Assembly (NCBI GenBank): GCA_016786465.1
Contig: JAEUWC010000020.1
Location: forward strand, 1-64,000
Length of the DNA: 64,000 bases
DNA from: Bdellovibrionales bacterium
Lineage (GTDB): Bacteria; Bdellovibrionota; UBA1018
Direction of reading: 5' to 3'
A model generated the notes under the pieces. It was not told the DNA's origin. It made no database searches and saw only the letters and a list, made by a program, of their open reading frames with translations. The position numbers and the translations under genes were made by a program. Positions 1 to 64,000 of this stretch are shown here, piece by piece (positions within the stretch are counted from its first letter, which is position 1; each line of letters starts with the position of its first letter).

Positions 1-260
1 CCTGTTGCGACTTTGAGTCTTCGCTCGGTCTTATCCCATTCGTTTAGAAGATCGTCCCAGAGTATTCCGCGAGATTCGATCTCTTTGACCTGGTCTTCGC
101 AAATTCGTCTGAGTTTCTTTTCAACTTCATGGGCTTCTTGCAGAGTTTCGATACTTCCTTTTTGTTCAGTGATTCTAAGATTTGGATTTTTACCACTTCT
201 TACAAACACTCGGACTCGGTAACGAGTTTCCCCGTCTGCCGTTTGATACGTTTGGATCAT
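1..260 (-). CDS. Tyrosine recombinase/integrase, N-terminal part (cut by window edge)
   Basis: Reading leftward from an ATG at 260-258 gives 86 residues that run off the window without a stop. The first 40 residues form a basic, strand-rich segment of the kind used as an arm-type DNA-binding domain. It is followed by a helical, charged segment ending in a GILWDDLLNEW motif that resembles the start of a core-binding domain. The catalytic Arg/His/Arg/Tyr residues would lie outside the window, so the family call rests on the N-terminus and on context. The start is well supported: a strong AAAGGAGG lies just upstream, and the ATG overlaps the stop of the preceding HTH gene (ATGA), indicating coupled translation. 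It presumably drives integration and excision of the element. Confidence 0.65.
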   Translation of the reverse strand, partial: MIQTYQTADGETRYRVRVFVRSGKNPNLRITEQKGSIETLQEAHEVEKKLRRICEDQVKEIESRGILWDDLLNEWDKTERRLKVAT

Positions 261-562
261 GATGATTTCCTCCTTTGGTAATTGGAGGATTCAATGAACC
301 GATCGAGACTTTCGCGGTCGAAACGAAGATTTCTTCCTAACTTGCAGAAAGGAATCTTTCGTCTGTACACGAGATTTCGAAGCGCACCTAAAGATGGAAG
401 TCTCAAGTATTCCACCGCTTCACGCGCATTCAGCCACTTCGGATTTTCAAAGAACTTTGGTTTATACTCACCATCTATCGACGGCGAATGATTCAAGTTT
501 AGCACAGAAATAGCGTCTTTCGGAGAGCCTTTCTCCGTTTGAATAGTGCAACGCTTTGTCAC
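257..562 (-). CDS. Excisionase-family helix-turn-helix protein
   Basis: About 101 residues. The C-terminal half reads as a MerR-like/excisionase winged helix (HTH_17 type): LNAREAVEYLRL, a turn, LVYRRKIPFCKLGRNLRF, then a final helix RESLDRFIES. Such proteins select the DNA site or direction for an adjacent recombinase, and here the gene overlaps the integrase start by ATGA. I chose the GTG at 562 because a GAGGGAG ribosome-binding site sits seven bases upstream; a TTG at 586 is also open but has no such site. The N-terminal 40 residues show no recognisable fold. A role as directionality factor is inferred from context; it could also be only a transcriptional regulator of the element. Confidence 0.7.
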   Translation of the reverse strand: MTKRCTIQTEKGSPKDAISVLNLNHSPSIDGEYKPKFFENPKWLNAREAVEYLRLPSLGALRNLVYRRKIPFCKLGRNLRFDRESLDRFIESSNYQRRKSS

Positions 563-586
563 GACAATCTCCCTCGGATAAAACAA

Positions 587-701
587 AGAAGAAGGGGCTT
601 TTGATCCGTTTGCGGATTGAGACTAGCGTTAAGAGCGAATGTACCCCCTTAAACCCCCAGTGAGTCAGAGGTGAAAGGAAGTTTTAAAAATCTTCGTGTG
701 C
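587..701. other. Intergenic gap between the relaxation-type gene and the HTH gene
   Basis: 115 bases with no convincing ORF. It contains a C-rich run (accccct...acccccag) and a GAGTCAG/TGACT-like motif similar to motifs at 2205 and 2352. No clear terminator hairpin was found, so read-through from the upstream genes into the excisionase/integrase pair is possible. Confidence 0.4.
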
Positions 702-1553
702 CTAATTTTTCTGAATCCGTTCAGTGACTTGATTTAAATTGAGAGGGAGTGGCTTTTCGGTCGATCTATTCAGGGCTTGAGCAGGGGGTTGAGTAGTCTT
801 TTTCAAAGAGAGCGCTGAAATCGAAGTCGTACCGCTTGAATGGTGTAAGTGTGTGGTTAACGGTTTAACGAGTACCTCTTCCCTAACACTCCAAAGCAGA
901 AGAGGTTTTTTAGAGTCGTGTTCCAAACTTCTCCATTCAGCTTCAAAGGATTGAAGCTTTTCGCCCATTCTTTTCGTAGGAACGACGTACCAGACTCTCC
1001 AAAGACTCTCTTTATCCCGAATGTACTTTGACCAAAGCTCGAAATAGCGACGTTTTGCTTTCAAAGTCAGTTCTAGCTCAAGCGCCACAAGCTTTTTTCC
1101 ACTAAGAGCAGCAAGCGTGAACTCGCCATCTGGCATTAAGAAATCAGAGGAGAAAATTCCAAGCCTCTTGTCCTGTGGAGTGAGATGGTGCCTAAAGTGA
1201 AAAGATGCTTTGAAACCCGATACAACACCGGTTGATTCTAATTTCGATCTTAGCTCTGAAACGATGATGTCATGAGAAAGTGTATTCTGATTTGCTTTCC
1301 CGTAAGAAAAAGGAATCTGAAGCTCCTGCTTCGCCTTTTGGGTGATGCACCAGGCGACTAGGCCGAAATTTAAGAACCCCGCGCGTCTGATCCACTTACC
1401 TTCTTCAAGAACTCTCAACCGCTTAAGAACAACGGTTCTCTTTATGTCACCAAAAAAGAGTTTATGAATCTGAGCGCTTGATAGAACTCCGTATGATCCC
1501 AGAGTTTCCAAAAAAAGAAGGTCTCGTTTTGTTAGATGAAAAAAAGAATTCAC
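702..1553 (-). CDS. Replication-relaxation family protein (Replic_Relax-like)
   Basis: 283 residues. The N-terminus is a winged-helix-like module (LTKRDLLFLETLGSYGVLSS, then QIHKLFF and RLRVLEEGKWI), typical of the replication-relaxation family found on plasmids and integrative elements. The middle has an acidic catalytic-looking core (LGIFSSDFLMPDGEF, then VALELELTLKAKRRY), which resembles a restriction-endonuclease-like fold. The last 60 residues look disordered. The start is GTG at 1553, with AAGGGG seven bases upstream, and it overlaps the stop of the preceding membrane-protein gene (GTGA). Family members are thought to act in plasmid replication or mobilisation; I infer a similar DNA-processing role here. 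The family match is by eye only. Confidence 0.6.
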   Translation of the reverse strand: MNSFFHLTKRDLLFLETLGSYGVLSSAQIHKLFFGDIKRTVVLKRLRVLEEGKWIRRAGFLNFGLVAWCITQKAKQELQIPFSYGKANQNTLSHDIIVSELRSKLESTGVVSGFKASFHFRHHLTPQDKRLGIFSSDFLMPDGEFTLAALSGKKLVALELELTLKAKRRYFELWSKYIRDKESLWRVWYVVPTKRMGEKLQSFEAEWRSLEHDSKKPLLLWSVREEVLVKPLTTHLHHSSGTTSISALSLKKTTQPPAQALNRSTEKPLPLNLNQVTERIQKN

Positions 1554-2077
1554 AGTAATTCCCCTTCTTCAAAAGCATCCGGGTCCTCATAAACACTTTC
1601 GGCAGGAGGAAGCTCCTCGGGTTCATTCTCTTTCCGAACCTTTTCAGAAATCTCTTCGAAGATTTTTTCACTAATTCGATACCGAACTTTGATTCTCTCA
1701 ATGATCTCATTAAGACGTTTCCGTTCGTCGAACAAGAAGTCGAACTCTCTGGAGCGAGACGATAGTGCGCTGTTAAGAGCTCGGATCTCCGTTTCAAAAT
1801 CAGGAATTGTTTTACTCTTGGTTTCTTCGATCCAAGCGCGATTCTCTTTCAGCTCTGTGTAGATCTCAATTCCCCAAGAAATGAGAAGCCAAAGAAAAGC
1901 CGCAGCAAAGAGCGCGATAAAACCGAATAAGAGCCACGACGCAATTACTTGAAGAATCTTCGCCCAAGGAACTCGTTCAAATAGGCCGTAACCCACGATC
2001 GCGACGGCAACGAAGCCAAGCGTGTGAGGCGTATTGTTGTTAGATGAGTTTGTATTCAATCCAAACCTCGCTTTCAT
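1550..2077 (-). CDS. Membrane protein with C-terminal coiled coil, function unknown
   Basis: About 175 residues. Two hydrophobic helices lie near the N-terminus (roughly residues 20-36 and 44-68, rich in Ala, Leu and Phe). They are followed by a long charged helical segment with heptad character (LNSALSSRSREFDFLFDERK onward) and a very acidic tail. I do not recognise the family. The start is uncertain: ATG at 2077 is used here and a TTG at 2086 is also in frame, neither with a clear ribosome-binding site. It is translationally coupled to the replication-relaxation-type gene, so it probably belongs to the element's maintenance or transfer functions. Confidence 0.6.
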   Translation of the reverse strand: MKARFGLNTNSSNNNTPHTLGFVAVAIVGYGLFERVPWAKILQVIASWLLFGFIALFAAAFLWLLISWGIEIYTELKENRAWIEETKSKTIPDFETEIRALNSALSSRSREFDFLFDERKRLNEIIERIKVRYRISEKIFEEISEKVRKENEPEELPPAESVYEDPDAFEEGELL

Positions 2078-2240
2078 AAAAGCCAAGGTGGGAAGCTGGT
2101 TCCGCTGGTACTCGTATGTGGGATCTCACGTCACTTTAAGCATCTCTCAATCACTTATCATCAAGCTCTGTGCCAGTAGCGTTTTTGAAGACTAAGTAAA
2201 TCAATTCAGTGACTTAGTAAAAGCCGGTACTTTTAAAAAG

Positions 2241-2285
2241 TTTCGGTTTTTCGAAATCCGAAACAGAAATTTCGGAAAACCGAAA
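2241..2285. repeat. 17-bp imperfect inverted repeat
   Basis: Left arm TTTCGGTTTTTCGAAAT (2241-2257) pairs with right arm ATTTCGGAAAACCGAAA (2269-2285) at 16 of 17 positions across an 11-base spacer. No T-run follows on either side, so it is not an obvious terminator; a protein-binding site or extruded hairpin is more likely. Confidence 0.8.
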
Positions 2286-2387
2286 TCTTCTTCTAAATCT
2301 AGTATCAGCAACGTCTGTGCCAATGAGTCACTTTGCTTGAATTCAAAGGAATGCAGTGACTTGCGGTGATGAAGGCAAATCCGAGGA

Positions 2388-2410
2388 ATTCAAAATTCAG
2401 AATTTTGAAT
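2388..2410. repeat. 11-bp perfect inverted repeat with one-base centre
   Basis: ATTCAAAATTC (2388-2398) and GAATTTTGAAT (2400-2410) are exact reverse complements around a single A. Twenty-two bases further right, TTCTGCGCAGAA (2433-2444) is a second, fully symmetric 12-bp palindrome, followed by a further TTTGCGCAGG copy near 2466. They look like dimer-binding operators or origin sites. Confidence 0.8.
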
Positions 2411-2478
2411 CCAAAAGTTCAAAAAATTGAATTTCTGCGCAGAATTTTGCGCGGAGTTTTCGAAGTTTGCGCAGGGCT

Positions 2479-2727
2479 TTATCGCCAATCAGGAGAAAGG
2501 CGTTTGATCCAAATGCTCCCAACAATTTGAATGCCGATTAAAACGCAGTGAACCGCAGAGACAAGGACTCCGGGAACCCATCCAACTGCGGGTTGGTAAA
2601 TAAGAACAAGCCCCGTGATGCATTCCACAAAGCTGATGTGCCGTTTGACCAGTCGATGGTGAATAAGATGCAGCGCCTGCACGACCAATAGAGCAATATA
2701 GGTATTCTGAGGGTTAAAAATTTCCAT
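2479..2727 (-). CDS. Small integral membrane protein, function unknown
   Basis: 82 residues with two to three hydrophobic helices (about 10-25, 36-50 and 53-73) and His-rich loops (HLIHHRLVKRH). I do not recognise the family. It is divergent from the secreted Cys-rich gene at 2802, the two starts being 74 bases apart, which suggests a shared control region. No strong ribosome-binding site precedes the ATG at 2727. The His-rich loop and the position next to metal-efflux genes make a link with metal handling possible, but this is inference. Confidence 0.5.
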   Translation of the reverse strand: MEIFNPQNTYIALLVVQALHLIHHRLVKRHISFVECITGLVLIYQPAVGWVPGVLVSAVHCVLIGIQIVGSIWIKRLSPDWR

Positions 2728-2801
2728 AGTTTAGCTATGATGCCGTGTTTATTGATATTTTTGTACGGCTATGGAAGCATTGTTCCGAAGAATAGGATAG
2801 A

Positions 2802-3143
2802 ATGTACCGTATGCGCTTTGTAACAACCCTCACATTGCTCCTCGTAGCCCTTGCAGATTTCGCAAGCTGCGGCGCTTTTTGTGAGGAGATTGCTGTTACC
2901 TCCGACGCGCAAATGGCGTCCGTATCCATGTCTCATTCAGCTTCAGATGATTGCGGAGATTCTCATTCGGAAGAATCGAGAGAAGTTTGCACTGATGCCT
3001 GTATGGCATGCGCCAGTACGGTCGCGCCAAACTCTGAGTCTGTGATCGCTATCATGCCGATTGCTTGGACAGTAGAGTTCTTAGAGTCTTTCCCCATCAG
3101 CCGATCTATTTCCGTTTTAGATCGCCCTCCTAGAGCTGCTTAA
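2802..3143 (+). CDS. Secreted Cys/His-rich small protein at the head of the metal-efflux genes
   Basis: 113 residues (105 if the ATG at 2811 is used). The N-terminus is a classical signal peptide (a basic start, TLTLLLVALADFAS, then Cys-Gly-Ala). The mature part has potential metal ligands: Cys at the cleavage region, the segment HSASDDCGDSHSEESREVC, then DACMACAS, which contains a Cys-x2-Cys pair. AGGA lies just upstream of the ATG at 2802. It is the first gene of a plus-strand run that includes a TolC-family gene and an RND pump. A periplasmic metal-sensing or metal-binding role is inferred from composition and position; I cannot name the family. Confidence 0.6.
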   Translation: MYRMRFVTTLTLLLVALADFASCGAFCEEIAVTSDAQMASVSMSHSASDDCGDSHSEESREVCTDACMACASTVAPNSESVIAIMPIAWTVEFLESFPISRSISVLDRPPRAA

Positions 3144-3195
3144 GCGGCCTTTATTTACCCTTAATCGAAAACTAACAACTTTTTAGGAACCTATT

Positions 3196-3780
3196 ATGGT
3201 GAGCAAATTTGCTACCGCAATGGGTGTAATTCTGCTGTTCGTGTCTCAAGTCGGACACGGCTCAGAGGCTGCACCCCATCAACATACACACGAAGAACAT
3301 TCGCGCTGCCCTGATCCCAAGACAGCAAGCGATGTGATCCGCTGCCTAACTACGAGCCATAACTCGATTCAGGTCTCTTCAAGAGGCGTCAGTGCAAGCG
3401 ACCTTGGAATTTCCGCCGCAAGCCTTTGGTCAAATCCTGATCTTCAGGTGCAAGGGATGAAAGATCCCCATGGTTCTTCCTATCAGGTCCAAACGACTCT
3501 TATGTTTGAGCCCCCCTTTTTAGGAAGCAGACTCGCACGAATCGAAGCAGCAAGATCTACTTCGGAACGCTCAAAAGCAACTCACGAGCTTCTTTCATCT
3601 TCCATCAAAGTAGAGGGAATTTTGAAGCTAACGAGACTGAGACAGATCCTCCGCGAGATGCAGATCAATGAGCTATCCCGGGGTGCTATTTCAAAAGCAC
3701 TTGCTGCGATTCACTCTCGCGGGAGACTCACTCCAGAACTTGAAACGACAGAGTCGAGTTTTATTCTTGCCTCAAATTAA
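3196..3780 (+). pseudogene. TolC-family outer-membrane efflux protein, N-terminal part (ends at in-frame TAA)
   Basis: 194 codons from an ATG preceded by AGGA at a good distance. It opens with a signal peptide (MVSKFATAMGVILLFVSQVG) and a His-rich segment (HQHTHEEHSRC), then a helical region of the kind seen in the N-terminal repeat of CusC/CzcC-type TolC proteins, with the motif ISAASLWSNPDLQ close to the family's ALANPEL pattern. The frame stops at a TAA at 3778-3780, but the same frame continues open, without any shift, through 3781-4470. A single change in that codon (for example CAA to TAA) would explain it, so a recent nonsense mutation, a read error or programmed read-through are all possible. 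The intact gene would have about 424 codons, the normal size for the family. Confidence 0.75.
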
Positions 3781-4470
3781 GCAACCATTGCGCACTCATT
3801 TTTAGCCGATGAGCGTCGCGAGATTGGTCATTTTTTTGAAGTTCATACTGGGTACTCATTTTCACAGCTCGAAAAGGTGCTTCGTGAAGAATATGGTATT
3901 TGGCCAAAGCTCGACAAAGAGAAGCCCTATCAAGCCAATTCGCCAGAAACTCGCGTCCTAAATGCCGATCTAAAGCTATCTCATGCCAGTTTGGATTTTG
4001 AGCGATCAAAAACTTTCTCAGGCTTTCGTCTAGGCCCAATGTTTCAGACCGAGATGAGCGATATCAGAGGCCAAGAAAACCTTTTAGGTATCCAGCTCGA
4101 CATTCCTCTTCCTCTTTTCAACGTGAACGGTGCTGGCACTGCACAAGCCAGATCCGAAATCGTAAAGAGCGAAACAGCATTACAGCTTGGAAAAGCCGAA
4201 GAAGAGCACGAGAGACTTGAGCAGATTGAGTCTTATGAGCACGCAGTTAAAGTTTTAAAGTCTCTGCCCTCGCAAGCAGATCTCGATAAACGAATCGCAA
4301 GAGGATTTGGCCAGTACCAAAGAGGGCTCATCAACGCGCCTCACTTGATGGAGCTTTATCGCCAAGGAGTTGAGTTCTTAAAGTCTCGCCATGAGCGAGA
4401 ACGCCAAGCGCTAGTTTCGCTTTGGAAAGTTTATTTTATTGAGAATCGTGCATCGGAGGAAATGCCATGA
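3781..4470 (+). pseudogene. TolC-family outer-membrane efflux protein, C-terminal part
   Basis: This is the direct in-frame continuation of the reading frame that stops at 3780. The first codons after the TAA already read as TolC-like protein (ATIAHSFLADERREI), and the rest contains LLGIQLDIPLPLFN followed by long amphipathic helices, which matches the second structural repeat of TolC-family factors. A GTG at 3877 could restart translation but would leave a fragment with no signal peptide. The last codons overlap the start of the next gene (ATGA at 4467-4470). If the stop is real, the RND pump downstream lacks its own outer-membrane channel unless a homologue elsewhere substitutes. Confidence 0.75.
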
Positions 4471-4895
4471 AGATCTTAGTTTTGTCTTTTTTAATTTCAG
4501 TCACCGCTCTCGCAGAGGAAGCTCCTCAGAAAGTCGAGAAGTCGTTTCCAGAGTGGCACGCGGTCAAAAAATTCAGCTCGGAAGATGGGTTTCAACTGAA
4601 GGATGAAGCCATCCAGTCCATGGGGATAAAGTTTTCTCCCATTCAAGGTAACTCTCCTTGGAAGATCCCAGAATCCGCCCTAGTTCGAGTGAAGTATTCC
4701 ACGGGCGTTTACAGAAAATATCAGGAGTGGATTTCGTTCGTTCTTGTGGACGTAGTTTCTAAGAACGGTGGTCAAGCGGTAGTGAAATCGCAGGATCTCG
4801 AAAGTGGCGATCAGATCGCAGTCATCGGCGGATCAGAACTGAGACTAACGGAGAGCGATCTCACGAGTGACACCGTGGACACCTGTTCCCACTAA
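4467..4895 (+). CDS. Short periplasmic adaptor-like protein of the metal-efflux operon
   Basis: 142 residues with a signal peptide (MKILVLSFLISVTALAEEA). The mature part has the flavour of the C-terminal beta domain of a CusB/CzcB-type membrane fusion protein: WKIPESALVRVKYSTGVYRK, an Asn-Gly turn, then LESGDQIAVIGGSELRLTE. It lacks the lipoyl and helical-hairpin domains expected in a complete adaptor of about 350-400 residues. It ends in a Cys-Ser-His tail. It overlaps the TolC-family frame by ATGA and is followed 10 bases later by the RND pump. It may be a naturally minimal adaptor or a truncated remnant. Confidence 0.6.
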   Translation: MKILVLSFLISVTALAEEAPQKVEKSFPEWHAVKKFSSEDGFQLKDEAIQSMGIKFSPIQGNSPWKIPESALVRVKYSTGVYRKYQEWISFVLVDVVSKNGGQAVVKSQDLESGDQIAVIGGSELRLTESDLTSDTVDTCSH

Positions 4896-4905
4896 AGGAT
4901 GAACC

Positions 4906-7900
4906 ATGATTGAAAATCTCATACGAACATCAGTAGAAAAACGAACTTGGGTCATCGCTTTAGTTTTTGCAATTAGCGTGATGGGTTGGTTTGCCTTTAA
5001 GAACCTTCCCATTGATGCGGTCCCTGACATTACGAACATTCAAGTTCAGGTAAACACTCAGGCTGAAGGCTTAGGGCCAGAAGAAGTTGAGCGCACGATC
5101 ACGCAGCCTTTAGAAATTGCTTTAAACGGTATTCCGGGCGTTACCCAAGTGAGAAGCATCACTCGCTACGCGCTTTCTCAGGTTACAGTTGTTTTTGAAG
5201 ATGGCACCGATATTTACCGAGCACGTCAGTTAATCTCTGAAAGACTCATTGGAGCAAAGGACTCGTTGCCTGAGCAAGCACAGCCAACACTTGGCCCCGT
5301 TACTAGCGGCCTTGGCGAAATCTACCACTACATCGTCGAAGCCGAAAAACCGGAAAAAGGATTAGCGCGCATCAAGCAGCTCTCGGAGATCAGAGCCATT
5401 CAAGACTGGATGGTAAAACCAAGGCTTCTGTCAGTAAAAGGTGTTGCCGAGATCAACACTATTGGCGGTCATGAAAAACAAATTGTGATTCAACCAGACC
5501 GAAAGAAAATGGCACTTTACGGACTCCACTTTGGTGATTTGAGCGATGCGATTGGAAAAAGTAATCGCAATACCGGAGGCGGTTACGCTGAACAGACTGG
5601 GGATCAGTTTGTCATTCAGGGAAGTGGTCTTCTAAAAGACGAAGAAGAAATTAGCCAAATAGTCGTAAAGCCGCTTGAGAATTTGCGAGTTATTACTCTT
5701 GGAGATGTCGCAAAAGTCACAATCGACAAGGAGCTAAGAACAGGTGCTGCTCTTCACAACGGAGAAGAGGCCGTTCTTGGAACGGTTCTGATGCTGGTTG
5801 GAGAAAACAGCCGAACCGTATCTGAGCGAGTTCACGCTAGAATTAAAGAGCTCACTCACTCGTTACCCAAAGGCTACCGAATTGAAACCCTTTACAACCG
5901 ATCTGACCTGGTCAATTCGACACTTTCGACGGTTGAGCACAATCTGGTCTTCGGAGCACTCCTAGTCATTGTGGTTCTGATGGCACTTATTGGGAACTTG
6001 AGGGCTGCATTCATTACGGCGCTTGTGATTCCGCTTTCGCTTCTTTGGACGTTTATCTCCATGAGAGTGTTTGGAATCTCAGGGAACCTAGTCAGCCTTG
6101 GCGCACTTGATTTTGGAATTATCGTCGATGGTGCCGTTATCGTGCTCGATCACTGCGTCCGTAAGATTGAAGACACTAGGCACGAGCTAAAACGAACGCT
6201 TTCTCCGTCTGAGATCAAAGAAACAGTCATTCAAGCAGCAATTGAAATCAGAAAGTCGGCAGGATTTGGTGAACTGATTATCGTAGTTGTGTTTCTTCCG
6301 ATCTTTGCCTTCGTTGGAGCTGAAGGAAAGATGTTCATCCCAATGGCTGCGACATTTATTTCAGCACTGGTAGCGGCATTGATTCTTTCGTTCACCTTTG
6401 TTCCAGCCGTTTCGAGCTTTCTTTTGAGAGGAGACACTGGCGATAAAGTGCCGTTTCTCATGGCCTATTTTTCAAGAAAGTACGAAAAACTTTTGCCGTC
6501 GGCCTTAAAGCGATCAAGGGCAATTATTTGGTCTGGAGTCATTAGCGTCGTCATTGGGATTATTATCTTCTCTCGACTAGGAGGAGAGTTTTTACCAAAG
6601 CTTGATGAAGGCTCTATTGCCATTCAGTTTGTAAGACCTGTTTCAGTTGGGATTTCTCACTCTGTTGCGCTTGAAGAAAAGTCTCACCGAGTAGTGAAGG
6701 AATTTCCAGAGGTGCAACACGTCTTTGCAAGGATTGGTACATCTGAGATCGCCACTGACCCAATGGGTGTGAATATTTCCGATAGCTATGTGATGCTCAA
6801 ACCCAAATCTGAGTGGCCTAAAGTCGATGGACACAGGCGATCCAAGGATGAACTCATCCAAGCCATTGTTCATGCGCTTGAATCAAAAGTAACCGGTCAG
6901 AGGGTCTTGGTCAGTCAGCCTATTCAACTTCGTTTCAATGAACTTCTTGAAGGAACAAGAGCTGACGTTTCACTCAAAATATTTGGGGATAGTCAGGATG
7001 AACTGACTCGAATTGGTCGTGAGACGGTTGAGATTATCGAAAAAATACCTGGAGCTGGCGATGTGGAGCTTGAAGCCAAAGGCACTCTTTCTATTTTGGA
7101 TATCAAACCAAAATATGCAGAGCTTAAACGCCTTGGCACTTCTTCGTCTGAAATCCTGGAAACGGTTGAAGTGGGATTGGGCGGAAAAGAAGTAAGCACG
7201 ATCTACGCAGGCTCTCAGAAGATTCCGGTAGTCGTAAGGCTTCCCGATCATGACCGAGGAGACTTAGACGCCATTAAGTCTTTACCCGTTGGAGTTCATG
7301 GACAAGGAACAATCCCTCTGAGCGATGTAGCGACTGTTAGATTTAAGGAAAGCTATTCCTCTTATTCGCGGGAACAAACACGAAGAAGGATGGCAATTCT
7401 GATTAACCCAAGAGGCACGGATACACAGTCTTTTGTCGAAAAGGCACAGAAAGAAGTCGAATCTAAGATTAAACTTCCAGCAGGCTATTACATGGAATGG
7501 GGAGGAAACTTTAAGAATCTAAATGAAGCAAAGTCGAGAATGGCGTTCTTAGCTCCTCTCGCTCTTCTTTTAGTTCTTTTGATGGTTTATGCGGCATTTA
7601 GAAGTGTCGCTGAAACACTTCTCATTCTCGCTGCTGTCCCACTTGCACTCATTGGAGGTGTTCTTGGACTCCTCATTAGCCAATTGCCTTTTAGCGTGTC
7701 GGCAGGCGTGGGCTTTATTGCACTCTCGGGAATTGCGGTCCTAAATGGCGTGGTGCTCGTGAACCATTGGAACGATCTAATGGCTAAAGGCATTAGCGGG
7801 AACACCTTGGTCGAACAAGGTGCTTATCTGCGCTTAAGGCCAGTTCTGATGACGGCGCTCGTTGATGTCTTTGGATTTATTCCCATGGCGATTTCAACAG

Positions 7901-8040
7901 GCGCAGGGTCAGAGGTGCAGCGACCGCTTGCAGTCGTTGTGATCGGAGGTGTTCTTTCGTCTACGTTCTTAACCCTCGTCGTACTGCCTGTTTTATTTCA
8001 AAAATTACAAACAAGATTCGTCCGTAAGTCCTACGGGTGA
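4906..8040 (+). CDS. CzcA/CusA-type heavy-metal efflux RND pump
   Basis: 1044 residues, the full length for the HME-RND family. This is a proton-driven inner-membrane trimer that moves divalent or monovalent heavy-metal ions from periplasm or cytoplasm to an outer-membrane channel. Recognisable features are the N-terminal TM1 (RTWVIALVFAISVMGW) and the porter start PIDAVPDITNIQVQVNT, which is diagnostic of the family. The TM4 relay motif DFGIIVDGAVIVLDH lies near residue 402. Paired porter domains and a second transmembrane bundle (AFLAPLALLLVLLMVYAAF onward) follow. The usual VVE at the end of the TM4 motif reads VLD. The metal (Zn/Co/Cd or Cu/Ag) cannot be told from these motifs. An AAAGGATG ribosome-binding site precedes the ATG. 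Confidence 0.93.
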   Translation: MIENLIRTSVEKRTWVIALVFAISVMGWFAFKNLPIDAVPDITNIQVQVNTQAEGLGPEEVERTITQPLEIALNGIPGVTQVRSITRYALSQVTVVFEDGTDIYRARQLISERLIGAKDSLPEQAQPTLGPVTSGLGEIYHYIVEAEKPEKGLARIKQLSEIRAIQDWMVKPRLLSVKGVAEINTIGGHEKQIVIQPDRKKMALYGLHFGDLSDAIGKSNRNTGGGYAEQTGDQFVIQGSGLLKDEEEISQIVVKPLENLRVITLGDVAKVTIDKELRTGAALHNGEEAVLGTVLMLVGENSRTVSERVHARIKELTHSLPKGYRIETLYNRSDLVNSTLSTVEHNLVFGALLVIVVLMALIGNLRAAFITALVIPLSLLWTFISMRVFGISGNLVSLGALDFGIIVDGAVIVLDHCVRKIEDTRHELKRTLSPSEIKETVIQAAIEIRKSAGFGELIIVVVFLPIFAFVGAEGKMFIPMAATFISALVAALILSFTFVPAVSSFLLRGDTGDKVPFLMAYFSRKYEKLLPSALKRSRAIIWSGVISVVIGIIIFSRLGGEFLPKLDEGSIAIQFVRPVSVGISHSVALEEKSHRVVKEFPEVQHVFARIGTSEIATDPMGVNISDSYVMLKPKSEWPKVDGHRRSKDELIQAIVHALESKVTGQRVLVSQPIQLRFNELLEGTRADVSLKIFGDSQDELTRIGRETVEIIEKIPGAGDVELEAKGTLSILDIKPKYAELKRLGTSSSEILETVEVGLGGKEVSTIYAGSQKIPVVVRLPDHDRGDLDAIKSLPVGVHGQGTIPLSDVATVRFKESYSSYSREQTRRRMAILINPRGTDTQSFVEKAQKEVESKIKLPAGYYMEWGGNFKNLNEAKSRMAFLAPLALLLVLLMVYAAFRSVAETLLILAAVPLALIGGVLGLLISQLPFSVSAGVGFIALSGIAVLNGVVLVNHWNDLMAKGISGNTLVEQGAYLRLRPVLMTALVDVFGFIPMAISTGAGSEVQRPLAVVVIGGVLSSTFLTLVVLPVLFQKLQTRFVRKSYG

Positions 8041-8056
8041 TAGAAAAGGAGAAGCA

Positions 8057-8269
8057 ATGAAAACAACAATCATGATGCTAGCAATGTTCGTATCGGTAGG
8101 AGCAGTTTCCGCTTTTGCTGATGAGGCAACTCAAAAAAAAGTAGATGAAGCGACCACTTCGACTAAGACCAGAAAGAAAAAAGTCGCCATGTGCAAGGAA
8201 TGCGGAAAACCTGAGCACCAGTGCGAATGCGAAGGTCACGATAAAAAAGAAGAAAAGAAAAACGACTAG
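8057..8269 (+). CDS. Small secreted Cys-rich, Lys-rich putative metal-binding protein
   Basis: 70 residues. A signal peptide ending ...VSAFADEA is followed by a basic linker and the cluster CKECGKPEHQCECEGH, which supplies four Cys and two His in a zinc-ribbon-like spacing. The tail is almost all Lys, Glu and Asp. It starts 16 bases after the RND pump gene, with AAAAGGAGAAGCA in front of the ATG, so it belongs to the same transcript. A periplasmic metal chaperone or buffer is a reasonable inference; the family is not recognised. Confidence 0.65.
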   Translation: MKTTIMMLAMFVSVGAVSAFADEATQKKVDEATTSTKTRKKKVAMCKECGKPEHQCECEGHDKKEEKKND

Positions 8270-8278
8270 CAAGGACAA

Positions 8279-8302
8279 GGGAGAGGGATTAAACCCTCTC
8301 CC
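8279..8302 (+). terminator. Strong intercistronic hairpin
   Basis: GGGAGAGGG (8279-8287), a six-base loop and CCCTCTCCC (8294-8302) form a perfect 9-bp GC-rich stem. The following bases are only moderately U-rich (AATATTTAT), so it may be a partial terminator or an mRNA-stabilising element. It leaves the next gene, whose ATG is eight bases away, without a free ribosome-binding site. Confidence 0.55.
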
Positions 8303-8309
8303 AATATTT

Positions 8310-8930
8310 ATGGATCAAACTTTAAAAACATCCCTCATCAAAAAAGCAAAAGCACTTGCGATATTTACCATCGTCTACAATCTCATTGAGGGGATCATCT
8401 CTGTTTACTTTGGGATAGAAGAGAACTCAGTTTCTTTGGCTGGTTTTGGAGTCGATAGCTTTATTGAAGTTTTTTCGGCCATGATTGTCTTCTGGAAGAT
8501 CTCAGGTCACGAGACAAGTGCCAATAAAGAGAAGATCGCTCTTCGTGGGATCGGTCTTTTGTTTATGGTTCTTGCTGTTACAACTTTCGGAAGTGCAATC
8601 TATCAGCTTATCAGCGGTAAACACCCCGATACGACAATCCCAGGCATTCTAGTCTCAACCATCAGTCTGAGTTTCATGTTTTGGCTTTGGCGAGCAAAAA
8701 AGAAAGTTGGCGAAGCCTTGAATGATGCCGTGATCTTAGGAGATGCCGCTTGTTCGTTAGCGTGTATCCAGCTTTCAGTCGTTTTATTCGCTGGAAGCAT
8801 CGCTTATTGGATCTTCCCAAACCTATGGTGGGCGGATGGCGTCGCAGCAGTGACTCTGACATACTTTATCGCTAAAGAGGGAATTGGGTATTTAAAGGCA
8901 GATCCTGGTGAGGACCATTGCTGTTGTTAG
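8310..8930 (+). CDS. Cation-diffusion-facilitator-like transporter
   Basis: 206 residues from an ATG at 8310. Six hydrophobic segments can be traced, starting with LAIFTIVYNLIEGIISVYFG. Metal-site residues typical of this family lie in TM2 (GFGVDSFIEVFSAMIVFW) and TM5 (ILGDAACSLACIQLS). The protein ends in a Glu-Asp-His-Cys-Cys-Cys tail. It lacks the large cytoplasmic C-terminal domain of YiiP-type proteins, as is usual for the short CDF relatives found with RND metal pumps. It would export a divalent metal from cytoplasm to periplasm. The reading frame is open further upstream, but that part overlaps the previous gene, so the later ATG was chosen, although it has no visible ribosome-binding site. 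Confidence 0.85.
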   Translation: MDQTLKTSLIKKAKALAIFTIVYNLIEGIISVYFGIEENSVSLAGFGVDSFIEVFSAMIVFWKISGHETSANKEKIALRGIGLLFMVLAVTTFGSAIYQLISGKHPDTTIPGILVSTISLSFMFWLWRAKKKVGEALNDAVILGDAACSLACIQLSVVLFAGSIAYWIFPNLWWADGVAAVTLTYFIAKEGIGYLKADPGEDHCCC

Positions 8931-8936
8931 ACACTT

Positions 8937-10175
8937 TTAGACTATTTTGGTGTCCGCCATTGTTTCCTTCATCCGAATTGCAACAATGCAGCCGGAAAGA
9001 AATGTAATTGCACCAACCGATAGAATCGCTAAAGAGAGGCCGAAATGATCCGCTAACATTCCGGCGGTTACAGCACCAATAGCATAACCCGCATCTCGCC
9101 AAAATCGATAAACTCCAACCGAGGAGGCCCGCCAGGATGGATGAGCTACATCTCCAATTGCGGCTAGTAGCGTCGGATACACCATAGCTGTTCCAACTCC
9201 TAAAAGGATCGCACCGAGTGTAAATCCAAAAAAAGTTTGAAAAAGAACGGTAGCAACAATCCCTAAAGCTTGGACCCACATTCCAGAAGCAATCAGCCAC
9301 TTTCTACCCAGCGAATCAGAAAGGTATCCGGTCCAGAGTTGTGCAATTCCCCAGGTGGCAGGATAAATTGCGGCTACTAAACCTGTCTTTTCTAAATCCA
9401 TACCTGATGCTGAAAAGAGAATTGGAAAAAGCCCCCACGCCATACCGTCGTTTAAGTTGTTCACAAGTCCTGCTTGAGTAACCGAAGACAGGTTTTTATC
9501 GTGGAATGTGGTGCGGATAAAAACCTCTTTTTGGGAGAGTGTCTCGGTTGAAGCGCGAATTTGAGTTGATTCGAGTCCCACGTGAGACAAGGTTTCTCGA
9601 ACAAGAAATATGCTGAGTGAGGTGCCAATCACTATATACACTACTCCTAAATAAAATGGAGCAGGTCTGAGTCCGTACCGGCTAGCAATATAACCCGTAA
9701 CAAAGGCAGAAACAGCAACCGCAAGATAACCAGCAAATTCATTTAATCCCATGGCCAGTCCGCGTTGCTTGGGCCCTACGAGGTCGATCTTCATAATGAC
9801 CGTTGTAGACCATGTGAGACCTTGGCTAACGCCTAGCAACAAATTGGCAAATAAAACCCAGTTCCAGCTGGGAGCCCACATCAATAAAAAAGGAACAGGA
9901 AGAGCAACTAACCAACCTGCAATCAATACTATTCGTCTGCCTACTCGGTCAGAGATTCGACCTGCAAAATAATTGGTGATGGCCTTTGTGAGTCCAAAAA
10001 CTACAATGAAAGAAAGAACGGCTGTTTTAGCAACAAGTTGAAACTCTTGTTCCGCAAGCGCCGGAAGAATACTTCTTTCCAGTCCGATCATGGCCCCGAC
10101 AAATGCATTAACGACAACCAGAAGAGAAAACTGGAAAAAGTTTTCTCTAAGGCCCAGTGAAAGTGATCGGTTCAT
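8937..10175 (-). CDS. Major facilitator superfamily exporter
   Basis: 412 residues with about twelve transmembrane helices. The conserved loop-2/3 motif A is present as GRISDRVGRR, and a related repeat YLSDSLGRKW occurs in the second half, the hallmark of MFS proteins with two six-helix bundles. The lack of a specific substrate motif prevents naming the cargo; similarity in style is to drug or metabolite exporters. It is divergent from the AraC-type regulator, with a symmetric operator-like element in the 42-base gap, which suggests control by that regulator. It ends seven bases from the CDF gene and converges with it. Confidence 0.85.
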   Translation of the reverse strand: MNRSLSLGLRENFFQFSLLVVVNAFVGAMIGLERSILPALAEQEFQLVAKTAVLSFIVVFGLTKAITNYFAGRISDRVGRRIVLIAGWLVALPVPFLLMWAPSWNWVLFANLLLGVSQGLTWSTTVIMKIDLVGPKQRGLAMGLNEFAGYLAVAVSAFVTGYIASRYGLRPAPFYLGVVYIVIGTSLSIFLVRETLSHVGLESTQIRASTETLSQKEVFIRTTFHDKNLSSVTQAGLVNNLNDGMAWGLFPILFSASGMDLEKTGLVAAIYPATWGIAQLWTGYLSDSLGRKWLIASGMWVQALGIVATVLFQTFFGFTLGAILLGVGTAMVYPTLLAAIGDVAHPSWRASSVGVYRFWRDAGYAIGAVTAGMLADHFGLSLAILSVGAITFLSGCIVAIRMKETMADTKIV

Positions 10176-10179
10176 AAAA

Positions 10180-10217
10180 ACATTCTAACATCAGTTAGAA
10201 TGTCGTAAATTTAGAAT
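10180..10217. promoter_or_regulatory. Operator-like palindrome between the MFS and AraC genes
   Basis: ACATTCTAAC (10180-10189) and GTTAGAATGT (10194-10203) are perfect 10-base inverted repeats around ATCA. A third half-site TTAGAAT recurs at 10211-10217, sixteen bases from the copy at 10195-10201, giving a direct-repeat pair as AraC-type proteins prefer. It occupies the whole gap between two divergent starts (10175 and 10218). Confidence 0.7.
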
Positions 10218-11243
10218 ATGGAGATAGTACTGGAGTTAATTCGATTTCTAGGGATTAGCCTCATGCTCTTCCTCTCAGGCTATCTGAGTCAAAAGCACCG
10301 ATCGCATCCAGCAGCGCGAATCGGAGCACTCTTTTCCTTCGGCATGGCGATCTACCTGCTCATGCCATTAATTTTGCGGCACACGGACAATCCCGTCCTG
10401 ATCGGAATTCCACTCTTCGCTACTTTCAGCAATTCGTTTTTATTCTGGATGTTTTGCCGAAGCATTTTTTCTGAACGTGCTCCAATTCGCTGGATTCACT
10501 ATTCTCTCTGGGGAGCTTCACAGCTCATCAGTTACATGGTTTTTTTCAGACTCCCCGAGAGTTTATTTCAATGGGGAAGCCAGGTTTCAGAGTTCGAGTT
10601 TATCAGGAAGCTTTTACCACATGGCTTGTATCTGGGATTTATCTTAGCTGGGATTGTCTCTTCGCAGAAGGACGCGAGAGCTGACCTAGTATCATCTCGA
10701 ATTCAACTGAGGCGCGCTTTTCTGGCCGTCGTTGCGTTCTACGGGGTTCTGATTAGCGTTACCGAAATCCTTCTTCAAGGGCAGCATGCATCGCCTGCTA
10801 TTGATGTGATCCACTATTCGATTCTTTTAGTCCTGACCGGGCTTTTCTTCCGAGAGATCAAAAACCACCCTGAACTTTTTAGCGACAGCGGTGTTAAAGC
10901 CGAAACTTTTGAACCATCACCGCTTCAAAAAGAACTGAAACACCAGATGGAAGTTGGAAAGGTCTATCGCCAGGAAGGACTAACGATTGTTCTTTTAGCC
11001 GAGAGACTAAGAACTCAGGAATACCTTCTCAGACGATGCATTAACCAAGAGCTTGGATTTCGTAACTTCAATGACTTTCTAAACCATTATAGAATTCAGG
11101 AAGCATGCACGAGACTCAAAGCAGAGCCTGGACTTCCTATATTGAATCTCTCTCTTGAGCTTGGGTATCGATCCCTGGCCCCATTTAACCGAGCGTTTAA
11201 GGAAAAAACAGGAGCGACCCCGACTCAGTTTAGACTCGAATAA
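10218..11243 (+). CDS. Membrane-anchored AraC-family transcriptional regulator
   Basis: 341 residues. The N-terminal two thirds contain about seven hydrophobic helices (from LIRFLGISLMLFLSGYLS to VIHYSILLVLTGLFF), a membrane sensor arrangement. The C-terminal 95 residues are an AraC/XylS double helix-turn-helix domain: LTIVLLAERLRTQEYLLRR, then FRNFNDFLNHYRIQEA and the second motif LSLELGYRSLAPFNRAFKE, finishing with the usual TGATPTQFR signature. It probably senses a signal in the membrane and acts on the divergent exporter gene through the palindrome at 10180. The 3' end overlaps the convergent crcB gene by 14 bases. Confidence 0.9.
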   Translation: MEIVLELIRFLGISLMLFLSGYLSQKHRSHPAARIGALFSFGMAIYLLMPLILRHTDNPVLIGIPLFATFSNSFLFWMFCRSIFSERAPIRWIHYSLWGASQLISYMVFFRLPESLFQWGSQVSEFEFIRKLLPHGLYLGFILAGIVSSQKDARADLVSSRIQLRRAFLAVVAFYGVLISVTEILLQGQHASPAIDVIHYSILLVLTGLFFREIKNHPELFSDSGVKAETFEPSPLQKELKHQMEVGKVYRQEGLTIVLLAERLRTQEYLLRRCINQELGFRNFNDFLNHYRIQEACTRLKAEPGLPILNLSLELGYRSLAPFNRAFKEKTGATPTQFRLE

Positions 11244-11607
11244 AATTTCCGATCCACATGCCTAGAGCTACAGCGGCCAGGCAAAGGATAAGACTTCCGG
11301 CGACATTCGCAAACGCTAGTCCAGGTGAACTGGAACGAATGAGCTGAATCGTTTCAAGACTAAATGCCGAGAATGTTGTGTATGCGCCTAAGAAGCCCAC
11401 TGCAATGACCAGTGATGCTGTCGGAAGCAAAGGATGGTCGCGCAGATATTCATACAAAACGCCTATCGCTAGGCAACCAGTGAAATTAACGATGAGCGTA
11501 TGCAGTGGAAAAGGGTGAGGGATAAAAGACTGAATGGCTTGGGAGACGCCATACCTAGCAATCGCCCCAAAGAAGCCACCAACACCAACGAGCCAGAAAT
11601 TAAGCAT
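11230..11607 (-). CDS. crcB: Fluoride ion channel CrcB/Fluc
   Basis: 125 residues, the usual length. All family landmarks are visible: GGFFGAIARYGVSQ near the N-terminus, TLIVNFTGCLAIG in TM2 and GFLGAYTTFSAFSLET in TM3 with the polar track Thr-Thr-Phe-Ser, then a fourth helix. Fluc proteins act as dual-topology homodimers that leak fluoride out of the cell. The ATG at 11607 has AGGAGGAGG just upstream, and a fluoride riboswitch fills the leader, so expression is expected to rise with cytoplasmic fluoride. The gene stands alone and converges on the AraC gene. Confidence 0.93.
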   Translation of the reverse strand: MLNFWLVGVGGFFGAIARYGVSQAIQSFIPHPFPLHTLIVNFTGCLAIGVLYEYLRDHPLLPTASLVIAVGFLGAYTTFSAFSLETIQLIRSSSPGLAFANVAGSLILCLAAVALGMWIGNFIRV

Positions 11608-11627
11608 TAGCCTCCTCCTGAAGGAAA

Positions 11628-11683
11628 TGTTCAGTAGAAGTCATCAGCTAAGCGGCGGTTAAAAGGCTGACTTCATAGCCCTA
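11628..11683 (-). ncRNA. Fluoride riboswitch (crcB motif) leader
   Basis: On the minus strand the crcB leader contains, in order, GGCTATGAAGTCAGCC (11680-11665), AACCGCC (11660-11654) and GCTGATGACTTCTAC (11648-11634). These match the crcB RNA motif: a short hairpin with an AUG-rich loop, the conserved AACCGCC segment that forms the pseudoknot/reverse pairing, and the 3' signature CUGAUGACUYCUAC. The ribosome-binding site lies 15 bases further on, which suggests control of translation initiation. A small symmetric element AGTATCTAAGATACT lies just before the aptamer. Confidence 0.92.
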
Positions 11684-11801
11684 AGTATCTAAGATACTAC
11701 AAACTTTTCGTTTTTTTCGGAATCGATCAGCGTATTTTTGGAATCGATAGGAGAAAACATCCAAAAGGAACGATCCTAAGCTTCTAAAGGAACTAATCCT
11801 T

Positions 11802-12923
11802 ATGAAGCTAACTCGGATCTCTATTTTATTCACCTCCTGCCTCTGTCTTTTATTGGGCTGCGCAAGTACTTCCCATTCAGGGCGAATCACCGCTCAGGGC
11901 GAAATTGGAAGAGATAAGATTTCATCAGAGGTGGACTCTGAGATTGCCCGTTATTTTATTGAAGAATACCTTCCGGCGAAAAAGAGTAACCCACAGTTGG
12001 ATGCCAAAATCTCTTCCATTTTAGGTGAATTGGAAAAGACGCCTTTATCCAATGAAAGGCTTAAAGAAATAGCGGATCAAACCTCACTTGATTTTGGAGC
12101 CATGCTTTTTGCCCATCTCCAAACGAAGAGAAATCTGAAAATCAAAAATGCTTTTATTACCCAATACGATTTGGTGAAGCAGGGAAAACTTCATCTTAAA
12201 GAAGCCACCCAGCGTTACCGAATAGTTTTAGTTCCTGGATTATTTTATCGTTCAAAACCTGAAACGAAGGGTGACTTACGAGAAGTAAAACAAGTTTTAG
12301 AAGAGGCGGGATTTGAAGTAGTCTCTGTCCCGATTCTTGAAGCGGGTTCCGTAGAGGAGAACGCCGCGATCATTGCAGACTTCATTAAGAACGAGTCCGT
12401 CCAAGACAAAAAACTAATCCTCGTTAGCACAAGTAAAGGCGGGCCCGACACACTCTACGCACTCGGAGCGCTACTCGATCAGGAGAGCGCAAAGAAAGTT
12501 TCCCTCTGGTTTAGTGTGGGCGGCGCGCTTCGAGGTTCATACCTTGCGGACTTATGGAGTAAATGGCCCAGGAGCTGGCTAGCCTCCGTTATTGGCGTGT
12601 TTCAAGGTTTTTCCATAAGTATGGTTCGAAGCTTAAGCGTGGAAGAAAGCAAAAAACGCTTAGAGAAGATCAAGATTCCAAATCATATCCGTGTCGTTCA
12701 TTTCGTGGGAGTTCCACTTTCGGGCACCGTCAGCGACGAAGTGAAAGGCGGTTACAAAGAGCTGCAATCTTGTGGGCCGAACGATGGAATCACGCTTTTA
12801 TCAGATGAAATACTAGATGGGTCAAGCGTAATCACTGCGCTTGGACTAGACCATTGGTACCGCGATCCTGATTTGAAACGAAAGATTTTGGCTCTAGTTG
12901 CGACAGTTACCGTCTCGCACTAG
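11802..12923 (+). CDS. Lipoprotein with alpha/beta-hydrolase-like fold
   Basis: 373 residues. The N-terminus is a lipoprotein signal with lipobox LLLGC, so the mature protein should be membrane-anchored from Cys-20 or so. From about residue 140 it reads as an alpha/beta hydrolase: YRIVLVPGLFYRS (strand and oxyanion region), LILVSTSKGGPDTLYAL (nucleophile elbow with Ser-Thr-Ser-Lys-Gly-Gly, a variant of Gly-x-Ser-x-Gly) and a late LGLDHWYRD segment that could supply the catalytic His. The substrate is unknown. AAAGGA lies 12 bases before the ATG. Its last 30 bases overlap a convergent small gene. Confidence 0.65.
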   Translation: MKLTRISILFTSCLCLLLGCASTSHSGRITAQGEIGRDKISSEVDSEIARYFIEEYLPAKKSNPQLDAKISSILGELEKTPLSNERLKEIADQTSLDFGAMLFAHLQTKRNLKIKNAFITQYDLVKQGKLHLKEATQRYRIVLVPGLFYRSKPETKGDLREVKQVLEEAGFEVVSVPILEAGSVEENAAIIADFIKNESVQDKKLILVSTSKGGPDTLYALGALLDQESAKKVSLWFSVGGALRGSYLADLWSKWPRSWLASVIGVFQGFSISMVRSLSVEESKKRLEKIKIPNHIRVVHFVGVPLSGTVSDEVKGGYKELQSCGPNDGITLLSDEILDGSSVITALGLDHWYRDPDLKRKILALVATVTVSH

Positions 12924-13064
12924 AGCGTTGTTTAGTTTTTTTAAACTTAGCAATCCTCCCTGACTTTTTGCTTTCAGCATCATGTCGTACGTCGCCTCGC
13001 CAATCCCTCCAGCCAAAGCGATCACCCAAGCCAACCTAAACGCAAACGTCATGATTTTACTCAT
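12894..13064 (-). CDS. Small single-helix membrane protein, function unknown
   Basis: 56 residues with one hydrophobic helix (AFRLAWVIALAGGIGEA) followed by a basic amphipathic tail. The ATG at 13064 overlaps the stop of the upstream small gene (ATGAGTAA), a typical sign of translational coupling. The 3' end overlaps the convergent lipoprotein gene by 30 bases, which weakens the call. No family recognised. Confidence 0.4.
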   Translation of the reverse strand: MSKIMTFAFRLAWVIALAGGIGEATYDMMLKAKSQGGLLSLKKLNNALVRDGNCRN

Positions 13065-13275
13065 TGTCCTGCTCCGTTCCTTCGAGAGCGCTCGATAGTT
13101 CAGAGAGTGCATTCGCAAGATCGGCCACAATGTAGCCAACACCCTCCCACGAATCTTCAAGATCTGGATGCGTGTATCCGGGTTCCTTGTGCATCGACAG
13201 CAAATACGCGAGTCCACGAACTCGCAGACTCATTTCAAAAAGTCTTTGTGCAGGCGTTTGGTTTTCATTTTTCAT
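13057..13275 (-). CDS. Small soluble protein, function unknown
   Basis: 72 residues beginning at an ATG with AAAGGA eleven bases upstream. It is mostly helical (AQRLFEMSLRVRGLAYLLSM, then WEGVGYIVADLANALSELSS) with an acidic tail; no domain is recognised. It is the first of a coupled pair with the membrane peptide at 12894. The frame is open further upstream to 13401, but the later ATG has the better translation signal. Its place beside a tRNA gene in the putative element makes an element-encoded accessory role possible. Confidence 0.5.
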   Translation of the reverse strand: MKNENQTPAQRLFEMSLRVRGLAYLLSMHKEPGYTHPDLEDSWEGVGYIVADLANALSELSSALEGTEQDNE

Positions 13276-13599
<324 letters not shown>

Positions 13600-13699
13600 G
13601 CAACTGGTCTGGATAAATCTGTAATAACCTATTTTTCAAATCACGTCTGAAAACTGTCCGATTTCCGAACAATTTTACGCGGCGTATCCCAAAAAGTGG

Positions 13700-15031
13700 T
13701 CAGACCCCCAAGAAAAGCTTCGAGCCTTTTTTGGTAAATCCGGGGGCGCCTTCCAGGTATCTATGCAAAACTTCCGGGATTTCGATGGTCCCATCAGCCT
13801 GCTGGCCGTTTTCCAGGACCGCAATCCAGGTCCGACCCACCGCAAGTCCAGACCCGTTCAGGGTGTGAACAAACCGGGGCTTATCGGCGGCGCTAGGGCG
13901 ATAACGCATCTGGCTTCGACGGGCCTGGAAGTCTTCGCAGTTCGAACAAGATGAAATTTCACGATAGGTCTTCTGCGCAGGAAGCCAAACTTCCAAGTCA
14001 TAGGTCTTGGACGAATTGAAGCCCATATCACCCGTGCAAAGCGCCATCACGCGGTAAGGAAGGTTCAGAAGTTCAAGAACCTTGGTTGCGTTCTTCACCA
14101 TGGCTTCTAGTTCATCAAAAGATTTTTCAGGTTCTACAATTTTTACCAGTTCTACTTTTTGGAACTGATGCTGTCGGATCAAGCCGCGCGTATCTTTTCC
14201 GTAAGATCCTGCTTCACTTCGAAAACAAGGCGAATACGCCGTGAAATAAAAGGGAAGCTTTCCGGGTTCAATGATTTCTCCGGCAAAGATGCTTGTGACG
14301 GGAACTTCAGACGTCGGAATCAAGAAAAGTTCACGATCCCCGACTGATGTCTTGAAAAGATCTTCTTCAAATTTTGGAAGCTGACCCATTCCGCGCATGG
14401 TGTCGCGATTGACCATAAACGGAGGAATCACTTCCGTGTAACCGTGTTCACGGGTGTGCAGATCCAACATGAACTGGATCAAAGCACGTTCCAGTCGGGC
14501 GCCTGCGCCCAGATAAAGGGCAAATCGGGCGCCGGACAGTTTCGATGCGCGTTCAAAATCAAGAATTTTCAGGGCTTCGCCCAAGGCGACGTGATCCTTG
14601 GGTTCAAAATCCATCGCCCGCGGGGTACCCCAGCGCCGGACTTCGACGTTTCCTTCGGCGTCTTTTCCAACCGGCGTCGACGCGTGCGGAATATTAGGAA
14701 TCCGCATCGCAAGATCATTCAATTCTTCTTCAGTTTTCTTCAGGGCTTCGTCCAAAGCCTTAATCTGATCACCTACCGCCCGCATTTCGATCACGCGGCG
14801 ATCCGCTTCGGCCGCTGCCTGCGGATCAGCTTTCGCTTTGGCCTTCAGCTGCGCAATTTCTTGCGACGCTTTGTTACGCTGATTTTTCAGTGCTTCGGTT
14901 TGCGTGATGGATTCTTTTCTTTTTTTGCTCAGTTCGGAAACTTTGCCGATCAGGTCCGCCGAAGCCTGGCGGTTTTTCAATGCGCGTTCTAGGTCTGCGA
15001 TGCCTTCTTGAAAGTACTTGGAATCCAACAT
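13700..15031 (-). CDS. serS: Seryl-tRNA synthetase
   Basis: 443 residues, close to the usual length. The enzyme charges tRNA-Ser (and tRNA-Sec) with serine using ATP in the cytoplasm. Residues 25-110 form the long antiparallel coiled-coil arm that grips the variable arm of tRNA-Ser. The class II core follows, with motif 2 around residues 270-290 ([24 protein letters not shown]) and motif 3 near 393 ([25 protein letters not shown]). The serine-site TSEVP is at about 240. It follows the TPR gene by 23 bases and is followed by tRNA-Ser(UGA) on the same strand, so enzyme and substrate genes may share a transcript. Confidence 0.98.
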
Positions 15032-15054
15032 GATTCCGCGACGCTAGCACAAAC

Positions 15055-18000
15055 CTAGTACCTTTGAAACTCGGCGCGATCTGGCGCATCGGGTTCCAAT
15101 TCCAGATACTTGCGGAATGCCTTTCGGGCTTGTTCTCGGTTTCCCATTTCGCGGTATGCCATGCCCATTCTTTTGAAAATATCCGAATTTCCGGGATCCA
15201 AGGTGGCGGCGGCTTCGAATAGGGCCGCTGCGCCAGCGAAATTCTTAATCAGGTAATTGCCCCAACCCGCCGCGATCTTGGCTTCCGGGTCGCGGGGCTG
15301 AAGGGCCATGGCCTGATTGATAAACCGCAGCCCTTCACCAGCCAGATTTAATCCGATCTTGGCGCGCCCCATGGCCAAAAGGGTTGCCGCCGAATTCGGA
15401 TAGGTTTCCAGTTCAAGGTCAAATTCAGTGACCGCCAGCTTAAGATTCCCGTAGTTCATCGCAATCTGACCCTTGTAAAGATGTGCGTTGGGATAGCGGG
15501 GGTAAATCGCAACCAAGCGATTCAGTTCTTCTTCGGCAAGCTTCAGGTCACCGCGCTTCACGAAAAGCTTGTAGCGTTCAATGTAGCTGCTGGGGTCTGA
15601 AAGACTTCGGTCTTGATAAAGTTTGTAGGCCAGAAGTGCCTTGGGGATCGCCGTTTTTTCAGGTTCCTTGGCCAGGTGAATCAGGGCCTGAATCCGGTAC
15701 GGTTCAGATGCGTCGGGTGAAATCCCTTTGGCCTGTTCCACGTACTGCTGGGCGATCTGAAGATCACCCTTTTGAACGTGAAATTCTGCCAGGGCAGATA
15801 GGATATCTGCCTTTGCGACGCCTTCCTTTTGCAGTTCTTCCTGAAGAATTTCAACGCCGCGGTCAATGGATTCTGAAGACGCCAAGCACTTAGAAAGCCC
15901 GATCAGTGCCTGAGTGTTCTGTGGGTCAAACCGAAGCGCCAAAGAATAGTAAAAAGGCGCGGCGTGAAACTGTCTGAGCATCGCAAGGCTATCGGCAAAA
16001 GCAACATACGTATGGCTGTCGATCGATTCGCGCGACAGTGCCTTTTTGTAAGCGGCTGCAGCTTCGGCGATTTTTCCCTGCGCAAAATACAAATCGCCTT
16101 CCAGACGATCCAGCTGACTGGGGTTCATCTGGCTAGAACGGTACCGGGTCAGCGTCTTTTGAGCTTCTTCCCATTCATAGCTAGCGGTCAGTGTTTGAAT
16201 CACTTTAGCCGCTACGTCAAAGTTCGCGGGCTGCCTTTCTAACGCCTGCGTGTAGTTCAGCTTGGCATTCACCATGTCTTTTCGCGCGTAGAACATGTCG
16301 CCAATTCGGATCAAGGGAATCGCGGAAGACAAGTTCGCCTGCCGGGCTTTCAAGAATTCAGTCAAAGCTTCTTGGATCTTCTTTTCCTTGATCAGTTTTT
16401 CACCTTCGGAAAGGTAGACGTACATCTTCGCTTCCTTTTGAAATTCGGGCGAAGCGCCGCCCAGTTTCGCGCGAAGCGAATACATTTCCAAAAGGTAGTC
16501 GTGGTTTTCTGGGTCCAAACGAACGGCCTTTTCGGCGTCGGCAAGTGCATAGTTCCACTTTTGGAAAAGACTGTTCAATTGAGCGTGAAGGTAAAATGCA
16601 ATCGCCCTTTCCCTGGGGGGCAGCGTCCCTGTTTCGTTAACCAAGGAATCCAAGAAGGGGCTTGCGTCTTTCAGTTGACCCTTTTTGGCCAAAAGTTCAG
16701 CGATCCGAAGACGTGACCGCGCGTGATTCACAGAAATCTTTAGAACCTTCTGAAAGTGAACCAAAGCAACGTCGATTTCCCCAAGCCTTTCAGCAGTCAA
16801 GCCACGCAGGTAAAGAATCCTTGGCGTTTGCGCGCGCGCATCTGGAATCTGTGACAACTGCCGACTTGCAGCCGCGAAGTCCCCGCGGCTAGCCAAGACG
16901 TATCCCAAATAAAAGAACAGGATCGGTTCTGGGGTTTCTTTGTTTTTCGTGTATTCCACAATTCGGCTTTGCGCCGCTTCGAATCGATTGGAAGCCACGA
17001 AGAATTCAACGTCTGCGACCACTGTTTCCAAGTACGATGGTGCCAACGCGCGAGCCCGTTCCAATAGCTTTGAAATCACAACCAATGCGTTTTCATCGCG
17101 AACTGAAGAATCAAAAAGATTGATATAACTGGATGCCAAAAGCGCGATGGCCTTCGCGTTTTGCATGTCATAGCTGATGGATTCCAAAAGAAGCGCTGCC
17201 GCTCCCTGGTACCCGCCAACTGTGTCCAGCTGGTAAAAGGGGATCGCTTTTTGAAAAAGAGCGATCGATTTCTGCGGATCCGTTCCCGTCGAAGCGCTGA
17301 TCGGAAGCTGCGGCTTGATCCAACCCACGGATCGAACTTTGCTGTTCGTATCTTCTTCGGGAAAGAAGACTTCTTGAATGGCCAGGCCCATGGCAATCAC
17401 GGCCATGATTCCTCGAATCAGGTTCTTTCGGCTGACTTCAATTTTTCCGGAAAGGCCCTGGGGTTGAGTGATCGTGGTTGAAGTTTCTTGGCCGAGCTTC
17501 GAACGATCCAGGAATACTGTTTTTTCGTGGGCAATGTTAGGCCCGGAATCTCCCTTGTCGGCTGGAATATGGATCTGCGTTTTTCCGTCGTCCTGATCGG
17601 CTGGAGAAGCACCGGATGCAGGTTCTTCGTGGCTGACGACTCGGGTCTTTTCAGATTCATCACTGAAGGATTCTGGTACGCCCGTGGGCTCTGGCGGCCC
17701 TGGGGGCTGGGGCGTTGTTGATGCGCCCGAAGGCAGAACCATCGTGCGGTCTTCTTGGGCAACTGCGGTCGCGGTTGGAATGGCTGGATCTTGTACGCTG
17801 ATGATCGTGGTCTTGGCTTCGACATCGACCTGACCCGCGTTGCCACCCAGGGATTCTCCGGCAGCCTTTTTGACCAGAATTTCGGCGATTTCTTCGATCG
17901 AATTAACATCAACCCAATCGCCTTCGGGATAGCGTCGAGCCGTTTCCTTTCCCGTGATCTGTCCGTTCCCAATCAGCTGGCGAATCCGGTCCAAATCAAT

Positions 18001-18057
18001 GGGACCGAGGATCCTGCCGCCGTCGAGTTTGACTTTATAGAAAGGTCCGTCTGACAT
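15055..18057 (-). CDS. Large GYF-domain/TPR membrane protein
   Basis: 1000 residues. Residues 1-65 resemble a GYF_2 domain (FYKVKLDGGRILGPIDLDRI, then a Trp in GDWVDV). A long Pro/Thr/Ser-rich linker follows, and there is a single hydrophobic helix near 213-230 (LIRGIMAVIAMGLAIQEVFF). From about 255 to the end there are many tetratricopeptide repeats with the W/L/G/Y/A/F/A/P pattern. This layout predicts a cytoplasmic N-terminus and a large periplasmic protein-binding scaffold. A strong AAAGGGGTAA ribosome-binding site precedes the ATG, only 14 bases after nuoN, so it may be co-transcribed with nuo. The partner is unknown; similar TPR scaffolds occur in motility and envelope assembly systems. 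Confidence 0.75.
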   Translation of the reverse strand: MSDGPFYKVKLDGGRILGPIDLDRIRQLIGNGQITGKETARRYPEGDWVDVNSIEEIAEILVKKAAGESLGGNAGQVDVEAKTTIISVQDPAIPTATAVAQEDRTMVLPSGASTTPQPPGPPEPTGVPESFSDESEKTRVVSHEEPASGASPADQDDGKTQIHIPADKGDSGPNIAHEKTVFLDRSKLGQETSTTITQPQGLSGKIEVSRKNLIRGIMAVIAMGLAIQEVFFPEEDTNSKVRSVGWIKPQLPISASTGTDPQKSIALFQKAIPFYQLDTVGGYQGAAALLLESISYDMQNAKAIALLASSYINLFDSSVRDENALVVISKLLERARALAPSYLETVVADVEFFVASNRFEAAQSRIVEYTKNKETPEPILFFYLGYVLASRGDFAAASRQLSQIPDARAQTPRILYLRGLTAERLGEIDVALVHFQKVLKISVNHARSRLRIAELLAKKGQLKDASPFLDSLVNETGTLPPRERAIAFYLHAQLNSLFQKWNYALADAEKAVRLDPENHDYLLEMYSLRAKLGGASPEFQKEAKMYVYLSEGEKLIKEKKIQEALTEFLKARQANLSSAIPLIRIGDMFYARKDMVNAKLNYTQALERQPANFDVAAKVIQTLTASYEWEEAQKTLTRYRSSQMNPSQLDRLEGDLYFAQGKIAEAAAAYKKALSRESIDSHTYVAFADSLAMLRQFHAAPFYYSLALRFDPQNTQALIGLSKCLASSESIDRGVEILQEELQKEGVAKADILSALAEFHVQKGDLQIAQQYVEQAKGISPDASEPYRIQALIHLAKEPEKTAIPKALLAYKLYQDRSLSDPSSYIERYKLFVKRGDLKLAEEELNRLVAIYPRYPNAHLYKGQIAMNYGNLKLAVTEFDLELETYPNSAATLLAMGRAKIGLNLAGEGLRFINQAMALQPRDPEAKIAAGWGNYLIKNFAGAAALFEAAATLDPGNSDIFKRMGMAYREMGNREQARKAFRKYLELEPDAPDRAEFQRY

Positions 18058-18071
18058 TTACCCCTTTGTCG

Positions 18072-19601
18072 CTACTTTGCTGCCACCACCAAGCTGTTCA
18101 CAGCCTTTTTTGCGATGTTCAGAACCTGAGACGGTTGAAGACCCACGATCATCGTAATGGCCACCATTCCGGTAGTAGCCAAAGCCGACCAAAGGGAAGC
18201 GCGCGCATTTGCGGGGCTTCCTGCGGGTTCCTTCATGTACATGTAAACGATGACCCGAAGGTAGTAGTAGACCGAAATCGCACTGCAAAGCACCGCAATG
18301 ACGACCAAGGGGATTTCACCGGCCTGGACTGCGGAATAAAGCAGCATGTATTTTCCGGCAAACCCTGCCGTCGGAGGAATCCCGGCAAGCGAAAACAAGA
18401 AAACGACCATCGCAAAAGCAAGCCAAGGACGCCTTGAAGAAAGTCCCGCAAGGTCATGCAAATTCAAGCCGTGATCTTCGCGGCCAGCCAACATGCTCAT
18501 GACGACAAACGCGCCTAGGTTCATTGCCGCGTAAGCAATCAAGTAAACGATCATAGGCGAATACCCGTTTTCGTTTCCTGGCCCAACGATCAGCCCAATC
18601 AATAGGTAACCGGTGTGGGCAATCGATGAATAGGCCAACATTCGCTTCAGGTTGACTTGCGCCAGCGCCACTAAGTTTCCAATGACCATGGTCAAAACCG
18701 CGCAAACCCAAAGGGCGTCGTGCATGTGGTGTTGAAAAACAGCCGAAATGGATTTTCCATAACCCAGCGACATCGTCACCCGAATGAAAGTTGCAAATGC
18801 CGCAGCTTTCAAACCTGTGGTCATGAAGCCGGTAATCGGGGCCGGAGATCCTTCATAAACGTCGGGCATCCACATGTGAAAGGGGACGCTAGCGACCTTG
18901 AAAAGAAACCCAATCATCACAAGCCATGCTCCGACCGAAAAGACGGGGGTCACAAGTGCCGGCGTCTTTTCAATTGTCGCTAGGATGTCCAAAATATTGG
19001 TCGACCCAGTTGATCCGTAAAGTAAGGCCACGCCATACAAAAGAATCGCCGAAGCCGCAGAACCTAAGACAAAGTACTTCATCGCTGCTTCATTGGATTT
19101 GCGATCTGCGCGGCGAAACCCAACCAGCGAATAGACGGCAAGGGACATCAATTCCAAGGCGATGAACATCACCACTAAATCAATTGAAGATGCCATCAGC
19201 ATCATTCCCAGGGCCGAAAAAAGAATCAAAACGTAGTATTCCGGATACTGAAGGCCTTCTTTGTCCAAGTAACGAAACGAAGCCAAGACAGTCACCGCCG
19301 CCGAAACCAGAAACAGGATATTAAAGACGCTAGAATAATGATCAAAGATCATCATGTTGTTGAACGCCAAAAGCCGTTCACCATGAATCACTTTTTCAGT
19401 CGCCCAAACGCCCCCGCCCAAGGTCAATAACGAAACGATGAAAACGGGCCACTTGGGTGAAATGAACCGAATGACCGAAAGAACCAAGGCAACCGCTGCG
19501 CCCACAAAAACCCAGGCATAGGGAAGAAGCATTTCCATTTGGTTTTGGGTCAAAGTCAAAAGGTCGGATCGAATCAATGTCTGTGCTGCTTGCGTTTCCA
19601 T
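18072..19601 (-). CDS. nuoN: NADH:quinone oxidoreductase subunit N (set 1)
   Basis: 509 residues, about fourteen transmembrane helices, one of the three antiporter-like subunits that pump protons in complex I. The functional residues are all present: the TM5 Glu in MFIALELMSLAVYSLVGF, the TM7 Lys in LFKVASVPFHMWMPDVYEG and the TM8 Lys in FMTTGLKAAAF. It is the last gene of the canonical nuoA-N operon, starting two bases after nuoM. Confidence 0.97.
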   Translation of the reverse strand: METQAAQTLIRSDLLTLTQNQMEMLLPYAWVFVGAAVALVLSVIRFISPKWPVFIVSLLTLGGGVWATEKVIHGERLLAFNNMMIFDHYSSVFNILFLVSAAVTVLASFRYLDKEGLQYPEYYVLILFSALGMMLMASSIDLVVMFIALELMSLAVYSLVGFRRADRKSNEAAMKYFVLGSAASAILLYGVALLYGSTGSTNILDILATIEKTPALVTPVFSVGAWLVMIGFLFKVASVPFHMWMPDVYEGSPAPITGFMTTGLKAAAFATFIRVTMSLGYGKSISAVFQHHMHDALWVCAVLTMVIGNLVALAQVNLKRMLAYSSIAHTGYLLIGLIVGPGNENGYSPMIVYLIAYAAMNLGAFVVMSMLAGREDHGLNLHDLAGLSSRRPWLAFAMVVFLFSLAGIPPTAGFAGKYMLLYSAVQAGEIPLVVIAVLCSAISVYYYLRVIVYMYMKEPAGSPANARASLWSALATTGMVAITMIVGLQPSQVLNIAKKAVNSLVVAAK

Positions 19602-19602
19602 C

Positions 19603-21162
19603 CTAGTTTCCTTTTCTTTCTTGAAGCATCGCTACCGGTGCCGCCGCCACGGGTTGAACCCGGGTCAAAAGCTTTTGAATCGAAGGTTCCATCTTTCCAA
19701 AGAATGCATTTGGCGCCACGCCCATCACAAAGACGGCAACAATCAAAGGAAGCATGACCAGAACTTCGCGCAAGCCCAAGTCCGTCAGTTTCTTATTTTC
19801 AGGGTTTTTCAGCGGGCCAAACATGACTCGCTGGAACATCCAAAGCATGTAAACCGCGCCGAAGATCACGCCTAAAGTTGAAATCGCCGCAATTCCCATA
19901 TTGGCTTTCCAGGCTCCAAGAAGAATCAGGAATTCACCGATGAAGCCGTTGGTTCCGGGAAGGGCCACGGACGAAAGGGTCATGATCATCAACGAAATCG
20001 CGAAAAGGGGCATGACCTTTGTGATTCCGCCGAATTCAGAAATTTCACGCGTGTGCCGACGTTCGTAGATCATTCCCACCAAAAGGAACAACCCTCCGGT
20101 AGAAATTCCGTGGTTCAGCATTTGATAAACCGCGCCAGTTGCACCGATTGCGTTCATGGAAAACAGGCCCAAAACGACGTAACCCATGTGACTGACGGAC
20201 GAATAGGCGACCAGTTTCTTGATGTCGGGCTGAATCGTGGCCACCCATGCGCCATAGATGATCGCAATCGCTGAAAGCAGCATGAAAAAGATCTGGTACT
20301 GTTGAACCGCTTGCGGAAAAAGTGGGAACGCGAAACGGATGAAACCGTATCCACCCATTTTCAACAAGACCCCAGCTAGAATGACCGATCCTGCCGTTGG
20401 CGCTTGCACGTGCGCGTCGGGCAACCAGGTGTGAAGGGGGAACAAAGGAACCTTGATCGCAAAGGATAACGCGAATGCGATGAACAGAATCCCTTGAGTC
20501 GAAAAATAGCCGCCGGTTGCATCGATCTTCAGTTTGTAAAGATCAACGACCGCCGTCGAAAAGCTGCCGAACTGAAGCTTGTGCTGATAGGCCAGATAGA
20601 AAATCGCCGTCAGCATCAACAGGGACCCGACCATTGTATAAAGGAAGAACTTCATCGCCGCATAGATGCGATCTTTTCCGCCCCAGATCCCAATCAGGAA
20701 GTACATCGGGATCAACATCGCTTCCCAAAACACATAGAAAAGGAAAGTGTCCAGGGCCGTGAACGCGCCAATCATCCCGGTTTGAAGCATTAAAAGCAGA
20801 AAGTAGTATTCTTTTTCACGGGTTTCGACGGTCGTGAACGAAGCCAGAATCACAATGGGCATCATGAAAGTGGTCAAAAGAATCAGAAGAAGGCTGATTC
20901 CATCAATTCCCACTAGGTAATTGACCCCCAAGGAAGGGATCCACGAAGCCGCTTCACGAAACTGAAATTCATCGCCTGCGGCGTTGAATCCGTTCCAAAG
21001 TTGAAGCGAAGCCGCGAACACGACCAAGGTGGCAATCAATGCGCCGTACTTAAGAATCGCCTTGCCCTGAGTTCCTTTTGCGGGAATCAAAAGCAGAAGG
21101 ACTCCAAAAACCAGCGGTAAGAAAGTTAGTCCCGTCAAAAGATGTGAATCAAACCATTCCAT
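19603..21162 (-). CDS. nuoM: NADH:quinone oxidoreductase subunit M (set 1)
   Basis: 519 residues, an antiporter-like proton-pumping subunit. Key residues are intact: the TM5 Glu in FWEAMLIPMYFLIGIWGG, the TM7 Lys in SFAIKVPLFPLHTWLPDAH and the TM8 Lys in GVLLKMGGYGFIRF. The start overlaps the end of nuoL by 14 bases and the gene is followed directly by nuoN. It serves as the reference for judging the divergent copy at 33075. Confidence 0.97.
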   Translation of the reverse strand: MEWFDSHLLTGLTFLPLVFGVLLLLIPAKGTQGKAILKYGALIATLVVFAASLQLWNGFNAAGDEFQFREAASWIPSLGVNYLVGIDGISLLLILLTTFMMPIVILASFTTVETREKEYYFLLLMLQTGMIGAFTALDTFLFYVFWEAMLIPMYFLIGIWGGKDRIYAAMKFFLYTMVGSLLMLTAIFYLAYQHKLQFGSFSTAVVDLYKLKIDATGGYFSTQGILFIAFALSFAIKVPLFPLHTWLPDAHVQAPTAGSVILAGVLLKMGGYGFIRFAFPLFPQAVQQYQIFFMLLSAIAIIYGAWVATIQPDIKKLVAYSSVSHMGYVVLGLFSMNAIGATGAVYQMLNHGISTGGLFLLVGMIYERRHTREISEFGGITKVMPLFAISLMIMTLSSVALPGTNGFIGEFLILLGAWKANMGIAAISTLGVIFGAVYMLWMFQRVMFGPLKNPENKKLTDLGLREVLVMLPLIVAVFVMGVAPNAFFGKMEPSIQKLLTRVQPVAAAPVAMLQERKGN

Positions 21163-23152
21163 AAATGAAGTACCCCAGGGTCATGATCAGGCCCAAAAGA
21201 AGAACGAAAGCGTACGTTTGAATCGATCCGGTTTGCAGGACGCGAACCGTCTGACCCGTCCACATCGAAACCTTTCCAAGTCCGACGACAAAACGGTCGA
21301 TGACACCGACGTCGATTCCCTTCCAAAGTCCTTGGGAAAGGAAATAGATCGGTTTTACAAAAACCATTTCGTATAGTTCGTCTACGAACCACTTGTTTTC
21401 TAGAAGTCGGTGCGCGAATGCGAAGCGCTTTTTCAATTCAGCGGCAACGTCCAATTGGGCGTAAAGCTTCAGGGCACCAAAGATACCCAAACCTGCCCCG
21501 GCCACACTGACGCCCATCAGAACCCATTCCCAAAACGGGGCAACCGTTGGTTCGGCATGCCCATGAGGAATCACAGGATCGAGCCAGTGTGCTAGCCAGC
21601 TGGCGTGAGGAATTCCCATGAATCCGCCGATGATGCTCAGGACCGCAAGGACCTGAAGCGGAACCACCATGATCGCAGGGGATTCATGAACCTTGCCGCC
21701 ACCGTGACCATGACCGTGTCCATGGTCATCGTCATGATGTCCATGCCCGTGATCGTCGTGCTTAGCCGCGTGCGCAGCCGCACCTTCTTTGAACCGGGGT
21801 TTACCCAAGAACGTCAGCGTATAAAGGCGGGTCATGTAGAAAGCCGTCATCATCGCGGTTAAAGCACCGACCAACCAAAGCCAGAACGAGCCGTGATGAG
21901 AGCTCATGGCTTCCCAAAGAATTTCGTCCTTAGAAAAGAAACCCGAAAACGGTGGAATTCCGCAAATCGCAAGCCATCCCGCCGCAAATACCATCCAGGT
22001 TTTGGGCATCTTGGATTTCAAGCCACCCATCTTCAAGATGTCTTGTTCTTCATGCATTCCATGGATCACGCTTCCAGCCCCCAAGAACAAAAGGGCCTTA
22101 AAGAAGGCGTGGGTAATGACGTGAAAAACACCCGCGGTGTATGCGCCCACGCCGCAAGCCAAGAACATGTAACCCAGCTGCGAAACGGTTGAATACGCCA
22201 AGACCTTCTTGATGTCGGTTTGAGCAATCGCAATCGTTGCCGCGAAGAATGCCGTCAGCGCACCTACCGTCGCCACCACGCCAAGCGCAGTCGGCGATAG
22301 CGAATAGATAAAGTTCAGGCGCGAAACCATGTAAACGCCAGAAGTCACCATGGTCGCGGCGTGAATCAGTGCTGAAACCGGCGTGGGACCCGCCATCGCG
22401 TCTGGCAGCCAAACATACAAAGGAATCTGCGCCGATTTACCCATGCAACCAACGAAAAGAAGCAGGCCAATTGCCGTCAGGGTTCCCGCAGCGACGGTCG
22501 CACCGTTTGCTGCAACCGCTTGCTTCAGGGCCACGAAATCCAAGGTTCCAAAGGTCGTGTAGATCAGGAACATCCCCAGGATGAATCCAAAATCGCCAAC
22601 GCGGTTAACGATAAAGGCTTTCTTTCCTGCCGAAGCCTTTTCTTCGTCTTTGTACCAATAGCCAATCAGAAGGTACGAACAAAGACCGACGCCTTCCCAA
22701 CCCAAGAACAGAATGGGTAGCGAAGATCCAGTCACCAGAATCAACATCGCAAAACAGAATAGGTTTAAATAGGCGAAGAACTTGGTCGGTGTTTCGTCGT
22801 GGCTCATGTAGCCGATCGAGTACAGATGAATCAAAGTTCCCACGCCCGTGATGACCAGCGTGAAAAGAGTAGAAAGAACGTCGACTCGAAATCCAAAGTC
22901 GACATTGATTTCTGCAAACTTCATCCAAGAAAAGGCGACTTGTTCAATCACCCGCTGACTTTCGGGAAGTTCGTTCAGTTTCAAAAAGACGGACAATGAA
23001 ACCAGAAAAGATCCAAAGATCGCCGCTGTCGCGATCGCTCCGGGAACGACGGACCCCGCCTTTTTTCTGCCCGCCGGGGCCTGAAGGAATGCGTACCAAA
23101 GTCCGTTAATCAAGAAGCCAATCAAAGGTAAAACGACAATCCAAGAAAGCAT
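21149..23152 (-). CDS. nuoL: NADH:quinone oxidoreductase subunit L (set 1)
   Basis: 667 residues. It has the distal antiporter-like domain plus the C-terminal extension that forms the long lateral helix along the membrane arm. Essential motifs are present: FLGWEGVGLCSYLLIGYW (TM5 Glu) and VWLPDAMAGPTPVSALIHAA. Near residue 480 there is a His/Asp/Gly-rich insert (encoded around 21690-21780) of about 30 residues, ending in ESPAIM, a point where many NuoL proteins carry a shorter His-containing loop. The gene lies between nuoK and nuoM in the standard order. Confidence 0.97.
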   Translation of the reverse strand: MLSWIVVLPLIGFLINGLWYAFLQAPAGRKKAGSVVPGAIATAAIFGSFLVSLSVFLKLNELPESQRVIEQVAFSWMKFAEINVDFGFRVDVLSTLFTLVITGVGTLIHLYSIGYMSHDETPTKFFAYLNLFCFAMLILVTGSSLPILFLGWEGVGLCSYLLIGYWYKDEEKASAGKKAFIVNRVGDFGFILGMFLIYTTFGTLDFVALKQAVAANGATVAAGTLTAIGLLLFVGCMGKSAQIPLYVWLPDAMAGPTPVSALIHAATMVTSGVYMVSRLNFIYSLSPTALGVVATVGALTAFFAATIAIAQTDIKKVLAYSTVSQLGYMFLACGVGAYTAGVFHVITHAFFKALLFLGAGSVIHGMHEEQDILKMGGLKSKMPKTWMVFAAGWLAICGIPPFSGFFSKDEILWEAMSSHHGSFWLWLVGALTAMMTAFYMTRLYTLTFLGKPRFKEGAAAHAAKHDDHGHGHHDDDHGHGHGHGGGKVHESPAIMVVPLQVLAVLSIIGGFMGIPHASWLAHWLDPVIPHGHAEPTVAPFWEWVLMGVSVAGAGLGIFGALKLYAQLDVAAELKKRFAFAHRLLENKWFVDELYEMVFVKPIYFLSQGLWKGIDVGVIDRFVVGLGKVSMWTGQTVRVLQTGSIQTYAFVLLLGLIMTLGYFIYGMV

Positions 23153-23155
23153 CGA

Positions 23156-23470
23156 CTACTCCTTCAGAAGTTGAATTTGGTCCGTATCGACCGTTCTGAG
23201 AGTCCTAAAAAGCGCAATCACCAAGCCCAAGCCCACAGCAGATTCGGCAGCGGCGACGGTAATGATGAAAAACACCGACATCTGTCCACCCAGGTGATCC
23301 AGTTGTTTGGAAAAGGAAACAAAGGTCAGATTGACGGCATTCAACATCAATTCGATGCACATCAGAACCACTAGAATGTTCCGGCGAATCAGAATACCGA
23401 CCAGGCCAATACAGAAAATCGTCGCGCAAAAGGCATGAACCATCCAAGTTTCTACAGCCATCGTACCCAT
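23156..23470 (-). CDS. nuoK: NADH:quinone oxidoreductase subunit K (set 1)
   Basis: 104 residues with three transmembrane helices. The two buried glutamates of the proton channel are visible in LMCIELMLNAVNL and VAAAESAVGLG. The ATG at 23470 overlaps the nuoJ stop (TAATG); a second in-frame ATG at 23461 is also possible. The 3' end is three bases from nuoL. Confidence 0.96.
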   Translation of the reverse strand: MGTMAVETWMVHAFCATIFCIGLVGILIRRNILVVLMCIELMLNAVNLTFVSFSKQLDHLGGQMSVFFIITVAAAESAVGLGLVIALFRTLRTVDTDQIQLLKE

Positions 23471-24024
23471 TACTTGGTTCCTCCCATTTTACGTTTTGCC
23501 AATGCAACCGATCCCACGATCCCTACCAAAAGCAGAACCGAAGTCAGTTCAAAGGGAAGCAAGTAATCTGAAAACATCAGCTGAGAAATCGCGCGGGTGT
23601 TTCCGCCCACTTGGGCGATCTTTTCCGGCGAGTGCGGCCCCTTCGGCAAAAGGGATGGGTTGTTCTTGAAGACGTAGATCAGTCCCACCAAAAGAAGCGC
23701 CACGGCGGATACCGCCGCGATTCGAGTCATCAGCCCCGATCGTTTCATATCCAGTGAAGGAACGTCGGAACTCAAAAGCATGATCACGAAAACGAAAAGA
23801 ACCATGATCGCGCCGGCGTAAACCAGAATCTGAAGTGCCGCGACCAGGTGGGCATCCATTGCGGCGTAAATTCCCGCAAACGCAAAGAACACCAAGACCA
23901 GCGAAAAGGCGCTGGACGCAGGGTTCTTCTTAAAGACCACCATGGTCGAAAACAAAATCGCCATCCCCGCGAAAATGAAAAAGAAATACGGCGAAACATC
24001 CGCAAATACGGCGGGCGAATTCAT
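23470..24024 (-). CDS. nuoJ: NADH:quinone oxidoreductase subunit J (set 1)
   Basis: 184 residues with five predicted transmembrane helices. The TM3 hinge motif is canonical (QILVYAGAIMVLFVFVIML), including the Tyr and Gly of the pi-bulge that couples quinone chemistry to the membrane arm. The start overlaps the nuoI stop (ATGA) and the stop overlaps the nuoK start. Confidence 0.96.
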   Translation of the reverse strand: MNSPAVFADVSPYFFFIFAGMAILFSTMVVFKKNPASSAFSLVLVFFAFAGIYAAMDAHLVAALQILVYAGAIMVLFVFVIMLLSSDVPSLDMKRSGLMTRIAAVSAVALLLVGLIYVFKNNPSLLPKGPHSPEKIAQVGGNTRAISQLMFSDYLLPFELTSVLLLVGIVGSVALAKRKMGGTK

Positions 24025-24464
24025 TTATGACCCCTTTGTTCCAGAAGATAATCTTTGTCGTAAACCTTGCGGGCTTCCGTGCTCATTTCATAAATGGTCG
24101 AAAGCTTGATCGCATCTTTCGGACAAGCTTCTTCGCACATTCCGCAGAAGCAGCAACGTAGGACGTCGATTTCAAACTTGATTGGATACTTTTCTTTATC
24201 CGGTCTTTCGCCCGCTTCGATGTGAATGCATTCTGCCGGACATACGGTTGGGCAAAGCATGCATGCGGTGCAGTTTTCAACGCCGTTTGTGGCCTTGATG
24301 TAATGCATTCCGCGGAAACGATCCGAATATTGTCTGCGTTCTTCTGGGTACTGGACCGTCACTCGACGACCAAAAAAGAACTGGTAAATCGTTTTCGCCA
24401 TCCCAGAAATAATGTCGGTGACGTAGATTCCCGATAAAAGAGGCGCTTTTCTTTTAACCAACAT
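24021..24464 (-). CDS. nuoI: NADH:quinone oxidoreductase subunit I (set 1)
   Basis: 147 residues, a two [4Fe-4S] ferredoxin-like subunit carrying clusters N6a and N6b. Both ligand sets are complete: CTACMLCPTVCPAECI and CCFCGMCEEACPKDAI. It passes electrons from NuoG to NuoB. The gene lies between nuoH and nuoJ, three bases from nuoH, with an overlap into nuoJ. Confidence 0.96.
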   Translation of the reverse strand: MLVKRKAPLLSGIYVTDIISGMAKTIYQFFFGRRVTVQYPEERRQYSDRFRGMHYIKATNGVENCTACMLCPTVCPAECIHIEAGERPDKEKYPIKFEIDVLRCCFCGMCEEACPKDAIKLSTIYEMSTEARKVYDKDYLLEQRGHK

Positions 24465-24467
24465 AAA

Positions 24468-25580
24468 TCAGATCCATCCTTTGTAGATGAAGAAGCCCGT
24501 CGCAAAGATGTTCAAAAGAGCAACTGGCAGCATGAACTTCCAGCCCAGGTCCATCAGCTGGTCGTAGCGAAACCTTGGAATTGTCCAGCGCACCCAGACA
24601 AATGTCCAAAGCCAGAAACCCGTCTTCGCGGTAAACGAAGCGATTTCGAATCCGACACGAAGAAGATCCGCTTGAAGCTGTGGCAAAGCCGCTGCCTGAA
24701 CGATCTGCCCGTGAAGCCAACCCATTCCCGGAAGCATTTGAAAGCCCCCGAAGTACAGAGTTGAAATCAAAGCCGATCCGACCGCCATGCTGATGTATTC
24801 GCCCATCATGAAAAGCCCGAACTTCATCGAGCTGTATTCCAAGTGGTAACCGGCGACGATTTCGGATTCTCCTTCTGGAAGGTCGAAAGGAAGGCGGTTG
24901 GTTTCAGCAAAAACGGCAGTCGTAAAAAGGAAGAAGCCAATGGGCTGAACAAAAATTCCCAGTTTTGGAATGGCAATCGGTCCTAGCTGAATCAGTGTCT
25001 GGGATTGTCCGGCAACGATGTCGGCCAGTTGAACTGATGAAAACGTCATGATGATCCCAACCAGGGCCAAGCCCATGGTCAATTCGTAGCTGATCATCTG
25101 CGCTGAAGAACGAAGGCTACCTAATAGAGCGTACTTATTGTTCGACGCCCATCCCGCCATGATGATCCCGTAAACTGCCAGGGAAGTGATCGAAAGGATA
25201 TAAAGGACGCCGACGTTCAGGTCCGCGGCTTGAAAATGAATCGTTCTTCCATCCATGACCAGATTTCCCGCAAACGGAATCACGGCAAAAGTCATGAAGG
25301 CCGGAACCACACAAAGAACCGGAGCCAACTGATAGTAAAAGCCCATGACGTGACCTGGAATGAAATCTTCCTTGGTCATCATTTTGATCGCGTCGGCTAG
25401 GGACTGAAGAAGCCCCAATGGTCCAATGCGGTTGGGTCCCAAACGGTTTTGAATCAAAGCCGATCCGCGTCTTTCGACCCAGACCATGATCGGCACCACC
25501 TGAAGCATGATCACGCAGATCAAGACCGGTTTTGCCAAAAAGATCACCCAGTCGATCATATCCATCGCTGCTAGATTCAT
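24468..25580 (-). CDS. nuoH: NADH:quinone oxidoreductase subunit H (set 1)
   Basis: 370 residues with about eight transmembrane helices forming the quinone chamber floor and the start of the acidic axis. Signature segments: LIQNRLGPNRIGPLGLLQSL, then FAETNRLPFDLPEGESEIVA and GYHLEYSSMKFGLF with all expected glutamates. I place the start at the ATG at 25580, which overlaps the nuoG stop (ATGA); the frame is open further upstream but that part lies inside nuoG. Confidence 0.96.
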   Translation of the reverse strand: MNLAAMDMIDWVIFLAKPVLICVIMLQVVPIMVWVERRGSALIQNRLGPNRIGPLGLLQSLADAIKMMTKEDFIPGHVMGFYYQLAPVLCVVPAFMTFAVIPFAGNLVMDGRTIHFQAADLNVGVLYILSITSLAVYGIIMAGWASNNKYALLGSLRSSAQMISYELTMGLALVGIIMTFSSVQLADIVAGQSQTLIQLGPIAIPKLGIFVQPIGFFLFTTAVFAETNRLPFDLPEGESEIVAGYHLEYSSMKFGLFMMGEYISMAVGSALISTLYFGGFQMLPGMGWLHGQIVQAAALPQLQADLLRVGFEIASFTAKTGFWLWTFVWVRWTIPRFRYDQLMDLGWKFMLPVALLNIFATGFFIYKGWI

Positions 25581-27010
25581 ACGCGTGCTCCTGCGGTCGC
25601 CGATGCCTGCGCACCGCTTTGGTTCGACCACATCATCAGAATTTCCGAAGTCGCTTTCGATTGACCCGGAGGCAATACGGCGCGCTTCAGTTTCTGTTCG
25701 ACGCCATTGAAGTTCACAATGGTTCCGTCTTTTTCAGAAAATCCGGCGCCGGGAAGAATGACCGAGAAACCGCCTTTGGTTTCGTCAGTGAAAACACCCA
25801 CGCCCACGGCTGGAACCTTTACGTCCTTCATCAACGCGGCGACGTTTGAACGTCCACCCGAAAACACGACTGCTGCCTGATATCCGGTTGCCGTGTTCGA
25901 ACCTTTTAGGCCCAGTTTTTCAGCACCATGAAGGTTTGCAGTCTTGCTTTTGCGTTTCAGGATTTTGTCCAAAGCCGCATCGTCGGCCGCCGAATTCACG
26001 CCAGGTGTTCCAAAATGAACCACCGTCGAATTGGGCAGGCTTTTCTGAGCAAACTGTATGACCATGCTGATTTCTTCTTGGGTCAAATCGGTTCCTACAA
26101 AAACAGCGGTCTTCTTGCCCTGGGTGACTGCGCGCGCTTCGGAAAGCGCCGCTGACCAATCCACGAAGGATCCGCTTTTTGTGGGTTTTGTGACGCGTGA
26201 AGGGTCTTGAAGGTGACGGTAGTTGAAACGACCTTCGTCACACATCCAGTACTGGTTCACGTCCATGTTCGTTCTAGGAATCGAACGATAGACCATGTTG
26301 GCTTCGTGCTGCAGTTCCATATTGCAACCGCGTGAACAGCCTTCGCAGATGGTTGCCGTTTTCTTCAGGAACCAAGAACGCTTCTTGAAACGAAAATCTT
26401 TCAGCGTCAGAGAACCGGTTGGGCAAATATCGGCATAATTGCCCGCATAATCGGTTTCCAAAGGACGTCCGTCGATGGTCGTGATTTCGGTATTGTTTCC
26501 GCGCTTCACAGCGACCATTTCGTGAATTCCTGCGACTTCGGTCCCGAAGCGAATGCATCGCGTGCAGTGAATGCAGCGGTTCATGTTCTTTTTAATCACT
26601 GGACCCATGTCTAGGTCGACATAGGTGCGGCGTTCTTCCATGTAGCGCATGTAAGAATCGCCGTACTTATAGGAAAAGTCCTGTAGATCGCATTCGCCCG
26701 CTTTGTCGCAAACCGGGCAATCCAGCGGGTGATTGATCAAAAGAAATTCCATGATCGCTTTTTGGTTCTGCTTCGCGCGTTCCGAACGCGTCTTGACGAC
26801 CATTCCATCGCCAGCAGGCGTTGAACATGCCGTCTGTAGTTTCGGCATTTTTTCGATTTCAACCGCACACATCCGGCACTGGGCCACGATGGACAATCCC
26901 GGGTGATAGCAGAAATAGGGAATCTCGATGCCGACCTTTCGGGCGACTTCGATTAGGTTTTCCCCTGCTTTGAATTCGACTTCGCGACCATCAATGGTGC
27001 ACTTGGGCAT
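25577..27010 (-). CDS. nuoG: NADH:quinone oxidoreductase subunit G (set 1), short form
   Basis: 477 residues, clearly shorter than the roughly 690-910 residues common in other bacteria. The N-terminal Fe-S part is complete: the [2Fe-2S] ligands (PYFCYHPGLS, QCRMCAVE, then TACSTPA), the His-Cys cluster (HPLDCPVCDKAGECDLQ), two [4Fe-4S] motifs (NRCIHCTRCIRFGTE, ADICPTGSLT) and a further cluster motif ICEGCSRGCNME. The molybdopterin-like C-terminal domain is mostly missing. The ATG at 27010 follows GGTGGAAG and overlaps nuoF by 20 bases; a TTG at 27037 is less likely. Confidence 0.95.
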   Translation of the reverse strand: MPKCTIDGREVEFKAGENLIEVARKVGIEIPYFCYHPGLSIVAQCRMCAVEIEKMPKLQTACSTPAGDGMVVKTRSERAKQNQKAIMEFLLINHPLDCPVCDKAGECDLQDFSYKYGDSYMRYMEERRTYVDLDMGPVIKKNMNRCIHCTRCIRFGTEVAGIHEMVAVKRGNNTEITTIDGRPLETDYAGNYADICPTGSLTLKDFRFKKRSWFLKKTATICEGCSRGCNMELQHEANMVYRSIPRTNMDVNQYWMCDEGRFNYRHLQDPSRVTKPTKSGSFVDWSAALSEARAVTQGKKTAVFVGTDLTQEEISMVIQFAQKSLPNSTVVHFGTPGVNSAADDAALDKILKRKSKTANLHGAEKLGLKGSNTATGYQAAVVFSGGRSNVAALMKDVKVPAVGVGVFTDETKGGFSVILPGAGFSEKDGTIVNFNGVEQKLKRAVLPPGQSKATSEILMMWSNQSGAQASATAGARV

Positions 27011-28265
27011 GTCTTCCACCTCGAATAAGAGCTTCAAAATCAGGACGGAACTTACGAACGAAGCTGGCGACCGGACCCGCAGCAGCGTCGCCCAAAGCGC
27101 AAAGTGTCTTTCCGGCGATGTTGTCGGTGATGTCCAGAAGCAGGGCTAGGTCCTGTTCTTTTCCGTGACCATGTTCAATTCTGTGAAGGATGTCTTCCAT
27201 CCATCGGCAGCCTTCGCGGCAGGGCGTGCACTGACCGCAACTTTCGTGAGCATAGAATTTGGTAATCCGCTTGATCAGCCGAACAATCGGATAAGAATCG
27301 TTCACGACCATCAAAGCCGCCGATCCCATCATCGATCCAACCTTCATCAGGGGTTCGATGTCATAGATCACGTCAATTTCATCCGCGGTCAAAACCGGCG
27401 CAGAAGATCCGCCTGGAATCACAGCTTTCAAAGGCCGGTCATCCAAAATTCCGCCAGCAACATCATAGATCAGCTGCCGGATGGTCATGCTGCCTGCGTT
27501 GATTTCATAAACGCCCGGCTTCTTGACGTGTCCTGAAATGGAAACCAAGCGGGTTCCACCTGATTTTTCCAATTTTCCAAGCTTCGCGAACCAGTCTCCG
27601 CCCTTGTTGATAATAAAGGGTACGTTCGTCAGCGTTTCCACGTTGTTGACGATGGTTGGACCTCCGAATGCTCCGGCTTGCGCTGGAAACGGCGGCTTCA
27701 CGCGGGGCTCTCCGCGCTTTCCTTCCAAAGAATTCAAAAGGCCCGTTTCTTCGCCGCAAATGTATGCGCCTGCGCCGCGATGTACGGTCAGATCAAAGTC
27801 AAATCCACTTCCTTGGATATTTTTACCTAAGTAACCTTTGGCGTAGGCTTCATCGATGGCTTCATCCAACAGCTTCGCTTCGCGCGTGTATTCGCCGCGA
27901 ATGTAGATGTAGCCCACGTGTGCACCGATTGCGAAACCGCCAATCACCATTCCTTCAATCAAAAGATGGGGCGTGTAGCGCATCAGATCGCGGTCTTTGA
28001 AAGTCCCTGGTTCCGATTCGTCGGCGTTGCAGACCAGGTACTTAGGTTTTGAAGCTTGCTTAGGAATAAATCCCCACTTCATCCCCGTGGGGAACCCGGC
28101 GCCGCCACGTCCGCGAACGTTCGACTTTTTCATCTCGTTGATGATGTCGTCGGGGGTCATCTTGAAGGCCTTTTTCAACGCCGTGTAGCCTTCCATCTGC
28201 TTCAGATAGTAGTCCAAGCCACGGCTCGAATCCTTGAAGTGCTGAATGTATAAGGTTTCGCTCAT
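26991..28265 (-). CDS. nuoF: NADH:quinone oxidoreductase subunit F (set 1)
   Basis: 424 residues, the NADH- and FMN-binding subunit. Visible motifs: GRGGAGFPTGMKWGF (NADH/FMN), NADESEPGTFKDRDLM and GAGAYICGEETGLLNSLEG (FMN), and ESCGQCTPCREGCRW plus a later Cys for the N3 [4Fe-4S] cluster. It overlaps nuoE (ATGA) and nuoG. Confidence 0.97.
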   Translation of the reverse strand: MSETLYIQHFKDSSRGLDYYLKQMEGYTALKKAFKMTPDDIINEMKKSNVRGRGGAGFPTGMKWGFIPKQASKPKYLVCNADESEPGTFKDRDLMRYTPHLLIEGMVIGGFAIGAHVGYIYIRGEYTREAKLLDEAIDEAYAKGYLGKNIQGSGFDFDLTVHRGAGAYICGEETGLLNSLEGKRGEPRVKPPFPAQAGAFGGPTIVNNVETLTNVPFIINKGGDWFAKLGKLEKSGGTRLVSISGHVKKPGVYEINAGSMTIRQLIYDVAGGILDDRPLKAVIPGGSSAPVLTADEIDVIYDIEPLMKVGSMMGSAALMVVNDSYPIVRLIKRITKFYAHESCGQCTPCREGCRWMEDILHRIEHGHGKEQDLALLLDITDNIAGKTLCALGDAAAGPVASFVRKFRPDFEALIRGGRHAQVHH

Positions 28266-28735
28266 GACAGTTTCTCCAGGATCTGATCCATCTTCTGGGT
28301 CGTCAGATTCTCGTGATAATCATCGTTCAGCATCATGGCTGGTGCGGTGCCACAGGCACCCAGACATTCTTCTTCGTACAAAGTGAACTTGCGATCTGCC
28401 GTGGTTTCACCCAAACGGATTCCCAGCTTCTTTTCACAGTGTTCGACCAGCCCTTCGGCGCCGCGAAGTGCGCAGGCGACGTTGGTGCAAACCTTAAGGT
28501 GGTATTTCCCAACGGGCTTTAGGTTGTACATCGTATAAAAGCTGGCCACTTCGCGAACCTGGGCCGGGTGAATGCCGATGTGCGCGCCGATTTCTTCCAT
28601 CACATCCGGCGGCAACCAGCCGATTTCTTCTTGGGCGGCATGAAGTGCGGGAAGAAGCAGGGCAACCTTAGTTGGATACCTGGGTTCCAGCTTTTTCATC
28701 CGGTCGTAAAATTTCGTAGACAGAATTTTAGCCAT
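28262..28735 (-). CDS. nuoE: NADH:quinone oxidoreductase subunit E (set 1)
   Basis: 157 residues, a thioredoxin-like subunit holding the N1a [2Fe-2S] cluster. The four ligands lie in CTNVAC and CLGAC. The helical N-terminal half (ALHAAQEEIGWLPPDVMEEI) matches the family. Two bases separate it from nuoD and it overlaps nuoF. Confidence 0.96.
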   Translation of the reverse strand: MAKILSTKFYDRMKKLEPRYPTKVALLLPALHAAQEEIGWLPPDVMEEIGAHIGIHPAQVREVASFYTMYNLKPVGKYHLKVCTNVACALRGAEGLVEHCEKKLGIRLGETTADRKFTLYEEECLGACGTAPAMMLNDDYHENLTTQKMDQILEKLS

Positions 28736-28737
28736 GA

Positions 28738-29994
28738 TTAGCGATCCAATTCTCCGGCGATGATGTTGATACTTCCTAGGGCGGCGACCATGTCACCGAT
28801 CTTTTCGCCTTCCACCATCGGGGTTAACCCCTGGAAGTGCCAAACCGACGGTCCGCGAATTCGCATGCGGTGAGCGCGCGGAGCCCCTTTGCTGACGATG
28901 TAAAAACCGACTTCACCGTTCGCGCCTTCGTTCACGGTATAGGCTTCGCCTTCTGGAACGTCGAAACCCGTCATGAAGAATTTGAAATGGTGAATCAGGC
29001 CTTCCATCGTGTTGTGAACGACGTCTTTGTCGGGAATTCGAACGCGTTTGTCTTCGGTCCAAATCGGTCCCTTTTTCATTTTGTCGCAGCACTGAGCGAT
29101 GATGTTCAGCGACTGCTTCACTTCTTCGATACGAACCAGGTAGCGATCGAATACGTCACCGTTCTTTGCAATCGGTACGTCGAATTCGACATCTTTGTAA
29201 AACATGTTGGGTTGATCGCGACGAAGATCGTGATCAATTCCAGCCGCGCGGGCATTCGGGCCCGAAAAGCTGTACTTCATACAGTCTTCTTTATCGAAGA
29301 CCGCTACGCCCACCGTGCGTTGACGCCAGATCTTGTTGGTGGTCAGAAGTTCATCCATTTCCTGAATGACTTTACGGGTACGCGCAACCCATGCCTTGAC
29401 TTCTTTTTCCCAACCTTCGGGCGCATCGTGCATCATGCCGCCAATGCGGGTGTAAGACGTGGTCAAACGCGCGCCACAAAGCTTTTCAATCAAGGTGTAG
29501 GCTTCTTCGCGTTGGTGAAACCCGTAAAGGAAGAAGGAAAACGCGCCCAAGTCGACGGCGTTAATTCCCAGGCAAATGAAGTGGTCGATCACGCGCGCCA
29601 ATTCACAACAGATCATGCGAAGCCAAACCGTGCGATCAGGAACCTGAATTCCCATCAATCGTTCAACGGCCATCGCATAGGTCACGTTATTGTTCAGTGC
29701 TGAACAGTAATTCAGACGATCGGTATAGACGACGAATTGGTGATAGGTGCGGTTTTCGCCCAACTTTTCTTTAGCTCGGTGGGTGTAACCAAACATGCAG
29801 TACGATTTTTCAATCGTTTCACCATTCAGCTTCGCCACCATGCGAAGTGCTCCGTGCATCGCAGGGTGGGTGGGTCCGATATTGATGATGACCCTTGAAT
29901 CATCCCAAATATCATCGGGATCGTGCGTGATGTTGTAGTGCTGGCTATTTCCCAGCCCTAAGCTTTCCGTAATTTTTTCTGCCCGAGTTTCCAT
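28738..29994 (-). CDS. nuoD: NADH:quinone oxidoreductase subunit D (set 1)
   Basis: 418 residues, the 49-kDa-type subunit that forms the quinone pocket with NuoB. The headgroup ligands expected from structural work on complex I are present: the second His of INIGPTHPAMHGALRM and the Tyr of TDRLNYCSAL. It ends with the typical GSINIIAGELDR. It starts 22 bases after nuoC ends. Confidence 0.97.
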   Translation of the reverse strand: METRAEKITESLGLGNSQHYNITHDPDDIWDDSRVIINIGPTHPAMHGALRMVAKLNGETIEKSYCMFGYTHRAKEKLGENRTYHQFVVYTDRLNYCSALNNNVTYAMAVERLMGIQVPDRTVWLRMICCELARVIDHFICLGINAVDLGAFSFFLYGFHQREEAYTLIEKLCGARLTTSYTRIGGMMHDAPEGWEKEVKAWVARTRKVIQEMDELLTTNKIWRQRTVGVAVFDKEDCMKYSFSGPNARAAGIDHDLRRDQPNMFYKDVEFDVPIAKNGDVFDRYLVRIEEVKQSLNIIAQCCDKMKKGPIWTEDKRVRIPDKDVVHNTMEGLIHHFKFFMTGFDVPEGEAYTVNEGANGEVGFYIVSKGAPRAHRMRIRGPSVWHFQGLTPMVEGEKIGDMVAALGSINIIAGELDR

Positions 29995-30016
29995 GAAAGT
30001 TTCTGCCCTCTGTGGC

Positions 30017-30598
30017 CTAGTCTAAAAGTTTTGGATCGATAGGTTCTGGTGTTGGAAAAAGCTGATAGCCGCGAAGCGGGTAATCCTTACGAAGAGGGTG
30101 TCCCACCCAGCGTTCGTCCATCAAGATGCGACGAAGGTCGGGGTGCCCGGTAAAACGAATTCCAAACATGTCCCAAACTTCGCGTTCTGCCCAGTTCGCG
30201 CCCGGCCACACGTTGACCAGCGTTGGAACTTCTTCGCCTTCGCGAACTTTGCACTTCACCCGAATCCGCGAATGTGACGTGAAAACCGCATACAAGTTGT
30301 AAACCACTTCAAACCTTGGGTCGGATTCTTCGTCCACTGCAGTTAGGTCGGCCAGAAATTCATAGCGGAACCCTTCTTGGTCCTTCATGAACTTCAAAAC
30401 TTCAATGACCTGGTCTTTTTTCACGTAGATCACAGGCACTTCAACTAGATCCACGCCCGGCATTTTGACCGCTTCGATGGTTCCGCCAAACTTTGCCTTC
30501 AGTTCTGCGACCTGTTTCTTCCAAAGGTCTGCGAACTGTTCGCGCATTCCGCCGTAAATCGTCGGTACTGGTGTACGGATGTCTTCGTTGCCGATCAT
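30017..30598 (-). CDS. nuoC: NADH:quinone oxidoreductase subunit C (set 1)
   Basis: 193 residues from the ATG at 30598, which overlaps the nuoB stop (ATGA); the frame is open for 43 more codons upstream but that lies within nuoB. The conserved 30-kDa-subunit block is plain: [20 protein letters not shown], then [17 protein letters not shown]. It is a structural subunit of the peripheral arm. Confidence 0.96.
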
Positions 30599-31113
30599 TG
30601 TGCACCCTGCGCTTTCAATTGGGCGATCTGATTTCGTGCGCGAATCTGTGCGCGCGTCGTTCCCTTCATGATGTCGTCCTGTAAACGAAGTAGGGCGTGA
30701 AGAACGCCTTCCGGGCTTGGAGGACAACCTGGCACAAACACATCCACCGGAATAATCGTGTCGATTCCTTGGGTGACGCTATAGACGTTAAAAATTCCGC
30801 CCGAAGACGCGCAAGCCCCCATCGACATCACCCACTTGGGTTCTGACATTTGGTCATAGATGTTTCGCAATACGGGAGCCATCTTTGCGTTCACGATCCC
30901 AGCGACGATCATCAAATCGGCTTGGCGTGGTGAAAAGCGCATGGCTTCTGCGCCGAAACGTCCGATGTCGTAGTCAGCAGCAAAGGTCGCCATCATTTCG
31001 ATCCCGCAACAACTGGTTCCAAACGGAAGTGGCCAAAGAGCGTTCTTCCGGCCCCAATTGACGAAATCTTCTAAGCGCGTCGTTAAGTAAACTGATGAAC
31101 CGTCTTTACCCAT
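30595..31113 (-). CDS. nuoB: NADH:quinone oxidoreductase subunit B (set 1)
   Basis: 172 residues, carrying the terminal N2 [4Fe-4S] cluster. Ligands: the adjacent Cys pair in [11 protein letters not shown], Cys in [10 protein letters not shown] and Cys in VPGCPPSPE. The [14 protein letters not shown] segment that lines the quinone site is intact. It lies three bases after nuoA. Confidence 0.97.
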
Positions 31114-31116
31114 AGA

Positions 31117-31476
31117 TTAATCCCACTCAAGGGCCCCTTTACGAAGTACGTAGAAATAACCCAGCAGAAGAATGCCGACGAAGACGGCCATTTCCGCCAA
31201 AATAAATGTGCTGACCGAAAGGTATTCTCGAAACACGACTGCCCAAGGAAAAAAGAAAACCGCTTCGACGTCGAAAAGAAGGAAAAGAATCGCGACCAAA
31301 TAAAAGCGAACCGAGATTCGTTGTTTGGCGTCTCCGATCGGGGGAACACCACACTCGAACGGACTATCTTTTTTACGATTGGGAATTCTGGGTCCCAAAA
31401 GATGGGTCAAGAGCAAGACTGCTCCGCCGATGACCGCTCCGATGGTCATCATGACCAGGACTGGTATGTAGTTCAT
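31117..31476 (-). CDS. nuoA: NADH:quinone oxidoreductase subunit A (set 1)
   Basis: 119 residues with three transmembrane helices. The functional loop with its conserved Cys is present (PFECGVPPIGDAKQRISVRF), followed by FYLVAILFLLFDVEAVFFFP and the end motif RKGALEWD. It is the first gene of the canonical operon; the 75-base gap to the second set upstream leaves room for a promoter. Confidence 0.96.
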   Translation of the reverse strand: MNYIPVLVMMTIGAVIGGAVLLLTHLLGPRIPNRKKDSPFECGVPPIGDAKQRISVRFYLVAILFLLFDVEAVFFFPWAVVFREYLSVSTFILAEMAVFVGILLLGYFYVLRKGALEWD

Positions 31477-31551
31477 GCGCTTCCTCGCTGAATAAGTTTA
31501 GAAGACTATAAACCACGCGGATCATTGGAAAAATTGGAAAAAAACTTTCTT
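31477..31551 (-). promoter_or_regulatory. Possible internal promoter for nuoA-N
   Basis: The 75-base A/T-rich gap holds TATAGT on the minus strand (31510-31505) as a -10-like element. The -35 region is poor (TTTTCC at 16-base spacing). No terminator hairpin is visible after nuoN2, so the canonical operon may be read both from here and from the upstream nuo2 promoter. Confidence 0.3.
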
Positions 31552-33030
31552 TTACTTCAATTGACGTAGCGAGTCGGTAACCCAAACAAGAATGGGATGC
31601 GTGAAGATACTGAGCACCAAAAGTGGCAGGCCGAAGGAAACGAAAATGGACCATAGGCGTCGCGTCGCGACTCCGTTTTCCGCGACGCGGGCAGTGCTGA
31701 AATCTCCAACTAGCGCAAAACACAGTCTAGAAATCGCAATCCAGCTTAAAGCCCACGAAAAAAGCGCGACCGCGGCCAGAGCACCCCAGTGATGATCCAC
31801 CGCAGCGCCCACCAAAGAAAAGCGGCCAAAGAATCCCCCCAGCGGTGGGATCCCCACAAAGCAACCCAAGAACAGAATTAATGCGGCGCTTTCGCCTGTG
31901 TATTTGCGAAGCATTCCTTTCCATTCATCGATCTGATCTGTCGATGTTTCGTCCACGAAACGGGCGATGACAAAGTAACAACCCGAAAGGGCAAAAAGTT
32001 CGACCAACAGGGAAAAAAGCGTCGCGCCCAGCGCCTGGGTGTCCAAGACCAAAAGCCCCAGCAAAACAAATCCTGTTTGCGACACCACCAAGGAACCCAA
32101 AAGCCTTCTAGCCGAATTCTGGCGAACCGCCAGAACCGAACCAAAGACCAGGCTCAAGCCCGCAACCCAAGCCAAAATCTGTGGCCAAGGCAGCGCTTCC
32201 CAAGGGGTCCAAGCCGACGAAGTTTCATTATAGTTTGAAAACAAAGTGATCCAGATTCGAATCGCTGCCGAAAACCCGCCCACGCGTGTCGCCGTCGCCG
32301 CAAATGAAGAAATCGGCGTCGGAACACCCTGAAGAACGTCGGGCGCCCAGGTAAAACTGGGGAACGCCGCGAACTGAAAGCAAAGTCCGGAAGACAACAA
32401 AGCAAAAGAAGCCCAGGCCGAAAGCTTATCCAACGGATTCTTCTGCAGGGTTTCTCGAATCAAACTGAGCTGCGTTTGTTCAGTTGCCGCAAAAAGAACC
32501 AATACCCCCAACGCAAAGAGGACCGAAGCCAGCATCGAAAATCCAAGGAACTTGAACGACGCTTCAGTTGAAGAAACATTTCGAACCCCAAACGAACCCA
32601 AGAAATAAATCAAAGCGTTCGAAAGCTGAAATGCGACCCAGGTCAGAACCAAATCATTCGAAGCCGCAATCAAAGAATACGCCGCTGTGGATGCCACCAA
32701 GAAAGCCAGAAGTTCCGTCTTTCTTTCTGCAGGCACTTCTTTGGATCGGGTCACGTGAATCGTGGCCAACCCGGTCAGTACGATAAAGAAAAGCCGAAAG
32801 AACGTCGTCAGAGGATCAATCCAAATGACCCCGGAAAATGCGGATTTAATCTGAGGACCAAATCCCGCCGTCGCTAGAATCGTCTGAATAGCCGCACCCA
32901 AAAGGCCCAGAACCGCCGTCGCCGTGACCAAGCGGTAGCGTTCGCCGTAGTAGCCAATTTCGCTAAAAATCAGTCCGCCCACCGTGAAGGCCAAGAAAAG
33001 TTCGGGCAGTATGGCAATGAAATCTTCCAT
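31552..33030 (-). CDS. nuoN: NuoN-like subunit of second complex I set (divergent)
   Basis: 492 residues, about fourteen transmembrane helices. It aligns without gaps to the set 1 NuoN at the key sites, but the catalytic residues differ. SNDLVLTWVAFQLSNALIYF has Gln where set 1 has the TM5 Glu (FIALELMS). LCFQFAAFPSFTWAPDVLQG has Gln for the TM7 Lys and Phe for the His. FAATATRVGGF has Arg for the TM8 Lys. Fold and length are preserved, so the protein is under constraint but should not translocate protons in the known way. Last gene of the second set, 44 bases after nuoM2. Confidence 0.85.
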   Translation of the reverse strand: MEDFIAILPELFLAFTVGGLIFSEIGYYGERYRLVTATAVLGLLGAAIQTILATAGFGPQIKSAFSGVIWIDPLTTFFRLFFIVLTGLATIHVTRSKEVPAERKTELLAFLVASTAAYSLIAASNDLVLTWVAFQLSNALIYFLGSFGVRNVSSTEASFKFLGFSMLASVLFALGVLVLFAATEQTQLSLIRETLQKNPLDKLSAWASFALLSSGLCFQFAAFPSFTWAPDVLQGVPTPISSFAATATRVGGFSAAIRIWITLFSNYNETSSAWTPWEALPWPQILAWVAGLSLVFGSVLAVRQNSARRLLGSLVVSQTGFVLLGLLVLDTQALGATLFSLLVELFALSGCYFVIARFVDETSTDQIDEWKGMLRKYTGESAALILFLGCFVGIPPLGGFFGRFSLVGAAVDHHWGALAAVALFSWALSWIAISRLCFALVGDFSTARVAENGVATRRLWSIFVSFGLPLLVLSIFTHPILVWVTDSLRQLK

Positions 33031-33045
33031 CGGGCTTCAATTCAG

Positions 33046-33067
33046 ACCGAGCGCGATTCGGCTCGGT
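33046..33067 (-). repeat. Intercistronic hairpin between nuoM2 and nuoN2
   Basis: ACCGAGC (33046-33052) and GCTCGGT (33061-33067) form a perfect 7-bp stem with an 8-base loop in the only sizeable gap within the downstream half of the second set. No T-run follows, so processing, stability or attenuation are likelier than full termination. Confidence 0.6.
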
Positions 33068-33074
33068 TGATCTC

Positions 33075-34580
33075 CTACTTAATTGTTGAAAGCAAAGTGA
33101 GAACGGTTGGGCGGATCAAGTCGATCAGGGGCTTTGGATAAATCCCGAACCAGATGACCAAAAAGACCAGCGGTAAAAGGTAAAGCTTTTCTCGAAAATT
33201 CAAGTCTTCCATGACCGAGGAATCTTGAGCCTTCCCCAGAAAAACGTGACGATACATGGTAAAAAAGTAGAAGGTCGCCATGAAGAACGCGCCCACGGTC
33301 ACCACGACTGCAATCGGGTGAACAGAATAACTTCCCATCACCAAAAGTGAATGTCCGATGAAACCTGAAACGCCGGGAAAACCCAGAAGTGTCCCGGTCA
33401 TGATCGCTGCCACAACCGCTACACCCGGCGCCTGGACTGCAATTCCACCCAATGTTCCCGTGACTGTTGTTCCAGTTCCTTCCTTAAGAAAGTCAGTAGA
33501 TCCCTTTCTTTCGTTCAAGACATTGATGAAAAGTCCGAAGCCAGCGATTCCCAGCCCCAGCGACAAAAGCTGGAAGACCGCGCCAACGATGCCCACTGAA
33601 TTCAGGGATCCATAACCCACAAGCGCAATTCCCACTTCGCCGATACAAACAAACGATAGCAGGGTTCGAAGATTCTTTTGCGAAAGTGCTCCCAGTCCTC
33701 CGGCAATCAAATTCAAAAGACCCACCGCCACGATTCCCTGCGATGTCGCGGAAATCGTTTCAGGAAAAAGGGAAAACGAAAGCTTCACAAAAAGGTAGCT
33801 GGCTACCGCGGTCATGACTGACGAAACCGCGACGAAAACCGAAAGGGGCGATTGTTGCGCAAAAACCGTAAACCACCCGTGAAGCGGCCAGATCGGCGTG
33901 CGAAGCGCCAATCCTAAGCTCATCAGGCTGAACGCCAGCAGCGGAACCGGCAGATCCCAGTCCAAAAAGTGAAAGGTTTTTCCTGCGAACTTTCCTCCGG
34001 CCAGTTCCTTTAGTGAAAACGTGTGGGGTTCAAAGGAATAGTAAATCAGAATCAACGCACCAAAGAAGAAGGCGTTTCCAATCGCTGAAACCACAAGCGT
34101 TCTAAAGGATGCAGATTCACGGTCGTCTCCTCCCCAGATTCCAATCAGGAAGTACATCGGTACTGCACTTAGCGCCCAGAAGAAGAAGACCAAGAAAAGA
34201 TCCTGCGCGCAGACGGCCCCTAAAAGGGATGCCTGAAGAATCAAGAAAAGCGCGTGCATCCCGGCGACACCCTTTTTTTGCTTCCATTCTGCGGCGATCA
34301 AAACGGGCATGACCCACGAAATCAAAAGAACCAAAAGTGCATTCAATCCATCCATTCCGACTTCGTAGGTGATCGAATAGGACCCAACCCATGGAAGAAT
34401 TTCTACTGCTTGAAGATCACTTACCGCCGGGTCCATCCCCAGAATCAACGCTGTTCCGCAACATGCACTTAAGATGCTTGCAGCAAGCGCCGCCCATTTT
34501 CCCCGCCCCGGAAGAAAAATCTGAGAAATCGCACCCAAGAAGGGCAGAAAAATCATCCAGCTGATTAGGTTCAAACTCAT
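33075..34580 (-). CDS. nuoM: NuoM-like subunit of second complex I set (divergent)
   Basis: 501 residues. The subunit identity is clear from PMYFLIGIWGG, TPIWPLHGWF and the overall helix pattern. Key residues are changed relative to set 1: FFFWALSAVPMYFLI has Ala for the TM5 Glu (FWEAMLIPMYFLI), GLALRTPIWPLHGW has Arg for the TM7 Lys, the LPDAH motif is gone and the TM8 Lys position reads Ala in VMTAVASYLFV. It overlaps nuoL2 by ATGA. A membrane-arm structural role is inferred. Confidence 0.87.
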   Translation of the reverse strand: MSLNLISWMIFLPFLGAISQIFLPGRGKWAALAASILSACCGTALILGMDPAVSDLQAVEILPWVGSYSITYEVGMDGLNALLVLLISWVMPVLIAAEWKQKKGVAGMHALFLILQASLLGAVCAQDLFLVFFFWALSAVPMYFLIGIWGGDDRESASFRTLVVSAIGNAFFFGALILIYYSFEPHTFSLKELAGGKFAGKTFHFLDWDLPVPLLAFSLMSLGLALRTPIWPLHGWFTVFAQQSPLSVFVAVSSVMTAVASYLFVKLSFSLFPETISATSQGIVAVGLLNLIAGGLGALSQKNLRTLLSFVCIGEVGIALVGYGSLNSVGIVGAVFQLLSLGLGIAGFGLFINVLNERKGSTDFLKEGTGTTVTGTLGGIAVQAPGVAVVAAIMTGTLLGFPGVSGFIGHSLLVMGSYSVHPIAVVVTVGAFFMATFYFFTMYRHVFLGKAQDSSVMEDLNFREKLYLLPLVFLVIWFGIYPKPLIDLIRPTVLTLLSTIK

Positions 34581-36565
34581 AGAAGACCTCGTGTGACGAT
34601 CAGGGCCACCACCAAGGTGATCCCCGCAAAAAGGGAAAGGTACCAGTACTGCTGAAGCTTACCGCCTTGGATTCTTTGAACGGCCCAAGCCGCGCCCGCG
34701 AATCCCCGCGCCGTGCTCCATTCGATTCGCTTTCGAAGTTCCGAATCCGCACGTCCAAAACCCTGACCCAAAATTCGTAAGACCCATTTTGTGGCGCCGG
34801 GAATCGACTTCTTCCACAGAAACCCGTCGATCAAGTTTTCAACTGCTGAACCGAAGCGAACTAAAAGATTCATCAGTCCGTTACCCAGGCGGTCCATTCC
34901 AATTTGTTCAGAAATGAACCCGGCAAAGCGCGGGGATGACTGGACCCATTTTTCAAAGCGATCGGGGTTTCCACGAGTCATCCAGTAAGAAATCGCGAAA
35001 CTGAGAACGAAGACGCCCCAGTAGACGCCCATTCCTTCTGCGGAATTGGCGTCAAGCTGGATACTTTTTTGGCCAAAAAGTTGGTCCAAAAGCGAAACTG
35101 AAACCTGATCCATAAGGCCCGGAACAATTTCGCCGGTCATGGCCCCGGTCCAAATCCAAGCCATTCCCAAGATAAACAGGTAGAAAGGGCCCAGAGCCGT
35201 CATCCACTTTACGTAAACCGGCGCCGGCGCACCCGAAGCGGCTGGCTTGCTTCCAAAGTTCATCCGAAAGCCGCAGATGGCAACCATAAGGTGGGCCACT
35301 GAAAAGAAAGCCACGGCACCCCATCCATCTGACGCCAGAATCGCAAGGTAAGATTTTAGGAAACCCGGTGATGAAACAAAGCCAAAGAAGCCGGCAATCA
35401 GAAGACCGGAAATAAAAAGTGCGACCGTTGAAAAGGTTTCAGACGAAACCCGTGAACTGTCGGGTTCTGCGGTGGCCACTGACGAAAAGGAAAGGACCAT
35501 CGCGGCTGCCAAAGCAATCAGATAGGCCCCTAAAAGAATCGATGCCGTGATCCAAGCACTGGAAAAGAATCCCCCGGCCATGCCCAAACTAAGGACTGCC
35601 GCCATGGTCTGAAGAAAGTAAGCTTCCTTCTTCAGTTGCGACATCGCGGAAAGTGCCAAAAGAAATGCCGACGAAAGACAAACCCAACCCATCCAATGAG
35701 AAACACCGATTCCACGAAAAAGCGGATCCAGTCGAACCAAGGTCATCATCGCTACCAGAGAAGGAAGGACCACCCCAAAAAGGGTCCTTTTCACCAGTGA
35801 CTGGCGGCTGTTCATTTGGGACCATCCCAACCACGGAAAACCCCCAGACAAGAACAAAGTGCCCATCAACAAAAAGACACCGCCCACTTTGACCGCTATG
35901 GCGTTGGGATAGCTATCCAACCACTGAATCAGGCTTTTGTTCCAAGAAAGTGGAATTCCAGAACCGTGAACCATGACTGCGCCCACTACCAGAAGACCCA
36001 GGGCAATTCCTTTTTCCCGAATGAATCGGGTCGCCAAATCGGCTTCGCGTTCCAGTTCCCAATTACTTGAAAATGCGGTCCATCCCGAAAGAATGACCCA
36101 GCTTCCACCCAGTGCCAGCGTCCAGAAGTTTGCGGCGCTGGTGCAAAGAAGAACTCCCATGAAACCCAGAATCAGGGACGCATGCGATTTTTCAGGACGT
36201 TCTTCAAAGTGAAGAATTTCCTGATTGATCAAAAGAAGAAGAAAAATGATCGTCGCCAGACTCCAGACGGCCAGTTGGAATGGGTCTCGAATGAACGCAA
36301 TCGTCGGTCCCATTGGACCCGCGGCCTTATCTAGGTTTGCAGAATCAACCCAGCTTAAGGCCCAATGACTGACCGACCAACCCGCCTCGATCTGGACGCG
36401 CCAGGAAAGAATCAGGAAGGCCATCTGAACCACCATGAAAATCCAAACCAACCAATCGCCCTTGCGGGAAATTCGATCGCCAAAAAAGAAAAGCGTCAGG
36501 AAGAAAATCCATCCCAGAACAAATCCCGAAAGTGTGAATAGGTTTTCGACAGAAAGCGTTCCCAT
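34577..36565 (-). CDS. nuoL: NuoL-like subunit of second complex I set (strongly divergent)
   Basis: 662 residues, nearly the same length as set 1 NuoL, with many hydrophobic helices and a final single helix (YWYLSLFAGITLVVALIVTR) that matches the lateral-helix anchor. Assignment relies mainly on length, position between nuoK2 and nuoM2 and helix pattern. The FLGWEGVGLCSYLLIG signature is replaced by ALGGSWVILSGWTAF (no Glu), and the LPDAMAGPTPVSALIHA signature is replaced by LGWSQMNSRQSLVKRTL. It starts at an ATG two bases after nuoK2. Confidence 0.75.
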   Translation of the reverse strand: MGTLSVENLFTLSGFVLGWIFFLTLFFFGDRISRKGDWLVWIFMVVQMAFLILSWRVQIEAGWSVSHWALSWVDSANLDKAAGPMGPTIAFIRDPFQLAVWSLATIIFLLLLINQEILHFEERPEKSHASLILGFMGVLLCTSAANFWTLALGGSWVILSGWTAFSSNWELEREADLATRFIREKGIALGLLVVGAVMVHGSGIPLSWNKSLIQWLDSYPNAIAVKVGGVFLLMGTLFLSGGFPWLGWSQMNSRQSLVKRTLFGVVLPSLVAMMTLVRLDPLFRGIGVSHWMGWVCLSSAFLLALSAMSQLKKEAYFLQTMAAVLSLGMAGGFFSSAWITASILLGAYLIALAAAMVLSFSSVATAEPDSSRVSSETFSTVALFISGLLIAGFFGFVSSPGFLKSYLAILASDGWGAVAFFSVAHLMVAICGFRMNFGSKPAASGAPAPVYVKWMTALGPFYLFILGMAWIWTGAMTGEIVPGLMDQVSVSLLDQLFGQKSIQLDANSAEGMGVYWGVFVLSFAISYWMTRGNPDRFEKWVQSSPRFAGFISEQIGMDRLGNGLMNLLVRFGSAVENLIDGFLWKKSIPGATKWVLRILGQGFGRADSELRKRIEWSTARGFAGAAWAVQRIQGGKLQQYWYLSLFAGITLVVALIVTRGLL

Positions 36566-36566
36566 A

Positions 36567-36866
36567 TTAACCTTTGAGATTCTCCAATTCGTCTAAAGTC
36601 GCCTTAGTGCGAAGGTAGAAAAGACGTACTGAAAACGAAAAGCCACCAATCAGCGGAATTACGCCGCCTAAAAGAAAAATCAGGCCCAAAAGCTGCCCTT
36701 TGACCAAGACTTCGGATTCCTTTCCTACAACCACCGCGGCAAGTGCAGCACCCAGTGCCGTGGTTTGAAAGCCTAGAAGAATCCCGAGAATGGTTCGACG
36801 CGTGAGCATCGCAAGGATTCCCAACGAGAAAAGTCCGATCGCAGTCATTAAGGGTGCCTGATTCAT
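36567..36866 (-). CDS. nuoK: NuoK-like subunit of second complex I set (divergent)
   Basis: 99 residues, three hydrophobic helices. A gapless alignment with set 1 NuoK is anchored by the shared Arg-Arg-x-Ile-Leu at the start of TM2 and Gly-Gln before TM3. It shows Gln for the TM2 Glu (LLGFQTTALGAAL against LMCIELMLNAVNL) and Pro for the TM3 Glu (GGVIPLIGG against VAAAESAVG). Both buried carboxylates that carry protons are therefore absent. It overlaps nuoJ2 by four bases. Confidence 0.8.
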   Translation of the reverse strand: MNQAPLMTAIGLFSLGILAMLTRRTILGILLGFQTTALGAALAAVVVGKESEVLVKGQLLGLIFLLGGVIPLIGGFSFSVRLFYLRTKATLDELENLKG

Positions 36867-37411
36867 GGAATGGGTTCCCCTTTGCGGCGCGGACGGGCGA
36901 TGACCCCCGAGGCCACCAAAATCAAGAAAAGTGAAAAACCAAGAAGTTCCAAAGTCAGAAAGTGATGACTGACCATTTCGTCACCCAATAGGTCATTTGC
37001 TGGACGTTTCTGTTCGGTGGGTTCACTTGGTGCGGGAAGTTCCACAACCTTAGGAGCGCGATGAGATTCACGGTAACGGATTGCGTTTTCGATTCCGGAA
37101 TAGATGAAGTAACCCATCACGGCAACCGTCACTAAACCCACCACCTTCTTCACGATGGCTTTGCGATCTTCGTCGTTGGATTCGGAACGAAATTCACCAA
37201 ACATCACCGAATAAAAGACGAATCCAATGGTGGTCGTTGTCGAAATAATCCAGACCGTGACGGCCAAGAATTCAGACCCCAAGTCTAAAGCGACCCCGCC
37301 CATTCCCAAACCACAGACCCAAAGAGCCAAAATGGCGCGACGAATATCGTGTGTCCAAGATGAAATCAGCGCCGAAACCAAGGTGACTGCGCAACAGATC
37401 CAAGTGATCAC
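36863..37411 (-). CDS. nuoJ: NuoJ-like subunit of second complex I set (divergent)
   Basis: 182 residues with about five hydrophobic helices, the last being FLTLELLGFSLFLILVASGV, very close to the equivalent TM5 of set 1 (LPFELTSVLLLVGIVGSV). The TM3 hinge motif VYAGAIMVLF is replaced by WIISTTTTIGF, so the Tyr and Gly of the pi-bulge are lost. It starts with GTG at 37411, overlapping the nuoI2 stop (GTGA). Confidence 0.75.
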   Translation of the reverse strand: MITWICCAVTLVSALISSWTHDIRRAILALWVCGLGMGGVALDLGSEFLAVTVWIISTTTTIGFVFYSVMFGEFRSESNDEDRKAIVKKVVGLVTVAVMGYFIYSGIENAIRYRESHRAPKVVELPAPSEPTEQKRPANDLLGDEMVSHHFLTLELLGFSLFLILVASGVIARPRRKGEPIP

Positions 37412-37947
37412 AGAACCACCTCGCCATCATGTTCTTCTTCTTGCCGGGCCTTTGCCCACTTCACCCTTTGTTCTTGGGTGACGCGTCCACGACCAAAGCT
37501 GGCGACCAAATCCGTTGACGCATAGACCGCACTTTCAAATTGATGACTGTGAATCAAGGACTGGGGCTGACAAACTTCAACGCAAAGACCACAGAAAGTG
37601 CAGCGTGCGGAATCAATGTCGAACACGGATACCCAGACTTTCTGAGAATCGGGTCCCTTTTCATTTTCAACGGTGATGCATTTAACCGGACAAATCTGTT
37701 CACAGTCTCGGCAACCCGTGCACCGTTCAATGTCGTTAAAAAGAAGACCCCTGGATCGTGCTGGTAGATCTTCTGGCGTTTTAGATGAAACCGGGTCTGG
37801 GTACTGTTCCGTGACTTCCTTTCTTAATTCACCTGACTTGAAACCCACCAGGTACGGAAGTGAAGTCTTTACCGACCCTAGAACCGACGATAATCCCCGG
37901 AAAACAGCTTTCAGATACTGGGCTAAACCCGAAAAAACGGAAATCAA
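37408..37947 (-). CDS. nuoI: NuoI-like ferredoxin subunit of second complex I set
   Basis: 179 residues if started at the TTG at 37947, which overlaps the nuoH2 stop (TTGA) and has GGAGG six bases upstream; a TTG at 37983 is open but has no such signal. Both [4Fe-4S] ligand sets are complete: IERCTGCRDCEQICPVKCI and ARCTFCGLCVEVCQPQSL (Gln before the Pro in the second). Electron transfer through clusters equivalent to N6a/N6b should therefore work, in contrast with the damaged proton path of the membrane subunits. Confidence 0.9.
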   Translation of the reverse strand: MISVFSGLAQYLKAVFRGLSSVLGSVKTSLPYLVGFKSGELRKEVTEQYPDPVSSKTPEDLPARSRGLLFNDIERCTGCRDCEQICPVKCITVENEKGPDSQKVWVSVFDIDSARCTFCGLCVEVCQPQSLIHSHQFESAVYASTDLVASFGRGRVTQEQRVKWAKARQEEEHDGEVVL

Positions 37948-39038
37948 GGTGACCCTCCGTTCTTTGCGGTCCAAAATGCCCAAATCGCAGTACCTGCAAG
38001 TGCTGCCAACGAAAGCGGGCTAAGAACTTTCCAAGACAAATCCGTGATCTGATCGGAACGAATCCGTGGTGTCACACGCGCCAAAATCGACACGAAAATC
38101 ATCAGCCCAAAAGTCTTCATCAGAAGCAGAACGGATTCGACCATTTGGATGGCAAAGCCTGAAGTGTTCTCGGTTAGCCAGGCTTGCACACCATCGGGAA
38201 CTTCCCAACCACCTAAGAAAAGCACCGCAGTGATCGTTGCCCAAAGAAAGAATCCGTAGTGACGTCCCAGCCGAAAAAGGGCCAGCTGGGTGCCGTGAAG
38301 GTGGGATGAAACGCCCCCGTGAATATCCTGAACGGAAAGTCCTCCGTCAAACGGAGCGATTCCCATCACAACCAAACCACTGGCTAGGAAGCAGAAAAAT
38401 GAAATTGGCTCGAACGGGCTATCAAAAACACCCCAAGCTAGAATTCCCGCGCCCTGGGAATCCGCAATGTCGCTCCAGAAAAAACTTCCCGCACGAACCC
38501 CGACCGCAATTAAAGCCGCGATCGCGGGCAGGGCCCCGGCCAATGCTTGTGAAGCCGCGCGAATTCCACCAAACCAACCCGGAATCGACTTTTGGCTTAG
38601 CCCCAAAAGCATCGTTCCCATCGCAATGACCAGTGACGCCCAAAACGGAAGAAACGCGCTCATTTCGGTGTTGATCAAAAGAAGCAAGGATCCCAAAGGA
38701 AGAACAGCGACGGTCGAATAAAGCGCCATCGTATGAAGACCCAGCCAGATCTTTTCGTTCATCCCCAGCTTCGAATCGACCTGTTTCTGAAGCAGTTTCA
38801 CCAAATCGGCAAATGGCTGAAGAAGTCCCAGGGGTCCTACGCGGTTAGGTCCGACGCGCGCCTGAAGATCGGCGCCGACTTTTCTAGCTAAATAATTCAC
38901 CGCCGCGCCGCTGGGTACGACCACCAAGGTGTAAACCAAGGACAAGACCAAAACGGCTACGACCGATTCCGGCAAGAAATCGGGAAGTCCAATGATCTGC
39001 TTCCACTTTTCTGCCCAGTGGTTTGCTTCAGGTGTCAT
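37944..39038 (-). CDS. nuoH: NuoH-like subunit of second complex I set (divergent)
   Basis: 364 residues with about eight transmembrane helices. The N-terminal signature is well kept (LQARVGPNRVGPLGLLQPFA). The acidic-axis segment is not: set 1 FAETNRLPFDLPEGESEIVA reads LVVMGIAPFDGGLSVQDIHG here, and HLEYSSMKF reads SHLHGTQLA. Five of six glutamates are replaced and one is Asp. The ATG overlaps the nuoD2 stop (ATGA). It should still be able to build a quinone-chamber-like fold. Confidence 0.87.
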   Translation of the reverse strand: MTPEANHWAEKWKQIIGLPDFLPESVVAVLVLSLVYTLVVVPSGAAVNYLARKVGADLQARVGPNRVGPLGLLQPFADLVKLLQKQVDSKLGMNEKIWLGLHTMALYSTVAVLPLGSLLLLINTEMSAFLPFWASLVIAMGTMLLGLSQKSIPGWFGGIRAASQALAGALPAIAALIAVGVRAGSFFWSDIADSQGAGILAWGVFDSPFEPISFFCFLASGLVVMGIAPFDGGLSVQDIHGGVSSHLHGTQLALFRLGRHYGFFLWATITAVLFLGGWEVPDGVQAWLTENTSGFAIQMVESVLLLMKTFGLMIFVSILARVTPRIRSDQITDLSWKVLSPLSLAALAGTAIWAFWTAKNGGSP

Positions 39039-40159
39039 CGGTCGACCTCGGCAATTCCTAGATCCAGGCTTGCAAGAATCACGGGAAGATCTTCCATGCG
39101 GCTTCCGCGAAGAATTTCAGGAAGAATTGCAATCGCGGCCATTGAAGGAACCCGAAACTGGACACGGCTGGGGCGATCGCCTCCTTCGCTGACCAAATGA
39201 CAACCTAGGGTGCCCCGAGGGGATTCGACTTTAATGTACGCTTCACCGGGTTGTGGCTTGACTGGCTTCGACACGGGCTGGCTTAAAAAGGATCCGCCAG
39301 GAATGGATTCAATCACTTGCTTTAGAATGTCTGTACTTTGACTGATTTCGCGAAGGCGAATCAGAAAGCGACTATGTACGTCGCCATTTCCATCATTTTC
39401 AACCAGCACGGGAAAATCCAAAAGCTGGTAACCACTGTAAGGTTCTGACTTTCGCGTATCCGTTGAAAAGCCCGAAGCCCTTGCGTTAGGCCCCGTCAAC
39501 CCATGTGCCAGAATCTGTTCCCGGGAAATCACGCCGATTCCGCGAGATCTTTTCAAGAAAGCGTAATTGAACGAAAAAAGATCGTTGTATTCTTTCAGGC
39601 GAATTTTCAGAACTTCGCAAATATCCAAGACGCGCTCTAAGAATCCGTCAGTCACATCTGCGGTGACACCGCCCAGACGAAAAAAATTCAGTGAAAACCG
39701 CGCGCCTGTTAGAAGCTCAAACTGATCCAGGATTCTTTCACGATCGCGAAGCGCATAGTGAAAAAGGGTTTCGGCCCCCACGGCTTGCGCCATTCTCGCT
39801 AGAAATCCCAGGTGGCAGGAAACCCGATTCAGTTCGTTGACCAATACGCGAATGCTTTGTGCGCGAACCGGAACTGCAATCTCGGCGACTTCTTCGATCG
39901 CAAGCGCAACCGCCATTTCGCCAAAAGACGCCGCTTCTGGATCCAGTCGATCCGCATACATCAATGCCGATGACCAAGGGTGCAGTTCAAACGTCTTTTC
40001 AAGGCTTCGATGAATGAACCCAATTTCTGTTTTCGTTTCGGCGATGACTTCTCCGTCTAGGTTCAAATTCAAACGAAACGGGCCAGGAAGCGCCTGGTGG
40101 TAGGGTCCGATTCCCCAGTACGCCAAATCGGTCGCCAAGGATTCACCGTGAGTGCTCAT
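39035..40159 (-). CDS. nuoD: NuoD-like subunit of second complex I set (quinone ligands missing)
   Basis: 374 residues. The family is clear from LTGARFSLNFFRLGGVTADV, LTGPNARASG, DVHSRFLIRLREI, SPRGTLGCHLVSEG and the last residues LGIAEVDR; there are no NiFe-hydrogenase Cys pairs. The two residues that bind the quinone headgroup in studied complexes are changed: HPAMHG is HQALPG (second His to Pro) and the Tyr of DRLNY is Pro (YADRLDPEAAS). It overlaps nuoC2 by ATGA. Confidence 0.9.
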   Translation of the reverse strand: MSTHGESLATDLAYWGIGPYHQALPGPFRLNLNLDGEVIAETKTEIGFIHRSLEKTFELHPWSSALMYADRLDPEAASFGEMAVALAIEEVAEIAVPVRAQSIRVLVNELNRVSCHLGFLARMAQAVGAETLFHYALRDRERILDQFELLTGARFSLNFFRLGGVTADVTDGFLERVLDICEVLKIRLKEYNDLFSFNYAFLKRSRGIGVISREQILAHGLTGPNARASGFSTDTRKSEPYSGYQLLDFPVLVENDGNGDVHSRFLIRLREISQSTDILKQVIESIPGGSFLSQPVSKPVKPQPGEAYIKVESPRGTLGCHLVSEGGDRPSRVQFRVPSMAAIAILPEILRGSRMEDLPVILASLDLGIAEVDR

Positions 40160-40737
40160 GGTTCGACCCCAAAGGCTGCGCCCATTCCCGTTTCAACCGG
40201 CGGACTGAAGTCGGATCCGTATTCATCCGGGATGCTGTGCCCGACAGGTTTAAAATGTGAAACCCCGTAAAAGGAAGTCGGAAACACGTAGGATTTCCGA
40301 AGCGGGTACCCAATCCAGTCTTCTGGAAGGACGTATCGCCCGGCAATCTGATTCCCATTGAAGACCACGCCAAAAAGGTCTGAAATTTCTTTTTCAAATT
40401 CGCGCGCCATCGGCCAGATCGTCGTGACTGAATCGATCGAAGCCGTAGAATCCGCGTCCTTTGGCGTTAACGATGCTCGAAGGACCAGGCGGGTCGGTGA
40501 ATCCAAATCGCGGATAAAATAGGAAAGAACCAGGGCTTGATTCAATTCCATGGCAGACAAGTTTTCTAGCCAGGTCATCTTGAAGCTCACGTCTTCAAAT
40601 AGTTTTCTTGCGGCGGCACGAATAGACTTTGCTTACACCCAAACGGTCGTGATCTCGGATTTCCCGAAGGGTTGCATTTCCAGGAAACCGGGAAGTTCAA
40701 CGGCTTTAATTTTTCGCTTCAGCTCGTTGATTTCCAA
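40156..40737 (-). pseudogene. nuoC: NuoC-like subunit of second complex I set, interrupted by in-frame TAA
   Basis: A frame of 193 sense-equivalent codons runs from a TTG at 40737, which has AGGAG eight bases upstream inside nuoB2, to the stop at 40156. This is exactly the length of the set 1 NuoC. It is interrupted once, at codon 35, by TAA (40635-40633), with no frame change: ...SEITTVWV, stop, AKSIRAAARKLFEDVSF... Both sides read as NuoC. A restart at the GTG at 40590 or ATG at 40578 would give a 140-144 residue protein holding the conserved block (EKEISDLFGVVFNGNQ, PEDWIGYPLRKSY). Nonsense mutation, read error, re-initiation and read-through are all open. Confidence 0.82.
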
Positions 40738-41191
40738 GAATCTTCTCCTGTAGGGCGATGATGCCGTTCATGATGGCTTCGGGCCGAGGCGGACAGCCGG
40801 GTACATAAATATCCACTGGAATGATGCGATCCACGCCTGGAACTGCCGAATAACTGAATTCCGGCGAAAAAGGACCGCCGCAACTGGCACACGAACCCAG
40901 CGCTAGCACGTAACGGGGTTCAAGCATTGAATCATAGATTTTCTTTAAGTTCGGAACGGCTTTGTAAGAAACCAATCCCGAAATGATCAAAAGGTCGGAC
41001 TGACGTGGGTCGGGCTGCGGAATGGCCCCGAAGCGTTCCAAGTCATAACGAGCGCCCATGGTTTGCAGAAGTTCGTCTGCACAACATCCCGATCCGGTCG
41101 AAGTAAACCAAAGGGATCCCGCCCTGGACCAATCCAAAAGTTTCCCAATCGTAGAAAGGTAGATGCCGCTGACGGCGCTACTTGCGCTCAT
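40706..41191 (-). CDS. nuoB: NuoB-like Fe-S subunit of second complex I set
   Basis: 161 residues from the ATG at 41191, preceded by AAGGAA. All four ligands of the N2-type [4Fe-4S] cluster are present: the Cys pair in TGSGCCADELLQT, Cys in ALGSCASCGGPF and Cys in YVPGCPPRPEA. The segment DPRQSDLLIISG is like set 1. It overlaps nuoA2 by 14 bases and nuoC2 by about 30. It is the best conserved member of the set. Confidence 0.93.
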   Translation of the reverse strand: MSASSAVSGIYLSTIGKLLDWSRAGSLWFTSTGSGCCADELLQTMGARYDLERFGAIPQPDPRQSDLLIISGLVSYKAVPNLKKIYDSMLEPRYVLALGSCASCGGPFSPEFSYSAVPGVDRIIPVDIYVPGCPPRPEAIMNGIIALQEKILGNQRAEAKN

Positions 41192-41699
41192 CCAAGTTCC
41201 TTCCTTCGTCGTGAAAAGTTTGAATCCAATCCAAGTCACCCTTCCTGGCCGAATACAATAGGCCCAAGCCTGCGAACCCAACCATGGTCAAAACCGCAAT
41301 CAAAACCTTCTTTTCCTGGGATGAAACCAAGATTCCCACGAGCGGAATCAGAATCACCATCAATGTCAGCAAAAGAACGGCTGCGTTTGCGCTTAAGAAA
41401 AAGCGCGTGTTCATCCGCCTGCCTAAAGCGCCATCCGAACGGTAAACCGTAGGCGAAGAAAACTGCGAGGCTCCGTCTGAACCTGGATTTGAAAAACCCG
41501 AAGAATCCATCCCCCCGACTTCCGCAGTTCCGACCGCGGAATTCACTGACGAAGGATCCATCTTCTGAGCCGCTCCCTTTTTTCGAAGCGACTTGCCGAA
41601 GATTTCTAGGACGAGCGGGATCAACAGCGAACTGATCGCTGACAAAAAGATCACGTAGTACTTGGTCCACCCGCTTGAATCGGGCACCCAGCCGTCCAT
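41178..41699 (-). CDS. nuoA: NuoA-like membrane subunit of second complex I set (unusual loop)
   Basis: 173 residues from the ATG at 41699, which follows GGAGGG; the frame is open further upstream but that part covers the promoter and the start of mfd. Identity is supported by position ahead of nuoB2, three hydrophobic helices and the end motif SARKGDLDWIQ, like RKGALEW in set 1. The first loop is about 60 residues of Ser/Gly/Asn-rich sequence and lacks the conserved Glu-Cys-Gly. The TM2 segment with FDVEA is also absent. The assignment is therefore tentative. Confidence 0.65.
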   Translation of the reverse strand: MDGWVPDSSGWTKYYVIFLSAISSLLIPLVLEIFGKSLRKKGAAQKMDPSSVNSAVGTAEVGGMDSSGFSNPGSDGASQFSSPTVYRSDGALGRRMNTRFFLSANAAVLLLTLMVILIPLVGILVSSQEKKVLIAVLTMVGFAGLGLLYSARKGDLDWIQTFHDEGRNLDERK

Positions 41700-41730
41700 T
41701 CTTTTACCCTCCGTGGAAAAAGCCTCAAAA

Positions 41731-41771
41731 AGGGTATCGACGTTGAAAAGTAGTGTCAAGGTCGCTAGATT
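41731..41771. promoter_or_regulatory. Overlapping divergent promoters for nuo2 and mfd
   Basis: Minus strand: TTGACA (41759-41754), 17 bases, TACCCT (41736-41731), upstream of nuoA2. Plus strand: TTGAAA (41743-41748), 17 bases, TAGATT (41766-41771), upstream of mfd. The two sets overlap, so polymerase binding to one should hinder the other. Confidence 0.6.
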
Positions 41772-41797
41772 GCTAAAGATTTGCTTCACCCCGTCGT

Positions 41798-44700
41798 ATG
41801 AATTCTTCACAGACTGACACTCCAGCTCTGCCGCTCGAATCCCTTTTCGAAAAACTCGATCGGGGCTCAAAACCGTTCCGCGTTCGTGGGGCGGAAGGTT
41901 CTTCTCGCGCATGGATCTTGGGGCGATGGCTTCTGTCCCAAAAAAGTCCATCCGGCAAAACGGTGGTCGTGATTGTCGATTCAAATGACTCGGTCCAACG
42001 TTGGACCGAGGAACTGGAAAGCGTCCGCGTCATCCAACAGCGGTTGGCATCGTCGTCGAGAACTCTTCGCGTTCTTCCCTTTTTGGGATGGGAGGGGTCC
42101 CCTTACTTAGGAATTTCACCTTCGTGGAAAGTTCGTCACTCGCGGGTAGCAACCCTTGCAAAATCGATGAAACCAAAAACGAACGAAGACCGCGTGATGG
42201 TCGCCAACTGGGAAGCGCTGATGCTACCCACAGTTCCCGTTGAAACTTGGCGAAAGAATCGATTTGAATTTCGGGTCAAAGAATCTTTTTCACGGGAAGA
42301 CGTGCTTCAGCGACTAGCCCATTTGGGCTACCTGCGAATGGATTCCGTCGAAGACCCAGGAACCTTCAGCATTCGCGGTGATCTATTGGATCTTTACATC
42401 CCCGCAGAAGATCAACCTGTCCGCATCGAGTTCTTCGGAGACGAAGTCGAAGGAATTCGCTTTTTTGATCCGACGACTCAAAGGTCTTCCAAAGACCGCT
42501 TGGATTCTATCGAAGTGACCCCTTGCCGCGAAGTTCTGATTCTTGATTCACCTACACTTTTGCGTGAACGATTGAAAGCGGCCGCCGACGAACGCGGGAT
42601 TCACCGAAGCATTCGAGACCCCATCATTCAGTCCATTCACGAGCGGATTTATCTGGATTCATCCGAAATCTGGGCACCCTATGCGTACGCTCAGCCTTCA
42701 TCGGTCTTGGATTATTTGGGCGATGCTTTCGACGTCGTCTGGGATTCGCAGTTTTCGTGTGAACAGTCATTTCAGTCGCGCCTGAAGCGCTACGAAGAAG
42801 ATTTTGAAAAGCCGGTTCCGGGAACTGAATCTCGGTGGATTCTTCCGTCCCCAAAGGAAATCTTCGAATCAGAACTGGTTCGGCGGGATCGCCTGAAATG
42901 GACGGAAAAAACACGCCTTCACTTGGATTCTCTTGAAGTATTGGATGCCCAATCCGCATCCAATACCGAAGACTTCCCCGTCGAAATTCAATCTGCTCGA
43001 ATCTTTTCGGAAGACGTTAAAAAAGACTTCGGTTTAGCCACCACCCGACTTCTTTCCTTGAAAGAAGGAGGGATCCAAGTCGTCCTTACGGCTTCATCGG
43101 CATCCCAGAAAGATCGCCTACAGTTTCTGATCCAGCAAAAACTGGGAAAGGCCGCTTCTGAATTTCCCGTGACGGAAGTTTCATTGTCGTCTGGATTCAT
43201 TTGGCCGTCTGAAAAAGTTGCCCTAGTCCCTGAATCTGATTTTTTTGGACAAAGGGTGAAGAACTCGCTCAAGGCAGCAAAATCCAAGAAAAAAGATTCG
43301 GCCGCAAAGGACTGGTCCGGCGTTCAGAATATAGACGCCCTTCAGGTGGGTGATGCCGTGGTTCACATCACGCATGGAATTGGTCGCTACCAAGGAATTA
43401 CTCGGTTGGGCAGCGATTCCCAAATGGACTTTCTAACCCTGGAATATTCGGGCGGCGACAAACTTTACATCCCAATTTACCGAATCAATTGCGTCCAAAA
43501 GTACCTTGGGTCTGGGCAAGACGCCGTACTGGATAAACTGGGCGGCCAAGGCTTCGAAAAGGCCAAACAAAAAGTTCGAGACGCCGTCAAGAAGCTCGCT
43601 GTGGATTTAGTGAAGGTCTACGCAGAACGCCAGCTTCTAAAAGGAACGAAGTTTTCTGGCCGCGATCCGCTTTTTGCAGAATTCGAAGAACGTTTTCCTT
43701 TTGATGAAACCCCGGACCAGGCACAGGCGGTTGACGATGTGATTGGGGACCTTCAGGCTGGAAAGCTCATGGATCGCCTGGTTTGCGGCGACGTCGGTTA
43801 CGGAAAAACAGAAGTCGCAATTCGCGCCGCATTTAAGGCTGCGTCCGAAGGGAAGCAGGTTGCCGTACTGGTCCCGACGACCATTCTGGCCCACCAACAC
43901 GAGCAATCTTTTCTTTCGCGTTTTAAAGGCTACCCACTTCGAATTGAATCCCTTTCGCGTTTCAAGCCGGCCAAAAAGCAAAAGGAAATTTTAGAGGACC
44001 TGAAGGCTGGAAAGGTCGATGTCGTCATTGGGACACATCGGCTTCTTTCAAAGGACGTCGTTTTCAAAGACTTGGCTTTGGTGATTGTTGACGAAGAACA
44101 CCGCTTTGGGGTCGAGCATAAAGAAAAGCTGAAAGCGATGAAGACGTCAGCCCATGTTCTGACGCTGACTGCGACCCCGATTCCACGGACTTTACACATG
44201 GCTTTAAGTGGTCTTCGCGAAATGAGCTTGATTGCAACGCCGCCGGTAAACCGGCTTCCGATCAAGACTTTTGTCGCCAAACAAGAAGATTCCGTGATCC
44301 GACAAGCAATCGAATCGGAACTTGGACGTGGGGGACAAGTCTTCTATGTCTATAATCGCGTTCAATCGATTTATGAAATTGCCGAAAAGATTCAACGCTT
44401 GGTCCCAGCAGCCAAAGTTGGGGTTGGGCATGGACAAATGGCCGATTCCGAATTGGAAGACGCGATGCTGGCGTTTTACCAGGGTCGAACGAATGTCCTG
44501 GTTTGCACGACGATTATCGAATCGGGGCTGGATGTTCCTTCTGCAAACACTTTGATTGTTCAGCGTGCCGACACCTTCGGTCTGTCGCAACTTTATCAGA
44601 TTCGGGGCCGCGTGGGGCGTGGTCAGAATCGCGCTTTTGCGTACTTTTTGATCCCGGGTGAAACACTTCTTTCCCAGGACGCACAAAAGCGCCTGGAAGT

Positions 44701-45370
44701 TCTGCAGCGGTTTGTCGATCTTGGTAGCGGTTTCAAGATCGCATCGCATGACCTGGAAATCCGGGGTGGAGGGAACTTGCTTGGACCCGAACAGTCGGGA
44801 CATATCGCGATGGTGGGTTTTGAGCTTTATACCCAGCTTTTGGACGAAGCGATTCGACAGCTGAAGCGCGAAGGGGGCCAGAAGGTTCCCGCCCTGGGTG
44901 CCCCTTCCAGCGACGAAACCGAACCCGAAATCAAATGTCCTTTTCCCGCTTTTCTACCCGAAACCTATGTTTCGGATTCGGCGCAACGACTGGTCCTTTA
45001 CCGCCGACTTTCAGCGACCCGTACTTGGGAAGAACTGGACGCGCTGATGGACGAACTCGTGGATCGGTACGGCCCGCTTCCTTACGAAGGGAAGAACCTT
45101 TTTCACATGATCACGCTGAAGCAATTGATGGTGGAACACGGGATGGATTCGTTGACCATCGGGCTGGGCCGGGTTTCGTTAGTGGCCGGTTCACGATCAA
45201 AATTGAATCCGAATCGGGTCGTCGCCATGGTCGCTTCTCGGCCCGAGAAGAATCCGCTGCAGATCCAGATGACCCCCCAGGGAACCAAGCTATCGACCGC
45301 CCTTCCGACTTCGGATCTGGCCCAGGTGCATCATTCGCTTGAAATCCTTCTCAAGTCGCTTTCTGGCTGA
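41798..45370 (+). CDS. mfd: Transcription-repair coupling factor Mfd
   Basis: 1190 residues, full length. It removes RNA polymerase stalled at DNA lesions and recruits UvrA. The UvrB-like N-terminal part contains SIRGDLLDLYIPAEDQPVRIEFFGDEVEGIR (only fragments quoted matter: RGDLLD and IEFFGDEVE). The RNA-polymerase interaction domain starts near residue 518 (GDAVVHITHGIGRYQG). The translocase has Walker A GDVGYGKTEVA near 664, DEEHRF near 765 and ATPIPRTLHMAL, and the TRCF C-terminal domain closes the protein. It heads a plus-strand block that also contains uvrA, its partner in repair. The predicted leader is short and the ribosome-binding site weak. Confidence 0.97.
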   Translation: MNSSQTDTPALPLESLFEKLDRGSKPFRVRGAEGSSRAWILGRWLLSQKSPSGKTVVVIVDSNDSVQRWTEELESVRVIQQRLASSSRTLRVLPFLGWEGSPYLGISPSWKVRHSRVATLAKSMKPKTNEDRVMVANWEALMLPTVPVETWRKNRFEFRVKESFSREDVLQRLAHLGYLRMDSVEDPGTFSIRGDLLDLYIPAEDQPVRIEFFGDEVEGIRFFDPTTQRSSKDRLDSIEVTPCREVLILDSPTLLRERLKAAADERGIHRSIRDPIIQSIHERIYLDSSEIWAPYAYAQPSSVLDYLGDAFDVVWDSQFSCEQSFQSRLKRYEEDFEKPVPGTESRWILPSPKEIFESELVRRDRLKWTEKTRLHLDSLEVLDAQSASNTEDFPVEIQSARIFSEDVKKDFGLATTRLLSLKEGGIQVVLTASSASQKDRLQFLIQQKLGKAASEFPVTEVSLSSGFIWPSEKVALVPESDFFGQRVKNSLKAAKSKKKDSAAKDWSGVQNIDALQVGDAVVHITHGIGRYQGITRLGSDSQMDFLTLEYSGGDKLYIPIYRINCVQKYLGSGQDAVLDKLGGQGFEKAKQKVRDAVKKLAVDLVKVYAERQLLKGTKFSGRDPLFAEFEERFPFDETPDQAQAVDDVIGDLQAGKLMDRLVCGDVGYGKTEVAIRAAFKAASEGKQVAVLVPTTILAHQHEQSFLSRFKGYPLRIESLSRFKPAKKQKEILEDLKAGKVDVVIGTHRLLSKDVVFKDLALVIVDEEHRFGVEHKEKLKAMKTSAHVLTLTATPIPRTLHMALSGLREMSLIATPPVNRLPIKTFVAKQEDSVIRQAIESELGRGGQVFYVYNRVQSIYEIAEKIQRLVPAAKVGVGHGQMADSELEDAMLAFYQGRTNVLVCTTIIESGLDVPSANTLIVQRADTFGLSQLYQIRGRVGRGQNRAFAYFLIPGETLLSQDAQKRLEVLQRFVDLGSGFKIASHDLEIRGGGNLLGPEQSGHIAMVGFELYTQLLDEAIRQLKREGGQKVPALGAPSSDETEPEIKCPFPAFLPETYVSDSAQRLVLYRRLSATRTWEELDALMDELVDRYGPLPYEGKNLFHMITLKQLMVEHGMDSLTIGLGRVSLVAGSRSKLNPNRVVAMVASRPEKNPLQIQMTPQGTKLSTALPTSDLAQVHHSLEILLKSLSG

Positions 45371-45385
45371 TACTCTTAACGCCAT

Positions 45386-46216
45386 ATGATGAAGAAAATT
45401 CCGTTTCTAGTCGTTGCCGGTTTTGTTTGCGTCAACCCGCTTTCGAAAGCGGTCGCCGCTGTTGAACTCGCCAAGGTGAATTCGACCGTGATCACTCAAG
45501 AAGATTTGGAAAAACGCTACAAAGACAACCAGCGTTTTTTGCTTCCACGCAACACAGGCAAGAAGGCTTTCTTGGAAGAACTGATCAAGCGCGAACTGGC
45601 GATTCAAGAAGCGAAGAAAATGAACTTGGACAAGGATCCGGAAATCATCGATCGAATGAATACAGTTCTTTTTCAGGCATTTGTTGAAAGAAAACTGGCC
45701 AAGGAACTTGAAAAAATTCAGGTCAGTGAATCAGACGCTAAAGAATTCTATAAAAAGAACCCCGAAATTCGCACTTCTCACATTTGGGTTCCGATCAGCC
45801 CCGACGCACCGGAAGCCGAACAAAAGAAGGCCATGGAAAAAATTAAGAACATCCAGGACAAGTACCTGAAGCCCGGAAAAATGAGCTTTGCTGAAGTCGC
45901 TCAACGCGAATCTTCGGGACCCGCTGCTCCGATGGGCGGCGATATCGATTATCAGACCAAGGACCGGCTGGATCCTGCGTACTATGCTGAAGCCCTTCGA
46001 TTGGGTTCGCCTGGTAAAGTGGGCGGAATCATTCGAACCCCCTTTGGCTTTCACATCATCAAGGTCACGGCCATCCGTCCTTGGGAAGAAGCCGACAAGG
46101 GTTTGGCCCGCCGACTTTTGATCGAAGAAAAGAAGACCCAAAGCTACGAAAAGCTGATGGCTGATCTTCGAAAGCAGGCCAAGGTATCAGTGAAGTCTGA
46201 ACTGATTCGCGACTGA
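45386..46216 (+). CDS. Periplasmic parvulin-type peptidyl-prolyl isomerase
   Basis: 276 residues with a signal peptide (MMKKIPFLVVAGFVCVNPLS, cleaved near Ala-Ala-Val). The N-terminal part is a SurA_N-like helical chaperone segment (VNSTVITQEDLEKRY). A rotamase domain from about residue 128 carries the parvulin pattern: IRTSHIWV, KMSFAEVAQRES, PMGGDIDY and IIRTPFGFHIIKV. It assists folding of exported or outer-membrane proteins. It starts 15 bases after mfd, and either of two adjacent ATG codons may be used. Confidence 0.9.
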   Translation: MMKKIPFLVVAGFVCVNPLSKAVAAVELAKVNSTVITQEDLEKRYKDNQRFLLPRNTGKKAFLEELIKRELAIQEAKKMNLDKDPEIIDRMNTVLFQAFVERKLAKELEKIQVSESDAKEFYKKNPEIRTSHIWVPISPDAPEAEQKKAMEKIKNIQDKYLKPGKMSFAEVAQRESSGPAAPMGGDIDYQTKDRLDPAYYAEALRLGSPGKVGGIIRTPFGFHIIKVTAIRPWEEADKGLARRLLIEEKKTQSYEKLMADLRKQAKVSVKSELIRD

Positions 46217-46218
46217 AA

Positions 46219-46698
46219 ATGATCCGTGCGTTTCTTTTCTGTTTTTGGACTGGGCTTCTTGCATCTTCATGCCAGAAGCCTTTTCCATTTTTTGGCGCCG
46301 ACGAAAAGCCTAGGCCCGGCTTAGTTCTTCCTTCAAAAGATGAAGTCGCACGGATCAACGGAAAACCCTTGAGCCTAGCCGCTTTCCTTCATTTAAAGCG
46401 GGTCATCCCAAAGGCGACAACCGAATCCCTGCTCTGGGTCGGGCTTGGGGCGATGGCGCTTCAGGAAAGTCTTTATCAGTCGGGTATTGTCGTAACCGAC
46501 GAACATGCGATTCGCATCAGCCGTTACGGGGTAGGGAACTTGCCCTTGGAACAGGTTAAAGATGACCTTCGGTCTGCCTTTCCCGTTTTGAAATCTCCCC
46601 CAAGCGTCCAGGAAATTCGTGATAAAATTGATGCGCTGCTTTCAAATGCCGAGATCCTGAGAAACCCGGCTGCCTTAGAAGATTTTCGTGATAGGTAA
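46219..46698 (+). CDS. SurA_N-like lipoprotein
   Basis: 159 residues. The N-terminus is a lipoprotein signal (FWTGLLASSC), so the mature protein begins at that Cys. The middle (VARINGKPLSLAAFLHLKRV) resembles the N-terminal chaperone segment of SurA/PpiC proteins, but no isomerase domain follows. It sits between two isomerase genes, two bases after the first and six before the second, and probably works with them as a membrane-anchored chaperone. Confidence 0.7.
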   Translation: MIRAFLFCFWTGLLASSCQKPFPFFGADEKPRPGLVLPSKDEVARINGKPLSLAAFLHLKRVIPKATTESLLWVGLGAMALQESLYQSGIVVTDEHAIRISRYGVGNLPLEQVKDDLRSAFPVLKSPPSVQEIRDKIDALLSNAEILRNPAALEDFRDR

Positions 46699-46704
46699 TT
46701 TCCT

Positions 46705-47691
46705 ATGCGAAAGATTTTATCTGGTTCCTGCCTGACTTTGATGGCGGGTCTTACCCTGATCACCGCACAAGCCCATTCAGCTCTGCTTGAACGCTTGGAA
46801 GCTTCGGTTAACTCCAGCACGATCTTATCGTCAGATGTGACTCGATTTAAGAAGACGCTTTCTTTGCGCTCTCAGCTGGATCCTCTTTTTTCGTCCCATC
46901 CCCTTTCAAAAAAGGGGGCGTCGGCATCGCATTCGGAAGTTGTCGATTTTCTGATCACCGAAGTTTTGATTTCGCAACAATTCCCCGTGACAGATGCCGA
47001 AGTCGAACAAGAAATTAATTCGATTCAAGCCAATAACCGAATCACGCGGGATGCCTTGAAGAACGCGATCGAAGGCCAGGGGTTTAACTTTGATGACTAT
47101 TTCGAATTGATTCGGGTTGGAACTTCGAAGCGAAACTTGATTGACCGCGAAATCAGAACTCGCGTTTCCATTTCAGACGACGACGTTAAAAACTATTTTT
47201 ACAATCGCTACGCCAAACAGAACACCACGCCAACCGCCTACCGGTTTCGAATCCTGACGGTGACGCCGACCCATTTTAAAAACGCTTCGGGCGCCCGAGA
47301 AACAGTTGAACGCGCACTGAAAGCCATTCGAGCAGGGGAAGCCTTCGAAGAAGTCGCCAAGCAGTTCAGCGATGATGCTTCAGCCCCCAACGGCGGCGAC
47401 CTTGGAACCCTGACTTCTGACCAGATCAATTCCACCCTTCGCGATCAGTTGAAAAAAATGAAGATTGGTGAAGTCAGCGATGTCCTGGGCGACGCAAAGT
47501 CCCGCTACTTCGTCCTTAAACTAGAAGACCTTCGGTCCGCCGAAACCGAACGCTACGAAAAAATGAAGGAAGAAATCCGATCTCAGCTGGCTGCTGGCGA
47601 ATACCAGCGCCAAATCGTTCTTTGGATCGAAAGACAACGCGAAACCGCTTTCGTCCATACGGCCGGAAGCAAAACCAACTTCAAGAAGTAA
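46705..47691 (+). CDS. surA: SurA-like periplasmic chaperone/peptidyl-prolyl isomerase
   Basis: 328 residues with a signal peptide ending near AQAHSA. A SurA_N segment (LEASVNSSTILSSDVTRFKK) is followed by helical chaperone sequence and one parvulin domain (TAYRFRILTVTPTHF, GEAFEEVAKQFSDD, NGGDLGTLTSDQI, KSRYFVLKLEDL). SurA of E. coli has two isomerase domains; this has one. It escorts outer-membrane proteins to the assembly machinery. Its stop overlaps the pdxA start (TAATG), and surA-pdxA adjacency is also seen in enterobacteria. Confidence 0.87.
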   Translation: MRKILSGSCLTLMAGLTLITAQAHSALLERLEASVNSSTILSSDVTRFKKTLSLRSQLDPLFSSHPLSKKGASASHSEVVDFLITEVLISQQFPVTDAEVEQEINSIQANNRITRDALKNAIEGQGFNFDDYFELIRVGTSKRNLIDREIRTRVSISDDDVKNYFYNRYAKQNTTPTAYRFRILTVTPTHFKNASGARETVERALKAIRAGEAFEEVAKQFSDDASAPNGGDLGTLTSDQINSTLRDQLKKMKIGEVSDVLGDAKSRYFVLKLEDLRSAETERYEKMKEEIRSQLAAGEYQRQIVLWIERQRETAFVHTAGSKTNFKK

Positions 47692-48731
47692 TGTCAGAAG
47701 TGATTCGTCTTGCAGTAACTCCAGGCGACCCCGCAGGAATCGGACCCGAAGTGGTCTGGAAATCCCTTTGCACGGAAGACTACGAAGCCCGTGGAATCCA
47801 ACTGATCTGCTTTGGGGCTCGCGGGCCCTTCGATGCTTTGGGTGCCGAAGTTTTTGAAGTCGAATTGGCTGATCTCTACCACCGTCGATACCCGGCACTG
47901 GCGCCAGGAAAAGCGCGTGTGATTCTGGCTCGAGCCCCAGAAAAGCTTCCAACAAAAGGAAAGCACCTAGGTGGGTTTCAATCGGGTTGGGCGATTTCGG
48001 CAGCTACGGGCGAAATCTTAGCCGGCCGTTTGGCGGGGCTTGTGACGGGTCCTATTAGCAAAGAAAATCTGATTCGGGGCGGCTTCAATTATCCTGGGCA
48101 TACCGAAATGCTCGCAAAGCTCAGCCGCACCAAAAAAGTCACAATGATGCTGGCCAATGATTTCCTTCGCGTCAGCCTGGTCACGATTCATGTCCCGCTG
48201 AAAAAGGTTCCTCATCTGATCAACGGAACAGAAGTATCAAGGACTGTCGACCAAACGATTGAAACCCTTTTGAAGGGCTTTCGAATTTCAAAACCAAAAA
48301 TCGCCGTTTGCGGGTTGAACCCACACGCGGGTGAAAACGGCGTTTTGGGTACGGAAGAAAAGAAGGTCATTGAACCTGCTTTGAAAAAACTTCGAAAGAA
48401 GTGGGGAAGTCGGGCTGAAATATTCGGACCCCTTCCTGCAGATACGCTCTTTGCCAAACACCACATGGCCAAGAAAGAAGACAAGTATGACGCTGTGATC
48501 TGCATGTATCACGATCAGGGACTAAGCCCGGTGAAGCTTCTTGATTTCCCAAGAACCGTAAATGTAACCTTGGGGCTTCCTTTTGTGAGGACTTCCGTGG
48601 ACCACGGTACTGGGTTTGACATCGCGGGGAAGAACCTTGCAGATCCGTCCAGCTTTCGTTCAGCGGTTGAACTTTCCCTAAGGTTGATTGGAAAAAACAG
48701 AGGAATAGAAAATGGCCAAGTTTCAGTTTAA
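47691..48731 (+). CDS. pdxA: 4-hydroxythreonine-4-phosphate dehydrogenase
   Basis: 346 residues from the ATG at 47691, which overlaps the surA stop; the frame is open further upstream but inside surA. PdxA oxidises 4-phosphohydroxy-threonine in vitamin B6 synthesis. Signature segments: LAVTPGDPAGIGPEV at the start, YPGHTEMLA with a metal-binding His, MYHDQGLSPVKLLDFPRTVN and VRTSVDHGTGFDIAGK. The last 20 bases overlap the next gene. Confidence 0.96.
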   Translation: MSEVIRLAVTPGDPAGIGPEVVWKSLCTEDYEARGIQLICFGARGPFDALGAEVFEVELADLYHRRYPALAPGKARVILARAPEKLPTKGKHLGGFQSGWAISAATGEILAGRLAGLVTGPISKENLIRGGFNYPGHTEMLAKLSRTKKVTMMLANDFLRVSLVTIHVPLKKVPHLINGTEVSRTVDQTIETLLKGFRISKPKIAVCGLNPHAGENGVLGTEEKKVIEPALKKLRKKWGSRAEIFGPLPADTLFAKHHMAKKEDKYDAVICMYHDQGLSPVKLLDFPRTVNVTLGLPFVRTSVDHGTGFDIAGKNLADPSSFRSAVELSLRLIGKNRGIENGQVSV

Positions 48732-50142
48732 TAAATCCATTTTTCGCGAGTACGACGTTCGTGGTTTAGCCGGAAAAGACTTATCTGAAGAATTCGCGCG
48801 TCGCTTGGCCTGGTCTTATTCAGCCTTTGTCGGCAGCCGAAAACCCCTGGATGGCCGTAAGAATCTTTTGATTGGAATCGGTCGTGACTGCCGCCTGACC
48901 AGCGACGCTTACGCTGAATCCTTTATTCGTGGCTTGAATGAAAACGGCATCGATGTGGTCCGACTAGGAACTTGCCCAACACCATTGACCTATTTTTCGG
49001 TTTTCCACTTGAACCTAGACGGTGCCGTGATGATCACTGGATCGCACAATCCTGCTGAATACAACGGATTCAAGATCTGCGTGGGGCGCGACACCCTACA
49101 TGGAAGTCAGATTCAGGAATTGGCTAAACTTTTCCCGGTTGATGAACTTCAGCCCAAGGCAGCGTCTGGATCTGTGCGCGACCACGCCATCATTCCCGAT
49201 TACGTCGCGCATCTGGTGAAGAACGCTAAACCCTTGAAAAGGAAGAAAATCGTTATCGATGCCGGGAACGGCACCGCAAGTACCGTTGCTCCGATACTAT
49301 TCGAAAAGCTAGGCGCAGAAGTTGTGCCGCTTTTTTGCGAATTGGATGGACGCTTTCCGAATCACCACCCCGACCCTACCGTCGTTGCGAACTTAAAGTC
49401 TTTGATCGAAACGGTGAAAAAGGAAAAAGCAGATTTTGGCCTGGCTTTTGACGGTGATTCCGACCGCATTGGACTAGTCGACGAATCCGGGCGCGTTGTT
49501 TTTGGTGATGAATTGATGGTCATGCTGTCGCGGGATGTCTTGAAGCATACCCCAGGCGCAACGATCATTTCAGAAGTCAAATCCAGCCACCGCCTGTACC
49601 AAGACATTGCTGCGCACGGCGGAAAACCCTTAATGTGGAAAACCGGCCATTCCTTGATCAAATCCAAGATGAAGGAAACGAAAGCAGCTTTGGCCGGAGA
49701 AATGTCAGGCCACATCTTTTTTGCGGATCGTTACTTTGGATACGATGACGCAATCTATGCAGCGCTTCGGATTTACGAAATTGCTTCTGAAGTGAAGGGG
49801 CCTATTTCTTCGACGATTTCTGATCTTCCGAAAGTCATCGCGACACCTGAAATTCGAATCGATTGTGTTGAAGAAAAGAAATTTCAGTTGGTCGAAGAAA
49901 CCAAGCGTCTTCTTTCAAAAGGAAACAAAATCAACGACATCGACGGGGTTCGTGTGGATTTTGGCGATTCCTGGGGATTGGTTCGTGCTTCGAATACTCA
50001 GCCCGTCTTGGTCCTTCGTTACGAAGCGCCTAACGAAGCCCGGATGAAGGAAGTCCGTCACATCGTCGAAACGGCCCTTCATCAAGCCGCCAAAACGATT
50101 CAGCACCCGGAAATTTCCGTCGATGGGGGCGGGGGACACTAA
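48712..50142 (+). CDS. Phosphomannomutase/phosphoglucomutase
   Basis: 476 residues, an alpha-D-phosphohexomutase of the AlgC/ManB type. Domain signatures occur in order: [11 protein letters not shown] (domain 1), the phosphoserine loop [14 protein letters not shown], the Mg2+-binding loop [13 protein letters not shown], the sugar-binding loop [11 protein letters not shown] and the C-terminal phosphate-binding segment [15 protein letters not shown]. It interconverts hexose 1- and 6-phosphates for polysaccharide and LPS synthesis. AGAGGAATAG precedes the ATG. The exact substrate (mannose or glucose) cannot be decided. Confidence 0.94.
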
Positions 50143-50145
50143 GAA

Positions 50146-52743
50146 TTGCAGTCCAATCCAGATGACGCGATCATCGTCAAAGGTGCGCGCGTCCATAATT
50201 TAAAGAACGTCAATGCATGGATTCCGCGTGAAACACTGACGGTTTTAACCGGGCCCAGTGGTTCCGGAAAATCATCATTGGCCTTTGACACCATCTATGC
50301 CGAAGGCCAACGCCGGTATGTAGAAAGCCTTTCGGCCTATGCCCGACAGTTTTTAGAACAAATGGGAAAGCCCGATGTCGATTCGATCGAAGGGCTAAGC
50401 CCCACGATTTCCATTGAACAGGGGACGACAAGCTACAACCCTCGGTCTACGGTGGGTACAGTCACCGAACTTTACGATTACTTTCGTCTTTTATTTGCTC
50501 GGGTATCGAAACCTTTTTGCTACAACTGCGGAAAACCCATTCGTTCTCAGTCGCCCCAACAGATCACAGACCAAATTCTTTCATCCGCAGAAGGAACCAA
50601 GATTGCACTTTTGGCGCCGATCGTTCGCGGCCGAAAAGGTGAATACCAAAAGGAAATCGTTGCGCTTCGTCAGCAGGGTTTTGTCCGCGCCCGGGTTGAT
50701 GGGGCCGTCATTGATCTGAACGAAGACATCACTTTGGATCGACAGAAAAAGCACGACATCGATGTCTATGTCGATCGTTTGATTGTGCGCGGGGATCGTG
50801 GAACCCTTGCGACCCGGGTCAGCGAATCCGTAGAACTTTGCCTGAAGCTGGGTTCCGGCCAAATGGTTTTGGAAACATTCACTGAAACAGGACCCCAGGA
50901 AATCCTTCTTTCTGAAAAGTTTGCCTGTGTGGATTGCGGGATCAGCTACCCGACACCCGAACCTAGAACCTTTTCTTTCAATAGCCCCATGGGCGCTTGT
51001 TCCACCTGCGAAGGCCTAGGGGTTGACCCAAAAACCAGCGCTCAGGCCGAAGCCGCCGCGATGGCGGACGACGAAGGCGAAGCTCAGCCGCGAATTGAAG
51101 TCACCCCTGATTCCTTTCCTTGCTTCGATTGCCGTGGTGCGCGCCTAAGAAAGGAAAGTCTCTATTTTAGAATTCAAGATCGAAACATCGATGATCTTTG
51201 CCGGCTTTCTTTAGATGACCTTTTAAGCTTTTTTGAAACTTTGAAGCTCAATCAACGCGACACCTTGATTGCGGATCGACTTCTGAAGGAAATCCGCGAG
51301 CGGGTAAAGTTTCTGACAGAAGTCGGCGTTTCTTACCTAAGCCTTTCAAGGTCCGCATCGACCCTTTCCGGGGGTGAAGCTCAACGGATTCGCTTGGCTT
51401 CCCAAATTGGAAGCGCCTTGGTTGGGGTCATCTATGTCCTAGACGAACCTTCCATTGGCCTTCATCAAAGGGACAATGATCGTCTGATTGCTACCCTGGA
51501 AAGGCTTCGCGACCTTGGAAACACGGTCTTGGTGGTCGAGCACGATCGCGACACCATGGAACGCGCTGATTGGATCGTCGATATTGGTCCAGGCGCGGGA
51601 ATTCGCGGGGGCGAAATCATCGCCGCTGGAAACTTGGCGACAATAGTCGGCCACAAAGAAAGTACAACCGGGCGCTACCTTCGTGGGGATTTGAAAATTG
51701 AAATTCCAAAAAATCGCCGAAAACCCGATCCTTCACGCGTGATTTCAGTTCAAGGCGCGGAACTGAATAATCTGAAGAATGTTTCTGTCGATTTTCCACT
51801 TGGAACCCTGACCTTGGTCACGGGTGTTTCCGGAAGCGGAAAAAGCACCTTGGTCCTGGACACTCTTTATCGAAAACTTTTTTCACACCTTTACGGTTCG
51901 AAGGTCCTAGACCCAAAGGTCAAAAAGATCACGGGCCTAGATCAGGTTGATAAAGTCATTGATATCGACCAAAGCCCAATTGGGCGCACGCCAAGATCGA
52001 ATCCTGCAACCTACACCGGGCTTTTTTCACCCATCCGCGACTTGTTCGCCAGTCTTCCGGAATCCCAGATCCGTGGCTTCGGCCCGGGTCGGTTTTCCTT
52101 TAACGTGAAAGGCGGCCGCTGCGAAAAGTGCGAAGGCGGCGGGATGACGAAGGTAGAAATGCACTTTCTTCCAAACGTTTACGTCCTTTGTGATTCTTGT
52201 CAGGGAAAACGCTACAACGCCGAAACCCTTTCAATTCAATATAAAGGGAAGAATATCGCCGAAGTTCTAGAAATGGGTTGCGAAGAAGCCCTGACGTTCT
52301 TTGACGCCATCCCGTCTTTGAAATCGAAACTAGCTGTGATCAACGCTGTGGGTTTGGGCTACATCAAACTGGGTCAAAGTTCGACAACCCTTTCGGGGGG
52401 CGAAGCCCAGCGGATCAAGCTTTCGCGTGAACTCAGCCGCCGGGGCACGGGCCGAACCGTCTATATTCTAGACGAACCTTCGACTGGCCTTCATTTCGAT
52501 GACGTGAATAAGCTGGTTTCAATCCTTCAGGCGCTTGTGGATCAGGGAAACACCGTGATTGTGATTGAACACAACCTAGACATCATCAAGGTCGCGGACC
52601 ACATCATTGAAATGGGGCCTGAAGGTGGAAATGCCGGCGGAAACGTTGTCGTTACGGGAACACCCGAAGTCATTGCCCGCCATCCCGGAAGCCCAACTGG
52701 AAAGTATCTGAAAAACTACCTTCCGCGAACAACCGTACAATAA
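50146..52743 (+). CDS. uvrA: Excinuclease ABC subunit A (short form)
   Basis: 865 residues from a TTG behind a G-rich site, about 75-80 residues shorter than usual. It has two ABC ATPase modules: Walker [15 protein letters not shown] and [14 protein letters not shown], signature [12 protein letters not shown] and [12 protein letters not shown], and the zinc Cys pairs (CYNCG, CVDCG, CSTCEG, CFDCRG, CEKCEG, CDSCQG). The reduction lies between CSTCEGLG and [10 protein letters not shown], where only about 33 residues remain and they are acidic and Ala-rich. UvrA scans DNA for damage and loads UvrB. It is three bases after the mutase gene and in the same block as mfd. Confidence 0.96.
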
Positions 52744-53021
52744 GTCGCGATTCCCAAAACGTTATTGGATTTGTAATCCACCGTTTGAATCAAGGTGATC
52801 GCACCGGCTTTCCGCGCGGATTCAATACTGGAATCACCAGTGGCGACCAGACCAAAAATTGAAGTCATGCAGGCTTCGCCCATTCTGTTCCCAGGCTGAG
52901 CGTCTGTCGCTGTTCCGGCTGACCATGCGTCCGTATAGATGATTCCCATGGGTCCAGGTCCAGTTGCACAGGAAGTAAAAAGTCCAGACACCATCAAGGC
53001 CGACAAAAGGATCTTTTTCAT
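52716..53021 (-). CDS. Trl-family small lipoprotein
   Basis: 101 residues. The lipobox is GLFTSC. The mature part shows the Trl-like pattern: [54 protein letters not shown] and a Cys-containing end. The function of this family is unknown. The gene converges on uvrA and shares its last 28 bases with the end of that gene. It lies just downstream of the atp terminator and probably has its own promoter in the short gap. Confidence 0.75.
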
Positions 53022-53041
53022 AATCCTAGAATGAACTAAGC

Positions 53042-53076
53042 AAAAAAAAAGGCCACCGTCTTTTGAACGGTGGCCT
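53042..53076 (-). terminator. Rho-independent terminator after atpE
   Basis: On the minus strand AGGCCACCGT pairs perfectly with ACGGTGGCCT (10 bp, 53076-53067 with 53059-53050, 7-base loop) and is followed by nine T residues. It closes the transcript that ends with atpE. A smaller palindrome TCGGTTTGAACCGA lies just before it. Confidence 0.92.
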
Positions 53077-53100
53077 GATTCGGTTTGAACCGACTGTAAA

Positions 53101-53409
53101 CTACAGCTGGATCTTGACGAACGAAATGACGAACGCCAGAAGAACCAGCGATTCGATCAGAGCGAGACCCAAGATCATTGGAGTTCCCATTTTAGGTTGA
53201 GCGGCAGGGTTACGTGCGATGCCGTCCAGAGCTGCGGTGACGACTTTCGACTGGCCCAAAGCGCCGCCGAAAACTGCCAAGCCGATGCCCAGGGCTGCGC
53301 CCAAAGCTGAAAGAGAATCGCCTTTTGCTGGGGCTGCGCCATCGGCGAAAGCCACAGAAGTCAAAGCTGCTCCAAAAACTGCACTCATTACCAACATTTT
53401 GCGAATCAT
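53101..53409 (-). CDS. atpE: ATP synthase subunit c with N-terminal leader
   Basis: 102 residues from the ATG at 53409, which has AAAGGA eight bases upstream. The first 23 residues look like a cleavable signal (MIRKMLVMSAVFGAALTSVA) absent from E. coli subunit c. Two helices follow: ALGAALGIGLAVFGGALGQS with the polar loop ARNPAAQPK, and GLALIESLVLLAFVIS with the ion-carrying Glu. A Gln in TM1 and Ser after the Glu are present, as in sodium-binding rings, but the Thr and Tyr of that signature are not. The subunit forms the rotor ring of Fo. Confidence 0.94.
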   Translation of the reverse strand: MIRKMLVMSAVFGAALTSVAFADGAAPAKGDSLSALGAALGIGLAVFGGALGQSKVVTAALDGIARNPAAQPKMGTPMILGLALIESLVLLAFVISFVKIQL

Positions 53410-53452
53410 GAACGTGTCCTTTCTGCGTTCGGTTTTTTTCACGGACAAGACC

Positions 53453-54163
53453 TTAGTGGTCATGTGCCGTGGAAAGATTGATGTAAACCATGGTCATCAA
53501 ACAGAAGACCAAGCTTTGAATAAAAGAGACGAAGACGCCCATTCCGTAGAAAATCGTCGGAACCAACCAAGGCACAAGGTCTGAAAAAACCCCAAGCACA
53601 ATGTGGTCCGCCATAATGTTCGTACGAAGACGGATTGCCAAAGAAATCGGACGCGCAATGTGCGACGCGATTTCAACGATCAACATCAGAGGTCCTAACC
53701 ACCAGATCGGACCCCAGAAGTGTTTCAGGTAGCCCAGCCCGTTTTCACGAAGGCCGGCCCAGTTGTAATAAAGGAAAACGAAGATCGCCAAAGCGAAAGT
53801 CGTATTCAGATTGTCCGTCGGAGGCAGGAAGCCTGGGACTAGTCCAATGATGTTGGACGAAAAAACAAAAAGGAAAAGTGAACCAATCAGTGGGTAATAC
53901 TTCTTCGCGTTGTGTTCGCCCAAGTTGGCAACTGCCAAACCGTAGATGCTTTCCGCGACGATTTCGAAAAAGTTTTGAAAGGACCATTTCGAATCCGGAA
54001 TGACGCCGCCGTCTTCGCGAGACATGATTCGTGAAAGTTGAAGGCGGACAACAAGAAGACAGAATAGAAGAACTGAAACGAGCAAGATCGCCATGACGAC
54101 ATGGTTAGGTGCGTGAGCTAAAAAAGGGATCTTCTCGGTCCAGAGAAAGCCGTGGTGTTCCAT
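53453..54163 (-). CDS. atpB: ATP synthase subunit a
   Basis: 236 residues with about five to six transmembrane helices. The stator subunit provides the ion half-channels. The essential Arg lies in RPISLAIRLRTNIMADHIVL; the residues after it (Leu-Arg-Thr-Asn) differ from the usual Leu-Phe-Gly-Asn. The EHNAKKYYPLIGSLFLFVF and SNIIGLVPGFLPPTDNLNTT segments are typical. It lies between the AtpI-like gene and atpE. Confidence 0.95.
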   Translation of the reverse strand: MEHHGFLWTEKIPFLAHAPNHVVMAILLVSVLLFCLLVVRLQLSRIMSREDGGVIPDSKWSFQNFFEIVAESIYGLAVANLGEHNAKKYYPLIGSLFLFVFSSNIIGLVPGFLPPTDNLNTTFALAIFVFLYYNWAGLRENGLGYLKHFWGPIWWLGPLMLIVEIASHIARPISLAIRLRTNIMADHIVLGVFSDLVPWLVPTIFYGMGVFVSFIQSLVFCLMTMVYINLSTAHDH

Positions 54164-54243
54164 AGTTCAAAATCCGTTGAGTAGCCGATGCTTACCTGAT
54201 CTCGGTTCTGTTGAATAGTGGGGAATAGGGACTACGAAAATTT
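54164..54243. other. Short leader upstream of atpB
   Basis: 80 bases between the AtpI-like gene and atpB. No hairpin terminator is visible, so continuous transcription is likely; nothing else stands out. Confidence 0.4.
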
Positions 54244-54630
54244 CTATTTATTGCTTCGCGTCAAAAGCATCCCGCCGATGGGCACACTGACCCAGCCCGA
54301 CAATCCCAAAAGCATGGCGGGTAAGACGTCTTTCTTTCCCAATACGAAAATGGCCAAGATCGCTCCGCCCACGGAAAGAAATTTCAAAGGCATCCAAACC
54401 AAGATCCCGTACCGGTTCACTTCTTGGGGGAACAAAAGTGCGCGAATTAGGCGCCCCAAGGAAATCAGGTTCAGGATCGATAAGCTAAAGAAAGTATAGA
54501 ATATTTTGAAAAGATCAGTCCGACCCATCCCCCAAAGAATCCCAATACTGACGACAAACCAAGCACAGGCCGCCCAGGTGAACGATCGAAAGTTTTTCTG
54601 ATAGTCGGATGCGCCTTTAGACTTTTTCAC
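54244..54630 (-). CDS. AtpI-like ATP synthase accessory membrane protein
   Basis: 128 residues with four hydrophobic helices (TWAACAWFVVSIGILWGM, FYTFFSLSILNLISLGRL, FLSVGGAILAIFVLG and LGLSGWVSVPIGGMLL). Its size, topology and place directly before atpB fit the AtpI family, which assists c-ring assembly and possibly Mg2+ uptake. The start overlaps the upstream AtpZ-like gene (ATGA). The sequence match is weak by eye. Confidence 0.65.
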   Translation of the reverse strand: MKKSKGASDYQKNFRSFTWAACAWFVVSIGILWGMGRTDLFKIFYTFFSLSILNLISLGRLIRALLFPQEVNRYGILVWMPLKFLSVGGAILAIFVLGKKDVLPAMLLGLSGWVSVPIGGMLLTRSNK

Positions 54631-54836
54631 GGTTCTTCGTTTCCTTTATCGGGAACGTTGAGCCGCTTAAAGATCACGACAAAGGCCCCCGCCATTCCCA
54701 AAATCGCCCCCAGTACGACCCAAATCGCTCCTTCGCGACTTCCCCCAGTCAGCCAATAGGGAATCGCAACGCCCACACCGGTCATCCCTAAGATTTCCGA
54801 CGTGACCCGCGCGATTTCGGCGTACTGCTTGTTCAC
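54627..54836 (-). CDS. AtpZ-like small membrane protein
   Basis: 69 residues with two helices (GMTGVGVAIPYWL and GAIWVVLGAILGMAGAFVVI) and a short acidic tail, the layout of the AtpZ/AtpI-type proteins encoded ahead of Fo genes. It overlaps both neighbours by four bases, so the three proteins are translationally coupled. A role in ATP synthase assembly is inferred. Confidence 0.65.
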   Translation of the reverse strand: MNKQYAEIARVTSEILGMTGVGVAIPYWLTGGSREGAIWVVLGAILGMAGAFVVIFKRLNVPDKGNEEP

Positions 54837-55681
54837 CGGCTTCTTTGTTCCTTCCGTTCCTTGATTCGCCCTAGCTTGATGTCAATCACCTGGGGCGATG
54901 GATAGATGTTCCGAATCGATGCGAATTGCGCGTATGCCGCATCCAGTTGATCCATTTCTTCTAGGCAAGTCGCAATTCCAAAAAGGGCTTCCGTGGCTAA
55001 AGTGCTTTTCGGGTACTTCTTTAGAAAGTTTTGAAAGGCATCAATTGCTTCTTCGAACGCTTCGTTGGGATTGACGTTTTCATCGCTGGTGCGGCCCCTG
55101 GAATGCCCTGCCCGGGTGAAGTACGTCACCCCTAGCTGATAAGCTGCATGTTCCGCCCAAGTACTTTTAGGAAACCGCTTGCGAATATCCCGATAAACTT
55201 CAACCGCTTCATCAAAGTGCCAAAGGTAGAAGTAACTTTTGGCAATTCGAAAAAGAAGTTCGGGCGCTTCCTTCGCTTTGGGGCGTGCGCGAAGCATGGC
55301 TCGATAATGAGAAATCGCAGGTTCGTACTGTTCCAGCTTAAGGAAAAGAAGTTCGCCAATTTGGCGATTCGCTTCCCAAACGGCTTCTGTTTCGGAGCTC
55401 ATTTCGGCGAACTGCCGAAACTTTCGAACCGCTTCCGCGTACTGGTTCAAGTAAAGCGCCTGGGTGGTCGCCGCGCGAAACAGGGCCTGCTGCCCCAACT
55501 TTCCACGACTATCCTTGGTCACCACCTTTTCGAACTCGCTGATCGCCGCCAGGTACTTTCCGTCAGCGTACAGCTTTTCAGCAAGCAGGTATCGACTTTT
55601 GGCGTTGTCCGCCGTGCAGCCACTTAGGCCTGCAGCGATCCCCAAAAGGCATAGGAAAGTCGCCTTAGTGAGTGACGTCAC
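54833..55681 (-). CDS. BamD-like TPR lipoprotein
   Basis: 282 residues from a GTG at 55681; the frame is open upstream but that part overlaps gyrA more deeply. The signal ends in a lipobox (AAGLSGC). The mature part has five or so tetratricopeptide repeats (AEKLYADGKYLAAISEFEKV onward, each ending in a Pro), as in BamD/YfiO, the outer-membrane assembly factor. A CpoB-type cell-envelope role is the alternative. It overlaps the end of gyrA by 17 bases and the AtpZ-like gene by four. Confidence 0.75.
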   Translation of the reverse strand: MTSLTKATFLCLLGIAAGLSGCTADNAKSRYLLAEKLYADGKYLAAISEFEKVVTKDSRGKLGQQALFRAATTQALYLNQYAEAVRKFRQFAEMSSETEAVWEANRQIGELLFLKLEQYEPAISHYRAMLRARPKAKEAPELLFRIAKSYFYLWHFDEAVEVYRDIRKRFPKSTWAEHAAYQLGVTYFTRAGHSRGRTSDENVNPNEAFEEAIDAFQNFLKKYPKSTLATEALFGIATCLEEMDQLDAAYAQFASIRNIYPSPQVIDIKLGRIKERKEQRSR

Positions 55682-58178
55682 TTCCGCTACCGTCCGGCAG
55701 TGTGGAATTCGATTCGGCCATGTATTCGAACGCGACAACTTTTTCGCCCGTAGCAACCGTCATCAGACGGACGCCTTGCGTATTTCGCCCCTGTTCTGAA
55801 ATTTCGCCGACGTGAATGCGAATCATTTGGCCCTTGTTCGAAACGATCATGACGTCATCTTTTGAAAGAACCTGACGAGCGCCCATGACAGCGCCATTCT
55901 TGTCGTTGGTCTTCATCGTGATGATGCCTTTTCCGCCACGGCTTTGTTCGCGGTATTCTGAAACCGGCGTACGCTTTCCGTATCCGCCTTCGGTTACCGT
56001 CAAAACTTCGAAGCCCGGCGCATTTCCATCGCCAGCCGCCGGCGCCTGGTCCAAGACTTCCATCGCCACTAGGCGGTCGTCTTCGTCCAAATGCATTCCG
56101 ATCACGCCCCGAGCCGTACGGCCCATCGGGCGCACGTCTTCTTCGCTGAAACGAATCGACATCCCGTTTCGAGAACATAGGAAAACGTGGTTCTTTCCGT
56201 TGGTCTTTCGGGCGGACACCAGTTCATCGCCGTCATCAATACTGATGGCGTTAATGCCCGCATTTCTGACGTTCGCGAATTCGCTCAACGCGGTTTTCTT
56301 GATGATCCCCGAACGGGTGACCATGACCAAGAATTCCGTTTCTTTGAATTCTTTGACCGGCAGGATCGCCTTAATCTTTTCACCTGGATTCAACTGAATC
56401 AGGTTCACGATCGCCTTGCCTTTGGCGGCGCGTGACGCTTCAGGCACTTTGTAAACTTTCAACCAGTACAGGCGACCTGCATCCGTGATGCACAACAAAT
56501 ACGAAAGCGTGGTGCAGCGGTAAATCGCCGTGACAAAGTCTTCATCTCCGGTCGTCACGGCGCGAACGCCACGTCCACCGCGGTGTTGGCTACGGAACTG
56601 GCTTGGGTCTGCTCGTTTCACGTAGCCCGTGTTCGTGATCGACACCAGGGTTTCTTCGTCCGAAATCAGGTCTTCATCTTCGAATTCGGCCGTTTCTCCT
56701 GCGACGATTTCGGTGCGGCGCTCGTCCCCAAAGCGTTCGCGAACTTCGATCAGTTCCTTTTTGACGATCTCAAAGACCAGCTTTTCGCTGCCCAAGATCT
56801 TTTTCAGTTCTTCAATCAAGATCATGACTTGTTTGTACTCGTCGATGATCTTTTCGCGCTCAAGGCCGGTTAGGCGCTGCAGGCGCATATCCAAAATGGC
56901 TTGGGCTTGAATTTCCGAAAAACTGAATCGCGAAATCAACGAAGTCTTGGCTTCATCTGGGGCTTTAGACGCTTTGATCAGCGAAATGACTTCGTCGATG
57001 TTTTCAACGGCGCGCTTGAGTCCTTCCAAGATGTGCGCGCGGGCTTCAGCTTTTTTCAGATCATAGATCGTTCGACGAATGACCACGTCTTTGCGGTGTT
57101 CGACGAAGGCCCAAATCATGTCTCGAAGATTGAAAAGCTTCGGTTGGCCGTTATGGATCGCCAACAGGTTGATCCCGAAGCTTTCCTGCATCTGCGTCAG
57201 TTTGAAAAGTTGGTTCAAGATGACGTTCGAATTTTCGCCCTTCTTGATTTCGATCACCATCCGCATTCCAGTGCGGTCGGATTCGTCTCGAAGGTCAGAA
57301 ATTCCTTCAATCTTCTTGTCTCGGACCAAATCCGCGATCTTTTCGATCAGCTTGGCCTTGTTCACCTGATAAGGAAGTTCGGTCACAACGATGCGTTCCC
57401 GATCGGCTTTCATCGCTTCGATTTCAGCCTTCGCGCGAATCGTAATGGCGCCGCGGCCGGTTTTGTAAGCCTGCTTGATTCCACCGCCACCAAAAAGAAT
57501 CCCAGCCGTCGGAAAGTCCGGGCCCTTGACGATCGACAGAAGATCATCGGTCGTTTGATTTGGATTATCGACCAACGAAATCGTTGCATCGACGATTTCC
57601 GTCAAGTTGTGCGGCGGAATATTGGTTGCCATACCGACGGCAATCCCTGACGAACCATTGACCAATAGGTTCGGGATTCGTGACGGAAGGACCTTGGGTT
57701 CGGTCAAGCTGTCGTCATAGTTGGGTCCGAAATCGACGGTTTCCTTATCGATGTCCGAAAGGATTTCGTCGGTAACTTTTTCCATGCGAATTTCGGTGTA
57801 ACGCATGGCTGCCGCCGCATCACCGTCGACCGACCCGAAGTTTCCTTGCCCATCGACCAAGGGATAACGAAGCGAAAAGTCCTGAGCCATTCGAACGATG
57901 GTGTCATAAATCGCCGTATCGCCATGGGGGTGGTATTTACCCATGACGTCCCCGACGACACGGGCTGACTTTTTGTAAGCTTTATTGTGGGTGTTCCCCA
58001 TGTCGTACATCGTGTACAAGACCCGGCGGTGAACCGGCTTCAAGCCGTCACGAACGTCGGGAAGCGCACGGCCCACGATCACGCTCATCGCGTAATCCAG
58101 GTAAGCTCCCCGCATTTCATCTTCGATGTTTACGGAAACAATGTTTTTGTCTGTGTTCGTAGGTTGTGAATCGCTCAT
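55665..58178 (-). CDS. gyrA: DNA gyrase subunit A
   Basis: 837 residues. The catalytic Tyr is near residue 127 (AAAMRYTEIRM). The quinolone-determining region reads KYHPHGDTAIYDTIVRMAQD, with Thr at the position of E. coli Ser-83 and Asp at 87. The C-terminal beta-pinwheel has the GyrA box as QSRGGKG, confirming gyrase over topoisomerase IV. It introduces negative supercoils with GyrB. It starts 16 bases after fabH and is close to gyrB and recF, an origin-proximal layout. Confidence 0.98.
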   Translation of the reverse strand: MSDSQPTNTDKNIVSVNIEDEMRGAYLDYAMSVIVGRALPDVRDGLKPVHRRVLYTMYDMGNTHNKAYKKSARVVGDVMGKYHPHGDTAIYDTIVRMAQDFSLRYPLVDGQGNFGSVDGDAAAAMRYTEIRMEKVTDEILSDIDKETVDFGPNYDDSLTEPKVLPSRIPNLLVNGSSGIAVGMATNIPPHNLTEIVDATISLVDNPNQTTDDLLSIVKGPDFPTAGILFGGGGIKQAYKTGRGAITIRAKAEIEAMKADRERIVVTELPYQVNKAKLIEKIADLVRDKKIEGISDLRDESDRTGMRMVIEIKKGENSNVILNQLFKLTQMQESFGINLLAIHNGQPKLFNLRDMIWAFVEHRKDVVIRRTIYDLKKAEARAHILEGLKRAVENIDEVISLIKASKAPDEAKTSLISRFSFSEIQAQAILDMRLQRLTGLEREKIIDEYKQVMILIEELKKILGSEKLVFEIVKKELIEVRERFGDERRTEIVAGETAEFEDEDLISDEETLVSITNTGYVKRADPSQFRSQHRGGRGVRAVTTGDEDFVTAIYRCTTLSYLLCITDAGRLYWLKVYKVPEASRAAKGKAIVNLIQLNPGEKIKAILPVKEFKETEFLVMVTRSGIIKKTALSEFANVRNAGINAISIDDGDELVSARKTNGKNHVFLCSRNGMSIRFSEEDVRPMGRTARGVIGMHLDEDDRLVAMEVLDQAPAAGDGNAPGFEVLTVTEGGYGKRTPVSEYREQSRGGKGIITMKTNDKNGAVMGARQVLSKDDVMIVSNKGQMIRIHVGEISEQGRNTQGVRLMTVATGEKVVAFEYMAESNSTLPDGSGSDVTH

Positions 58179-58194
58179 AGTTTCGTCCGTTCAA

Positions 58195-61649
<3,455 letters not shown>

Positions 61650-62933
61650 TTAAGGCACTTCAACGATCTGGCCCGAGTCCACTCGGAACCATTTTCCGTT
61701 TAGCTTTTCGCGCCAAGCGGATCGATCATTCAGCGATTCGAAAGCTTCGATCGGGTCTTCTGTTGCGGTCACGAAAACTTGAAGTTCCGTTTCCGATAAA
61801 AATGCCAAAAGAAATTCCCGGCGACTTCGATCCAATTCCGAAGAAAAATCATCCAGAATCAACACAGGACGGTGTCCCGTTTCTTCTTGGAAGTTTTCGA
61901 TCTCGGTCAGCTTCAACGCCAACAGAGCCGATCGGACTTCTCCCTGTGATCCATGTCCGTGCAAAAAGTGTTGGCCCAGAAGGATCCCCCAATCATCCCG
62001 GTGTGGACCCGCACCGGTCACCCGGCTGCGAAGTTCTATCATCGCGAGATCAGAGAGTTTTTTCGAATACAGCTGTTCCAAAAGTTCTATTGAAGGCGGG
62101 TCCCCTTGTCCAGAGAAATGATCTAAATCTAACCCTATGTTATTACTTGGTTTTTCATCAAAAAATGTCGCGAAACTGGACCGATAAAAAAGCCCGGCTT
62201 TCGGTTGGTTCGGAGCGATCTTTTTTTGGAATTTTTCCAGTCGTGGAAGTGCCTTCTGAACCCATTTCAAACGCGCATGGGTGATGCGAGCGCCCAACTG
62301 AATCAGCGGATCCGTGTAACTTTTCAGATAGTTCTGGAAGTCTGCCGACCGAGGTCCGAACTGTTCTTGGTCTTTCAGCAGTGAATTTCGTTGTTCTAAA
62401 ACTTTCTGATAGCGCGACAGATCTTCCAAATACGTTTCGTTTTCAGCCGAAAGAACGCGGTCCAGGAACTGGCGGCGCAAAGCCGGTTCTCCGCGAATCA
62501 GTTCGTGATCCGAAGGGTTGAAAACGATGGAATGAAATCCCAGTTCGTAGTTTCCAAATCGCTGGCGAAGGAAATGCGACGATGATCGATAACCTTTTCC
62601 GTTGATGAATGCCGTTCGAATCACTTTTTCGCTTTCACGAAGAAAAGTGACCTTCAATTCAGATTGGGGCCCAGACAGGGCCGGATCATCGCCTGGCAAG
62701 CCTTCTGAAGCGATTCTAAGACGAATTTCACCCTGGGTGTCCTGCCAGTTTAAAAGTTCATCTGACGATGAACCTCGAAAGGACTTCAGCGAAGAAAGGT
62801 AACTGATGGCTTCGACCAAGCTGGTCTTGCCCTGACCATTTTTTCCTAAAAAGAAATTCAGCCGGTGACTGGGCTCAAGCGTCGCTTCCTGGATATTCCT
62901 AAAGCGACTGACTCGAATGGACCCAACCCGCAT
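61650..62933 (-). CDS. recF: DNA replication and repair protein RecF
   Basis: 427 residues, somewhat longer than E. coli RecF. Walker A is FFLGKNGQGKTSLVEAI near residue 30, followed by YLSSLKSFRG. The SMC-like signature is HGHGSQGEVRSALLAL and Walker B is RPVLILDDFSSELD. RecF loads RecA at single-strand gaps with RecOR. It lies between dnaN and gyrB, with gaps of about 24 bases on each side. Confidence 0.96.
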   Translation of the reverse strand: MRVGSIRVSRFRNIQEATLEPSHRLNFFLGKNGQGKTSLVEAISYLSSLKSFRGSSSDELLNWQDTQGEIRLRIASEGLPGDDPALSGPQSELKVTFLRESEKVIRTAFINGKGYRSSSHFLRQRFGNYELGFHSIVFNPSDHELIRGEPALRRQFLDRVLSAENETYLEDLSRYQKVLEQRNSLLKDQEQFGPRSADFQNYLKSYTDPLIQLGARITHARLKWVQKALPRLEKFQKKIAPNQPKAGLFYRSSFATFFDEKPSNNIGLDLDHFSGQGDPPSIELLEQLYSKKLSDLAMIELRSRVTGAGPHRDDWGILLGQHFLHGHGSQGEVRSALLALKLTEIENFQEETGHRPVLILDDFSSELDRSRREFLLAFLSETELQVFVTATEDPIEAFESLNDRSAWREKLNGKWFRVDSGQIVEVP

Positions 62934-62956
62934 GATTCTCCAATCAGACTAAAAAA

Positions 62957-64000
62957 TCAGATGCTCATCGGCATGATCATGTAAGTGTGATTGACCTTGC
63001 CCACTTCCCGAAGAATTCCAGGACGCATTCGATTTGTGAAATTGAACTGAATCTGATCGCCCACCATGACCGACAAGCAATCCAAAAGATAACGAGCATT
63101 GAATCCGATTTCGATCGGATCGCCGCTGTAAGTGATGTCCAATTCTTCGCGAGCTTCGCCCATGTCGGGGTTACTGGAAGTGATCGTCAATTGGCCCGCC
63201 TGAAGCGACAATTTCACGCCACGGCTTTTTTCATGGGCCAATAGGCTGACCCGCTTCAGGGCCGAATTGAATTCTTCACGGGGCAATACGGCGGTCTTAT
63301 CCGCTTCTTTCGGGATGACCTGGCGGTAATCCGGATATTCGCCTTCAATCAGTCGAACAAAAAGGAAAGACTGATCCATCCGAATGAAAATATAACCCCG
63401 TTCAAAAGCCATTCCGATTGAAGTTGAAGCTTCATCCAGAAGTTTTTTGAATTCGTTCAAACCCTTTTTAGGAATAATCAATCCGCGCTTCAAATCAGGA
63501 ATGGTCATGAAAACTTCCTGATCGACCAAGGACAATCGATGTCCATCAGTCGCGGTCATTCTCATGATGTTATTTTCAATGTTTTCAAAATAAACGCCGT
63601 TCAAATTGTAGCGGGTCGGATCGGTCGCTACTGCAAAAGAAGTCTTTTGAATCATTTCTTTCAAAGCTTCTACGCGTGCGTCGTTGTAATTTTTTTCTTC
63701 AAACTGTGGAAGTGCTGGAAATTCATCAGCCGCTAGGCTGACCACGTTAAACTTTGATTTCCCGCAGATGATTTCGGTCCAGTTGTTTTCTTTGCGAGTG
63801 ATTTCAAGATTCTTGGCAGGAAGTTCTTTAACGATGTCTAAAAAGTTTTTTGCTGAAAGGGTCAACTTGCCATCTTGTGAATTTTCAACGGGAAGGGTGA
63901 TGCGAATTCCGACTTCCAAATCTGTGGCTGACAAAGAAAGCTGTCCGTCTTTAACCACACAAAGAATATTGGAAAGAATCGGTACGGTGCTTTTCTTTTC
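62957..64000 (-). CDS. dnaN: DNA polymerase III beta clamp, C-terminal part (cut by window edge)
   Basis: 348 codons are present and the frame stays open to the window end, so the first 20 or so residues are missing. The visible start reads KKSTVPILSNILCVVKDGQL, a typical clamp segment, then LSATDLEVGI. Later blocks include YNLNGVYFEN, TDGHRLSLVDQ and the end PGILREVGKVNHTYMIMPMSI. The ring-shaped dimer holds the polymerase on DNA. dnaA and the origin are expected just beyond the right edge. Confidence 0.97.
   Translation of the reverse strand, partial: EKKSTVPILSNILCVVKDGQLSLSATDLEVGIRITLPVENSQDGKLTLSAKNFLDIVKELPAKNLEITRKENNWTEIICGKSKFNVVSLAADEFPALPQFEEKNYNDARVEALKEMIQKTSFAVATDPTRYNLNGVYFENIENNIMRMTATDGHRLSLVDQEVFMTIPDLKRGLIIPKKGLNEFKKLLDEASTSIGMAFERGYIFIRMDQSFLFVRLIEGEYPDYRQVIPKEADKTAVLPREEFNSALKRVSLLAHEKSRGVKLSLQAGQLTITSSNPDMGEAREELDITYSGDPIEIGFNARYLLDCLSVMVGDQIQFNFTNRMRPGILREVGKVNHTYMIMPMSI

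Follow-up and report, generated by a model that had tools for sequence, protein, structure and literature searches.

A second, eleven-gene complex I-like set (set 2) was found in a window of 64,000 nucleotides, the whole stretch of DNA analyzed here, from a Bdellovibrionales bacterium (GCA_016786465.1, JAEUWC010000020.1:1-64000). With about even confidence, we regard it as an ancient paralogue of complex I that no longer pumps and serves as an Fe-S redox module, anchored in the membrane and with its acceptor site rebuilt, which probably works beside the canonical enzyme. The supporting observations include the following. Losses of key residues were confined to set 2, the controls being the canonical 14-gene operon (set 1), nearly intact 11-subunit sets and E. 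coli. Moreover, one family (f5) kept B2, D2 and I2 intact despite a shrunken membrane arm and the absence of nuoC2.

Gene content, position and distribution of set 2

The eleven frames run on the minus strand from 41699 to 31552 in the order nuoA2 B2 C2 D2 H2 I2 J2 K2 L2 M2 N2. They are packed tightly or overlap, and are followed, after a gap of 75 bp, by a complete canonical nuoA-N; on the other side the set is flanked by mfd. An earlier note on this DNA had placed an 11-gene set without E, F or G directly upstream of the canonical 14-gene nuo operon, and its coordinates, gene order and gene content were confirmed: homologues of the core Q and membrane subunits were present in complex I order, and the NADH module NuoEFG was absent from set 2 in both the window and the relatives. 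Pfam and NCBIfam models recognized nine of the eleven products as complex I subunits (B2, C2, D2, H2, I2, J2, K2, M2 and N2). NuoA2 and NuoL2, too diverged to match any family model in these collections, were assigned by alignment to orthologues in the same slot and by position. No dedicated partner or accessory gene was found within the cluster, and promoter and terminator scans gave matches no more numerous than in shuffled sequence. The features are listed below; residue numbering follows E. coli K-12 NuoA-N unless stated otherwise, and substitutions are written from set 1 to set 2 of the window.

nuoA2, 41181..41699, minus strand: 172 aa; D79>L, E81>L; assigned by orthologue alignment and position
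nuoB2, 40706..41191, minus strand: 161 aa; four N2 Cys kept; RYDLERFG in place of canonical YDxxRFG..E
nuoC2, 40156..40690, minus strand: in-frame TAA at 40633-40635; possible restart at GTG 40590 (144 aa)
nuoD2, 39035..40159, minus strand: 374 aa; Pro25 and Pro74 at T. thermophilus His38 and Tyr87; Arg and His near N2 kept
nuoH2, 37944..39038, minus strand: 364 aa; E-channel glutamates lost (E157>A, E216>L, E218>V, E228>H, E241>R); E220>D
nuoI2, 37408..37983, minus strand: 191 aa; eight cluster Cys kept; conserved YPDPVSS segment, 5-residue insertion
nuoJ2, 36863..37411, minus strand: 182 aa; Y59 lost (Y59>S)
nuoK2, 36567..36866, minus strand: 99 aa; E36>Q, E72>P
nuoL2, 34577..36565, minus strand: 662 aa; all six key charges lost (E144>S, D178>L, K229>L, K342>A, K399>S, D400>P); fastest-evolving subunit; assigned by orthologue alignment and position
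nuoM2, 33075..34580, minus strand: 501 aa; E144>A, K265>A, E407>H; K234>R, as in 29 of 29 near and far orthologues
nuoN2, 31552..33030, minus strand: 492 aa; E133>Q, K217>Q; K158 kept; K247>R, K395>R
canonical 14-gene nuoA-N (set 1), 18072..31476, minus strand: key residues all intact; control and possible partner
mfd, 41798..45370, plus strand: divergent; bounds the locus upstream in every relative whose assembly covers this point

Ten of the eleven frames are open, as the earlier note had reported, and nuoC2 is the sole broken one. The site of its in-frame TAA is Glu in most close relatives; the TAA may be a real nonsense change, with translation restarting at the GTG, or an assembly error.

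Of 57 genomes from the same order and class, some of them incompletely assembled, about 45 carried orthologues of set 2; absence from relatives, which the earlier note had held would speak against its proposal, was not what we observed. By HMM searches and contig reading, set 2 was found in 36 genomes of the same order, including that of the window, and more copies or pieces were present in G009, G023, at least seven genomes of family f5 and two class-level relatives (G055 and G057). The set 2 genes found were collinear in every genome. The flanking gene was mfd in each of the 29 genomes whose assembly reaches more than 200 bp upstream of set 2, nuoA of set 1 came after nuoN2 wherever the sequence continued, and the order mfd, set 2, set 1 held wherever both sides were assembled. 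Our first impression that f5 is without set 2 was wrong: most f5 genomes have a shrunken version, the exceptions being the species G046 and G048, in which mfd directly adjoins nuoA1.

A tree of B, D and I combined placed set 2 apart from set 1, from ordinary 11-subunit sets and from E. coli, and grouped it across genera and families, thus ruling out a recent duplication of set 1; owing to long branches (G037, G019 and G024), the inner details and the root of this tree are unsafe. Among named genomes, a NuoB2 scan was flooded by a motif common to ordinary NuoB and gained only two relatives with set 2, a groundwater MAG labeled 'Bdellovibrio sp.' (L094) and a 'Bacteriovoracaceae' MAG (L095); a NuoH2 scan of the named genomes gave no match.

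Proton-path residues and their loss across families

The proton-path residues lost from set 2 are held to be indispensable and are near-invariant in studied complex I. We aligned set 1, set 2, eight ordinary 11-subunit sets of the same phylum, ten membrane-only operons and E. coli; comparisons of near with far orthologues can be relied on for B, D, H, I, M and N, and the alignments of A, J, K and L are less secure. The ion-pair, central and distal residues named in E. coli comprise NuoM E144/K234 and E407, NuoN E133/K217, K247 and K395, NuoL K399 and D400, and NuoK E36/E72 (PMC9271201). In close orthologues of set 2, charge was lost at 19 of 24 proton-path positions in A, H, K, L, M and N, compared with 40 of the 94 other charged positions that are conserved in set 1 (Fisher p = 0.0024). 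The statement of the earlier note that the membrane subunits have lost the residues used for proton translocation was therefore confirmed, with some charges kept in NuoM, NuoN and NuoH. The charges retained in the window (NuoM K234, NuoN K158, K247 and K395, and NuoH E220) showed the same tendency across orthologues: K234 was Arg in every one of 29, the three NuoN positions were Lys or Arg in most, and E220 was Asp. Frequent swaps in set 2 were Glu to Gln (NuoK and NuoN) and Lys to Gln (NuoL and NuoN), and NuoH E228 had become His in most copies.

Apart from rare exceptions, set 1 retained the path residues, as did almost all of the other controls. The ordinary 11-subunit sets deviated at NuoM K234 (Leu or Ile in seven of eight) and, in a single set, at NuoK E72 (Gly). 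That the key residues might be present at shifted positions, a doubt raised by the earlier note itself, was ruled out by multiple alignments, in which dozens of orthologues lined up with set 1, E. coli and the ordinary 11-subunit sets. The membrane-only operons of other classes were rejected as relatives of set 2, since they have all of these residues and the genomes that carry them encode NuoD homologues at other loci.

The extent of the loss differed among families. G035, a member of family f2, kept the quinone Tyr of NuoD, NuoM K265 and E407, and NuoN E133, and had lost NuoA D79 and E81, the NuoK charges and most of the NuoL and E-channel charges. The near sets had lost all of these. In f5 the membrane proteins were shortened and were barely or not at all recognized by models, nuoC2 was absent, and B2, D2 and I2 were clear; the class-level relatives G055 and G057 carried two M-like frames in set 2. 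Most of the retained Lys and Arg charges also vanished in f5 and the class-level relatives, although residue calls for the membrane proteins of f5, f7 and f8 come from alignments of very low identity and are indicative only.

Fe-S ligands, quinone site and selective constraint

The cluster-binding Cys that the earlier note had recognized in the window, four in NuoB2 and eight in NuoI2, were kept there and also in near and far sets, in f5 and in the class-level relatives, except for NuoB2 of G005, in which the CC pair is altered. The ligands of clusters N6a, N6b and N2 are thus retained in NuoI2 and NuoB2, and we infer the cofactor content from these ligands. The Arg and His expected beside N2 were kept by NuoD2 in most of f1. 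Alignment of NuoD2 with T. thermophilus Nqo4 (2fug_4, E 1e-76) put Pro25 at His38 and Pro74 at Tyr87, and both positions were Pro in most orthologues; among the orthologues compared, the quinone Tyr was retained by the f2 members G035 and G044 only. In Nqo4, quinone is thought to be protonated by His38/Asp139 and Tyr87 (PMC6465577). Of the 'intact electron path' described in the earlier note, the Fe-S ligands stood and the quinone end did not: the path is kept only up to N2, and the quinone site of NuoD2 has been lost and appears to have been rebuilt. Several motifs around N2 and the quinone pocket were near-invariant in set 2, namely LPGP and DPE in NuoD2, RYDLERFG in NuoB2 and YPDPVSS in NuoI2. 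From the established positions of the homologous segments, we take these motifs to lie at the quinone pocket, where they may form a new site.

Structure predictions covered single chains. The NuoD2 model (pLDDT 69) matched 49-kDa chains of complex I and had a 49-kDa-like fold core. Its pocket was of low confidence (pLDDT below 50) and the NuoL2 model was weak (pLDDT 53), and neither was used for mechanism.

With regard to selection, dN/dS was 0.02-0.13 for D2, H2, I2, J2, K2, L2, M2 and N2 in G026-G031, the only close pair with unsaturated dS (0.06-0.37), and 0.02-0.06 for the B, D, H, I, M- and N-like proteins of the shrunken f5 version (G038-G045, dS near 1). Most other pairs were saturated in dS; the measurable ones were mostly well under 1, and constraint was weakest in the far pair G019-G033. 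Such strong purifying selection therefore excludes decay. Neutral dN/dS, which the earlier note would have taken as evidence against repurposing, was looked for and not found, and the view that the set is repurposed and not decaying is strongly supported by these values and by its presence in relatives. The marks of a pseudogene cluster, neutral dN/dS and broken frames, do not characterize the set 2 family. Relative to set 1 in the same genomes, divergence was highest for NuoL2 (2.0-fold) and lowest for NuoH2, B2, M2 and N2 (1.3-fold); the mean identity of NuoM2 was 56%, versus 66% in set 1.

Related systems and alternative explanations

Set 2 resembles several known systems and differs from each of them. 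With canonical 14-subunit complex I (NDH-1 of E. coli and T. thermophilus) it shares homologues of A, B, C, D and H-N in the same order, the N2, N6a and N6b ligands and the 49-kDa fold core; however, it lacks E, F and G, the quinone His and Tyr, and 19 of 24 proton-path charges. Ordinary 11-subunit complex I has eleven genes in the identical order and, like set 2, no NADH module, but the third sets of this kind in the same phylum keep nearly all of the key residues, whereas set 2 does not. Group 4 membrane-bound [NiFe] hydrogenases and the energy-converting hydrogenase-related complexes (Ehr) belong to the complex I superfamily; like set 2, they have a small subunit with Fe-S and a NuoD-like subunit in which no quinone site is obvious. 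No CxxC was conserved among the NuoD2 orthologues that could correspond to the Ni-ligand CxxC pairs of the group 4 hydrogenases, and the matches of NuoD2 to hydrogenase chains (E 1e-41 and 1e-32) were far weaker than those to complex I chains (E 1e-76). The 2M-type complex I of Nitrospira and others is likewise a variant in subunit composition, reminiscent of the two M-like frames in G055 and G057. The 2M complexes are read as pumping more; set 2, by contrast, has lost path residues. In the open-licence full-text literature, we found no description of a complex I paralogue stripped like set 2, an absence that does not prove novelty, and the main text of a recent survey of prokaryotic complex I mentions neither Bdellovibrio nor paralogues (PMC12361115).

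In the explanation that we favor, electrons would enter via NuoI2 and run to N2, from which they would pass to some acceptor that is not a canonically bound quinone; alternatively, N2 would act as a redox sensor. The membrane arm would be an anchor whose role in pumping is gone. In all likelihood, set 2 acts next to canonical complex I and is perhaps bound to it, because its slot between mfd and set 1 is constant and it has no accessory gene of its own. The earlier note had suggested that the set might be fed by another donor or be a partner of the main complex. Either may hold; the conserved adjacency and the lack of a dedicated partner gene fit the partner idea and do not prove it; the adjacency could also be an old tandem arrangement that was inherited. 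The direction of electron flow, the acceptor and the physical association with set 1 are the least certain parts of this explanation.

It is also conceivable, albeit rather unlikely, that set 2 has no catalytic activity and, as a pseudo-complex, binds canonical complex I in a structural or regulatory role, either as a hetero-dimer or through shared modules, its clusters being structural relics. Its place directly before set 1, which was present wherever the sequence extended, the lack of a dedicated accessory gene and the joint loss of quinone and proton residues would all be expected. However, relic clusters would not keep near-invariant Cys while the membrane arm erodes, the conservation of the new motifs around N2 resembles that of an active site, and two f5 species have set 1 without set 2, so set 1 does not need it. 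Retention of the Fe-S wire and of the quinone Tyr in f2 members would suit an uncoupled quinone reductase, fed by a ferredoxin-like donor or by NuoEFG of set 1 and non-pumping like an alternative dehydrogenase; ordinary 11-subunit enzymes are indeed thought to take electrons from ferredoxin (PMC11238625). We consider this reading unlikely, since the quinone-protonating residues are largely replaced outside f2, with Pro at both positions in most copies, and f5 is without nuoC2. Nevertheless, judging from the residues kept, namely the Tyr in f2 and several NuoM and NuoN charges in G035, some set 2 complexes may reduce quinone.

The retained Lys and Arg of NuoN2 and NuoM2 (the invariant K234>R, K158, and K247 and K395 as mostly Arg or Lys), together with the position of these two subunits among the least diverged relative to set 1, might indicate that ions are translocated by another route. 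Yet the charges are gone from the E-channel (NuoH, K and A), which would couple redox chemistry to the pump, NuoL2 has no charge at any of the six key positions, and f5 and the class-level relatives lose most of the retained charges in alignments of very low identity, making such a route very unlikely; given the strong conservation of NuoM2 and the residues retained in both subunits, some ion conduction may occur. Finally, the in-frame TAA in nuoC2 of the window and the loss of set 2 from G046 and G048 could be taken as signs of decaying junk or an assembly artefact, a reading to which we give almost no credence: open frames in dozens of genomes, conserved gene order and low dN/dS (0.02-0.13) rule it out for the set 2 family.

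Beyond the window, we tentatively propose, with somewhat less than even confidence, a class-wide family of enzymes in Bdellovibrionota-like bacteria that is derived from complex I, neither pumps nor reduces quinone, retains the Fe-S wire and has evolved a new active site where the quinone head group would sit. Such an enzyme, shaped like complex I, would function as a non-pumping oxidoreductase or a redox sensor, with successive stages in the dismantling of the membrane arm preserved in f2, f1 and f5. Set 2, kept under strong selection across a bacterial class, offers a series of natural knock-outs of the proton pump, in which the loss is partial in f2 and near complete in f1, and the arm is nearly gone in f5; from this series one can read which residues are the first to be lost. 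The paralogue suggests that the half of complex I responsible for electron transfer can be valuable without the pump and, in bacteria related to predatory ones, points to undescribed redox chemistry or to a partner that regulates complex I.

Complex I operons with and without the peripheral arm

Operons restricted to the membrane-arm genes nuoA, H, J, K, L, M and N were found in other classes of the phylum (loci L183-L190, L195 and L196), and in L188, L190 and L196 they were present as two tandem copies. The proton residues were intact in these membrane-arm-only operons, and the genomes that carry them had NuoD homologues at other loci. Among the eight ordinary 11-subunit sets compared (L062, L071, L191-L193 and L198-L200), NuoM K234 (E. 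coli numbering), the partner residue in a conserved ion pair, was replaced by Leu or Ile in seven, and the sets were otherwise nearly intact.

Variation within and around set 2

In two class-level relatives, set 2, the stripped complex I paralogue, showed a '2M' layout through an additional NuoM-like frame, and the key residues appeared to be absent here too:
L215 (genome G055), 11480-17465, set 2 with additional NuoM-like frame
L216 (genome G057), 2515-8675, set 2 with additional NuoM-like frame

Only one set 2 copy had altered NuoB2 cluster Cys: in G005 (L052), C-G-C occupied the place of the tandem CC at the N2 site. The window nuoC2 contained an in-frame TAA (40633-40635) at a position occupied by Glu in most close relatives; it may be an assembly error, or translation may restart at GTG 40590.

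One further frame adjoins the canonical operon:
Window 15055-18057, repeat-rich (TPR-like) frame of 1000 aa, immediately 3' of canonical nuoN
Similar-sized frames likewise followed nuoN in genomes G043 and G009.

Loss of set 2 in two species of the sister family

Two species of f5, the sister family with a shrunken set 2, had cleanly lost it, and nuoA1 of the canonical operon adjoined mfd (L221 in G048 and L224 in G046). These two genomes provide natural controls for any phenotype.

Follow-up and report, generated by a model that had tools for sequence, protein, structure and literature searches.

A second nuo gene set beside complex I

The window, a stretch of 64,000 nucleotides from a Bdellovibrionales bacterium, carries 11 nuo genes on the minus strand between ~41699 and 31552, in the order nuoA2 B2 C2 D2 H2 I2 J2 K2 L2 M2 N2 (set 2), and next to them a canonical complex I operon (set 1; Table 1). 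Every core subunit among NuoA-D and NuoH-N has a homologue in the one set-2 operon. nuoE, nuoF and nuoG are absent from it; the nearby E1F1G1 belong to set 1. Four-base overlaps were observed at C2/D2, D2/H2, I2/J2, J2/K2 and L2/M2, nuoN2 and nuoA1 are separated by 75 bp, and a terminator scan of this gap called none on the coding strand. These features suggest that both sets are carried on one transcript. An mfd-type gene (41798-45370) is oriented divergently to nuoA2, the first gene of set 2, and the two likely share a promoter region.

Table 1. The nuo genes of the window, with coordinates and features of the products
Gene	Position	Strand	Features
nuoA2	41178..41699	minus	173 aa, start inferred; Asp79/Glu81-type acids and ECG Cys missing; long linker after TM1
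nuoB2	40706..41191	minus	PSST-type; four N2 cysteines (CC, C, C); start inferred
nuoC2	40156..40590	minus	30-kDa-type; overlaps nuoD2 by 4 bp
nuoD2	39035..40159	minus	49-kDa-type subunit, 374 aa; His59 to Pro, Tyr108 to Pro, Asp160 to Ala; first His kept
nuoH2	37944..39038	minus	E-loop LPEGESEIVAGYHLEY to DGGLSVQDIHGGVSSHLHG; tunnel-mouth QxRxGPNR retained
nuoI2	37408..37950	minus	two [4Fe-4S] motifs (N6a, N6b), 8/8 Cys; alternative TTG start extends to 37983
nuoJ2	36863..37411	minus	TM3 Tyr59 lost
nuoK2	36567..36866	minus	Glu36 to Gln, Glu72 lost
nuoL2	34577..36565	minus	profile match to NuoL; pump residues lost
nuoM2	33075..34580	minus	Glu144 to Ala, Lys234 to Arg, Lys265 to Thr, Glu407 to His
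nuoN2	31552..33030	minus	Glu133 to Gln, Lys217 to Gln, Lys247 to Arg, Lys395 to Arg
nuoA1-N1 (set 1)	18072..31476	minus	canonical, 14 genes; directly downstream of nuoN2; catalytic residues intact

NuoL2 is highly divergent, and searches against NCBIfam models and PDB sequences returned no match for it. A profile of its orthologs matched NuoL over nearly the full length (probability 98.5), and the identities of A2, J2 and K2 were likewise confirmed by profile. NuoD2 scored 356 bits against the NCBI NuoD model, just missing the cut-off of 360, and lies above the Pfam cut-off for the 49-kDa family. Its AlphaFold model, computed as a single chain (pLDDT 89.9, pTM 0.90), matches NuoD/49-kDa chains with TM-scores of ~0.9. 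The protein has no CxxC motif and its best family matches are NuoD models, which separates it from the group 4 [NiFe] hydrogenases, whose large subunit binds NiFe through two CxxC motifs. Some relatives (L045-L048) encode hydrogenase-like or energy-converting-hydrogenase-related large subunits. In NuoA2 the linker after TM1 is rich in serine and glycine, and NuoA1 is without it.

The cluster ligands of set 2 were examined across its relatives. All four N2 cysteines are present in 37-38/38 NuoB2 proteins, with the adjacent CC pair in 37/38, so the intact N2-type site that an earlier note on this DNA had placed beside NuoD2 is there. NuoI2 retains the eight N6a/N6b cysteines in 35-36/36 members. 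The QxRxGP residues at the tunnel mouth of NuoH2 were found in 30/30, and the tunnel-mouth residues overall in 25-30/30. Judged from sequence, the Fe-S wire and the overall build are conserved in set 2, and the residues of quinone chemistry and pumping are not. The sole exception among the 38 NuoB2 proteins is that of L061, in which the CC pair reads CGC (SCGCWAEL). Most relatives also have an extra cysteine after RFG in NuoB2, beside the N2/quinone region, where the window has alanine.

Quinone head-group, channel and pump residues

Structural studies of the mammalian enzyme identify His59, Tyr108 and Asp160 as the residues that bind the quinone head-group and donate protons to it (PMC13083836). 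The NuoD2 reading frame (translation of 39035-40159, on the minus strand, which the earlier note left unstated) contains GPYHQALPGPFRL and YADRLDPEAASF, in which the HPxxHG loop is HQALPG and the DRxxY motif is DRLDP. Alignment with Thermus Nqo4 and with the window's own NuoD1 places proline both at the second histidine of HPxxHG (bovine His59, Nqo4 His38) and at the tyrosine of DRxxY (bovine Tyr108, Nqo4 Tyr87), in agreement with the two substitutions reported in the earlier note. The Asp160 equivalent (Nqo4 Asp139) is alanine in the alignment to Nqo4, a third loss from the triad that was absent from that note.

Residue counts across 39 genomes with set 2 were set against those in their own set 1 and in set 3, a third, canonical 11-subunit nuo set found in relatives (L031-L035, L037, L039; L036, L161). 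His59 and Asp160 are kept in none of the 39 NuoD2 proteins (0/39 each) and Tyr108 in 6/39. His59 is replaced by proline in 30/39, and the first histidine of the loop is retained in 25/39. In contrast, the whole triad is present in 31/31 NuoD1 and 9/9 NuoD3. NuoD proteins from other phyla have the His and Tyr in 51/51 and the Asp in 50/51, the remaining one having Glu. Because the loss recurs in 39 proteins against canonical NuoD1 and NuoD3, chance or sequencing error is excluded. The proposal that canonical quinone reduction would be impaired fits the published roles of these ligands (PMC13083836) and the condition of MBS (membrane-bound sulfane sulfur reductase), which is without the same His/Tyr pair (PMC7684303).

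Five residues, Glu75, Glu81, His134, Cys320 and His321, are specific to NuoD2 in the core group and are candidates for a new site, perhaps one that binds a metal. NuoD2 of family f5 also keeps His134 and Glu75, and not Cys320 or His321. In one relative (L068/L022, genome G028) an in-frame TAG stop splits nuoD2 into two ORFs, which is either a real break or an assembly error.

Membrane-subunit residues were placed by motif and are numbered by the E. coli convention. Set 2 has lost nearly all of the E-channel carboxylates of NuoH, NuoK and NuoA with the NuoJ tyrosine, and nearly all of the TM5 Glu, TM7 Lys, TM8 Lys/His and TM12 Lys/Glu of NuoL/M/N. Glu36 and Glu72 of NuoK2 are kept in 0/21 (Glu36 is Gln in 19/21 and Glu72 is Gln in 18/21), and NuoJ Tyr59 and the NuoA acids in no set-2 member counted. 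The E-loop glutamates of NuoH2 are mostly lost, the SYE glutamate being kept in none of the listed members. NuoM2 has lost Glu144 and Lys234 throughout (0/28 each; Lys234 is Arg in 27/28) and keeps Lys265 and Glu407 in 2/28 each. In NuoN2, Glu133 is kept in 2/27 and Lys217 and Lys247 in 0/27, with Lys247 changed to Arg in 21/27; the exception is Lys395 in TM12, which is kept or Arg in 24/27. NuoL2, whose alignment is weak at ~24% identity, is without equivalents of Glu144, Lys229, His254, Lys342, Lys399 and Asp400, and Lys229 is Gln in 16 members. Sets 1 and 3 keep nearly all of these residues, with variation in set 3 at NuoM Lys234 and, in two cases, at NuoK Glu72; most of the fetched stretches stop before the set-1 M and N genes, and the set-1 counts for these two are only one or two.

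Recurrent substitutions in set 2 are Glu to Gln, Lys to Gln, Lys to Arg and His59 to Pro. Many of the lost residues thus have polar or like-charged substitutes that would preserve the fold. The earlier note had treated the change as local to one pocket, a view that does not survive the class-wide loss of E-channel and antiporter residues. Since the whole complex is altered across a whole class, a different electron acceptor alone is insufficient as an explanation.

Distribution, selection and origin

The 39 genomes in which set 2 was found span eight families (f1-f8), all within a single class of Bdellovibrionota. Named relatives are 'Oligoflexia' and 'Bdellovibrionales' bacteria assembled from metagenomes, as are most of the relatives. 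Wherever a contig was long enough to show it, across f1-f8, set 2 lies directly upstream of set 1. Other Bdellovibrionota families that were sampled (f9, f22, f23 and others) yielded no altered NuoD and kept the full triad.

The set-2 reading frames are intact in most of the 39 independent genomes. dN/dS was ~0.04-0.28 for set-2 genes with estimable dS, a range from which I2 of L055/L170 is left out, its ORF having been paired wrongly; L049/L167 has the same fault in its A1 row. Synonymous sites are saturated in many pairs, and this in itself shows strong constraint on the proteins. Because these genes are under purifying selection, set 2 is not in decay.

The families differ in what they have lost. 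Members of f2, f7 and f8 are without His59 and Asp160 yet keep Tyr108, and in f2 some of the NuoH loop and a few channel residues of NuoM and NuoN survive as well. The triad was therefore probably lost in steps, with Tyr disappearing after His and Asp, and the f2, f7 and f8 complexes may have some activity, given Tyr108 and the few channel residues of f2. Membrane subunits of f5 (L041-L044) are either shorter or no longer recognisable, with a NuoM2-like protein of 322-327 aa and a protein of 280 aa at the NuoL2 position; B2, D2 and I2 are recognisable.

A NuoD tree groups NuoD2 as a single clade (support 100) nearer to canonical lineages other than NuoD1. A sister relationship of NuoD2 and NuoD1 is nevertheless not rejected (p-AU 0.197), and nuoD2 may still have arisen by duplication of the adjacent nuoD1.

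Possible role of the second set

Canonical 14-subunit complex I, represented by set 1, has a homologue for each of the eleven set-2 subunits; unlike set 1, set 2 is without the NADH module, the quinone triad and the E-channel and antiporter charges. It resembles the 11-subunit complex I-like enzymes (NDH-1 core, for example in Desulfitobacterium and other anaerobes) in having A-D and H-N, in missing E/F/G and in its clusters N6a, N6b and N2. However, canonical 11-subunit sets such as set 3 keep the quinone and pump residues, as NuoD of other phyla keeps the quinone residues, and set 2 does not. Ferredoxin has been proposed to supply electrons to the Desulfitobacterium 11-subunit enzyme, whose role in growth is blocked by the quinone-site inhibitors rotenone and piericidin (PMC11238625).

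Domains of 2-oxoacid:ferredoxin oxidoreductase lie within a few kb of set 3 in most of the L031-L035, L037 and L039 contigs, and set 3 in these relatives would appear to be a complex I fed by ferredoxin and distinct from set 2. A search of the genome of the window for such a domain gave no match, which argues against the usual ferredoxin donor. Ferredoxin reduced by 2-oxoacid oxidoreductases was thus rejected as the donor of set 2; in several relatives the genes for these enzymes adjoin set 3 instead.

On balance, judging by sequence and one single-chain model, we lean towards reading nuoA2-N2 as an ancient, repurposed, non-pumping paralogue of complex I, an accessory beside the complex I of the same operon, with an intact wire and no canonical quinone chemistry. 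That set 2 neither reduces quinone in the canonical way nor pumps is very probable from its residues. It would be a complete 11-subunit paralogue, a Q-module and membrane arm with no NADH module, rebuilt and not lost. The [4Fe-4S] clusters N6a, N6b and N2 would form a wire into a membrane-anchored scaffold. Electrons could arrive at N2, but the residues for holding and protonating quinone are gone from the pocket beside it, and most steps of the route that leads on to the antiporters are broken.

The retained parts of the pocket can be read differently. The QxRxGP tunnel mouth in 30/30 NuoH2, the intact N2, the first loop histidine in 25/39 NuoD2 and the Tyr108 of f2, f7 and f8 are what might be expected of an uncoupled oxidoreductase that does not pump and delivers electrons through the tunnel to quinone or another lipid-soluble acceptor bound in some other mode. 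This is unlikely, as most NuoD2 proteins have all three head-group residues replaced, with proline at two key positions, and set 2 encodes no electron donor module.

Strict linkage to set 1, and the rapid drift of the membrane subunits, which f5 has in shortened form alongside still recognisable B2, D2 and I2, would also suit a purely structural partner, in which the clusters are only structural and the complex helps canonical complex I to assemble, to stay stable or to be organised in the membrane. We consider such a partner quite unlikely because the eight N6 and four N2 cysteines are near-invariant over class-level divergence, which exceeds the needs of a scaffold.

MBS offers a precedent for chemistry at the cluster itself. 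It shares with set 2 the absence of equivalents of Nqo4 His38/Tyr87, and polysulfide is reduced at its proximal cluster (PMC7684303), so a sulfur compound or another small substrate might be reduced directly at the terminal [4Fe-4S] cluster of set 2. The proximal cluster of MBS is altered, however, with one cysteine beyond ligating distance and a reported three-ligand site, whereas the complex I-type CC pair is kept in 37/38 NuoB2. MBS also pumps ions, set 2 is without the pump residues, and D2 is nearest to NuoD and not to hydrogenase-type subunits. An MBS-like activity is accordingly improbable. A decaying duplicate or assembly artefact, to which the fast evolution of L2 and the stop codon in D2 of G028 might point, is refuted for the group as a whole by frames intact in most of the 39 genomes, dN/dS well below 1 and recurrence of the same substitutions.

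An accessory of canonical complex I is favoured because set 2 is strictly linked to it. More speculatively, set 2 could accept electrons, store them or sense redox state on behalf of canonical complex I, and it might share NuoE1F1G1 or form one supercomplex with it, again as speculation. Operon linkage alone is no proof of physical association between the two sets. Only tentatively do we suggest an ancient, class-wide relative of complex I that is free of energy conversion, neither reducing quinone nor pumping ions, that conducts electrons or senses redox state in the membrane, and that is physically coupled to the canonical enzyme.

We found no description of a complex with an intact wire but without quinone ligands and pump residues in the part of the literature covered. 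According to a review of complex I and its relatives, pumping and coupling seem to follow core principles that are surprisingly conserved throughout the family (PMC7613608). Set 2 keeps the parts list and the electron wire and is without nearly every residue that those principles need. It is thus a natural experiment, in which the kept residues would serve fold, assembly and clusters and the lost ones quinone chemistry and pumping, and it raises the testable question of what use a silent complex I is to its host.

Follow-up and report, generated by a model that had tools for sequence, protein, structure and literature searches.

An in-frame TAA in nuoC2 of a second complex I operon: recent nonsense mutation or assembly consensus error, with no sign of special decoding

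A second complex I operon with an interrupted nuoC2

Complex I of an 11-subunit type, without nuoEFG, has been described in Desulfitobacterium hafniense and as NDH-1 (PMC11238625). An operon of this type was found in the window, which is the whole stretch of 64,000 nucleotides analysed here (positions 1 to 64,000 of contig JAEUWC010000020.1, from the Bdellovibrionales bacterium assembly GCA_016786465.1). This operon, set 2, shares with the D. hafniense complex and cyanobacterial NDH-1 the order B-C-D-H-I-J-K-L-M-N without E, F and G; no nuoE, F or G lies between D2 and H2 (order B2 C2 D2 H2 I2 J2 K2 L2 M2 N2). The best solved sequence by profile for NuoC2 was the NdhJ of cyanobacterial NDH-1 (6hum_J).

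Two complex I operons lie in tandem at 19603-41281 on the minus strand: the 11-subunit set 2 and, immediately downstream of it, set 1, which is complete with 14 subunits. This tandem is conserved, as set-2 and set-1 nuoC are located about 10 kb apart on one contig in many genomes of the family. nuoA2 is probably situated just upstream of set 2, in ORF 41178-41984. Searching the genome with PF00361 detected NuoM2 and NuoN2 but not the NuoL2-like protein (34577-36565, minus strand), which on this ground looks unusually divergent. The features of the operon around nuoC2 are as follows.

31552..41281, minus strand: set 2 operon, nuoB C D H I J K L M N, without E, F and G (gene order, profile matches)
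40706..41281, minus strand: nuoB2 frame, intact, its TAA end lying inside the start of nuoC2 (frame reading)
40156..40737, minus strand: nuoC2, a 193-codon frame opening with TTG and closing with TGA, with an internal stop at codon 35 (frame reading, alignment, PF00329 match)
40633..40635, minus strand: in-frame TAA, codon 35 of the nuoC2 frame (alignment with set-2 relatives)
39035..40159, minus strand: nuoD2, intact, its ATG overlapping the nuoC2 TGA as ATGA (frame reading)

The nuoC2 frame runs from TTG at 40737 to TGA at 40158-40156 and contains a single internal stop over 193 codons. This TAA, reported at 40633-40635 in the first-pass annotation, was confirmed as codon 35 of the minus-strand frame. 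PF00329, the Pfam NuoC family, covers 40285-40644 unbroken with one TAA within (82.2 bits against a cut-off of 22.5); profile positions 1-119 of 124 were matched, above the curated cut-off. Comparison with family members by tblastn and MAFFT aligned the sequence before and after the TAA in one frame, and no NuoC-like sequence was found in the other two minus-strand frames at nuoC2. A hidden frameshift was ruled out on these grounds, and the earlier description of NuoC-like sequence on both sides of the stop without a shift was upheld. The accompanying remark that the frame has the same length as the set 1 NuoC was correct as a count (193, when the latter is counted from an internal ATG), but the equality is a coincidence, since complete set-2 NuoC frames of relatives vary between about 156 and 187 aa and the ends of the two proteins do not correspond.

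An AlphaFold2 model of the nuoC2 frame, with the stop read as Glu, was confident, at a pLDDT of 87 (about 97 around codon 35), and Foldseek matched it to complex I NuoC/NDUFS3/NdhJ chains with E down to 4.9e-10. Codon 35 sits between a strand (30-34) and a helix (36-48) of the predicted fold. The likeness to NuoC (TIGR01961 / PF00329) consists of the match over the family domain and the same predicted fold; with TIGR01961 the part after the stop scored 58.6, below the cut-off of 122.45, the query being divergent and partial.

Codon 35 in relatives and the age of the lesion

Relatives were sought in 35 genomes of the same family, none of them from the same genus, and set-2 NuoC was present in most (best identity 48%). 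All 12 named relatives found were metagenome assemblies, with the record labels Oligoflexia, Bdellovibrionales, Bdellovibrio, Bacteriovoracaceae or bacterium. A first contig scan with the protein from the window found no relative, and IMG/VR, searched for this site, gave no match. In genomes G007, G008, G016, G028, G029, G033 and G034, NuoC/NuoD-like sequence also occurs at a third or fourth locus elsewhere.

In an alignment of 25 set-2 NuoC proteins, residues 1-34 were conserved together with the start and its ribosome-binding site, and the part upstream of the TAA is therefore coding.

40742..40750, minus strand: AGGAGAAG, ribosome-binding site of the TTG at 40737; CAGGAAAA in relatives at the corresponding position

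The TTG and its AGGA site coincide with the start position in relatives, which is mostly GTG with a CAGGAAAA site and overlaps the end of nuoB. This bears out the original choice of TTG 40737, with its good ribosome-binding site, as the start; a wrong start was ruled out, as the TTG and its site match the starts of relatives and codons 1-34 are coding. The nuoC2 start codon is TTG (40735-40737, minus strand), whereas most relatives use GTG.

Comparison of the stop position in sister genomes had been proposed as a check. When run on the family relatives, it gave a sense codon in 25/25, mostly Glu (20/25; GAG in 14, GAA in 6), with Asp in 4/25 (GAT in 3, GAC in 1) and Gly in 1/25; a stop at codon 35 was found in none of the 25. 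The nearest relative reads VWVEAKSI and nuoC2 reads VWV*AKSI, and Glu is invariant at codon 35 within a 13-sequence alignment (A2). Stops flagged inside the set-2 genes of G026, G029 and G021 were dismissed, their frames being open from start to TGA; the flagged match in G026 ran beyond the gene's own end. The nuoC2 TAA is a premature stop, with a sense codon in relatives and one frame on either side. As relatives carry Glu, Asp or Gly at this position, GAA in six, the TAA would most simply have arisen from an ancestral GAA, one base away, by a single G-to-T change.

No second stop or shift was found in nuoC2, and the NuoC residues R87, W108, E115, F122-G123, P145 and R147-K148 are kept. The mean identity of NuoC2 to relatives fits the family relation with NuoD2 (residual z -0.11), and long-standing decay was rejected on this normal divergence. 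Decay of nuoC2 appears to be absent or very recent, given that there is no other lesion and that divergence matches that of NuoD2. The remaining nuo genes checked in both sets were all open, an internal stop occurring only in nuoC2. When the 190-kb contig was compared with 75 kb from the nearest relative, 43 ORFs had a counterpart there; in their roughly 22,000 aligned codons the nuoC2 TAA was the sole in-gene stop, the other flagged stops falling either within antisense ORFs or ahead of the start of nuoH2. Likewise, matches in the genome to ABC (45) and response-regulator (50) domains contained no in-frame stop. On these data the lesion is isolated and recent, or not real.

Read-through and re-initiation

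Four options had been listed for the TAA in the first-pass annotation. A nonsense mutation and a read error were both retained, and read-through and re-initiation found no good support.

Read-through or recoding, by a suppressor tRNA or a programmed signal, would give full-length NuoC2 and would agree with a frame that is open and conserved either side of the TAA. However, a UUA anticodon was present in 0/39 tRNAs, all of which had standard anticodons (39 places located via the Rfam model, then ARAGORN; the assembly is about 97% complete and a missing gene is conceivable). TAA is also the normal stop of nuoB2, nuoK2, nuoN2, nuoA1, nuoD1 and nuoJ1, and genome-wide reassignment was rejected because other genes terminate at TAA and no in-frame stop occurs in the 95 matches to conserved domains. 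RNA past the stop was no more structured than shuffles (z 0.78), on which a structured read-through signal was rejected, and a glutamate-conserved site offers no reason for recoding. Neither a stop in the 25 relatives nor a cognate suppressor among the 39 tRNAs was found. Read-through of the TAA is highly improbable, and there is no evidence for a new mechanism at this codon.

Re-initiation following a short ORF is known in bacteria, and a candidate site lies 15 codons past the TAA.

40588..40590, minus strand: GTG, codon 50, the earliest standard in-frame start beyond the TAA; a weak candidate site for re-initiation

This GTG is in frame and opens a 144-codon ORF, and re-initiation at it could occur by chance. 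Against its use, no properly spaced ribosome-binding site precedes it (TTTGAAGAC-GTG), and relatives have no start codon there. According to the model, the product from codon 50 would be without helix 3-13, strands 18-23 and 30-34 and helix 36-48; because two helices and two strands would be lost with the first 49 residues, it is unlikely to fold as NuoC. That the stop is real and a shorter NuoC2 made from GTG 40590 leaves the complex working is therefore very unlikely. Fainter still is the prospect that the stop is real and fixed and the codon-50 NuoC2 still assembles, the N-terminal unit of NuoC being dispensable in a complex free of the NADH module.

Origin of the stop and comparison with known systems

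The nuoC2 TAA is either an ordinary recent nonsense mutation or an assembly consensus error. We favour, with modest confidence, a recent nonsense mutation of a formerly working gene, with loss of NuoC2. Until very recently nuoC2 would have functioned normally, encoding a subunit of a second complex I of the 11-subunit type, and a single base substitution would then have changed the conserved Glu codon, most simply GAA, to TAA at codon 35. Translation from TTG 40737 would end there and give a useless 34-residue peptide. The nuoD2 start and the nuoC2 stop overlap in ATGA, which makes translational coupling of nuoD2 to nuoC2 probable, and from this overlap and the early termination in nuoC2 we infer that NuoD2 would probably be lowered as well as NuoC2 lost. 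The set 2 complex would likely be non-functional in the sampled cells; the cell would keep a 14-subunit complex I, since the adjoining complete set 1 is intact.

A wrongly substituted base in the consensus would produce the same picture, and the less probable reading, though one to be taken seriously, is that the organism has an intact nuoC2 and the TAA arose through faulty sequencing or consensus calling or through the mixing of strains in the assembly. It is consistent with a TAA a single base from GAA, a codon class seen in relatives, with the lack of further decay in nuoC2 or the operon, and with the conservation in the family of the second operon and its spacing from set 1; the assembly may itself be a metagenome assembly, as are all 12 named relatives. 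The assembly, however, is not visibly error-rich, as the aligned codons of the contig show neither a further in-gene stop nor a change of frame. Substitution errors in short-read consensus are rare, at or below about 1e-5 per base, and seldom create a stop, whereas bacterial genomes usually carry premature stops in a small share of their genes. The literature was searched for premature stops in metagenome assemblies, with no result. The intact rest of the operon suits either a very recent mutation or an error, and the family-wide conservation of operon and residue speaks for selection against the nonsense allele. The balance between nonsense allele and consensus error tips modestly towards the allele, because premature stops are usual in bacteria and stop-making consensus errors are rarer.

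The gene at 40156..40737 should be annotated as an interrupted nuoC2, pending confirmation on reads. If the stop is real, one lineage would be switching off a family-conserved second complex I by a single base, with the complete copy intact.

nuoC2 resembles a recent single-lesion pseudogene, a nonsense allele in a bacterial operon, in having one premature stop, an otherwise intact sequence and typical divergence; it differs in that its stop is known from an assembly consensus and could be a consensus error. Compared with the complex of D. hafniense and NDH-1, set 2 is distinguished by its location directly upstream of a complete 14-subunit operon and by the interruption of its nuoC2.
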